NCBI GenBank assembly: GCA_013375485.1
Contig: JABXKB010000009.1
Coordinates: 1-35,132, forward strand
Reading direction: 5' to 3'
From: Promethearchaeota archaeon
Lineage (GTDB): Archaea; Asgardarchaeota; Lokiarchaeia; Sigyniarchaeales; SOKP01
DNA length: 35,132 nt
In this document: in pieces, positions 1 to 35,132 of the stretch
How positions within the stretch are numbered: the first letter of the stretch is position 1
How the letters are laid out: every line of letters begins with the position of its first letter
The notes under the pieces: model-generated
Told to the model about the DNA's origin: nothing
The model's input: the letters and a program-made list of their open reading frames with translations, nothing else
Databases searched by the model: none
Translations under genes and position numbers: made by a program

Positions 1-2864
1 CAATTAATGAAGCTAGGTCTTCAGCTAGGCCAAGTCTTCTAGCTTCTCGTCAGCTTTCTCAAATAGATACCCGTTTAAGAGAGGTTAATGACAGTATATC
101 TTCATTAAATCAACAGCAGGGAACTGATGGCGCAAATAGAGAAGAGATTAAAGCTAAAAGAGAAAAACTAGAAGCAGAAAAAAAAGAACTAGAGGCAAGA
201 AGAACTGCTGCAACTCAATTGACAGAATCAACTGGTATATTAAAGCTGTTTAATGATATACTTAAAAAAGTTAAAGATTTCTTTGGTAGGTTTATTCCTG
301 GATTTCGTACTGCGGAAGAAGTTGGTCAACAAGGAGAAGCTTTCCCAACCTCAAGAGCAACACAGGAAGATATAGCTAGAGCAAACGAAAGAACTGCAGA
401 TGTAAGCTTCGAAGATAGGCTTGAAGAAAGAAGGTTGGCAGCTTATTATGATTATGAGCTTCAATTAATAGATACAAATAGCACAGCAGAAAGAAGAGGT
501 CTTGAAAGGCAGCTTGAACTAAGGCTTGAGGCTCTTACTATAACTCAACAGATAGCCGATATATCTTCCAAAGGAATAGACAATTTAAACGAAGAAGAGC
601 TTAAACAATTAAGACTTCTAAGTTTGAAGCAGGAAGAAATATTAAAAAGGCAACCTAGCGTAAAAGACAGAATCTTCGATGAGATAGCTGTAGATCCAAA
701 AGGTGCTGTAGATAACGTAAATAACACATTAGTAAAAGGAGCAAAAGACTTTACCGATGCTTTGGTTAATGGTATAGAAGCTGCAGTTGTCGAAGGCAAA
801 GATTTAGGTGATACTTTAAGGGGTGCAGCTACAGAGTTCTTAAGAGAATTAACTAGAACAAATCTTAGAAATGCAATAGGAGGCATAGCAAGTATTTTTA
901 GTGGTGGTCCAACTACTTTCGAAGGATCGACAAATCCTGCGGCTAGAGGTGGAAGCCCACAAAATGCAGTTTGGACTCGTTCTGCCGACATAAGGATCGG
1001 TGGATCATCTAGAAGTAATTCTGGAGGTTTAGGAGGTGTAGGAGGTGAATGTTCTGGAAATGGATGTATTTTTCAAGATCCAAACTATGGTGAACAATCA
1101 ACATCAAACTCAAGTTCTACTATTGGAGATATATTTAAAAAGATATTTGATGGCTTTAAGAATTCTTTTAGTTCTATATTTAATGGTTTAAAAGGGATTT
1201 TAGGCAACATAGGTAGTAGTGTCGGAGGTTTCTTCGGTAATTTATTTGGCTTTGAAAAAGGAGGTAAAGTAACTGGAGGTTCTGGATCTAAAGATGACGT
1301 TCCAGCAATGTTGATGGGTGGCGAGTTCGTAATGAATAGAAACTCAGTTCAAAAATACGGACCGCAATTCATGGAAGCTGTTAACTCTGGCAAGCTTCAA
1401 AAATTTGCTACTGGAGGAATAGTTGATCCAGAAAAAATACCAACACAAAATAGAACTGGTAATTATTTTGCTCCAGGAATTAGAGGAACTGGTAAAATTA
1501 CTGGAGCGCAAGCCTTAAGAAGTTTTGCTACTCAAGGATTTACAGTAGGAGAAACTGATTTTATAGGGGCTTCTGGTGCTGGTTCTAGCGGAGGTGCTGC
1601 ATTTATAGATTTAGAGCCAGAAAGTATTAGGTTAACAAATAGAGGTAGAACAGCTGGAACCCCATTGCAGTTAGCTACTCAAGACGCAAAACAACAGGCT
1701 TTTGATTTAGCACTTCAAGATGAAAGACTAAGAGCAGAAATTAAAGCAGAAGAAAAAAGACAAAAAGAAGAATTTAAAAGGGCTGTTATTTCTACTGTCG
1801 CAAGTGCTGTAATAAGTTATGGCGTTAATGTCGGTGTTTCTGGTTATAAGAATGCCGCAAATGCATATACGGCTAAAGCTGGTGCAGAAGCCACAACAAG
1901 TGGTAGAGTTTGGGAAGGATTAAAAGGTGTTTGGGGTGGTGGAACCTTAGAAGGTGGAGGAACTCAAACTTATGGAGGTTTTGCTAATTTATTTAATGGA
2001 AGAGGAACTGTAACCCAACAAAATTTAGCTAATTACTGGGCTAATAATATTAGCGACCCAGGCGCTCAACAATTCTTTAAGTCTGGAACATTTCTTAATA
2101 GTCAAGGATCTTATCAGTTTGTAGCTAATAATCCAGAGGTTAAAAAAGTTATAGAAAGCGGAGGAGGTTCTAATATTTTAAGTAGATCTTCTGCTCAAGC
2201 AGCAGCATCTTCTCAAGTTACCGCTAACAGTGCTATACTTAGAGATGAACAAACAAGAGGTCTTGCTGAAGTAGCTATAGATAAAATAAGATCTACTATT
2301 AATGCTGGTTTTGATTTTCTTTCTGCTGGAAGCTCTGGTTTCCCTAGAAACCCAAAAATAATAAAAAGCAATACAAACCCACCGCAAAACTTCACTGGTA
2401 TTGTGCAATATCCATTTGGAAGACGAGCTTATTTAAGAGGAAAAGCAATAGACGTAGATAATATAGATAGCTATGCTACTGGAGGATCGATACCAAATGT
2501 TGCTGGTATAGATACAGTTCCAGCAATGCTTTCTGGAGGAGAATTTATCGTTAATAGTGCAGCTGCAGATAGGTTGGGACAAGCAAACCTAGAAAGAATT
2601 AATGCTGGAGAAGATCCAGAAGACCAAAGACAAAATCAAGATGATCTGACTGAAAAATTGGACGAATTAATAAAGGTCACCAAAGAATCAACTGGAGAAA
2701 TAAATATAACAGTAAATGGAGATGGTTCGGCCACAGAAGAAAAGTCTGGCAATTCTGAAGGTGAAGAGCAAAACGTTAGATTGGCTAGGGTTATTAGAGA
2801 TCAAGTTCTTAAAGTTATTCAAGACGAGAAGAGACTTGGCGGAACACTTAGAAGAGGATTGTAA
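1..2864 (+). CDS. Tail tape-measure-like protein, C-terminal part (5' end lies outside the window)
   Basis: The frame is open from base 3 through the listed TTG 'start' at 219 (INEARSSARPSLLASRQLSQIDTRL...), so the true start is upstream. Coiled-coil-like N part, Gly-rich hydrophobic middle, and two copies of the tape-measure-type motif (DDVPAMLMGGEFVMN, DTVPAMLSGGEFIVN). It sits just before tail genes. Confidence 0.75.
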   Translation, partial: INEARSSARPSLLASRQLSQIDTRLREVNDSISSLNQQQGTDGANREEIKAKREKLEAEKKELEARRTAATQLTESTGILKLFNDILKKVKDFFGRFIPGFRTAEEVGQQGEAFPTSRATQEDIARANERTADVSFEDRLEERRLAAYYDYELQLIDTNSTAERRGLERQLELRLEALTITQQIADISSKGIDNLNEEELKQLRLLSLKQEEILKRQPSVKDRIFDEIAVDPKGAVDNVNNTLVKGAKDFTDALVNGIEAAVVEGKDLGDTLRGAATEFLRELTRTNLRNAIGGIASIFSGGPTTFEGSTNPAARGGSPQNAVWTRSADIRIGGSSRSNSGGLGGVGGECSGNGCIFQDPNYGEQSTSNSSSTIGDIFKKIFDGFKNSFSSIFNGLKGILGNIGSSVGGFFGNLFGFEKGGKVTGGSGSKDDVPAMLMGGEFVMNRNSVQKYGPQFMEAVNSGKLQKFATGGIVDPEKIPTQNRTGNYFAPGIRGTGKITGAQALRSFATQGFTVGETDFIGASGAGSSGGAAFIDLEPESIRLTNRGRTAGTPLQLATQDAKQQAFDLALQDERLRAEIKAEEKRQKEEFKRAVISTVASAVISYGVNVGVSGYKNAANAYTAKAGAEATTSGRVWEGLKGVWGGGTLEGGGTQTYGGFANLFNGRGTVTQQNLANYWANNISDPGAQQFFKSGTFLNSQGSYQFVANNPEVKKVIESGGGSNILSRSSAQAAASSQVTANSAILRDEQTRGLAEVAIDKIRSTINAGFDFLSAGSSGFPRNPKIIKSNTNPPQNFTGIVQYPFGRRAYLRGKAIDVDNIDSYATGGSIPNVAGIDTVPAMLSGGEFIVNSAAADRLGQANLERINAGEDPEDQRQNQDDLTEKLDELIKVTKESTGEINITVNGDGSATEEKSGNSEGEEQNVRLARVIRDQVLKVIQDEKRLGGTLRRGL

Positions 2865-3655
2865 TGTTTGATGGAATATTTAATCATGAAGCTAGAGTTT
2901 TCACGGATAATTATGAATTATCTGGAGTAAATTCGGTTGAGTTTAATTATAGGTCTTCAAGTCAAACGCAGGGTGTTCTTGGAACGAATAGAGGCTTTTC
3001 TTTTCCTGGATCTGCGGCTAGTCAGCAATTTGTTTTAAATAGAAATTTGATATATAATGATCCTGTTTTAAATTATACTGGACGTGAACCAATAAAAGCT
3101 AGTATTTTTTACAACAACGGCCACTATGGTTTTGAGAAAGGTTATCTTACTGATTATAGTATAAATTGTGCAGTTGGTTCTGTCCCTAGATGCGCTTCAA
3201 CATTCTTGGTTTCTGATGAATTGAAAACTGGAATTTCTGGTAGAAATGACATCATAAATCCTCATCCTTTGTTAGATATTCCTAGTCAAGGATCTATATC
3301 TATAACATGCGATAATTCAACTACGAATAGAGTTGTTGGTTTTAATTATTCTATAAAAGCCACCAGGAAACCTTTATACGCAGTAGGTCAACAAGAGCCT
3401 TGTGATGTAGAAACGATATACCCAATAATTTATAGAGCAAATGCATCAATAGAGATTGATGATGCATTTTTGCAAGATTCTTTAAATTTTCTGGATTTAA
3501 GAGAGAATAAAAATTTATCTTTATCTATAAACGGAAGAGACGGTAATCAATTACAAAGTGTAAGTATACCAAACGCAAGCCTTGTCAGTGAAACTGTTAG
3601 ACTCGCGCCAGAAGGAAGCTTGCGGCTTGATATAAATTATATTGGTCACGGATAA
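2864..3655 (+). CDS. Phage tail protein, unknown subtype
   Basis: 263-aa ORF overlapping the tape-measure stop (TAATG), co-directional within the tail block. No specific family recognised. Confidence 0.5.
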   Translation: MFDGIFNHEARVFTDNYELSGVNSVEFNYRSSSQTQGVLGTNRGFSFPGSAASQQFVLNRNLIYNDPVLNYTGREPIKASIFYNNGHYGFEKGYLTDYSINCAVGSVPRCASTFLVSDELKTGISGRNDIINPHPLLDIPSQGSISITCDNSTTNRVVGFNYSIKATRKPLYAVGQQEPCDVETIYPIIYRANASIEIDDAFLQDSLNFLDLRENKNLSLSINGRDGNQLQSVSIPNASLVSETVRLAPEGSLRLDINYIGHG

Positions 3656-4687
3656 ATGGAAGATTATTACTACGACAGGACTAGGAACTTATCTGGGATA
3701 AACTATGTAGATCTTACAGGTTTCTGCCCTAGTTACGGTATGCAAGTCACGTTTAGGGCTAAAAACGACACAATAACTTACGATAATAATTACTTTTCCA
3801 AAAATCCAAAAACCATTAATAGTGTAACTGCGGAATTTTCTTTGTCGTATGATGTAAACGAAAAAGGCGCTCAAGAAATAGCAAACAATCTTGAATCTTT
3901 AAGCGGACAGAATAGTTTTGTATTTAAAACTGACAATGTTATTTACAAAGATTTAAGTGGTTATTGTGATGGTTATGGTATACAGCATGTAAATCAAGAC
4001 TCATACACAGTCAATACAAATATATTTGTGGACGAAGCTCCTAACTTATTTAATTGGAAAAACACAAATTTTATAGAATATACATATAAAGAATGGTCTG
4101 ACGGAGAAACTTATGAGCAAGATGATGTAATTTATTATAATAATTCTGAAATTCAGTGGGATAATTTTTATTATTGTACAGGAGATCATGTTTCTTCTGC
4201 TTCGAATTCACCTACGGGCGCTAGTACAGCTTGGTCACAGGAGTTTTATTGGCAACCAGACGTTAATATGCAAAACAATGTAAACTTTACTACAGCTAAG
4301 TTTAATGGTGTTTGGGAACAAAGAATGAAAACAAAAAAGCATATAGCCTTAGTTCCTTTGTCTTATACTTTTGCTGGTATATCAAAAAAACAACTATTAA
4401 CAATGTTGCATTTTCTTGAGCTTAAAGGTGGCTACAGGAGATTTAGGCACCAAATTCCAACTGTTTACAACAAGCCAAAAATTTATATATGTAATGAGTG
4501 GGTTCATAAATGGAATAATCCAGAAAGTCATGATTTAACTGTTTCTTTTGAAGAAGACCCGCTTGGTATTATGCCTAAAAATGTTCCAGTTGGTGGAACT
4601 ATACCTAGGAAAATTGTCGGTAGTCCAGATACTTTTTTTGGAGGATTTGACGGAGGATTTGATGAGCCTAATTTACCAACAGCTTAA
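3656..4687 (+). CDS. Minor tail protein with an internal CBM5/12-like segment
   Basis: 343 aa. Tail-tip-like C-terminus (GGYRRFRHQIPTVYNKPKIYICNEWVHKWNN...). Internal segment WSDGETYEQDDVIYYNN...FYYCTGDHVSSASNSPTGASTAWSQ resembles a chitin-binding type 5/12 module. Confidence 0.55.
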   Translation: MEDYYYDRTRNLSGINYVDLTGFCPSYGMQVTFRAKNDTITYDNNYFSKNPKTINSVTAEFSLSYDVNEKGAQEIANNLESLSGQNSFVFKTDNVIYKDLSGYCDGYGIQHVNQDSYTVNTNIFVDEAPNLFNWKNTNFIEYTYKEWSDGETYEQDDVIYYNNSEIQWDNFYYCTGDHVSSASNSPTGASTAWSQEFYWQPDVNMQNNVNFTTAKFNGVWEQRMKTKKHIALVPLSYTFAGISKKQLLTMLHFLELKGGYRRFRHQIPTVYNKPKIYICNEWVHKWNNPESHDLTVSFEEDPLGIMPKNVPVGGTIPRKIVGSPDTFFGGFDGGFDEPNLPTA

Positions 4688-4690
4688 ATT

Positions 4691-7600
4691 ATGTCAAGAG
4701 TAAGATTAGATAGCAATAACACTTTAGTTATAATTGGACAACACCCATCATTTAAAACTTATGATGAGACTGGTGTTTTATTTGGTGGTGTTTCTAATGC
4801 TGAATTTTCGTGTGACCTTAATAAACAAAAAGTAGGCGCTATAGGATCTAAAAATTTTCATATAAACAATATAAATAGACATCCAGATATAGAATTATCT
4901 ATAGATTATTTGTTTAATCCATACATGAGGAATGAGACTTACTTAGGTCTTGGTGTATCAACTGGTCTTAATTATAAACCAACTGGCTTCATAAAAGGAG
5001 CGGAAGACAAGTCTTATAACTTTTATTTTTATAATCATCCAGATCAAGGATTAGATTCTATAGAATACTTTAAATCTCTAGATCTTTTAAATCCCAATAG
5101 TGGAGAAATATTTTCTTTTGGTAATGCTTACTTAAATAGTTACGAGCTTTCTTTTGAAAACGGTTCTATTCCTGTTGCTAGGACTTCTTATATTTGCTCT
5201 AATATGCAAGGAGATACTTATACTGGTAATGTAAAATCTCCAGCTATAAATCTAGCTTCTGGAAACGCAAATGAAGTTGGAAACCTTGTTGTTTCTGGAA
5301 CTGTTTTGTCTGGAATTGATCCTACTACTAATCAATATTTTGACTTAACAGACCCAAGCGTTCATGCTCCGCCTTGTGGTTTAACGATAGATTTTGCTAA
5401 TTTACAAATTGGAGGACAAAAACTAGATAGAACAGACCATAGGTTAACTAGCTTAAATGTTGCTATACCTATAAACAGAGTTGACTTGCAAGGACTTGGT
5501 TCTGATTATGTATATGGAAGAAAAGTAAAGTACCCTTTAGAAGGCACTTTAAATATAAACTCAAATGTTTCTGCTTATCAAACTGGATTTGTTTCTGGAT
5601 TGTTAGCAAATGAAGAGTTTTACTCTTTTAATTTAATAGCAAAAACAATAGATGGAACTTTTGCTTCAATATTAAAATTCTCTGACGTTCGTTTGCAAAA
5701 TTTCTCTTATCAAATGCAAGTAAATGGAAGTATGTCTTATAGCTCTTCATTTTCTTTTAATGTTAATAATGAAGAGGATTTCAACTTTTGGACAACAGAA
5801 TTTAGGGACACAATAGTATTTAACTCTATAGGTGATGTTATAAACCAAACAGCCGCAAGTATACCAGATGAATGGAGTAAGAATGATACCAACGCGGCTA
5901 GGCTTCAAATAGGAACGACAGCTTTATCAATAGGTCAAGAAGCTTTTTCTGGTTGTGTTAATATGACTGGAGGTTTGACTATACCAGATTTTTCAGAGGA
6001 CATAGGAAGCGCAGCTTTTAAAGATTGTAGAAATCTTGATGGAAGCCTGTATCTTCATGATAGTTTAGAAAATATAAAATATCAAACTTTTTATAATTGT
6101 TCTGGTTTTGATGATTTATATTTAGGAAAATCAATAAAATACATAGGACAAGAGGCTTTCTATAATTGTACAGGTTTAAGTGAAAGTTTAGTAATCAGAA
6201 ACACAATAACAGGAATAGATGACAGGGCTTTCGCTAACTGTTCTGGATATACAAAAAGCATTACCATATCAAACAATTTTACAACAAGCCTTGGTGTTAA
6301 TGTTTTTTCTGGTTGTCAATTTAATAAATTGGTAATCGATAATTCTTTAGTTTATGTTAACGATCTGGACTTCGATAGTTTTTCCAACTCAAACGTTTTA
6401 TTAAAGCTTCCAGATTATATAACTGGCGTTGGAGATAATTCTTTTGACAATTATTCCATTACAGGGTCTTTGCAATTACCGCCGTTTTTGAAAGACATAG
6501 GTAAAAGAGCTTTTTACAATAATAATTCATTAAATGGATTTATAGTAATAAACGATGTTGTAGAACACATTGATGACGAGTCTTTCTATGGTTGTTCTAG
6601 TTTAAAAGGAAATCTGATATTGCCCAATAGTTTAACTGGTTTAGGTAATTATGCTTTCGCTGGATGTGAAAGCCTCGGTACTGGTTTGTCTATATCAAAT
6701 TCTATAAATACAATACAATCTGGTACTTTTTCTGGTTGCGCTGGATTCTCTGGAGATCTTTCTTTGGGCGAAAATATTCAAAATGTTGAAGCTGCAGCAT
6801 TCTTTGATTGTTCTGGGTTTGATGGCAAGTTAACAGTCATAGGCCCAAAAACATTGGCTATTGACTCTTTCCAAAATACAAACTTCAATAACTTAACAAT
6901 AGATAAAGTTGTAACTATTAACGATGGTGATTTTGATGCAATTCAAAACAGCTTAGTTTCCTTGACTATAGGATCAGAAACCACCACAATAAATCAAAAA
7001 TCTTTTGATGTTTATAGTTTCACTGGAGGTTTAAACCTAAATAATGTTTCTTTAGTGGGTGACAGTGCATTTTCTGGAGTCAACGGTTTAAATGGTAATC
7101 TTGACTTAACTGGTGTAACAGGTTTGGGCGTAGGAGCATTCCAAGACTGCAATGGTTTCGATGGTCAACTTTTGATGCCTAGCTCTATAACTGCAGTAAA
7201 AGAAAAAACATTTTACAATTGCGAGAATTTAACTGGATCTATAAATATACCAAATTCTGTTACTGGTTTAGGTGATTTTGCATTCTACAATAATACTGGT
7301 TTTTCCCAGCTTAATTTAAATAGTGGTTTGAATTATATCGGTAAAAACACTTTTGAAAATTGTATAAATTTGAACGGAAGCGTAAACCTGCCAGACACGA
7401 TTAGTTTTGTGGACGACTATGCTTTTGCTTCATGTTCTAGTTTAAATGGATCTTTAGGTCTTCCTTGTGATTTAACTGGTTTAGGTGTTCATTCTTTTTC
7501 TGGTTGTTCATTTGCGGGTCAACTTTCTGTGGGCAGCGGTTTAAATATTCCAGCAGATTATTTTAATGGTTTTTCTTTTAATCAATTAAATATAAAAGGT

Positions 7601-10456
7601 TGTGTTCAAGATGTAAAAACTGGAGATTATTATTATTACGAAAACTTATCAAGTTCTAGTACTCTTTCTTTAGAGGAGGGTATTGGTAATATTTCTCAAA
7701 AAGCTTTTACAGGAATGGGTTTCACTGGTTCAGTGTCAATTCCAAGCTCGGCAACTGGTATTGGAAGACAAGCCTTTTCTGGAACAAGCATAAATAATGT
7801 TGATTTTGGTACTGGTATACAATCAATAGGAAGAGGGGCTTTCGGAGCTAATCCTTCTTTAAGTGGTGTTTTGAATTTCCCTTCAAGTTTAAGAGTTATT
7901 GAAGATAATGCTTTTTCTAGAAGTTATAATATTGGAGGCTTAAGCTTTGAAGAAGGTGTTACTGGTATTGCTCAAAACGCTTTTAGAAATTATAATCCTT
8001 ATAATGGATCACAGTTTACTGGAGGTATTCAATTACCAAAATCTTTAAAATATTTAGAGCAAAATTCCTTTTATCCTATGTGGGTTTCTACTACTGTCGT
8101 AGGAAGTGGAGATTTTATTTTGCCAGAAGACAATAATATAGAAGTTCTTGGAAATAGTTGTTTTAGAAATACAATTAGGAAAATGCAAACAAGTAATTTA
8201 GTACTTCCTAAATTAACCACAGTAGAACAGAGTGTTTTTTTTAGATGCACTGGATTTAGGGGAAAAACTATTTCGTTTGGTAATTTTGAAAATTTTAACA
8301 CAGGTGATACTCTGGGTATTTTCAGTGCTAATGCTTTTGCTGAATGTGGTTTCACTGGTAATTTAGATCTTGGAAGTCTTGGGCCGTACAGATATACTCA
8401 AGGAACATTTAGAGATAATCGTTTTGATGGTTGGTTGAAAGTTCCTCCAGCAAGATATAATCCCAATGGACTTTTGTGGTTTGGTTTTGATGGTGCGGAT
8501 GTCATTAAAAATAATGAATTTAAAGAATTAATTGTTCCTAATTTTATACCAGTAATAAGTGGACGGAACCTTCAATCAGATGTTACAAGAGGTTACGCTT
8601 TTTACAGAAGCAAAGCAAATACATCATCAAACGGAGCTAGCTATGACACTCAAAGTATATTGACTTTTGAAGAGCCTTCTCAGTTAGTGAGTTTGGATTC
8701 ATATGCTTTTGCATGGCAAGGTTTTACTGGAGAATTAAAAATACCAACTTCAGTTACTGGCATACAATCTTTTGCTTTTGATAGCTGTACTGGCTTTGAA
8801 GATGTGACAATACCAAATTTAAATCTTGTAAAGGTTAGTGGAGAAGCTAATATACAAGAACGTTCATTTGGTCTTATGAGCGGAGCTAAAAACCTAACGT
8901 GTTTTCCTTCTGTATGGGAAGGCCCAGAACAAGGAGGAAGCGGGTTTATTCACCCCCAAGCATTTTCTGGTTGTAACTTTAAGAACTTGAATATTTCAAA
9001 TGGAAGTATAAATGTTTCTACAGGAGAATATGATTATTATTTAAATGCGACTAATAGTAGTTCTATAAATTTCCCATCATCTTTAAAAACAATACAAGGA
9101 TTATCTTTCTCTGATTGGCCATTAACTGGAGGTTTGTCTTTTAATCCTGCAATGGAAGATGTTGGAACTTATGCGTTTTCTGGTTGTTCTGGATTATCTG
9201 GAGTTCTATCTGTCAAAGATGGGACAAGAATAGGAAGACATGCTTTTGCAGAAACCAATTTTTCAAATATAGTAATAGAAAATGAAAATTTATATACAAG
9301 CACAGACGCAGAACAAATATACGAAGGAGATTATTTATTATTAATAAATGCTTCTTCTGGGTTGTATTTAAGCGATTCAGCTAAAAACCTAAATACGGCA
9401 GCTTTCTCTGGTTATAAGTTTACTCCAAATCTTTCTCTTTCAGATAATTTAACTGGTGTTGGAAATTTTGCTTTTGCAAATTGTACTGGTTTAACTGGTA
9501 ATCTTTCCATTGGATGTAAAGTTGAAAATATAGGTGATGGAGCTTTTTCTGGATGTGCTTTATCTGGAGTTTTAAGTTATGGAAGCAATGCCGCTTTTGG
9601 GGTTGGTATTTTTGATAATTGTTATTTTACTGGTCTTACAGTGCCTTCATGCTCTAAATATGTAGGTTCTAATGTTTATGATTTTTATAAAGATTATAAT
9701 TTTGATACAGGAAGTTCTTTGCAGTTCAGAGAAGGTGTCACTGGTATAGATGCATCTGGTTTTTATGATTTCAAATTTACTGGGCGACTTAATATGCCAA
9801 ATTCATTAAGAAGTATAGGAGACGAATGTTTTGCAAACTGTACACAGTTTATAGGTGATTTAACATTAGGCTCAAACGTAGAGTATATAGGTAACGATGC
9901 ATTTTATAATTGCAGCGGATTTAATGGAAAATTAATAGTAAGCGGTACAAACCTTGTTTCTATAGGAGATAGAGCTTTTGCTGGGCTTTCTCAATTAACA
10001 GGTGATATTGGAATAGCTTATTCAACTACCTCAATAGGCAATGGAGCTTTTGATGGGTGTTCTTCCATGGGTCCAGATCTTTCATTTGGTAATTCAATAG
10101 AATCAATAGGTGGTTTGGCATTTAGAAATTGCACAGGCATATTGGATATTTATGGAATAAATGATAGTGATTCATTAATATCTATAGGGGATGGAGCTTT
10201 TTCTGGTGTGTTTAATGCAACTGGAGATCTGGTTGTAGTAGACTCGGTGACTGGAATAGGCAAAGCCGCTTTCCAGAACTGCTCTGGAATAAGACACGTA
10301 TTTTTAAATATAAATTCTAACAAGCTTAATACAGATGCATTATTAAATGGACCTACTGGAGATTTATATGTTACAGATTTATACAGTGGAACATATGGAA
10401 CTACATATGACGGAATGAATGTAGTAGAATGGATAACTTACCCATCATTACCATAA
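4691..10456 (+). CDS. Giant BspA-like leucine-rich-repeat (LRR_5 type) phage tail/adhesin protein
   Basis: 1921 aa. About 390-aa N-terminal tail-like domain, then dozens of repeats of the type 'ITGIGDxAFxNCSGLxGxLxIPxSL', typical of BspA/LRR_5 arrays. Confidence 0.8.
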   Translation: MSRVRLDSNNTLVIIGQHPSFKTYDETGVLFGGVSNAEFSCDLNKQKVGAIGSKNFHINNINRHPDIELSIDYLFNPYMRNETYLGLGVSTGLNYKPTGFIKGAEDKSYNFYFYNHPDQGLDSIEYFKSLDLLNPNSGEIFSFGNAYLNSYELSFENGSIPVARTSYICSNMQGDTYTGNVKSPAINLASGNANEVGNLVVSGTVLSGIDPTTNQYFDLTDPSVHAPPCGLTIDFANLQIGGQKLDRTDHRLTSLNVAIPINRVDLQGLGSDYVYGRKVKYPLEGTLNINSNVSAYQTGFVSGLLANEEFYSFNLIAKTIDGTFASILKFSDVRLQNFSYQMQVNGSMSYSSSFSFNVNNEEDFNFWTTEFRDTIVFNSIGDVINQTAASIPDEWSKNDTNAARLQIGTTALSIGQEAFSGCVNMTGGLTIPDFSEDIGSAAFKDCRNLDGSLYLHDSLENIKYQTFYNCSGFDDLYLGKSIKYIGQEAFYNCTGLSESLVIRNTITGIDDRAFANCSGYTKSITISNNFTTSLGVNVFSGCQFNKLVIDNSLVYVNDLDFDSFSNSNVLLKLPDYITGVGDNSFDNYSITGSLQLPPFLKDIGKRAFYNNNSLNGFIVINDVVEHIDDESFYGCSSLKGNLILPNSLTGLGNYAFAGCESLGTGLSISNSINTIQSGTFSGCAGFSGDLSLGENIQNVEAAAFFDCSGFDGKLTVIGPKTLAIDSFQNTNFNNLTIDKVVTINDGDFDAIQNSLVSLTIGSETTTINQKSFDVYSFTGGLNLNNVSLVGDSAFSGVNGLNGNLDLTGVTGLGVGAFQDCNGFDGQLLMPSSITAVKEKTFYNCENLTGSINIPNSVTGLGDFAFYNNTGFSQLNLNSGLNYIGKNTFENCINLNGSVNLPDTISFVDDYAFASCSSLNGSLGLPCDLTGLGVHSFSGCSFAGQLSVGSGLNIPADYFNGFSFNQLNIKGCVQDVKTGDYYYYENLSSSSTLSLEEGIGNISQKAFTGMGFTGSVSIPSSATGIGRQAFSGTSINNVDFGTGIQSIGRGAFGANPSLSGVLNFPSSLRVIEDNAFSRSYNIGGLSFEEGVTGIAQNAFRNYNPYNGSQFTGGIQLPKSLKYLEQNSFYPMWVSTTVVGSGDFILPEDNNIEVLGNSCFRNTIRKMQTSNLVLPKLTTVEQSVFFRCTGFRGKTISFGNFENFNTGDTLGIFSANAFAECGFTGNLDLGSLGPYRYTQGTFRDNRFDGWLKVPPARYNPNGLLWFGFDGADVIKNNEFKELIVPNFIPVISGRNLQSDVTRGYAFYRSKANTSSNGASYDTQSILTFEEPSQLVSLDSYAFAWQGFTGELKIPTSVTGIQSFAFDSCTGFEDVTIPNLNLVKVSGEANIQERSFGLMSGAKNLTCFPSVWEGPEQGGSGFIHPQAFSGCNFKNLNISNGSINVSTGEYDYYLNATNSSSINFPSSLKTIQGLSFSDWPLTGGLSFNPAMEDVGTYAFSGCSGLSGVLSVKDGTRIGRHAFAETNFSNIVIENENLYTSTDAEQIYEGDYLLLINASSGLYLSDSAKNLNTAAFSGYKFTPNLSLSDNLTGVGNFAFANCTGLTGNLSIGCKVENIGDGAFSGCALSGVLSYGSNAAFGVGIFDNCYFTGLTVPSCSKYVGSNVYDFYKDYNFDTGSSLQFREGVTGIDASGFYDFKFTGRLNMPNSLRSIGDECFANCTQFIGDLTLGSNVEYIGNDAFYNCSGFNGKLIVSGTNLVSIGDRAFAGLSQLTGDIGIAYSTTSIGNGAFDGCSSMGPDLSFGNSIESIGGLAFRNCTGILDIYGINDSDSLISIGDGAFSGVFNATGDLVVVDSVTGIGKAAFQNCSGIRHVFLNINSNKLNTDALLNGPTGDLYVTDLYSGTYGTTYDGMNVVEWITYPSLP

Positions 10457-10457
10457 A

Positions 10458-10625
10458 ATGAGAAAAAAGAACACAAGACTTGTTGCTAAAAAAGAAAAGC
10501 CAATCATAAGAAAAAACCAAGAAACAGGTTTATACGAAGCCTATTTAGGTGAGAAAATTGTTTGTGCAGAAACAGTTGAAAGAGCTATATTTGATTGGTG
10601 GAAAAAGTACGGTGGAGGCGGATGA
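10458..10625 (+). CDS. Small hypothetical protein (55 aa)
   Basis: ATG at 10458, stop TGA 10623-10625: MRKKNTRLVAKKEKPIIRKNQETGLYEAYLGEKIVCAETVERAIFDWWKKYGGGG. Abuts the LRR gene. Not in the supplied ORF track (below its length cut-off). Confidence 0.45.
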   Translation: MRKKNTRLVAKKEKPIIRKNQETGLYEAYLGEKIVCAETVERAIFDWWKKYGGGG

Positions 10626-10636
10626 TGTAAATAAAT

Positions 10637-10653
10637 TAAGTCAGTTTGACTTA
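10637..10653. terminator. Candidate terminator hairpin between convergent genes
   Basis: Perfect inverted repeat TAAGTCA-gtt-TGACTTA at the junction of convergent genes. Leftward it is followed by the T-rich run AATTTATTT. Confidence 0.4.
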
Positions 10654-11046
10654 TTCACTAAAATCTACTTTTAGATTCTTGCTTTCATATCCTTTTGACT
10701 TTATTTCGTCAAAGTGTTTAGCTCCATTTCTTTTTTCTGAGTAATCTTTAAAGGTTTTTTCTCTAACTGGGTCAATACCTCCATTGGCCTCTGCTCTCTT
10801 TTGGCTCATTTCTTTACTGTAATCCATCATATCTCCAAAACTACCCTTTTTATTGGCGGTTGATTCAACAAACTGTTTAGAGCTATATGGGTCGATTTGA
10901 GAGTCTATAGATGCATTTGGTATAGTGAATACCCTTTTCCATTCAAGTCCCTCAGAATCAAAATAAACGTGCTTATCGTTCATTCCTTGAACTACTTCTG
11001 TATACTCTTCTAGTTCTGGATGTTTGTATATGTAAATAGGTGGCAT
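10651..11046 (-). CDS. Conserved-looking phage protein, weakly FmdB-like N-terminus (MPPIYIYKHPEL)
   Basis: 131-aa ORF with its own consensus-like promoter (TTGAAA-17-TATAAT). N-terminus resembles FmdB-type 'MPxYxY' starts but has no zinc-ligand cysteines. Confidence 0.5.
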   Translation of the reverse strand: MPPIYIYKHPELEEYTEVVQGMNDKHVYFDSEGLEWKRVFTIPNASIDSQIDPYSSKQFVESTANKKGSFGDMMDYSKEMSQKRAEANGGIDPVREKTFKDYSEKRNGAKHFDEIKSKGYESKNLKVDFSE

Positions 11047-11051
11047 ACTTT

Positions 11052-11080
11052 ATTATACACAAACGGGCGCAGTATTTCAA
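11052..11080 (-). promoter_or_regulatory. Sigma70-like promoter for the 10651-11046 gene
   Basis: On the minus strand: TTGAAA (11075-11080), 17-nt spacer, TATAAT (11052-11057), then 5 nt to the ATG (11046-11044). Confidence 0.6.
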
Positions 11081-11089
11081 CTGCACCCG
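11064..11089 (-). terminator. Candidate rho-independent terminator downstream of hsp20
   Basis: CGGGTGCAGT-tgaaat-ACTGCGCCCG (10-bp stem, one G.U) followed by TTTGTGT on the minus strand. Confidence 0.5.
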
Positions 11090-11124
11090 CTTGAATTAAC
11101 AACAATATATGTAACAAAGAAATT

Positions 11125-11445
11125 TTATTGAATTTTAATAGCGAATGACTCTTTGATTTGTTTCTTCGGCATGGTTACAGTCAATAGCCCATTCGACATT
11201 TTTGATGTTATGTCTTCTGGAGATACGAGGTCATTAAGGGAGATTGAGAATGTTTTCTTCTTTTCTCCTTTACTGGCTTCAATTTTAAGTATATCTTTAT
11301 TAGCGGTAATGTCAACATCCTTTTTAGCAAAACCAGCCAATTCAAATTCGGCTGTGTAAACATCATCGCTGCTCTTGATCCACTGGCAATTCCGTGGATA
11401 AGCCCGTTTGTCTGGTTTGAATAGTTCTTCAAATAATGTAGTCAT
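11125..11445 (-). CDS. Small heat shock protein, Hsp20/alpha-crystallin family
   Basis: 106 aa. YTAEFELAGFAKKDVDITANKDILKIEASK...NGLLTVTMPKK matches the alpha-crystallin domain pattern (ELPGF.kedv.v...L.I...; G.L.v.lPk). Confidence 0.85.
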   Translation of the reverse strand: MTTLFEELFKPDKRAYPRNCQWIKSSDDVYTAEFELAGFAKKDVDITANKDILKIEASKGEKKKTFSISLNDLVSPEDITSKMSNGLLTVTMPKKQIKESFAIKIQ

Positions 11446-11484
11446 AATATCTTACTATTGCATATACCGTGCCAATTAAAAAAC

Positions 11485-12543
11485 CTAGGAAATATGGGAT
11501 AAAATAGAGTCTACTGTGTTTGAATAGGTAAACTTGTCTGCTAATTTTTGTCCATCTGTGTTGATTTGTCCTACCTTTTTTTCGGCTTCTTCCATAGCTG
11601 AAATGATTTGATCTTGTTCCCAATCAAAGAAAACACCTTGATTAAAGTCCCTTCCTTTAGCAAAGAATCTCCCGTCATAACACTCGAAAGTTCCAGATGG
11701 TTCTATTAAAATAGAATTTTGTTCGTTTGCCCAATCCTTATGAGAAGTTGCATTTAAAACAATACTCCATTTTCCCAAGCAAGTAGCATTAAAAGCTGGC
11801 AAGTTCCAACCCTCTCCTCCAGAAAGACCTGTAAGATCAATATCAATTGCATTAAGCAATTCATTAACTTGATCATTCTTTTTAAGGAAAGGTATTAAAT
11901 TAATGTTATTGTATCTTTCTCCTTCAAGAGCCATGTTTATCGTATTTATTAATTCTTCCTTTTCTAAAAACGGATTATTTATTAAACAAGATAATTGGTA
12001 CTTGCTGTTATTGCCATACTTTTTAGCCCAAGTGTTAATGATTTTAGCCGTATGTTTTCTTTTCTCCATTTTACCAAACAAACCAAAATGAGTTACATCA
12101 CTTAGATATGTTTTTTTGGTTTCAAAGAAGTCTTTATCGAAACCAAGTGGGGCATGTGGGCTACTGAATTGATCTCCAGCGTATTTAGAACTGAAAATAG
12201 TTTCTGTTTGGGCGTTACAAATCTTACGTTCTACATCTGTAGGCTCGCTACATTCATAAAACGTATAAAGATATTGGTTTGAGTTTTTTCTATTTTCAGC
12301 GCCATTAAGATGCCAAATCTTTAAGCTCGGTACGCTTGAATTAAGATAGTCGTACCTGTTATTGATGGCGTCTTCAATTCTGGATTTTAAATTCAAATCA
12401 AGATCGTAAGCAGAAAGATCTACGTCTTGATTCATTGGAAAAATTCCAAAATCAACATCCTTTTCAATAAACTCTCTTATAAAATTATAAGAGACATTAC
12501 CAAAACTAAGGCTGTTTAATGGCGCTTCTAATAGAATTTTCAT
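11485..12543 (-). CDS. Glycosyltransferase, GT-B/family-4-like
   Basis: 352 aa. C-terminal LTGLSGGEGWNLPAFNATCLGKWSIVLNATSHKDW resembles the GT4-type 'sr.EGfglp.lEamA.G.pvi.s' region. Confidence 0.6.
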   Translation of the reverse strand: MKILLEAPLNSLSFGNVSYNFIREFIEKDVDFGIFPMNQDVDLSAYDLDLNLKSRIEDAINNRYDYLNSSVPSLKIWHLNGAENRKNSNQYLYTFYECSEPTDVERKICNAQTETIFSSKYAGDQFSSPHAPLGFDKDFFETKKTYLSDVTHFGLFGKMEKRKHTAKIINTWAKKYGNNSKYQLSCLINNPFLEKEELINTINMALEGERYNNINLIPFLKKNDQVNELLNAIDIDLTGLSGGEGWNLPAFNATCLGKWSIVLNATSHKDWANEQNSILIEPSGTFECYDGRFFAKGRDFNQGVFFDWEQDQIISAMEEAEKKVGQINTDGQKLADKFTYSNTVDSILSHIS

Positions 12544-12914
12544 TAAAACGGAATATCTTCGTCTGAGCCTCCTACAGATACAGTCTCTTTCTCTTGAGAA
12601 CCGTCTTCCGACTTTTGGCTTGATGGGAGAAAGGTGAATTCATTGACGCGAATAAAGTTTTTAGAATACTTTTTGCCTTCGTGTTCCCAACTAGAGTATT
12701 TTAATTCTCCTGTAAACAGAATACTTCTGCCTTTTTTGAGGTATTCATTAGCAACCTCTGCTTGCTTACCCCAAAGCTCGGCGTCGATAAAACATTTTTC
12801 TTTTGATCTATCGCTAGAGATGCACACGCGAATGTGGCAAACCTTGTTGTCTTTGAAGTTTCTTACTTCTGGATCTGTTACCAGATAACCTGCTGATGTT
12901 ATTGTATTATACAT
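12543..12914 (-). CDS. ssb: Single-stranded DNA-binding protein
   Basis: 123 aa. OB-fold SSB pattern (MYNTITSAGYLVTDPEVRNF...CFIDAELWGKQAEVANEYLKKGRSILFTGELKYSSW) with the acidic C-terminal tail DEDIPF. Confidence 0.92.
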   Translation of the reverse strand: MYNTITSAGYLVTDPEVRNFKDNKVCHIRVCISSDRSKEKCFIDAELWGKQAEVANEYLKKGRSILFTGELKYSSWEHEGKKYSKNFIRVNEFTFLPSSQKSEDGSQEKETVSVGGSDEDIPF

Positions 12915-13491
12915 AGTCTTTTTGTATTTGTTTCTTTACCTTATTGATAAATCTGTTGTGTATTGTTATTACCCACTGGATACTCAAACCAAGCTCTTCG
13001 GCGGCTTTTCTCCAAGGTGTTAATTTATTATTGCTCGTATTGTATCGAATGTCAATGATTTTTTTTATTCTTTCATCTTCTTCATTATCGAGCATTTTAT
13101 TAAAGATGTCAATAGCTTCTGCAGCTAAAGCAAAATTACTAGGGTTGTCAAGGGAATTTTGATCGTTTTTAATATCTTTTAATACCTCTAAACTTACTGG
13201 TTTATATTTTTTATCTTTACTTATGGCGTTTAAACATTTCCATCTGGTTTTATTAGCTAAAAATGTAGAAAACTTGGTGTTTTTACTCGGATCATATTGT
13301 AACGCTGATTCGTATATAACGAATTGTTTGTCTTCAAGAAAAAAATCTCTATCTATGATAGCATTAGGTGATTTTGAAAATTTATCCACCACATATTGAT
13401 AAACCCCAGAATGTCTCTCTATTAATTCCGACAGTGAATCACTGTTGTTTTCTGTTTTTATTTTATTTATAAGTGACAAGTCGCTTTCCAT
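12907..13491 (-). CDS. Sigma-70-family-like RNA polymerase sigma factor
   Basis: 194 aa. Region-2-like LIERHSGVYQYVVDKF...ALQYDPSKNTKFSTFLANKTRWKCLNAI and region-4-like C-terminal HTH (TPWRKAAEELGLSIQWVITIHNRFINKVKKQI). Confidence 0.72.
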   Translation of the reverse strand: MESDLSLINKIKTENNSDSLSELIERHSGVYQYVVDKFSKSPNAIIDRDFFLEDKQFVIYESALQYDPSKNTKFSTFLANKTRWKCLNAISKDKKYKPVSLEVLKDIKNDQNSLDNPSNFALAAEAIDIFNKMLDNEEDERIKKIIDIRYNTSNNKLTPWRKAAEELGLSIQWVITIHNRFINKVKKQIQKDYV

Positions 13492-14072
13492 TTTTTATAT
13501 ATATCTATATTTATAAGTTTATCAAGAATTTCATTTGAAGTCAAGAATATTAATTTGGGGTCTTCAAAAGTTGTAGTGTGAAATCTAAGATCAACAACTC
13601 TAGAAAGCTTCTTGTTGTTTTCCTCTTCGTATTTATTAGCTGGATTTACTCCATCCCTTTCTATGAATATGCTCAATCCTCCCATCTCCTTTATCCAGTT
13701 TATCTCATTTTCAAACCTTACATCAGTTATTATATTAACACAATCAGAGCATAGATTATTGTTTAATTTTTCTATCCATATATTATCGTTTATAGACCTC
13801 ATTATATCTGTTCCCCAGCAAACAAGAAATGGACGTATGAGTTTCTTTTGCTCTTCGTCTTCGGTAAAAGCAGAAATTCCTGTTTTTTCTATTAAAAAAC
13901 CATTAACAGATTCTTTTAGTTCGTTAGCAAATGATAATACTTTTGATTTAATACCTTGCTCCTTAAGTATCTCAACTATATTATTAGCGAGTGTATCCTT
14001 GCCAGATCTTGCATTTCCGCAAATTCCTATAATTTTTTGATCAAAATCTTTTGGTGTTGTAGATTTTCTCAT
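13467..14072 (-). CDS. Deoxynucleoside monophosphate kinase
   Basis: 201 aa. P-loop IIGICGNARSGKDTLANNI, then FLVCWGTDIMRSINDNIWIEKL and ITDVRFENEINWIKEMGG, typical of phage dNMP kinases. Confidence 0.82.
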   Translation of the reverse strand: MRKSTTPKDFDQKIIGICGNARSGKDTLANNIVEILKEQGIKSKVLSFANELKESVNGFLIEKTGISAFTEDEEQKKLIRPFLVCWGTDIMRSINDNIWIEKLNNNLCSDCVNIITDVRFENEINWIKEMGGLSIFIERDGVNPANKYEEENNKKLSRVVDLRFHTTTFEDPKLIFLTSNEILDKLINIDIYKKWKATCHL

Positions 14073-14079
14073 GAGCTAT

Positions 14080-14108
14080 ATCGTAAACTATTTTACGATG
14101 AACGTCAA
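14080..14108 (-). promoter_or_regulatory. Leftward promoter of the dNMP kinase operon with an 18-bp operator-like dyad
   Basis: Minus strand: TTGACG (14103-14108), 17-nt spacer, TACGAT (14080-14085). The perfect dyad TCGTAAA-ctat-TTTACGA (14081-14098) lies over the spacer and -10. Confidence 0.6.
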
Positions 14109-14158
14109 GTTTTTTCAACATATTTCTTTTAAAATTTAAAATGCCAAGAATTTGGCTT

Positions 14159-14184
14159 ATTTATTAAAACTTGTTTTAATAAAT
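14159..14184. repeat. Perfect AT-rich inverted repeat (12-bp arms, 2-nt loop)
   Basis: ATTTATTAAAAC-TT-GTTTTAATAAAT read directly. Confidence 0.8.
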
Positions 14185-14252
14185 TAATATCGTACAGTAT
14201 ACGCTTTACGAGTACCTTAATTAAGGTTGTAAAGTACATTACGCTTTCGTAA

Positions 14253-14281
14253 AGTATACGATTTACTGTTTCGCGTTTCAA
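14253..14281 (-). promoter_or_regulatory. Leftward sigma70-like promoter
   Basis: Minus strand: TTGAAA (14276-14281), 17-nt spacer, TATACT (14253-14258). The -10 lies in the dyad TCGTA-aagta-TACGA (14247-14261). Confidence 0.5.
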
Positions 14282-14294
14282 ACTCGTACAGTTT

Positions 14295-14322
14295 ATTATA
14301 CGGGTATTTTTTAATCTGTCAA
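14295..14322 (-). promoter_or_regulatory. Leftward consensus sigma70 promoter
   Basis: Minus strand: TTGACA (14317-14322), 16-nt spacer, TATAAT (14295-14300). Overlaps the TCGTA-N10-TACG dyad (14284-14302). Confidence 0.6.
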
Positions 14323-14384
14323 GTTTTTTTTTCGAAAATCTTAAAATTTTTTTTTCAACTAAAAAAGTTTGCTAAATTTTCATG

Positions 14385-14412
14385 TTGACTGTGACCTATT
14401 TTTTGCTAAAGT
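14385..14412 (+). promoter_or_regulatory. Rightward extended -10 promoter for the nrd block
   Basis: TTGACT (14385-14390), 16-nt spacer, TGcTAAAGT (-10 at 14407-14412). Predicted TSS about 14418-14420, giving a leader of about 72 nt. Confidence 0.5.
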
Positions 14413-14491
14413 GTAATTTAGATCAGCGAGTGAAACTATTGGTAAAAATGCCTAGCTCGACATCTTGAAACCTAATTAACTAAACAAAAAA

Positions 14492-15466
14492 ATGAGTATA
14501 TTTGACGAACAAACATCCAGAAAACCAAATCTTTATCCTTGGACAGAAATGTTCATTCAATCAATGCATAATGGTTTTTGGACCGATAAAGAGTTTGATT
14601 TTAAGTCAGATATACATAACTTTAAAACTTCACTTACTGATCAAGAAAGAGAAATTATTGTTCGTACTTTGAGTGCTATTGGACAAATAGAAGTAGCCGT
14701 AAAAACATTTTGGGCTAAACTTGGGGAGAATTTACCACATCCTTCACTTCAAGATCTTGGTTATGTAATGGCGAACACAGAAGTTATTCACAATAACGCC
14801 TATGAAAGGCTTCTTTCCGTGCTTGAAATGGAGGATATTTTTGAAGAGAACTTGAAGCTTGACTGGATTCAAGGAAGGGTTAAATACTTAAAGAAGTATA
14901 CCCATAGGTTTTATAAGGATTCAAAGAAGCAATATTTATATGCTCTTATTTTGTTTACGCTGTTTGTCGAGAATGTTTCTTTGTTTAGTCAGTTCTATGT
15001 TATCAACTGGTTTGCAAGATTTAAGAACGTTCTTAAAGACACCGACCAGCAGGTAAAATATACCCGTAATGAAGAAGATATCCACGCTAAAGTTGGGGCT
15101 AGGATTATTAACACCATTCGTGCAGAGTATCCAGATCTTTTTGATCAAGAATTAATGGATCGTATTGCTCATGAAGCAGAACAAGCTTACGTGGCTGAAG
15201 CCAAGATCATTGATTGGATGGTTAATGGTATTGACGAAGAAGGTTTATCTGCTGACATTCTAAAAGAGTTCGTTAAGAATAGAATCAATGAATCTCTTGA
15301 TATGATTGGATTTAATCCCGTTTTTGATGTTGACAAAAGTAAATTATCGCCTACAATATGGTTTGACGAGGAACTTTTGGGAGACAATATGACAGACTTC
15401 TTTCATGGAAGACCTGTTGAATACTCCAAAAAGGACAAGTCATTCTCTGAAGACGAACTCTTTTAA
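14492..15466 (+). CDS. nrdB: Class I ribonucleotide reductase, small (beta) subunit
   Basis: 324 aa. R2 ligand motifs IGQIEVAVKTFW, NTEVIHNNAY (candidate radical Tyr), LFVENVSLF, RNEEDIHAKVG. Confidence 0.92.
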   Translation: MSIFDEQTSRKPNLYPWTEMFIQSMHNGFWTDKEFDFKSDIHNFKTSLTDQEREIIVRTLSAIGQIEVAVKTFWAKLGENLPHPSLQDLGYVMANTEVIHNNAYERLLSVLEMEDIFEENLKLDWIQGRVKYLKKYTHRFYKDSKKQYLYALILFTLFVENVSLFSQFYVINWFARFKNVLKDTDQQVKYTRNEEDIHAKVGARIINTIRAEYPDLFDQELMDRIAHEAEQAYVAEAKIIDWMVNGIDEEGLSADILKEFVKNRINESLDMIGFNPVFDVDKSKLSPTIWFDEELLGDNMTDFFHGRPVEYSKKDKSFSEDELF

Positions 15467-15474
15467 TACACAAA

Positions 15475-17130
15475 ATGGATAAAAAAATATACTGGCTGAA
15501 TAGAAATTCTAGACAATTTCTAAGTAGAGGTTATCTGACCGAAGGTGAAACGGCAGAATCAAGAATAGAAGATATAGCTAGAACAGCTGAAAAAAAATTA
15601 AAGTATATAGGTTTTGCTGATAAATTTATTGACTATATGCATAGAGGTTTTTATTCCTTAAGTTCTCCAGTATGGAGCAACTTTGGGCGTGAAAGAGGAT
15701 TGCCTATTTCTTGTTTTGGTTCTTATATCGAAGATACTCTTGAGTCTATCACTGGAGACAAACTTGCCGAAGTATCTATGATGACAAAACATGGCGGAGG
15801 AACTTCTGGTTACTTTGGTGATTTAAGGGCAAGAGGGGCATCTATTGGTCAGCAAGAAGGCACAAGCACTGGTTCAGTCCATTTTATGGAGCTTTACGAA
15901 AAACTCATGGAGGTTGTTTCTCAAGGTAACGTAAGGCGTGGTAGCTTTGCCGCTTATCTTCCTATTGATCACGGTGATATTGAGGAGTTTCTTAAGATCC
16001 GTGGCGATGGTCATGAGATCCAAAAAATGAGTATTGGCGTATGTGTTCCAGATAATTTTATGGACGCCATGATTGAAGGAGACAAAGAGAACAGAAGAAT
16101 TTGGGGTCTTGTTCTTAAAAAGAAATTTGAGAGTGGCTATCCTTATATATTTTTCTCTGATAATGCAAACAATCAAGCCCCGCAAGTATACAAAGATAAA
16201 GGGAAAAAGATACTCGCCTCAAATCTTTGTTCTGAAATTATGTTGTCTTCCTCACCAGATGAAAGCTTTGTCTGTTGTTTATCTAGTTTAAATCTGGAAA
16301 AATGGGACGAACTAGTTGAGACTGACGCAGTAGAGACAATGGTTTATTTCCTTGATGCTGTAATGTCTGAGTTTATAGATAAAACAGAAGGTGTAAAATA
16401 CATGGAAGCTCCAAGGAATTTTGCGATTAGACAAAGAGCTTTGGGAATGGGAGCATTGGGTTGGCACTCTTATCTGCAATCCAAGATGATCCCATTTGAA
16501 TCAATGGAGGCTAAAATGGCAAATGCCTCTATCTGGCAGATCATCAGAGAACGAGCAGACAAAGCAACGACAGAATTAGCTATAGATTTTGGTGAGCCAG
16601 AACTTCTTGAGGGTTATGGGCGTAGAAATGTGACCACATTAGCCATTGCCCCGACCACTTCTAGTTCATTCATTCTTGGTCAAGTTTCCCCAAGCATTGA
16701 ACCACTAAAGTCTAACTACTTTGTTAAAGACCTTGCTAAAGGCAAGTTCACCTACAAGAACCCCTACCTCAGAAAACTTCTGACCAAGAAAAAACAAAAC
16801 ACAGAAGAAACCTGGAGGTCTATTCTCGTTCATGGAGGGTCTGTTCAACATTTAGATTTTTTGGATCAAGAAGAAAAAGATGTATTCAAAACATTTGGCG
16901 AGATTTCTCAGAAAGAAGTCGTTATACAAGCTGCTCAAAGACAAAAGTATATAGATCAGGGCCAATCTCTTAATATAGTTGTTCCACCAAGCACACCCCC
17001 TAGAGAAGTAAACCAACTTATGATATTTGCTTGGGAGCAAGGAATCAAATCTTTATATTACCAAAGAGGAGCAAATCCAGCCCAAGAGCTTGCAAGATCA
17101 ATAAACCAATGCGCTTCTTGCGAAGGTTAA
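15475..17130 (+). CDS. nrdA: Class I ribonucleotide reductase, large (alpha) subunit, compact
   Basis: 551 aa. GLPISCFG, NLCSEI, FVCCLSSLNL, APTTSSSFILGQVSPSIEP, KSLYYQRG and C-terminal CASCEG cover the catalytic and redox positions. No N-terminal ATP-cone. Confidence 0.92.
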   Translation: MDKKIYWLNRNSRQFLSRGYLTEGETAESRIEDIARTAEKKLKYIGFADKFIDYMHRGFYSLSSPVWSNFGRERGLPISCFGSYIEDTLESITGDKLAEVSMMTKHGGGTSGYFGDLRARGASIGQQEGTSTGSVHFMELYEKLMEVVSQGNVRRGSFAAYLPIDHGDIEEFLKIRGDGHEIQKMSIGVCVPDNFMDAMIEGDKENRRIWGLVLKKKFESGYPYIFFSDNANNQAPQVYKDKGKKILASNLCSEIMLSSSPDESFVCCLSSLNLEKWDELVETDAVETMVYFLDAVMSEFIDKTEGVKYMEAPRNFAIRQRALGMGALGWHSYLQSKMIPFESMEAKMANASIWQIIRERADKATTELAIDFGEPELLEGYGRRNVTTLAIAPTTSSSFILGQVSPSIEPLKSNYFVKDLAKGKFTYKNPYLRKLLTKKKQNTEETWRSILVHGGSVQHLDFLDQEEKDVFKTFGEISQKEVVIQAAQRQKYIDQGQSLNIVVPPSTPPREVNQLMIFAWEQGIKSLYYQRGANPAQELARSINQCASCEG

Positions 17131-17169
17131 TTTTCATTTTTTTAAAAATTTAGTGTATTATTCAACATA

Positions 17170-18048
17170 ATGGAAGTTGATTTTTCAGATAAAATAAAAG
17201 AAATTAAAAAAAATTTCTCCACAAAATCTATTAGTATTTGTGAGGCTTCTGAAATCATATGTTCTATTATAGCTTCAAAGTGCGAACAGCACAACGATAA
17301 ACACGAAAGTAAAGTATCTGAAGAACAGCTTAAAAAAGTTTATTTTAGGGGTTCAAAATCTTACGATTCTGCCTTTCGCATCGGGAAAACAAGAACTCAA
17401 TGGGCTATGGCTAGAGTTAATTTGTTCCTTAAAATGAATAGAGGTGAAGATGTAAATGATTCTTATCTTATATCAGATAAAGATATACTGATTGATGAAT
17501 CTCAAGCTGACCCAAACCAAGATATTTATTCTTTTGATGATTTTTCTGATATAGAACTGAATCTAGCTTCATTAGATCTTGTTAAATCTGGAATGGAAAA
17601 ATGGAATCAAGATTTTAATTTTGAAGACATTCTTTATTCTGAAGCGGAGAAAAAAACGCTAAACAAACCATTCCGTTTGAAAGATGGCAAGAAGAAGTTT
17701 GGTGTTTATGTAAAAAACCCAAAAACTGGAAATGTTATTTTGGTTAAATTTGGCGATCCAAATATGGAAATCAAAAGAGATGACCCAGATCGCCGCAGGA
17801 GTTTTAGAGCTAGGCACAAATGCGATAGCGCCAAAGACAAAACTACACCTCGTTATTGGTCTTGTAAGATGTGGAGCAAAAAGCCTGTAAACAAATCTGT
17901 TTCCTCTGAAGCAATTGAGTGGGACGAAGAGGAGCTTTTAAGTGAGTGGGGTTGGGATGAATCTTCAATCATAGAAAATGAAGATTATTTTAGAGGTTAC
18001 GCTCACTTAGAAAATATTGAAAATATAATTGAAGAAGAAGACGTTTGA
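17170..18048 (+). CDS. Phage protein with 'KKFGVYVKNPKTGNVILVKFGDPNMEIKRDDPDRRRSFRARHKCD...YWSCKMW' motif
   Basis: 292 aa. I recall this motif from other phage proteins, but function is uncertain. Two recognisable blocks (LKKVYFRGSKSYDSAFRIGKTRTQWAMARVN and the FGDPNMEIKRDD block). Confidence 0.55.
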   Translation: MEVDFSDKIKEIKKNFSTKSISICEASEIICSIIASKCEQHNDKHESKVSEEQLKKVYFRGSKSYDSAFRIGKTRTQWAMARVNLFLKMNRGEDVNDSYLISDKDILIDESQADPNQDIYSFDDFSDIELNLASLDLVKSGMEKWNQDFNFEDILYSEAEKKTLNKPFRLKDGKKKFGVYVKNPKTGNVILVKFGDPNMEIKRDDPDRRRSFRARHKCDSAKDKTTPRYWSCKMWSKKPVNKSVSSEAIEWDEEELLSEWGWDESSIIENEDYFRGYAHLENIENIIEEEDV

Positions 18049-18056
18049 TTTATAAT
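18029..18056 (+). promoter_or_regulatory. Sigma70-like promoter for the glycan cassette
   Basis: TTGAAG (18029-18034), 16-nt spacer, TATAAT (18051-18056), 8 nt before ATG 18065. Confidence 0.45.
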
Positions 18057-18064
18057 ATTGCAGT

Positions 18065-18811
18065 ATGTCTACTGTGATATTAAGTTCTTACTTCACCAAA
18101 AAAATACATCCCAACAGTGTTGACGATCAACATGTTGTTGGTCGGATGGATAACAATCACATACAAAAAGATTATTTTCCATATATAGAAAAGTGGTATA
18201 ATTCAATAAAAGACAACGATCTTAATGCTGTTCTTTTTTACGATGGTCTTTCTGATGATTTTGTGAAAAACTATGAAACAGACAAAATAAAGTTTATTGA
18301 AGTTGGCGATTTTATTTACTCAAACAATGATTATAGATTCTTTTGTTTTAGGAATTTTCTAGAAGAAAATAAATTCGATTTTGTTTTTCATACCGATGCT
18401 TCGGACGTTGTGGTGGTTAAAAACCCATCAACTTTAATTGCAAAAAATCCAGAACATTCTTACTTTTGCTGCAAGGATACTCTTCTTTTAGGTCAATTCC
18501 CATATTTGCAAGCTCATGAAAATTATGGATGGGAAGATTATATTAATTGTATGCTAAATCAAAACAACTGGGAATTAATAAACATGGGCGTTGTTGGTGG
18601 TAGATTTGATGACATGCTAAAATTTTATACAAAGTTCTGTGAAACTAGAATAAAAATGGGTGATCCAGATTTTAATTCTGATATGTGGATTTTACAATAC
18701 TTGTTAAGGTTTGTTTTTAAAGACAAAAAATTCTTAATGGGTGAACCTGTTTGCAGTGAATTTAAAAAATACCAAAACGATAGAAAAGATGTCTACTTTA
18801 TACACAAGTGA
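18065..18811 (+). CDS. GT-A-fold-like glycosyltransferase
   Basis: 248 aa. FDFVFHTDASDVVVVKNPS (DxxD-type metal site) and INMGVVGGRFDDMLKFYTKF...NSDMWILQYLLR, resembling GMA12/procollagen-type transferases. Confidence 0.55.
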   Translation: MSTVILSSYFTKKIHPNSVDDQHVVGRMDNNHIQKDYFPYIEKWYNSIKDNDLNAVLFYDGLSDDFVKNYETDKIKFIEVGDFIYSNNDYRFFCFRNFLEENKFDFVFHTDASDVVVVKNPSTLIAKNPEHSYFCCKDTLLLGQFPYLQAHENYGWEDYINCMLNQNNWELINMGVVGGRFDDMLKFYTKFCETRIKMGDPDFNSDMWILQYLLRFVFKDKKFLMGEPVCSEFKKYQNDRKDVYFIHK

Positions 18812-19781
18812 AGATGCGGTAGATTACTGCATAAAAAACGAATTCAAAAATAACACTATAGAATTCAACAAAAGCTATTTAGAAAGCCACGATCATATTG
18901 GTGAGCTTGAACTTTTAATAGAAATAAAAGGTCATGAAATAAACGTAATCAATAACAAATGTACACAAGGCAACGAATGGAAGTTCCAAATGTTTATAAA
19001 CTTTCTAGACTTAGTTTTGAAGACATACAAGTTGGATTTAGATTGTAGGTTTGTAGCATGTATAAATGACGGAGTTCCGCTTACAGATAAATATACCAAG
19101 TTTTCTACTTTTGGTCGTCACTATTCAAGTAATCATATAGGTTTGCCAGACCCTTTAGTTTGCGGTAGTTTAACTTTTGGGCAAAAGATAAGAGATTATA
19201 TTACGCAAGATATTCCATTTAAAAACAAAAAAGATGGTATGATTTTCAGAGGTTCTGACACAAGCAAACAAAGAGAAAATTTATTAAACCAAAGAATGAT
19301 GTTTTGCTTAGATAATAAAAATTCTAATTTTATAGACGCTAAGATAACACTTTTTGCTCACTATACAGACAAGATGCTTGAAAATCACAAGATTAACAAA
19401 AGCGAAATATATGCAGAAAGAACATCACCTAAAGAGCAATTAGAATATAAATACATGGCTTATATAAACGGCAACACCGTTTCTGGGGATAGGATGATGT
19501 GGCAAATGGCTTCAAACTCTTTGCTTGTTCAAGTAGAGCCAAAAGATAATGAAGATGATTATATTTGGTATCATTCTTTCTTAAATAGTTTAGATATACT
19601 ACCAACATTTCCAGAGGAAACTTTTTTTGAAGACTTCACAGAGTTCGAATTAAAATACGATGTAGAAGAGATAATCAAAAGGCAGCAACATTTCGCTTCG
19701 ATTATACTTGACGCAGGATTTCAAATGTTATATACTAAAGAGGCTTTAGAAAAATACAACGAATTATACAATGCTAGTTAG
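18789..19781 (+). CDS. Glycosyltransferase family 90 (CAP10/LpsA-like)
   Basis: The supplied ORF starts at 18741, but MSTLYTSEDAVDY (ATG 18789) gives a more typical overlap. MIFRGSDTSKQRENLL...SPKEQLEYKYMAYINGNTVSGDRMMWQMASNSLLVQVEPKDNEDDYIWYHSFL is GT90-like. Confidence 0.68.
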   Translation: MSTLYTSEDAVDYCIKNEFKNNTIEFNKSYLESHDHIGELELLIEIKGHEINVINNKCTQGNEWKFQMFINFLDLVLKTYKLDLDCRFVACINDGVPLTDKYTKFSTFGRHYSSNHIGLPDPLVCGSLTFGQKIRDYITQDIPFKNKKDGMIFRGSDTSKQRENLLNQRMMFCLDNKNSNFIDAKITLFAHYTDKMLENHKINKSEIYAERTSPKEQLEYKYMAYINGNTVSGDRMMWQMASNSLLVQVEPKDNEDDYIWYHSFLNSLDILPTFPEETFFEDFTEFELKYDVEEIIKRQQHFASIILDAGFQMLYTKEALEKYNELYNAS

Positions 19782-20364
19782 TCATAAATTAAAATTTTTA
19801 TACATTCATATACCTAAAAATTGGGGTTCTTCTCTTTATACTTCTTTTAAACAAGTTGATGAAGATCTTATTGATACCCATATGCCAGATGAAGGTAATA
19901 GGGTTGACAAAACACACATGCTTCCTCAACACCATTGTAAATATGAAGTGATACAATCAGCCATAGATGATGGTTATAAAATTTTCTCTACAATAAGAGA
20001 ACCAGAAGATAGGTTTTATTCTTTTCTTAAATATGCAAGAACATATTTAAACAACCCAAATCATAGATTTTATGATTATTGTTACATAAACGCAATAAGA
20101 AACAAAGCTTATCTACAAAGTTGTATGTTTATACATGGTTGTCCTCAATCTGAATTTATTTATGATGGAGAAAGAAAAATAACAGATAAAGATTTTCTGT
20201 GTGATGAAAACCTTTTTGAAAATCTTTCAGAATATTTTGGTGTCGAAATTAAAGGTTCTCACAAAAACCCATCACCAGAAAACGTGGAGAACAATATAGA
20301 GTTTGATGATTTTAAAGATATATATAAACTTGATCAACAGCTTTATAACGCATTAAAGTCATGA
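19771..20364 (+). CDS. Sulfotransferase-family protein
   Basis: 197 aa. 5'-PSB-like FLYIHIPKNWGSSLYTSF and 3'-PB-like IFSTIREPEDRFYSFLKYAR. Confidence 0.72.
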   Translation: MLVSHKLKFLYIHIPKNWGSSLYTSFKQVDEDLIDTHMPDEGNRVDKTHMLPQHHCKYEVIQSAIDDGYKIFSTIREPEDRFYSFLKYARTYLNNPNHRFYDYCYINAIRNKAYLQSCMFIHGCPQSEFIYDGERKITDKDFLCDENLFENLSEYFGVEIKGSHKNPSPENVENNIEFDDFKDIYKLDQQLYNALKS

Positions 20365-21290
20365 AGATTTGTTTTTTAGCTCCAGGAGAAATAGAAATCC
20401 CACCTAATGGCTGGGGAGCTTTAGAGACTGTTTTATGGAACCAATATAATTCTCTCAAGAAACTTGGTCACGATGTTTATTTTATTAATGATAAAAACAC
20501 AAACTCTACTTATAAAAAAATATTAGAAATAGATCCAGATGTGGTGCATCTTCATTATGGTAAGCATTGGGAAATAATGCCAGATCTAAAGTGCAAAAAA
20601 ATAGTAACATCTCACGATGGTAGTTTTTTAAACAGCAAACCATTTCACGAACAACTTGTAAGAAAATTTTATTATGATTGCACGTTTTTTTGTTTAACTA
20701 GTTTCGAAAGAGAATTCTTTTTAATGCTTGGGATTTCTCCAAACAAAGCTTTTATTTTACCAAACGGGGTTGATTATAATAAGTTTAACAGGGTTCCAAA
20801 AGAAAACGCAAAACATAAGGGGTCTAGTATATGTTTGGGTAAAATAGATTCAAGAAAGAGGCAGTCTATTCTACAAAAACAAACATCATCGGTTATGTTC
20901 GCTGGCGCTTGTGAAGATCCATCATTTGATACAAACAGCTACAGCTATCTTGGCGTATGGGATAGAGTTGATGTATATAGCCAGTTGACACACTATTCAA
21001 ATTTAGTCTTGTTATCAAATACCGAATTACAACCCCTGGTTTGCTTGGAAGCTTTAGCTGCTGGTTTAGGATTAGTCATATCAGAGGCTTGTGTTGAAAA
21101 CCTTGATACTAGTAAAGATTTTATAAATGTCATACCAAACAACAAGATAAACAATATAGATTATATTGAAAAAGTAATCAAAACAAATGCAGAAATTTCT
21201 TTAAACAGCAGGGAAGATATATATAAATATGCTCAAACCTTTGACTGGTTAAATATAGCAAAAAAATGGTTAGAACTCAACAACAAATAA
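20361..21290 (+). CDS. Glycosyltransferase family 4-like
   Basis: 309 aa. MKICFLAPGEIEIPPNGWGALETVLWNQYNSLKKLGHDV, ILPNGVDYNKF and LQPLVCLEALAAGLGLVISEA. Confidence 0.82.
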   Translation: MKICFLAPGEIEIPPNGWGALETVLWNQYNSLKKLGHDVYFINDKNTNSTYKKILEIDPDVVHLHYGKHWEIMPDLKCKKIVTSHDGSFLNSKPFHEQLVRKFYYDCTFFCLTSFEREFFLMLGISPNKAFILPNGVDYNKFNRVPKENAKHKGSSICLGKIDSRKRQSILQKQTSSVMFAGACEDPSFDTNSYSYLGVWDRVDVYSQLTHYSNLVLLSNTELQPLVCLEALAAGLGLVISEACVENLDTSKDFINVIPNNKINNIDYIEKVIKTNAEISLNSREDIYKYAQTFDWLNIAKKWLELNNK

Positions 21291-21291
21291 T

Positions 21292-21993
21292 ATGAATGTA
21301 GCACTTTGTTATTCTGGACAGTTAAGAGATTTCAAAAAGTGTTTTGAAAGTCACGTTAAGCATATTATAGAACCGAACAAAGATTGTAATTTTTTTATAT
21401 TTTTACATTCTTGGGCGGACAAAGACCTTGAAGGAGAATCTTATTTTAAAGATAGGATGGGTAGAGACAGGGGTTTTTATAAAACAGATAACGTATCTGA
21501 AGTTTTACATGTTAATCCAGACTCTTTGCTAATTGAAAAGCCTATGAATTTTCAAACAGACCTTGTTCCAGACCCAAGGTTTCCTCATCCTATGCAGAAT
21601 GTTTTATCTATGTATTACTCAATAATGATGAGTAATGAGATTAAAAGAATTTTTTGCTCAATTAGAGGAATCAACATAGATTGGAGCTTAAGAATGAGGA
21701 CAGATCTATTCTTCCAAAAAGATTTAAAACTTTCTGATTACGACAATAAATTAATGTATATAAACAACCAAAGAATACATACAGAATATGCTGTAAATGA
21801 TTTGTTTAGTTTCTCTAGTGATGATAACATGAATCATTATTCTCAAACATTCAATAGGATACCAGAAATGGCATCTAATGGTTGTGCAGTAAATCCAGAA
21901 TGTTTTTTGGGTTTTAATTTGAAAAATTGCGATATGGAAATTAAAAAAGAAAATTTGCAAAGAAACATTTATAATCTTTTAAGGGACATATGA
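21292..21993 (+). CDS. Putative glycosyltransferase-like protein ('CYSGQLRDF' family)
   Basis: 233 aa. N-terminal MNVALCYSGQLRDFKKCFESHVKHII...FIFLHSWADK is similar to the 24586-25332 product. Function inferred from neighbours. Confidence 0.45.
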   Translation: MNVALCYSGQLRDFKKCFESHVKHIIEPNKDCNFFIFLHSWADKDLEGESYFKDRMGRDRGFYKTDNVSEVLHVNPDSLLIEKPMNFQTDLVPDPRFPHPMQNVLSMYYSIMMSNEIKRIFCSIRGINIDWSLRMRTDLFFQKDLKLSDYDNKLMYINNQRIHTEYAVNDLFSFSSDDNMNHYSQTFNRIPEMASNGCAVNPECFLGFNLKNCDMEIKKENLQRNIYNLLRDI

Positions 21994-23348
21994 TAGAATT
22001 ACTTTTATTTGATTTAGATGGTGTTTTGGTTGACGCAAAGGAACTTCATTACGAAGCTCTTAATGATGCTCTTTCTGAAATTGGAGAAGATTTTATTATT
22101 TCAGAACAAGAACACTTAACTGTATACGATGGTTTAAAGACTAGGTCGAAATTGAACATACTTTCAGAACAAAAAGGTTTACCTAGAAAATTTCATGATC
22201 AAGTTTGGGAAAGAAAACAAAAGATAACATCTAAAAAAATACAAGACTTAGAGCACAACCAAGATCTTATAAAACTTTTTAAACACTTAAGATCAAAAAA
22301 TTTAAAAATAGCATGTTGTTCTAATTCTATAAGAAGATCTGTTATTTTAATGCTTTCTAAAGTTGGCATCATTGAATACTTTGATTTAATAATGTCCAAC
22401 GAAGATGTTAAAAATTCAAAACCCCACCCGCAGATATATTGGGACGCTATGTCTATTTTAGGTTTTACTCCAGAGCAAACCTTAATAGTTGAAGATTCAC
22501 CAAACGGCCTATTAGCCGCTCAAAGATCTGGAGCAAACGTTGTCAGAGTAAAAAACGTACAAGATTTAACTATCGAAAAAATAGAAAGAAACATTTTAAA
22601 AACTAAAAATATGAAAACAAAATGGCAGGATAGAAACCTTAATGTATTGATACCTATGGCTGGTGCTGGTAGTCGTTTTGAACAAGCTGGTTACACGTTC
22701 CCCAAGCCTTTGATTGAGGTTAATGGTAAACCAATGATTCAAGTCGTAGTAGATAATTTAAACTTTGAAAGCAAATACACTTTTATTGTTCAGAAAAAAC
22801 ATAGAGAAAAATACAACCTTGACTCTATGCTTGGAATGATATCAGATAAACCGAACGTTGTTGAGGTTGATGGTATTACTGAAGGCGCAGCTTGTACAAC
22901 ACTATTAGCTAAAGAACTAATAAATAATGACAACCCTTTAATTATTGCTAATTCAGATCAGTTCGTTGATTGGGACACAAGCGAGTTTATGTATAAGATG
23001 CAAGAACAAGATCTTGATTGTGGAATATTAACCTTTAGATCTACTCACCCCAAATGGTCTTTTGCTAAAATTGACGAAAATGGTTTTGTTACTGAAGTCG
23101 CAGAAAAGAATCCTATTTCAGATATAGCTACTGTAGGAATTTATTATTGGAAAAAAGGATCTGACTATGTTAAATATGCAGAGCAGATGATAGAGAAAAA
23201 CAAAAGATTCAATAATGAGTTTTATGTTTGTCCAGTTTTCAATGAGGCTATAGAAGACGGGAAAAAGATTAAAACCTTCGACATTGAAAAAATGTGGGGA
23301 CTTGGAACTCCAGAAGATTTAGATATATTTTTAAAGAACAACGAGTAG
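21990..23348 (+). CDS. Bifunctional HAD-family phosphatase/phosphoglucomutase-like + sugar nucleotidyltransferase
   Basis: 452 aa. HAD motifs LLLFDLDGVLVD, CCSNS, SKPHP, VEDSPNG, followed by NTP-transferase VLIPMAGAGSRFEQAGYTFPKPLIEVNGKPMIQ and IIANSDQFVDWD. Confidence 0.85.
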   Translation: MIELLLFDLDGVLVDAKELHYEALNDALSEIGEDFIISEQEHLTVYDGLKTRSKLNILSEQKGLPRKFHDQVWERKQKITSKKIQDLEHNQDLIKLFKHLRSKNLKIACCSNSIRRSVILMLSKVGIIEYFDLIMSNEDVKNSKPHPQIYWDAMSILGFTPEQTLIVEDSPNGLLAAQRSGANVVRVKNVQDLTIEKIERNILKTKNMKTKWQDRNLNVLIPMAGAGSRFEQAGYTFPKPLIEVNGKPMIQVVVDNLNFESKYTFIVQKKHREKYNLDSMLGMISDKPNVVEVDGITEGAACTTLLAKELINNDNPLIIANSDQFVDWDTSEFMYKMQEQDLDCGILTFRSTHPKWSFAKIDENGFVTEVAEKNPISDIATVGIYYWKKGSDYVKYAEQMIEKNKRFNNEFYVCPVFNEAIEDGKKIKTFDIEKMWGLGTPEDLDIFLKNNE

Positions 23349-23350
23349 AT

Positions 23351-23959
23351 GTGATACACGAAGGACAAAAGATTATATTCATTGGCAATCCAAGAGCTTG
23401 TACAACGAGCTTAAGTAAACTCCTTAAGCCAAAGGGTTTTAATTTTAAATTTTGGCATGACCCAGTTCAATATTATATAGATAATATAAAAAATTATCAA
23501 AACTATGAATACTTTATGATTTGCAGAAACCCTTACGATAGATTTTTATCTTGGTGGTTTCAATTAAGAAGACATTCTCACGATTTTATAATGAAATATA
23601 AATCGTTTGAAGAGTGGATCAAAAGCGGAGAATATCATGACTTTCCAAAAAGAAAAAGAGGAGATCCTAGACCACCAAGAACTTATTGGCAAACACATTG
23701 CCCATTAAAACAGTTTGATTTTATAAAAAACGATAAAGATATACATGTAAACATTCTAAAATTCGAAAAAATTCAAGAAGATTGGATTAATGTTTTTTGT
23801 AAAAAGACGAAAGTTTTTAACACTTCAAATTATCCTAAATTACCGATCACAAACGAAACTAATCATAAAAAATATGAAGATTATTATACAGAAGAATTAA
23901 AAGAAATTGTTTATAATCACGCAAAAGAAGACTTCCTAAATTTTGGATATGAAAGATGA
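23351..23959 (+). CDS. Sulfotransferase-family protein
   Basis: Supplied ORF starts at 23294 inside the previous gene; GTG at 23351 just after its stop is preferred. IIFIGNPRACTTSLSKLL (5'-PSB) and FMICRNPYDRFLSWWFQLR (3'-PB). Confidence 0.72.
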   Translation: MIHEGQKIIFIGNPRACTTSLSKLLKPKGFNFKFWHDPVQYYIDNIKNYQNYEYFMICRNPYDRFLSWWFQLRRHSHDFIMKYKSFEEWIKSGEYHDFPKRKRGDPRPPRTYWQTHCPLKQFDFIKNDKDIHVNILKFEKIQEDWINVFCKKTKVFNTSNYPKLPITNETNHKKYEDYYTEELKEIVYNHAKEDFLNFGYER

Positions 23960-24584
23960 CATAACACAAACAAATTACCACCCAGAGTGGCAGAACAATA
24001 GAATAAAATTTATCCTAGAAAAATACCCAAAAGATTTTTTTAAAGGTAAAAAAATACTTGAGTTGGCTCCATTCAATGGATACATAGGTTCTTTCTTTCA
24101 AAAGATAGGTGCTGAAGTAACTATGGCAGAAGGTAGACAGGAAAATATAGAAAACATAAAACGAGATTACCCTCAAATTAAAAATATTTCCCAAAAAAAC
24201 CTTGATACAAAAGATTGGGATTTGGGTAAGTTTGATGTAATTATAAATTTTGGTTTATTTTATCATCTTCAAAACTTTCATAAAGAACATTTAAAAAATT
24301 GTTTAGACAATTGTGATTTAATGTTTTTTGAAACTGTGGTTTTCGATTCAGATAAGCCAGAAATTCACTTTAGAAGAGAAAATGGAAAGGATCAATCATT
24401 AACATCGGTTGGAGGAAACCCATCTACTTCTTGGTTGCATAATTTTTTCGATGACTATGGTTGTAAATACAAAAAATATTCTTCTTCAGAATTGAACGGA
24501 GGAATACACCACTATGATTGGTTAGACAAAAACACAAGAAAACTTGACTGCGCGGCAAGAAGGTTTTGGATAATAGAAAAATAA
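23949..24584 (+). CDS. Class I SAM-dependent methyltransferase
   Basis: Motif I KILELAPFNGYIGSFFQKIGAEVTMAEGR and FDVIINFGLFYHLQNF. ATG at 23949 preferred to the TTG at 23943. Confidence 0.8.
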   Translation: MKDDITQTNYHPEWQNNRIKFILEKYPKDFFKGKKILELAPFNGYIGSFFQKIGAEVTMAEGRQENIENIKRDYPQIKNISQKNLDTKDWDLGKFDVIINFGLFYHLQNFHKEHLKNCLDNCDLMFFETVVFDSDKPEIHFRRENGKDQSLTSVGGNPSTSWLHNFFDDYGCKYKKYSSSELNGGIHHYDWLDKNTRKLDCAARRFWIIEK

Positions 24585-24585
24585 A

Positions 24586-25332
24586 ATGAAAGTAGCTTTA
24601 GTATTTTTTGGTCAACCTAGATTTATTCATAATCCGAATCCTTATGAATCAAACAAAAATTTCATACTAGATAAATATGAAACTGATGTTTATTGTCATG
24701 CATGGTTCTCAGAAAAAGATTCTGAGTATGACTTTTCTTGTTGGAGTACATTAAAAGAGTGTCCAGTTGAAAAAGACTCTATAGAACATATCAAGAAGTT
24801 ATATAATCCCAAAAAAATACAAGTAGACGAACCAAGGAAGTTTGAATTTTCGGAGGATACTTTTGAAATATTAAACGAAATATCAAAAAACATAGGCAAG
24901 TCTCACATCTTTACTAAGGATACTTATAGTAATGTTCTGTCTCAATCTTGTAGTATTGAAAGAGCCTTGAGGTTAATAGAAAATAAAGAACAGTATGACT
25001 TTATTATATTATCTCGTTATGATAATCAAATTTTTGAGTTTCCAGATCTACATCGTTTAAGCAAAAAAGATATGTATGTAAGTCATATACACAATCGTTT
25101 TCCAGATATGCTGATATTTTTTGGCCCTTGTTTATTAGAAAGTATGTGTTACTATTCCAATATAGAAGATATAATAAAAGAGCATAGCAGTAGGTTTTGG
25201 GAACCTTCAAACGAATGTTTGAAAATGTTTGCCCTTGTTGACTTCATCACTAAGAACAACTCAGAATCAAGACTTGGTTCAGTTAAGATGATTATTAAAG
25301 CTGTAAGAGATTCAAATTCAATAGGCATATGA
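24586..25332 (+). CDS. Putative glycosyltransferase-like protein ('FFGQPRF' family)
   Basis: 248 aa. MKVALVFFGQPRFIHNPNPYESNKNFILDKYETDVYCHAWFSEKD, similar in layout to the 21292-21993 product. Confidence 0.45.
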   Translation: MKVALVFFGQPRFIHNPNPYESNKNFILDKYETDVYCHAWFSEKDSEYDFSCWSTLKECPVEKDSIEHIKKLYNPKKIQVDEPRKFEFSEDTFEILNEISKNIGKSHIFTKDTYSNVLSQSCSIERALRLIENKEQYDFIILSRYDNQIFEFPDLHRLSKKDMYVSHIHNRFPDMLIFFGPCLLESMCYYSNIEDIIKEHSSRFWEPSNECLKMFALVDFITKNNSESRLGSVKMIIKAVRDSNSIGI

Positions 25333-25751
25333 TACAAAAGATAATTTCACATAGAGCCAATATAAAAGGTCCAAACAAAGATTTAGAAAATAATCCAGAA
25401 CAGATTTTAAAAGTATTAAAAATGGGTTTTGATTGTGAGATTGATGTTTGGTTTGTTGATAATAAATTCTACCTTGGTCATGATGAACCGCAATACGAAA
25501 CAGATTATAATTTTTTAAGCCAGACGGGTTTATGGATTCACTGCAAAAATTTTAAAGCTCTTATAACAGTACCCATTAGTTCAAATTATTTTTGGCACGA
25601 AGAAGATGATTATACATTAACATCAAAAAGATATATTTGGACATATCCAAACAAAATAGTTGAAGATAATTGTATTATTGTTGATAATAATGTTGACTGG
25701 ATTAATAAAGGATATAACTGTTTCGGGGTTTGCACTGATTATATAAAATGA
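25329..25751 (+). CDS. Glycerophosphodiester phosphodiesterase-like protein
   Basis: 140 aa. IISHRANIKGPNKDLENNPEQILKVLKMGFDCEIDVWFVDNKFYLGHDEPQYE resembles the GDPD N-terminal pattern (HRG...ENT...G.d.iE.Dv...D...v..HD). Confidence 0.6.
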   Translation: MIQKIISHRANIKGPNKDLENNPEQILKVLKMGFDCEIDVWFVDNKFYLGHDEPQYETDYNFLSQTGLWIHCKNFKALITVPISSNYFWHEEDDYTLTSKRYIWTYPNKIVEDNCIIVDNNVDWINKGYNCFGVCTDYIK

Positions 25752-26779
25752 AAAAAGTAATTATCACAGGGGTAACAGGTCAAGATGGAAGTCACATGGC
25801 AGACTATTTGTTGGCGAACGACGACATTGATATAGTTGCTGGCGTACGCCGACTTTCGGTAAAGAACCACGAAAACATCAAACACTTGGTGGACAACCCA
25901 CGCTTTAAATTAATTGATCTTGATGTCACCGATCAAGCTAATGTTGATCGTGTTATTTTAGAAGAAAAACCAGATTATTTTATCAACTTTGCTGCCAATT
26001 CTTTTGTTGGTGTTAGTTGGGATATGCCAGAAAACCACATGAAGACAAACTGCATGGCAGTTCTTTATCAACTTGAAGCGATTCGTAAGCACTGTCCTTG
26101 GTGCAGATATTACAATGCTGGCTCCTCAGAGGAGTTTGGAGACGTTGTAACCACTCCGCAGGACGAGACTCACCCACTACGCCCAAGAAGCCCCTACGGA
26201 GCTTCTAAGGCTGCTGCAAGGCATTTGGTAAAGGTGTGGCGTGAAAGCTATGGTTTATACGCCATTCAAGGTTGGTTGTTTAATCATGAAGGCACAAGGA
26301 GGGGTGAGGAGTTTCTCACCCGTAAGGTTACAAAAGCCGTAGCTAGAATCGTGAAGGAAATCAGAGATGGCAAAGAAGTAAAACCTCTGGAAATTGGCAA
26401 CCTAGATTCTAAAAGAGATTGGTCAGATGCAGAGGATTTTGTTGCGGGTATCTGGCTAATGCTAAATCAAGAAAAACCAAAAGAATATGTATTAGCTTCA
26501 GGAGAAACATATACCATTCGTGAGTTTGTTGAGTCGGCATTTGGCTTTGCGGGATTTAATCCAGATGAATGCTATTGGGAAGGTGAAGGGACAAATTCTA
26601 AATACTATCATTGTGATCAACTTCTTGTTAAAATAAATCCAAAATATTACAGACCAGCTGAAGTTAATTTATTGCTTGGTGACCCAAGTCTTGCAGAAGA
26701 AGAAATGGGTTGGGTCAGAAAAACAGACTTTTATGGATTAGTAAAAAAGATGGTTGACAATGATATCAACATGCTATAA
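25748..26779 (+). CDS. gmd: GDP-mannose 4,6-dehydratase
   Basis: 343 aa. Rossmann VIITGVTGQDGSHMADYLL, SSEEFG...SPYGASKAAARHLVKVWRESYGLYAIQGWLFNHEGTRRGEEFLTRKVTKAVARI, and LGNLDSKRDW-like EIGNLDSKRDWSDAEDFV. Confidence 0.92.
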   Translation: MKKVIITGVTGQDGSHMADYLLANDDIDIVAGVRRLSVKNHENIKHLVDNPRFKLIDLDVTDQANVDRVILEEKPDYFINFAANSFVGVSWDMPENHMKTNCMAVLYQLEAIRKHCPWCRYYNAGSSEEFGDVVTTPQDETHPLRPRSPYGASKAAARHLVKVWRESYGLYAIQGWLFNHEGTRRGEEFLTRKVTKAVARIVKEIRDGKEVKPLEIGNLDSKRDWSDAEDFVAGIWLMLNQEKPKEYVLASGETYTIREFVESAFGFAGFNPDECYWEGEGTNSKYYHCDQLLVKINPKYYRPAEVNLLLGDPSLAEEEMGWVRKTDFYGLVKKMVDNDINML

Positions 26780-26780
26780 T
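26754..26780 (+). promoter_or_regulatory. Consensus sigma70 promoter for the replication block
   Basis: TTGACA (26754-26759), 15-nt spacer, extended -10 TGcTATAAT (TATAAT 26775-26780), 8 nt before ATG 26789. Confidence 0.6.
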
Positions 26781-26788
26781 ATGACCTC

Positions 26789-27256
26789 ATGCCTAGAGGT
26801 AAAAAACGGTGTCCAGAATGCAATGTTTATGTAGGTGTAAGAACTTTAGCTTGCGACTGCGGGTTTAATTTTGGTAAACCCAAAATCAAAAAAGCTCAAA
26901 AAAGCAGGGTTCCAGAAAAACCTAAAATAAACAAAAGAAAAATACTAACCCGATTGCTTGAAATACCTAAGACAAGCAAAAGGTTTTTTTATGCAAGAGA
27001 AATGAAACTCTTGAACGATTTATGCAATCGTTACTCTCTTGAGTTCATGAATGTGGTTTCTTTTTACAGGAAACTAGACTCACTTGCTTATCTACTTAGC
27101 CCCAAACTAAGGGATACAATGGATAAAAAATGGAGGGCTTTCAATTATAAGCTTGACAAAAGCAAGTATAAAGAATATAATATTGGGGACAAGATAGGAA
27201 AAGATAAGAACATAAAAAAAGAAATTAAAACAACCAGAGATTTTTTAGATGAGTAG
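26789..27256 (+). CDS. Zinc-ribbon-containing phage protein
   Basis: 155 aa. N-terminal CPECNVYVGVRTLACDCGF (C-x2-C...C-x-C). Basic linker, then a helical C-terminal domain. Confidence 0.5.
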   Translation: MPRGKKRCPECNVYVGVRTLACDCGFNFGKPKIKKAQKSRVPEKPKINKRKILTRLLEIPKTSKRFFYAREMKLLNDLCNRYSLEFMNVVSFYRKLDSLAYLLSPKLRDTMDKKWRAFNYKLDKSKYKEYNIGDKIGKDKNIKKEIKTTRDFLDE

Positions 27257-28367
27257 CGATTTAAGTTCACAAAGTATACTTGACAACTTCCTTAAAACAC
27301 ACAAGGAAGACCATTATAATTTTGAAGAAGAGATTGATTATAAAGTGTCAAGCGGATCTCTTCAGTTTGATTTACATTTAGGTGGAGGTTTCGGTCCTGG
27401 ATTGCATAGATTCTGCGGCATGAACGAAGGAGGTAAAACAAGCGAAGCGTTGGAGGTTATGAGAAACTTTTTAAACACCGTTCCAGATGGTAAAGGTTTT
27501 TACATTAAAGCGGAAGGAAGGCTTTCTAAAGACATGCGAGAAAGGTCTGGTATAAATTTTGTCTTTACTGCTGAAGAATGGGTTGAAGGAACTTGTTTTA
27601 TTCTTGAGTCTAATGTATACGAAACTGTTTGTGAAATCATGACAGAGTTGGTGGACAATAATCCAGAAAAGTTTAAGTATTGTTTTGTCCTTGATTCTGT
27701 AGACGGCTTAATTCTTAAGAATGATAAAAATAAAGGTTATGAAGATGCTCATAAAGTAGCTGGAGGAGCAAACGTAGCATCTACATTTATGAAAGCTATG
27801 GCTATAAAACTAGGTAAGAGAGGTCATATGGCAATTTTCATATCGCAGGTCAGAGCAGACATTAAGCTTGATCCTTATTCAAAAGCTCCAGTAAGGCAAA
27901 CATCTGCTACAGGAGGTAATGCCTTATTACATTTTGCTAACTGGATTATTGAGTTTGAAGCTAGATACACAAAAGACTTGATACTAAAAAACCCATCAAT
28001 CAAGAAGATGGATGCAGAAAAAAATCCAGCTATTGGTCATTTCGCAAACGTTACTGTTAAAAAATCACCCAACGAAAAAACAAATTTAAGGATAACATAC
28101 CCAATTAAGTATGGTCGCAAAAACGGAACATCTATTTGGCTTGAGAAAGAAATAGTTGATCTTCTTTATGCTTGGGAGTTTATTAAGAAAAGGGGTTCTT
28201 GGATTCAAACGACAGAGGATTTCAAAGAGGTTTTAGAAGAAAACAAAATAGAATTTCCAGAAAAGATGCAGGGTGAAAATAACCTGTTTAAAATAATAGA
28301 AGAAAACGAAGAGGCCGCTTTATTCTTAGTAAAATACTTTAAAGAGGCTATCGGTGAACTGTCATGA
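27249..28367 (+). CDS. RecA/UvsX-like recombinase
   Basis: 372 aa. SGSLQFDLHLGGGFGPGLHRFCGMNEGGKTSEALEVM (Walker A GMNEGGKT), FVLDSVDGL (Walker B), SQVRADIKLDPYSKAPVRQTSATGGNALLHFA (L2-like). Confidence 0.85.
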   Translation: MSSDLSSQSILDNFLKTHKEDHYNFEEEIDYKVSSGSLQFDLHLGGGFGPGLHRFCGMNEGGKTSEALEVMRNFLNTVPDGKGFYIKAEGRLSKDMRERSGINFVFTAEEWVEGTCFILESNVYETVCEIMTELVDNNPEKFKYCFVLDSVDGLILKNDKNKGYEDAHKVAGGANVASTFMKAMAIKLGKRGHMAIFISQVRADIKLDPYSKAPVRQTSATGGNALLHFANWIIEFEARYTKDLILKNPSIKKMDAEKNPAIGHFANVTVKKSPNEKTNLRITYPIKYGRKNGTSIWLEKEIVDLLYAWEFIKKRGSWIQTTEDFKEVLEENKIEFPEKMQGENNLFKIIEENEEAALFLVKYFKEAIGELS

Positions 28368-28771
28368 AGTTTTTAGACCCATTAGGTAGACCAAGAAACC
28401 TAAAGAGTGCTAAAAAATATTTGATTGATTGGGATGCCAAAAGCAGAAGTAAGTTCCAAAGTAGGATTAAAAATTTTTTAAAACCTTACTGGAAAAACGA
28501 TGTAGTTTTTGAAGAGTTCAGAATAGTAGGCACTAAGCTATCTTTGGATTTTTATAATGCAAATAAAAATATCGCAGTAGAAGTCCAAGGAGATCAACAT
28601 ACAAAATACGTTAAGCATTTTCACAAGAATAGGCTTCAATATCTAGATCAACTAAAAAGAGATCAAAAGAAGCTTGACTTTTGCGAGTTTAATGATATAA
28701 AGTTGGTAGAGATTTATACAACTGACGTAGTTAATGCTTCGTTTTTTAAAGATCAAGATATATTTTTATGA
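28364..28771 (+). CDS. Putative PD-(D/E)XK-type endonuclease
   Basis: 135 aa. KLSLDFYNANKNIAVEVQGDQHTKY (D...ExQ) followed by RLQYLDQLKRDQKKLDFCEFNDIKLVEIY, similar to VSR/DUF559-like nucleases. Confidence 0.6.
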   Translation: MKFLDPLGRPRNLKSAKKYLIDWDAKSRSKFQSRIKNFLKPYWKNDVVFEEFRIVGTKLSLDFYNANKNIAVEVQGDQHTKYVKHFHKNRLQYLDQLKRDQKKLDFCEFNDIKLVEIYTTDVVNASFFKDQDIFL

Positions 28772-29004
28772 GTAACAAAGACGAAACAGAATTTTCAATA
28801 CCAGAGAATTTTATAAAGCAGCTTTATGAGTTTAGTGGAGGGGCAGATAAAAACAAGGGTATAATTATAGCCCTTTGTAGTGAAAATGGTTCTCCTACAA
28901 TTTACTCTCGCCACGAATCCTTAATAATTGAGCTTGGTTTAAAAAAAGCTCTAGAGGATTTTTTAGATGACACAATAGAATTGATTGAAAAAGACAGCAA
29001 ATGA
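28768..29004 (+). CDS. Hypothetical protein (78 aa)
   Basis: ATGA overlaps with both flanking genes in the replication operon. No recognised family. Confidence 0.5.
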   Translation: MSNKDETEFSIPENFIKQLYEFSGGADKNKGIIIALCSENGSPTIYSRHESLIIELGLKKALEDFLDDTIELIEKDSK

Positions 29005-30515
29005 TCTATAACTTAGAACTAGAAAAACAACTTCTGGCTGCTCTGATTAAAGAGCCAGATTTATTTTGTGAAATAGCTAATTTCATAGACCACGATGATT
29101 TTTATTCAGAAGAATCAAATTTACATAAAACTATTTTTACTATTGTAAAACAAGCTATTCAAAACAGCGAAGATATAGATGAAGTTATTATAGCCCAAAG
29201 AATAGAAAGTATTGGCTTATCGTTTGAAGATAAATTAAATCCAGCTGATTACATAAAATCACTAGCCTTAAGAAGGGTTCCTCAAGGCAATTTAATAAAA
29301 ACAGCCAGAGAACTTAAAAAATTCTCTGTAAGAAGGGGTATATTCAAAGCCGCCCAAGAAATGGCTAGGCAAATGAAAAACGTTTCACCCGAAACTTCTT
29401 ATCATGAAATCATAGAAAAAGCTGATAATGTTTATAATTCAAGAATAAACTTATATGAAACTGGCGATGATGAACCCGTCAATATTTACGATGAGATGGA
29501 GTTCATTATTGAAGATAGGGGTAATAATCCTATTGATGAGTTTGGCATGATGGGTCCACATAAAAAGGTTAATGAGATGTATGGATCTCTCTTAAGGCCA
29601 GGAAACATAACGGTTGTTGTCGCTCGTTCTGGCGTTGGAAAGACCCAGTTCTGTATGCACTACGCAACTCAAGTAGCATCTCAATACGATGTTCCTGTTT
29701 TACATTTTGATAATGGAGAGATGAGTAAAGAAGAACTCATTATGAGGCAATGTGCTGCTATTTCTGGGGTTTCATCGCATCTTTTAGAAAGCGGTAAATG
29801 GAGACAGGCTGGAGAAAATGTAGTTAAAAAAGTTAGAGAAACTTGGAATAAAGTAAAAAATCTTAAATTTTACTACTACAATGTTGGAGGAATGGATGTC
29901 GATTCTATGGTTAATACCTTAAAAAGATTTTATTACTCTAAAGTGGGCAGAGGAAACCCTATGATTTTCTCTTTTGATTACATTAAAACTACAAGCGAAG
30001 GTTCTGCTAATAAAAACGAGTGGCAGATTGTAGGGGAAATGGTTGACAAGTTTAAACGTTGTGTCCAAAAAGAAATACTTCATGATGGGGAACCGATCAT
30101 ACCCATGATAACATCGGTTCAGTCAAACAGGTATGGAATAACCAATAACCGTAACGCACAAAACATTGTTGATGATGAAAGTATTGTCTCTTTGTCTGAC
30201 AGGATTATTCAATTTTGTACCCATATGTTTATTTTGAGAAATAAAACTGCTGATGAAATAGAAGAAGAGGGTGGAAGGTTTGGCACTCATAAATTAATCA
30301 ACATCAAATCAAGACACTTAGGGCAAGATGTTGCTGGTGCGCTTGAACCTGTTCAGATTGGAGATTCTTTAAGGAAAAATTTTGTTAACCTTGAATTCAG
30401 AAATTTCAATATTACTGAATGTGGTGATTTAAGGGATATAGCTCACTCACATGAGCATGGTGGAGACATAGAAACCACGGAAAGCTCATCCTTGCCAGAT
30501 TTTAATAATGTCTGA
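29001..30515 (+). CDS. dnaB: Replicative DNA helicase, DnaB family
   Basis: 504 aa. N-terminal LEKQLLAALIKEPDLF; Walker A RPGNITVVVARSGVGKTQFCMHYATQVA; VLHFDNGEMSKEELIMRQCAAISGV. Confidence 0.9.
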   Translation: MIYNLELEKQLLAALIKEPDLFCEIANFIDHDDFYSEESNLHKTIFTIVKQAIQNSEDIDEVIIAQRIESIGLSFEDKLNPADYIKSLALRRVPQGNLIKTARELKKFSVRRGIFKAAQEMARQMKNVSPETSYHEIIEKADNVYNSRINLYETGDDEPVNIYDEMEFIIEDRGNNPIDEFGMMGPHKKVNEMYGSLLRPGNITVVVARSGVGKTQFCMHYATQVASQYDVPVLHFDNGEMSKEELIMRQCAAISGVSSHLLESGKWRQAGENVVKKVRETWNKVKNLKFYYYNVGGMDVDSMVNTLKRFYYSKVGRGNPMIFSFDYIKTTSEGSANKNEWQIVGEMVDKFKRCVQKEILHDGEPIIPMITSVQSNRYGITNNRNAQNIVDDESIVSLSDRIIQFCTHMFILRNKTADEIEEEGGRFGTHKLINIKSRHLGQDVAGALEPVQIGDSLRKNFVNLEFRNFNITECGDLRDIAHSHEHGGDIETTESSSLPDFNNV

Positions 30516-31545
30516 TATGCATAAACAAATCCTAGAAGACCTTGGTTACAAGTTGGTTGATTGCGGCAATCATTGGAGGACTAGTGCATTGTACAGAGGT
30601 GGGGATAATTCTACAGCAATACAAATATATAAAGATAGCGGAGTTTGGACCGATTATGTTACAGAAGGAGGTCATAAACCTTTAAAACAATTAATACAGC
30701 TTACACTTAGAGATAACCCTAAAAAATTAAAATCAGTTCTTAAATCTATAGATTCAGAACCAGACGCTCTTATGCAGAGCAAACCTAAAACACTCATTGA
30801 AATGGATAAAGTTTACGATCAATCGATATTAGAGAAATTGTTTCCCAATTACACTTTTTATTCTAAGAAAAAAATTTCAGAATCAACACAAAAGCTTTTT
30901 AAAGTTGGTTTAGCTGGTTCTGGCAATATGTATAGGAGAATGGTTTTCCCTATTTATAACGAACATTCTCAAATCATTGGTTTTTCTGGAAGGAAAGTAG
31001 ATAGTAATAATGGAGCTAAATGGAAACATATAGGCAAGAAAAACAATTGGATTTATCCAGCTTACGTACCTAATAAAGAAACTGTTGACTCTATCATAGA
31101 CGATACTGGAGAAGTATATCTTGTGGAAAGTATAGGTGATGCAATGGCTCTTTATGACCAAGGCATTAAAAATGTTTTAGTTATATTTGGTTTGTCTGTT
31201 AGCTCTTCAATTATAAGTTATCTATCTGGCAAGGCTATTAACAAAATAATAATTGCTGGCAATAACGATTTCAATTCAGAAGTAAACAGGGGTTTAATGG
31301 CGTCTATAAAAAATTATTTAAAATTATCTAGTTACTTTGATCTTGATGTCTTGTCAATCAAAGTTCCTCCAAAAGGTTTTAATGATTTGGGCGATGCTCA
31401 TCAATCTGGTTCTGATTTACTTGCTTGGTCTAAAATTAGTAATGATGTAACAAAACAAAGGCAGTTTATAAGTGATTTTGTTTCAAAGCATGACCAAAAC
31501 TTTTCCCAAGCACATAAAAAGAAAGCAAAAAAAATAAATGAGTGA
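30508..31545 (+). CDS. DNA primase with Toprim domain
   Basis: 345 aa. Toprim-like EVYLVESIGDAMALYDQGIKNVLVIFGLSVSSSIISYL...IIIAGNNDFNSEVNRGL, directly after dnaB. Confidence 0.8.
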   Translation: MSDMHKQILEDLGYKLVDCGNHWRTSALYRGGDNSTAIQIYKDSGVWTDYVTEGGHKPLKQLIQLTLRDNPKKLKSVLKSIDSEPDALMQSKPKTLIEMDKVYDQSILEKLFPNYTFYSKKKISESTQKLFKVGLAGSGNMYRRMVFPIYNEHSQIIGFSGRKVDSNNGAKWKHIGKKNNWIYPAYVPNKETVDSIIDDTGEVYLVESIGDAMALYDQGIKNVLVIFGLSVSSSIISYLSGKAINKIIIAGNNDFNSEVNRGLMASIKNYLKLSSYFDLDVLSIKVPPKGFNDLGDAHQSGSDLLAWSKISNDVTKQRQFISDFVSKHDQNFSQAHKKKAKKINE

Positions 31546-32563
31546 ACCAAAAACAACATTATCTGCTAGTAGAATTAAGACAGCTGAAAGTTGTTCTTGG
31601 CTTTACTGGTGCAAGTATAAATTAAAACTTCCAGATAAAAGCAACGATGGAGCCAGAAGAGGCTCTATTTGTCACTTAGTCTTTGAGGTTCTAGGTAACA
31701 CTAGACATAGGAAGCATTTTGAAGAAATTAAAAAAACACTTGATGTATTTAGCTCTAAAGCCATTAAGCGTTTAATCATGAAACATGCCGTAAGAGAAGG
31801 TGTAGATGATGACGAAAACATCAGAATGATTAAAGAAATGACTCTTAATGGTCTAATGTATGATTTCTTTGGAGATACTCATAATGAACCTACAGAAGAA
31901 CATTCAGAAAAAGATTTTCTTATTGTCGTAAATGATGGAACAGTAAAATACAAAATAAGAGGTTTTATTGATAAGCTTTTTCTTTATGAAGATAAAAAGT
32001 TTGCCCTTATTAGAGACTTCAAAACCAGCAAAGCTACATTTAAAGGTAAGGAGCTTGAAGATAATATGCAAGATCTTATGTATAGCCTTGCAGTCAAACA
32101 TTTGTTTCCAGAATATGAGAACAAACAAAGCGAATTTTTATTCTTAAAATTTGATCTTATACCAGACGTAAAAAATACTGGAGTAATAAAAATGGAGCCT
32201 CTTGATGAAGATGATTTACATGGTTTTGAACATCATCTTACAGAAATGCAACATTATTTAGATAATTTTAATGAAGATACAGCTACATCAAATATGGCTG
32301 CGTATCAAGGTTTTCCTAAAGATGGTTCCTTTAGCTGTAAACTGTTGTGTGGATTTGCTAAAGAGAAGGGTCAACTTAAGAAAGATGGAACTCCAATGTG
32401 GCACTGTGGCATGAAGTTTGATTTCTTTTATCATGAGATAAATGATAAAGATGGTAATTTTGTATCTAGTTGTTTTGAGGAAGACTTTGATGAATCAATG
32501 GTTCCAGAAGGCGGTTCTCATGAAATGAAATATTATTCTGGTTGCCCAGCACATTCTTCTTGA
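31538..32563 (+). CDS. RecB/Cas4-like PD-(D/E)XK nuclease
   Basis: 341 aa. LSASRIKTAESCSWLYWCKYKLKLP...ARRGSICHLVFE, IRGFIDKLFLYEDKKFALIRDFKTSKATF (D...D-x-K), and Cys residues at both ends. Confidence 0.78.
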   Translation: MSEPKTTLSASRIKTAESCSWLYWCKYKLKLPDKSNDGARRGSICHLVFEVLGNTRHRKHFEEIKKTLDVFSSKAIKRLIMKHAVREGVDDDENIRMIKEMTLNGLMYDFFGDTHNEPTEEHSEKDFLIVVNDGTVKYKIRGFIDKLFLYEDKKFALIRDFKTSKATFKGKELEDNMQDLMYSLAVKHLFPEYENKQSEFLFLKFDLIPDVKNTGVIKMEPLDEDDLHGFEHHLTEMQHYLDNFNEDTATSNMAAYQGFPKDGSFSCKLLCGFAKEKGQLKKDGTPMWHCGMKFDFFYHEINDKDGNFVSSCFEEDFDESMVPEGGSHEMKYYSGCPAHSS

Positions 32564-32588
32564 CCACAAATTTAAGTTGTGATATAAT
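32560..32588 (+). promoter_or_regulatory. Sigma70 promoter upstream of the split Pol III genes
   Basis: TTGACC (32560-32565), 17-nt spacer, extended -10 TGaTATAAT (TATAAT 32583-32588), 6 nt before GTG 32595. Confidence 0.6.
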
Positions 32589-32594
32589 CCTTAC

Positions 32595-33302
32595 GTGAAG
32601 CCGATATTTAGATCAACATATTCGATAGGTAAAAGTATATTAACTTTAGAAGATATTATAGATATCTGTGATGATGCAGACTTGGACGAAGTTATACTCG
32701 TAGAGGATAACTTGACAAGTTTTATGAAAGCTTTTCACCTTTGCGTGGAAAGGGGTAAAAACTTAACTTACGGGCTAAGGATAACTATGTGCAACGAGTC
32801 TTTTGAAGACGACTCCGACCACAAGGTTATTATTTTCGCTATGGACGACAATGGTTGTAAACTACTAAACAAGATTTACTCACTGGCGTTTGTACAAAAT
32901 GATGGCAAATTAACCTACAAAAATTTAAGATCTTTATGGGATAGTGACTCTCTTAGATTTGTAGTTCCATTTTATGACAGTTTCATACACCAGAACAACC
33001 TGTATCTAAAGAACTGCATACCAGAACTGAAAGGTTTCGATCCTGTGTTTTGGGTTGAGAAAAACAATCTTCCTTACGACAGGCTGATAGAGCAGAAAGT
33101 TCTTGAGTTCGCTGAGAATAGCCATAAGACTAGTAATGTAAAGACGATTTGCTACAAGAATAGAGAGGATGTAGAAGCCTTACAAACATATAAAATACTA
33201 ACGAATAGAAGCTTTGGTAGACAAGCGACACTTTCAAACCCCAACCTAAACCACTTTTCCAGTGATGAATTCTGCTGGGAATCATATTTAGAAAACGTAT
33301 GA
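32595..33302 (+). CDS. DNA polymerase III alpha-like, PHP-domain ORF (split gene)
   Basis: 235 aa, GTG start. RSTYSIGKSILTLEDIIDICDDADLDEVILVEDNLTSFMKAFHLCVERGKNLTYGLRITM aligns by eye with the DnaE/PolC PHP N-terminus. Confidence 0.65.
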   Translation: MKPIFRSTYSIGKSILTLEDIIDICDDADLDEVILVEDNLTSFMKAFHLCVERGKNLTYGLRITMCNESFEDDSDHKVIIFAMDDNGCKLLNKIYSLAFVQNDGKLTYKNLRSLWDSDSLRFVVPFYDSFIHQNNLYLKNCIPELKGFDPVFWVEKNNLPYDRLIEQKVLEFAENSHKTSNVKTICYKNREDVEALQTYKILTNRSFGRQATLSNPNLNHFSSDEFCWESYLENV

Positions 33303-33931
33303 ATACTCAATTACTAAGATTCAATAGAAAGCAAAAGTATATAATCTTCGATACCGAAACCGAAGGTTTAAACTTGATAAAGTCGAAACCTTGGCAAGCT
33401 GCATGGATTGTCGCTGAAGGTAACAGAATTATCAAGAAATACGATAAGCTAATAAAGTGGGACGATCTTAAAGTATCAAAAGATGCGGCTAGAATAACTG
33501 GTTTCAACAGGGGTTATTATGAAAGTAATGCAGAAGACCCAAAGTTAGTTTGGAATGAGTTCGCAAAGTATCTCTATGATGACGACTATCTTGTTGTTGG
33601 TCAGAATCTTTTAGGTTTTGATGTTTATATGGTAGATGTTTGGCGAAAGCTTATCGGGGAGCCTTTGCGACAAGATTATATTAATAGGATTATTGATACA
33701 AAAGCAATAGCTACAGCTATTGAAAAAGAAGCGCCTGTTGACAAGAAAGATTTTATTTATTGGCAGTATAGATGGCTTAATTACAGACAACGTGGACTTA
33801 AAACTTCACAACTTACTTTATTGAAGAAGTATGATATTGACTTTGACCAAAAAAGGTTGCATGATGCCTTGTATGACATTGAAATGAACTTTGAAATATT
33901 CCATAAACAACTCTACGATATTGAACTATGA
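33299..33931 (+). CDS. DnaQ-like 3'-5' exonuclease
   Basis: 210 aa. ExoI YIIFDTETEGLNL, ExoII VVGQNLLGFDVYMVD, and ExoIII-like RLHDALYDIEMNFEIF. Confidence 0.85.
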   Translation: MNTQLLRFNRKQKYIIFDTETEGLNLIKSKPWQAAWIVAEGNRIIKKYDKLIKWDDLKVSKDAARITGFNRGYYESNAEDPKLVWNEFAKYLYDDDYLVVGQNLLGFDVYMVDVWRKLIGEPLRQDYINRIIDTKAIATAIEKEAPVDKKDFIYWQYRWLNYRQRGLKTSQLTLLKKYDIDFDQKRLHDALYDIEMNFEIFHKQLYDIEL

Positions 33932-35132
33932 GATATAAAAATCCATTCCCTGTTGGGGTTAAACTTCCAGAGATTAATGTATCTGATGATACACTAGTAT
34001 CCCTAGGTTTAGGCAGGGATAGTAGTAGTCTTGATATTCTTAAAGAGCTTTGCAGAAAAGGATTGAGGGAAAAAGGTTTAAGATTAAAAGAAAATAAAAA
34101 AGACTATTATGACAGAACCATAATGGAAATTGACATTCTATATGACTTAGGTTTTGTTGATTACATCCTACTTAACTGGGATATTATGGATTTCTGTAAA
34201 AGAAACGGAATACCAACTGGCGCTGGAAGGGGTAGTGCGGCTGGAAGTTTAGTTTTGTATCTTTTAGGTGTAACAAACATAGATCCAATTAAGTATGAAT
34301 TATTTTTTGAAAGATTTGTCTCTAAGAGTAGAGCAAGGAAAATTGAGCATAAGGGAGAAATTTTTCTTGATGGTTCTTTACTTGCCGATATTGATAATGA
34401 TATTTCTTATGATAGGAGGTCTGAAGTTATTAAGTATATTGAAGAGAAATTCGAAGGCAAAACTTCCAAAATCTTAACTCTTAACACGCTTAGTTCTAAG
34501 CTGTGCATGAAGGAGTGTGGCAAGATAATTGATGAACTTTCTGAAATAGAAGTGAACCAAATAAGCGACACAATCCCCAAACACTTTGGCAAAGTAGCAA
34601 AGCTTGATGTGGCTTATGAAGAAAGCGAATCTTTTAAAAAGTTTGCTGATAAATACAAAAAATCATTCAAGATAGCTCACAAACTTGAAGGTTTAATTAA
34701 AAATACTGGAGTTCATCCGTCTGGCATTTCCATCTCTTATTATAAACAAGAGGACATTATGCCTCTACAAAAGACAAATGATGGGTCTTTAGTTTCTGGC
34801 TATGATATGGATGACGTTGCAAGCCTAAGCGTTAAGTTTGATATTCTTGGTCTTAGAACTCTGTCTGTTGTTCATGATACTTGTCAACAACTTGGAATAG
34901 ATGCGTCATCTATAGATCCTGCTGATGAAACTATTTATGCGGCTTTGTCTTGCTTACAACAACCCAAAGGTCTTTTTCAGATTGAAGCGGATACAAACTT
35001 CAAAGTATGCAAACAAATTGCACCTCAAAACCTAGAACAGCTTTCTGCTGTTGTTGCTATTGCTCGTCCTGGGGCTTTAGACTTTAAGGATAGTTATGCT
35101 GATTATGTTAGGACTGGAGAGTTCCAGTCTGT
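33928..35132 (+). CDS. DNA polymerase III alpha-like polymerase core (3' truncated by window end)
   Basis: ATG at 33928 overlaps the exonuclease stop; frame is open to the window end (translated by hand). NGIPTGAGRGSAAGSLVLYLLGVTNIDPIKYELFFERFVS, VHPSGISI, SVKFDILGLRTLSVV, GLFQIEAD. Confidence 0.88.
   Translation, partial: MRYKNPFPVGVKLPEINVSDDTLVSLGLGRDSSSLDILKELCRKGLREKGLRLKENKKDYYDRTIMEIDILYDLGFVDYILLNWDIMDFCKRNGIPTGAGRGSAAGSLVLYLLGVTNIDPIKYELFFERFVSKSRARKIEHKGEIFLDGSLLADIDNDISYDRRSEVIKYIEEKFEGKTSKILTLNTLSSKLCMKECGKIIDELSEIEVNQISDTIPKHFGKVAKLDVAYEESESFKKFADKYKKSFKIAHKLEGLIKNTGVHPSGISISYYKQEDIMPLQKTNDGSLVSGYDMDDVASLSVKFDILGLRTLSVVHDTCQQLGIDASSIDPADETIYAALSCLQQPKGLFQIEADTNFKVCKQIAPQNLEQLSAVVAIARPGALDFKDSYADYVRTGEFQS

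Follow-up and report, generated by a model that had tools for sequence, protein, structure and literature searches.

A phage glycan-synthesis cassette with two putative sulfotransferases, carried as exchangeable cargo in a fixed slot

The window analyzed here is the whole 35,132-nucleotide contig JABXKB010000009.1, binned in a MAG assigned to a Promethearchaeota archaeon. Its positions 18065 to 26779 raise the question of what eleven consecutive genes on a marine-type phage contig would make together, and for what use. In our reading, which we hold with moderate confidence, they form a phage operon for a sulfated oligosaccharide made in the cytoplasm, and as a type cassette this operon is exchangeable within a fixed slot.

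Gene content and predicted functions

All eleven ORFs of the first-pass annotation, here A to K, are present on the + strand at the coordinates given there. They were described as mostly overlapping, and neighbours are in fact separated by short gaps or overlap slightly; the apparent overlaps of 55 to 70 nt are start-codon artefacts, since the starts of B, G, and H had to be corrected. Judged from homologues, B most likely starts at ATG 18789 and not at GTG 18741. For G, the most likely start is GTG 23351, directly after the stop codon of F (23346-23348), and not GTG 23294; for H, it is ATG 23949. The cassette has nrdA on one side and the recA-like and replication genes on the other, and its region is AT-richer than the flanks. 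With glycosyltransferase, nucleotide-sugar, and tailoring genes clustered on a phage contig, the locus is a phage glycan-synthesis island, with the following features.

17170 to 18048, +: left anchor gene, DUF5824-like/PHROG 7595, conserved in relatives
18029 to 18056, +: promoter-like TTGAAG-16-TATAAT at the left edge of the slot, overlapping the 3' end of the upstream gene, stop codon included (sequence match)
18065 to 25747, +: exchangeable cargo A-J between the anchors (breakpoints versus relatives)
18065 to 18811, +: A, GT-A-like glycosyltransferase (PHROG 1579 glycosyltransferase, E 5e-7)
18789 to 19781, +: B, GT90/POGLUT-like glycosyltransferase (Foldseek; start from homologues)
19771 to 20364, +: C, putative sulfotransferase 1 (PF03567, E 3e-4; PHROG 3347; PAPS motifs)
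20361 to 21290, +: D, GT4 glycosyltransferase (PF13439 above cut-off; PHROG 33732, E 1e-79)
21292 to 21993, +: E, SGQLR protein of a GT-A-fold family, paralogue of I (PHROG 13607)
21990 to 23348, +: F, fusion of a HAD phosphatase/mutase and a sugar-phosphate nucleotidyltransferase (PF13419, PF00483)
23349 to 25328, +: sub-block G-H-I
23351 to 23959, +: G, putative sulfotransferase 2 (PF03567, E 2e-8; PHROG 3347; PAPS motif)
23949 to 24584, +: H, SAM-dependent methyltransferase (PF13489 above cut-off)
24586 to 25332, +: I, FGQPR protein, GT-A-fold glycosyltransferase-like (PHROG 13607; AlphaFold and Foldseek)
25329 to 25751, +: J, short GDPD-like phosphodiesterase, apparently virus-restricted (motifs; profile match)
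25748 to 26779, +: K, GDP-mannose 4,6-dehydratase (GMD), right anchor and backbone gene (PF16363, E 8e-103)

Up to five of the genes (A, B, D, E, and I) encode putative glycosyltransferases. Homologues of A occupy the first position of the slot in the viral contigs L020-L022, L060, L024, L025, and L059. No Pfam match was found for B; its GT90-like assignment is suggested by a Foldseek search with a low-confidence model (pLDDT 59), which matched POGLUT2 best (9w47, E 6.6e-10) and then PBCV-1 AO75L. The two proteins singled out earlier by their SGQLR and FGQPR signatures, E and I, are one family with invariant GQ.R, RxD, and E in common, and by fold this family is GT-A-like. The AlphaFold model of I (pLDDT 94.5) matched a GT6 alpha-1,3-galactosyltransferase (E 1.2e-5) and glycogenin with a probability of 1.0 and a TM score of about 0.4, which gives I and, by homology, E a GT-A fold.

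C and G had been proposed as sulfotransferases. Against the curated PF03567 cut-off of 22 bits, G scores 34.9, above it, and C scores 21.2, just below. Both harbor the 3'-phosphate-binding motif R-x-P-x-x-R-x-x-S (REPEDRFYS in C, RNPYDRFLS in G), of which R76, P78, and S84 are invariant across 39 sequences. The 5'-phosphosulfate loop is IPKNWGSS, with its lysine, in C and NPRACTTS in G, where arginine replaces the lysine as it does in the closest homologues, e.g., in L159. Since the PAPS motifs are kept and the significant PDB matches of a joint C/G family profile are sulfotransferases, the main objection foreseen, that these ORFs might lack a PAPS-binding fold, falls away at the sequence level; we deem them putative PAPS-dependent sulfotransferases retaining most PAPS-site residues. 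The pairing itself, earlier read as telling, is common, with at least two sulfotransferases in 46 of 79 sulfotransferase-anchored viral loci.

Among the remaining genes, F has PDB matches to 4evw (E 8e-21) and 3kbb and is the best-conserved cargo protein, at 85% identity to its counterparts in L020-L023 and L060 against 59-83% for most nearby genes. J matches the GDPD 7e0v by profile (E 2e-4), and its catalytic motifs HRxN, ExD, and HD are conserved in 30 sequences; at 140 aa (homologues, about 135-170 aa) it is shorter than the full-length GDPD TIM barrel of about 240 aa, and no comparable match was found in 226 genomes of the phylum of the MAG. K carries the GMD motifs TGQDG, SSEEFG, YGASK, and NHEGTRRG and the S/T-E-Y-K active site of the SDR family. 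The NCBIfam gmd equivalog is its closest, at 322 bits with a cut-off of 415, so the score does not certify the exact substrate. A partner reductase for GMD was not seen in several related records of 45-99 kb, and the deoxysugar route would thus need either a host enzyme or a bifunctional GMD to be complete.

The exchangeable slot and the linked gene block

Relatives were retrieved by profile queries and backbone queries of viral contigs, and 55 of them were compared with the window; scans of viral contigs that used B or G as the sole query protein turned up none. In comparison with L010, L015, L016, and L017, conserved DNA stops at about 18056 and resumes at 25740-25748, the GMD start codon being at 25748. 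The promoter-like site at the left edge matches 10 of 12 consensus positions in a scan, as a sequence match only, and the TATAAT directly after the upstream stop is repeated in several relatives. GMD stands at the right edge in relatives too. In L017, a second SDR lies directly upstream of GMD.

Full slots (n = 22, window included) span 2.0-7.7 kb and hold 3-10 ORFs, and their 203 non-redundant cargo proteins fall into 124 families. The alternative cargos are made of glycan genes too: GT2 (14), GT6 (three), GT11 (three), CTP_transf_3 (three), sulfotransferases, and methyltransferases, with an epimerase and a pyruvyl transferase besides. No common cargo gene was detected within the pairs L039/L041, L035/L049, and L012/L014, whose replication proteins are 97.8%, 98.1%, and 94.5% identical, and the breakpoints of the swaps fall at gene edges. 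On a smaller scale, the sub-block G-H-I is replaced or absent in the otherwise matching cassettes of L020-L023 and L060, where the match to L060/L021 breaks off at 23338-23341 and starts again at 25338. We also considered that cargo might track tail type, as it does for the window and L060, which have cargo and tail type in common on different backbones; L039 and L041 have the tail type but no cargo in common, and for this reason the idea is not claimed.

GMD belongs to the lineage backbone; what is exchanged as cargo is the set of ten genes that precede it. Overall, the first-pass annotation is partly supported: a phage-borne glycan-synthesis and sulfation cassette is upheld, while the weight given to the paired sulfotransferases and the counting of GMD with the other cassette genes need correction, GMD being kept where those genes differ entirely. 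In related phages the genes are not scattered, an arrangement that would have spoken against the first-pass annotation, but are replaced wholesale within the same slot. The arrangement is more than chance, for relatives and unrelated viral contigs show the same gene order.

Part of the cargo forms a unit of wider distribution. Among 77 loci anchored on E/I, F occurs in 67, J in 59, and D in 45, whereas 72 control loci contain F in two, J in two, and D in none. Unrelated viruses, Synechococcus myophages among them, carry E-F-I-J(-D) as one conserved pathway block. The cyanophages S-CAM9, S-PRM1, and DSL-LC03 have the E-F-I-J-D block as the window does, and S-CAM9 and DSL-LC03 carry the E-F-I-J homologues together with glycosyltransferases.

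Possible product and target

From the gene content, the fold and motif assignments, the slot with its breakpoints and swaps, and the linked block, we infer a series of enzymatic steps, their product, its target, and a selective reason for it. K would convert host GDP-mannose to GDP-4-keto-6-deoxymannose, and the deoxysugar would be finished by a host reductase or by K itself, while F would supply a second nucleotide sugar. A short chain would be assembled by A, B, D, E, and I, methylated by H, and sulfated by C and G with host PAPS; APS kinase is present in the MAG and was found in none of 10 related records. J may act on a phosphodiester, either forming or cleaving it. What results would be a sulfated deoxysugar oligosaccharide, varying by type and made in the host cytoplasm, and the exchange of cassettes by recombination at gene boundaries would give one backbone different glycan types.

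Whether such a glycan would decorate virion proteins or reach the host surface is the closest choice, and we lean slightly toward the virion. The alternative is that lipid-linked O-antigen or capsule precursors are modified on the cytoplasmic face and exported by the host flippase and ligase, thereby blocking superinfection by competing phages; it is the less likely of the two, though not by far. Host-envelope remodelling has been proposed for glycan genes of cyanophages and pelagimyophages (PMC9123017; PMC7029224), and both the cargo diversity among near-identical phages, which fits receptor competition, and the pairing of cargo with tail type in the window and L060 speak for it, as L039/L041 speak against it. 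A simple hydropathy scan of the 203 cargo proteins found no hydrophobic segment in 191, one in 11, and two in one, and no multi-pass membrane protein, flippase, polymerase, or exporter in any cargo. An integrase, which temperate Gtr-type seroconversion would call for, was found in none of 10 related records, and the time for host conversion would accordingly be short. As related records may be fragments, these absences weigh little, and together with the lack of membrane proteins they account for no more than our slight tilt to virion decoration.

That the region is "stuffer" or passenger DNA, or else carries metabolic genes with no specific glycan product, appears improbable. The possibility was raised earlier for the LPS clusters of large cyanophages (PMC3037559), and the AT-richness of the cassette would suit it, but the frames are intact and tightly packed, F is better conserved than most nearby genes, E-F-I-J-D stays together across unrelated viruses, and the swaps respect gene boundaries.

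Slightly less probable still is that the glycosyltransferases hypermodify phage DNA against host restriction, as the location by the nrdAB and replication genes might indicate. GT90 and GT6/GT11-type enzymes have glycans or proteins as their substrates, and two sulfotransferases, GMD, and five glycosyltransferases exceed the known DNA glycosylation sets. The dCMP-hydroxymethylase/thymidylate-synthase-type gene (PF00303) that accompanies T4-type DNA glucosylation was found in none of 10 related records, although phage glycosyltransferases are known to glycosylate phage DNA, according to work cited in PMC12619734.

That the contig is a chimera, or a polysaccharide locus of a bacterium, mis-binned in the MAG is hardly credible, despite a bin contamination of 9% and no close phage relatives in 65 genomes of the family of the MAG, since the independent viral contigs L020-L023 and L060 repeat the gene order, and tail, RNR, and replication genes surround the cassette in viral contigs. 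The MAG holds no 16S; the only genome match to the phage, with 227 searchable genomes in the phylum of the window, is a Flavobacteriaceae MAG.

Relation to known systems and implications

With a fixed slot, conserved edges, an exchangeable centre, and type diversity, the phage cassette resembles a bacterial O-antigen or capsule locus, from which it differs in lacking Wzx/Wzy, an ABC exporter, and an initiating membrane transferase. Chlorovirus PBCV-1 encodes its own GMD and capsid glycosyltransferases, a likeness extended by the match of the B model to AO75L; PBCV-1 is a eukaryotic virus whose glycosylation genes are not known to share a single exchangeable operon with sulfotransferases. We know of no sulfotransferase or GMD cassette in mycobacteriophage virion glycosylation. 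That system is likewise phage encoded, and its glycans have been reported on capsid and tail tube (Freeman 2023, as cited in PMC12619734), whereas in the window the virion is a putative target.

The pelagimyophage host recognition cluster is likewise a hypervariable glycosyltransferase island between conserved modules, but it lies in the structural region with tail fibers (PMC7029224), whereas the window has a compact GMD-anchored slot with gene-edge breakpoints. The cyanophage "LPS" clusters (P-SSM2, S-SM2, S-SSM7) also combine glycosyltransferase and sugar-nucleotide genes, in a phage family other than that of the window; the S-CAM9 cluster is near tRNA, hli, and psbA genes and not between nrdA and recA, and in the regions examined no gene is annotated as a sulfotransferase, against two in the window. 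Phage glycan islands are already known, and the cassette described here is a variant.

More speculatively, and with clearly less confidence than in the operon itself, the slot may be the "serotype locus" of one uncultivated phage lineage, whose interchangeable GMD-anchored cassettes, delimited at gene edges, give near-identical virions different coats, sulfated or unsulfated, with E-F-I-J as a virus-specific pathway, common to unrelated marine phages, to an undescribed and possibly phosphodiester-linked sugar. E-F-I-J offers a compact linked gene set for finding a new nucleotide sugar. If our reading is true, a phage lineage diversifies its glycan by exchanging whole cassettes, in the way that bacteria vary their O-antigens, and the use of glycan diversity to bacterial viruses, be it virion hiding, receptor change, or rival exclusion, would become testable, as would, directly, the old question of whether the "LPS genes" of phages serve a function or are stuffer DNA (PMC3037559). 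Phage-made sulfated glycans would then be new phage biochemistry, tying infection to host PAPS.

The eleven-gene layout and its phage setting

According to our analysis, the phage-borne glycan cassette of the window is real, intact and exchangeable, and its two sulfotransferases are credible; the features are these:
17170-18048: left anchor gene, DUF5824-like
18065-26779, + strand: cassette ORFs A (GT-A-like), B (GT90-like), C (sulfotransferase), D (GT4), E (SGQLR/FGQPR protein), F (HAD-nucleotidyltransferase), G (sulfotransferase), H (methyltransferase), I (SGQLR/FGQPR protein), J (GDPD-like) and K (GDP-mannose 4,6-dehydratase, GMD), of which A to J are the cargo

In the ORF listing of the window, 18065-26779 is filled by these eleven co-directional ORFs, with short overlaps. 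The first-pass annotation had described them as co-directional and mostly overlapping, which holds except for two large overlaps that are start-codon artefacts, since comparison with homologues points to start codons further downstream for B (18789), G (23351) and H (23949). The contig is identified as phage by the genes that surround the cassette, which encode tail proteins (tape measure, minor tail and a 1921-aa LRR-repeat protein), ribonucleotide reductase, a RecA-like protein, DnaB, primase, PHP and exonuclease. The bin holding it is a MAG of 4.6 Mb in 457 contigs with 9% contamination. On host, the MAG of the window seems to disagree with the one other genome match, a Flavobacteriaceae MAG with two phage-like contigs (G000:C141 versus L063), and the bin may be contaminated.

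The 1921-aa tail-region protein (4691-10456) contains 12 BspA-type LRR_5 stretches; its homologues in relatives reach an open frame of 4398 aa and have repeat pieces in common with several smaller ORFs at other places in those records. The nrdA and nrdB genes (14492-17130) are 89-94% identical to those of two related loci (L024/L059), versus ~76% for the remaining backbone, which suggests from sequence that the ribonucleotide reductase block recombined separately.

Exchange of the cargo among related phages

Relatives were gathered with the neighboring RecA-like protein as the query (54 viral and one in the Flavobacteriaceae MAG). In close relatives the slot is bounded by the same two genes, with the 17170 gene as its left border and GMD as its right; the more distant L052, L054 and L055 have GMD at another place in the region. 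The 22 full slots hold 3-10 ORFs and two longer ones carry ~12-16 kb of cargo. Pooled, the cargo comprises 203 non-redundant proteins in 124 families, again of glycan type (GT2, GT6, GT11, cytidylyltransferases, methyltransferases and sulfotransferases). L010, among the nearest by backbone (dnaB 92%, exo 94%), has a cargo that differs entirely, with a UDP-GlcNAc 2-epimerase and GT2 among its products. A DUF6445/2OG-oxygenase-like protein (PHROG 1644) is the first cargo gene in L010 (452-1126) and L019 (1631-2305), and cargo headed by it is apparently a cassette type of its own.

Comparison of the window with L010, L015, L016 and L017 showed that DNA conservation ends at 18036-18057 and restarts at 25740-25748, the GMD start codon; breaks within a few bases of that start also occur in L035/L049, L039/L041, L012/L014 and L013/L016. 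The left slot edge bears TTGAAG-16-TATAAT, a sequence match only, and several relatives likewise have TATAAT right after the stop of the upstream gene, so each swapped cargo may come under a single shared promoter-like site. Inside the cargo, G-H-I forms a sub-block that is missing or substituted in L020-L023 and L060, where A-F and J are otherwise present. Phage pairs more than 99% identical in replication proteins mostly have the same cargo, while no cargo gene was detected in common between phages whose replication proteins are 97.8-98.1% identical, indicating that cargo turns over faster than the backbone diverges. Tail type as the determinant of cargo is contradicted by L039 and L041, which have the same tails and different cargo, although the window and L060 have both cargo and tail type in common on diverged backbones. 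Relatives also retain, directly 3' of the gene for the RecA-like protein, a small PHROG 559 HNH/homing-endonuclease-like gene (28364-28771 in the window) that could favor recombination around the slot.

Glycosyltransferase-bearing hypervariable islands have been described for pelagimyophages (PMC7029224), cyanophage LPS clusters were left undecided between functional and stuffer DNA (PMC3037559), virion glycosylation in mycobacteriophages is cited in PMC12619734, and virome auxiliary genes including sulfotransferases have been mentioned (PMC8290583; PMC10829341). We found neither a swap slot anchored by GMD nor the E-F-I-J block described in open-licence articles.

Predicted enzymes of the cassette

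The sulfotransferase assignments of C and G are supported at sequence level, most PAPS-site residues being kept. Both proteins match PHROG 3347, G lies above and C narrowly below the Pfam Sulfotransfer_2 cut-off, and the significant PDB matches of their family profile are sulfotransferases, heparan sulfate 2-O-sulfotransferase among them. In the 39 phage homologues compared, the 3' PAPS motif RxPxxRxxS is for the most part conserved (its R, P and S never vary), and >90% carry the 5' loop lysine, in place of which G has arginine. Two or more sulfotransferases occur in 46 of the 79 sulfotransferase-anchored viral loci, with eight in one. Viral contigs L097, L102, L129 and L078 each have four or more sulfotransferase-like ORFs within ~16 kb.

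By sequence comparison E and I are paralogues; the GT-A enzymes that match the model of I (pLDDT 94.5) are glycogenin and a GT6 galactosyltransferase, with E values of ~1e-5 and modest TM scores of ~0.4. The model of B is poor (pLDDT 59), with the GT90 enzyme POGLUT2 as its clear best match. F fuses a beta-phosphoglucomutase-like HAD domain to a sugar nucleotidyltransferase, J retains the three GDPD catalytic motifs in a length of only 140 aa, and K has the hallmarks of GDP-mannose dehydratases with a score under the NCBI equivalog cut-off. Within ~8 kb of E/I-anchored viral-contig loci we found F in 67, J in 59 and D in 45 of 77, many of these loci being mutually related so that the counts are not independent events; the corresponding figures for the control, sulfotransferase-anchored loci, were 2, 2 and 0 of 72. 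Named carriers of the block are Synechococcus phages, e.g., S-CAM9, S-PRM1 and DSL-LC03, and no comparable match to J turned up among plasmids or 226 other genomes from the phylum of the MAG. We infer that the E-F-I-J-D block encodes one pathway.

The proposed glycan and its target

Since no multi-pass membrane protein is apparent among the cargo proteins, the cassette alone cannot export a new lipid-linked polymer. No integrase, thymidylate-synthase-type gene or APS kinase was found in ten related records (52-104 kb), and from the absence of the last it follows that PAPS must come from the host; APS kinase is present in the MAG. Several of these records encode no SDR other than GMD, so its product depends on a reductase of the host or on GMD being bifunctional, as has been reported for the enzyme of chlorovirus PBCV-1. 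The alternative to a glycan for the virion is that the cassette alters host precursors. We slightly favor the reading in which a short sulfated oligosaccharide would be built in the cytoplasm and then joined to virion proteins. Outside the cassette, a further glycosyltransferase (11485-12543, - strand; PHROG 2170, E 2e-10), kept in relatives at 51-68% (L011, L024, L026 and the p41 record), could catalyze the first, protein-attaching step of such a pathway.
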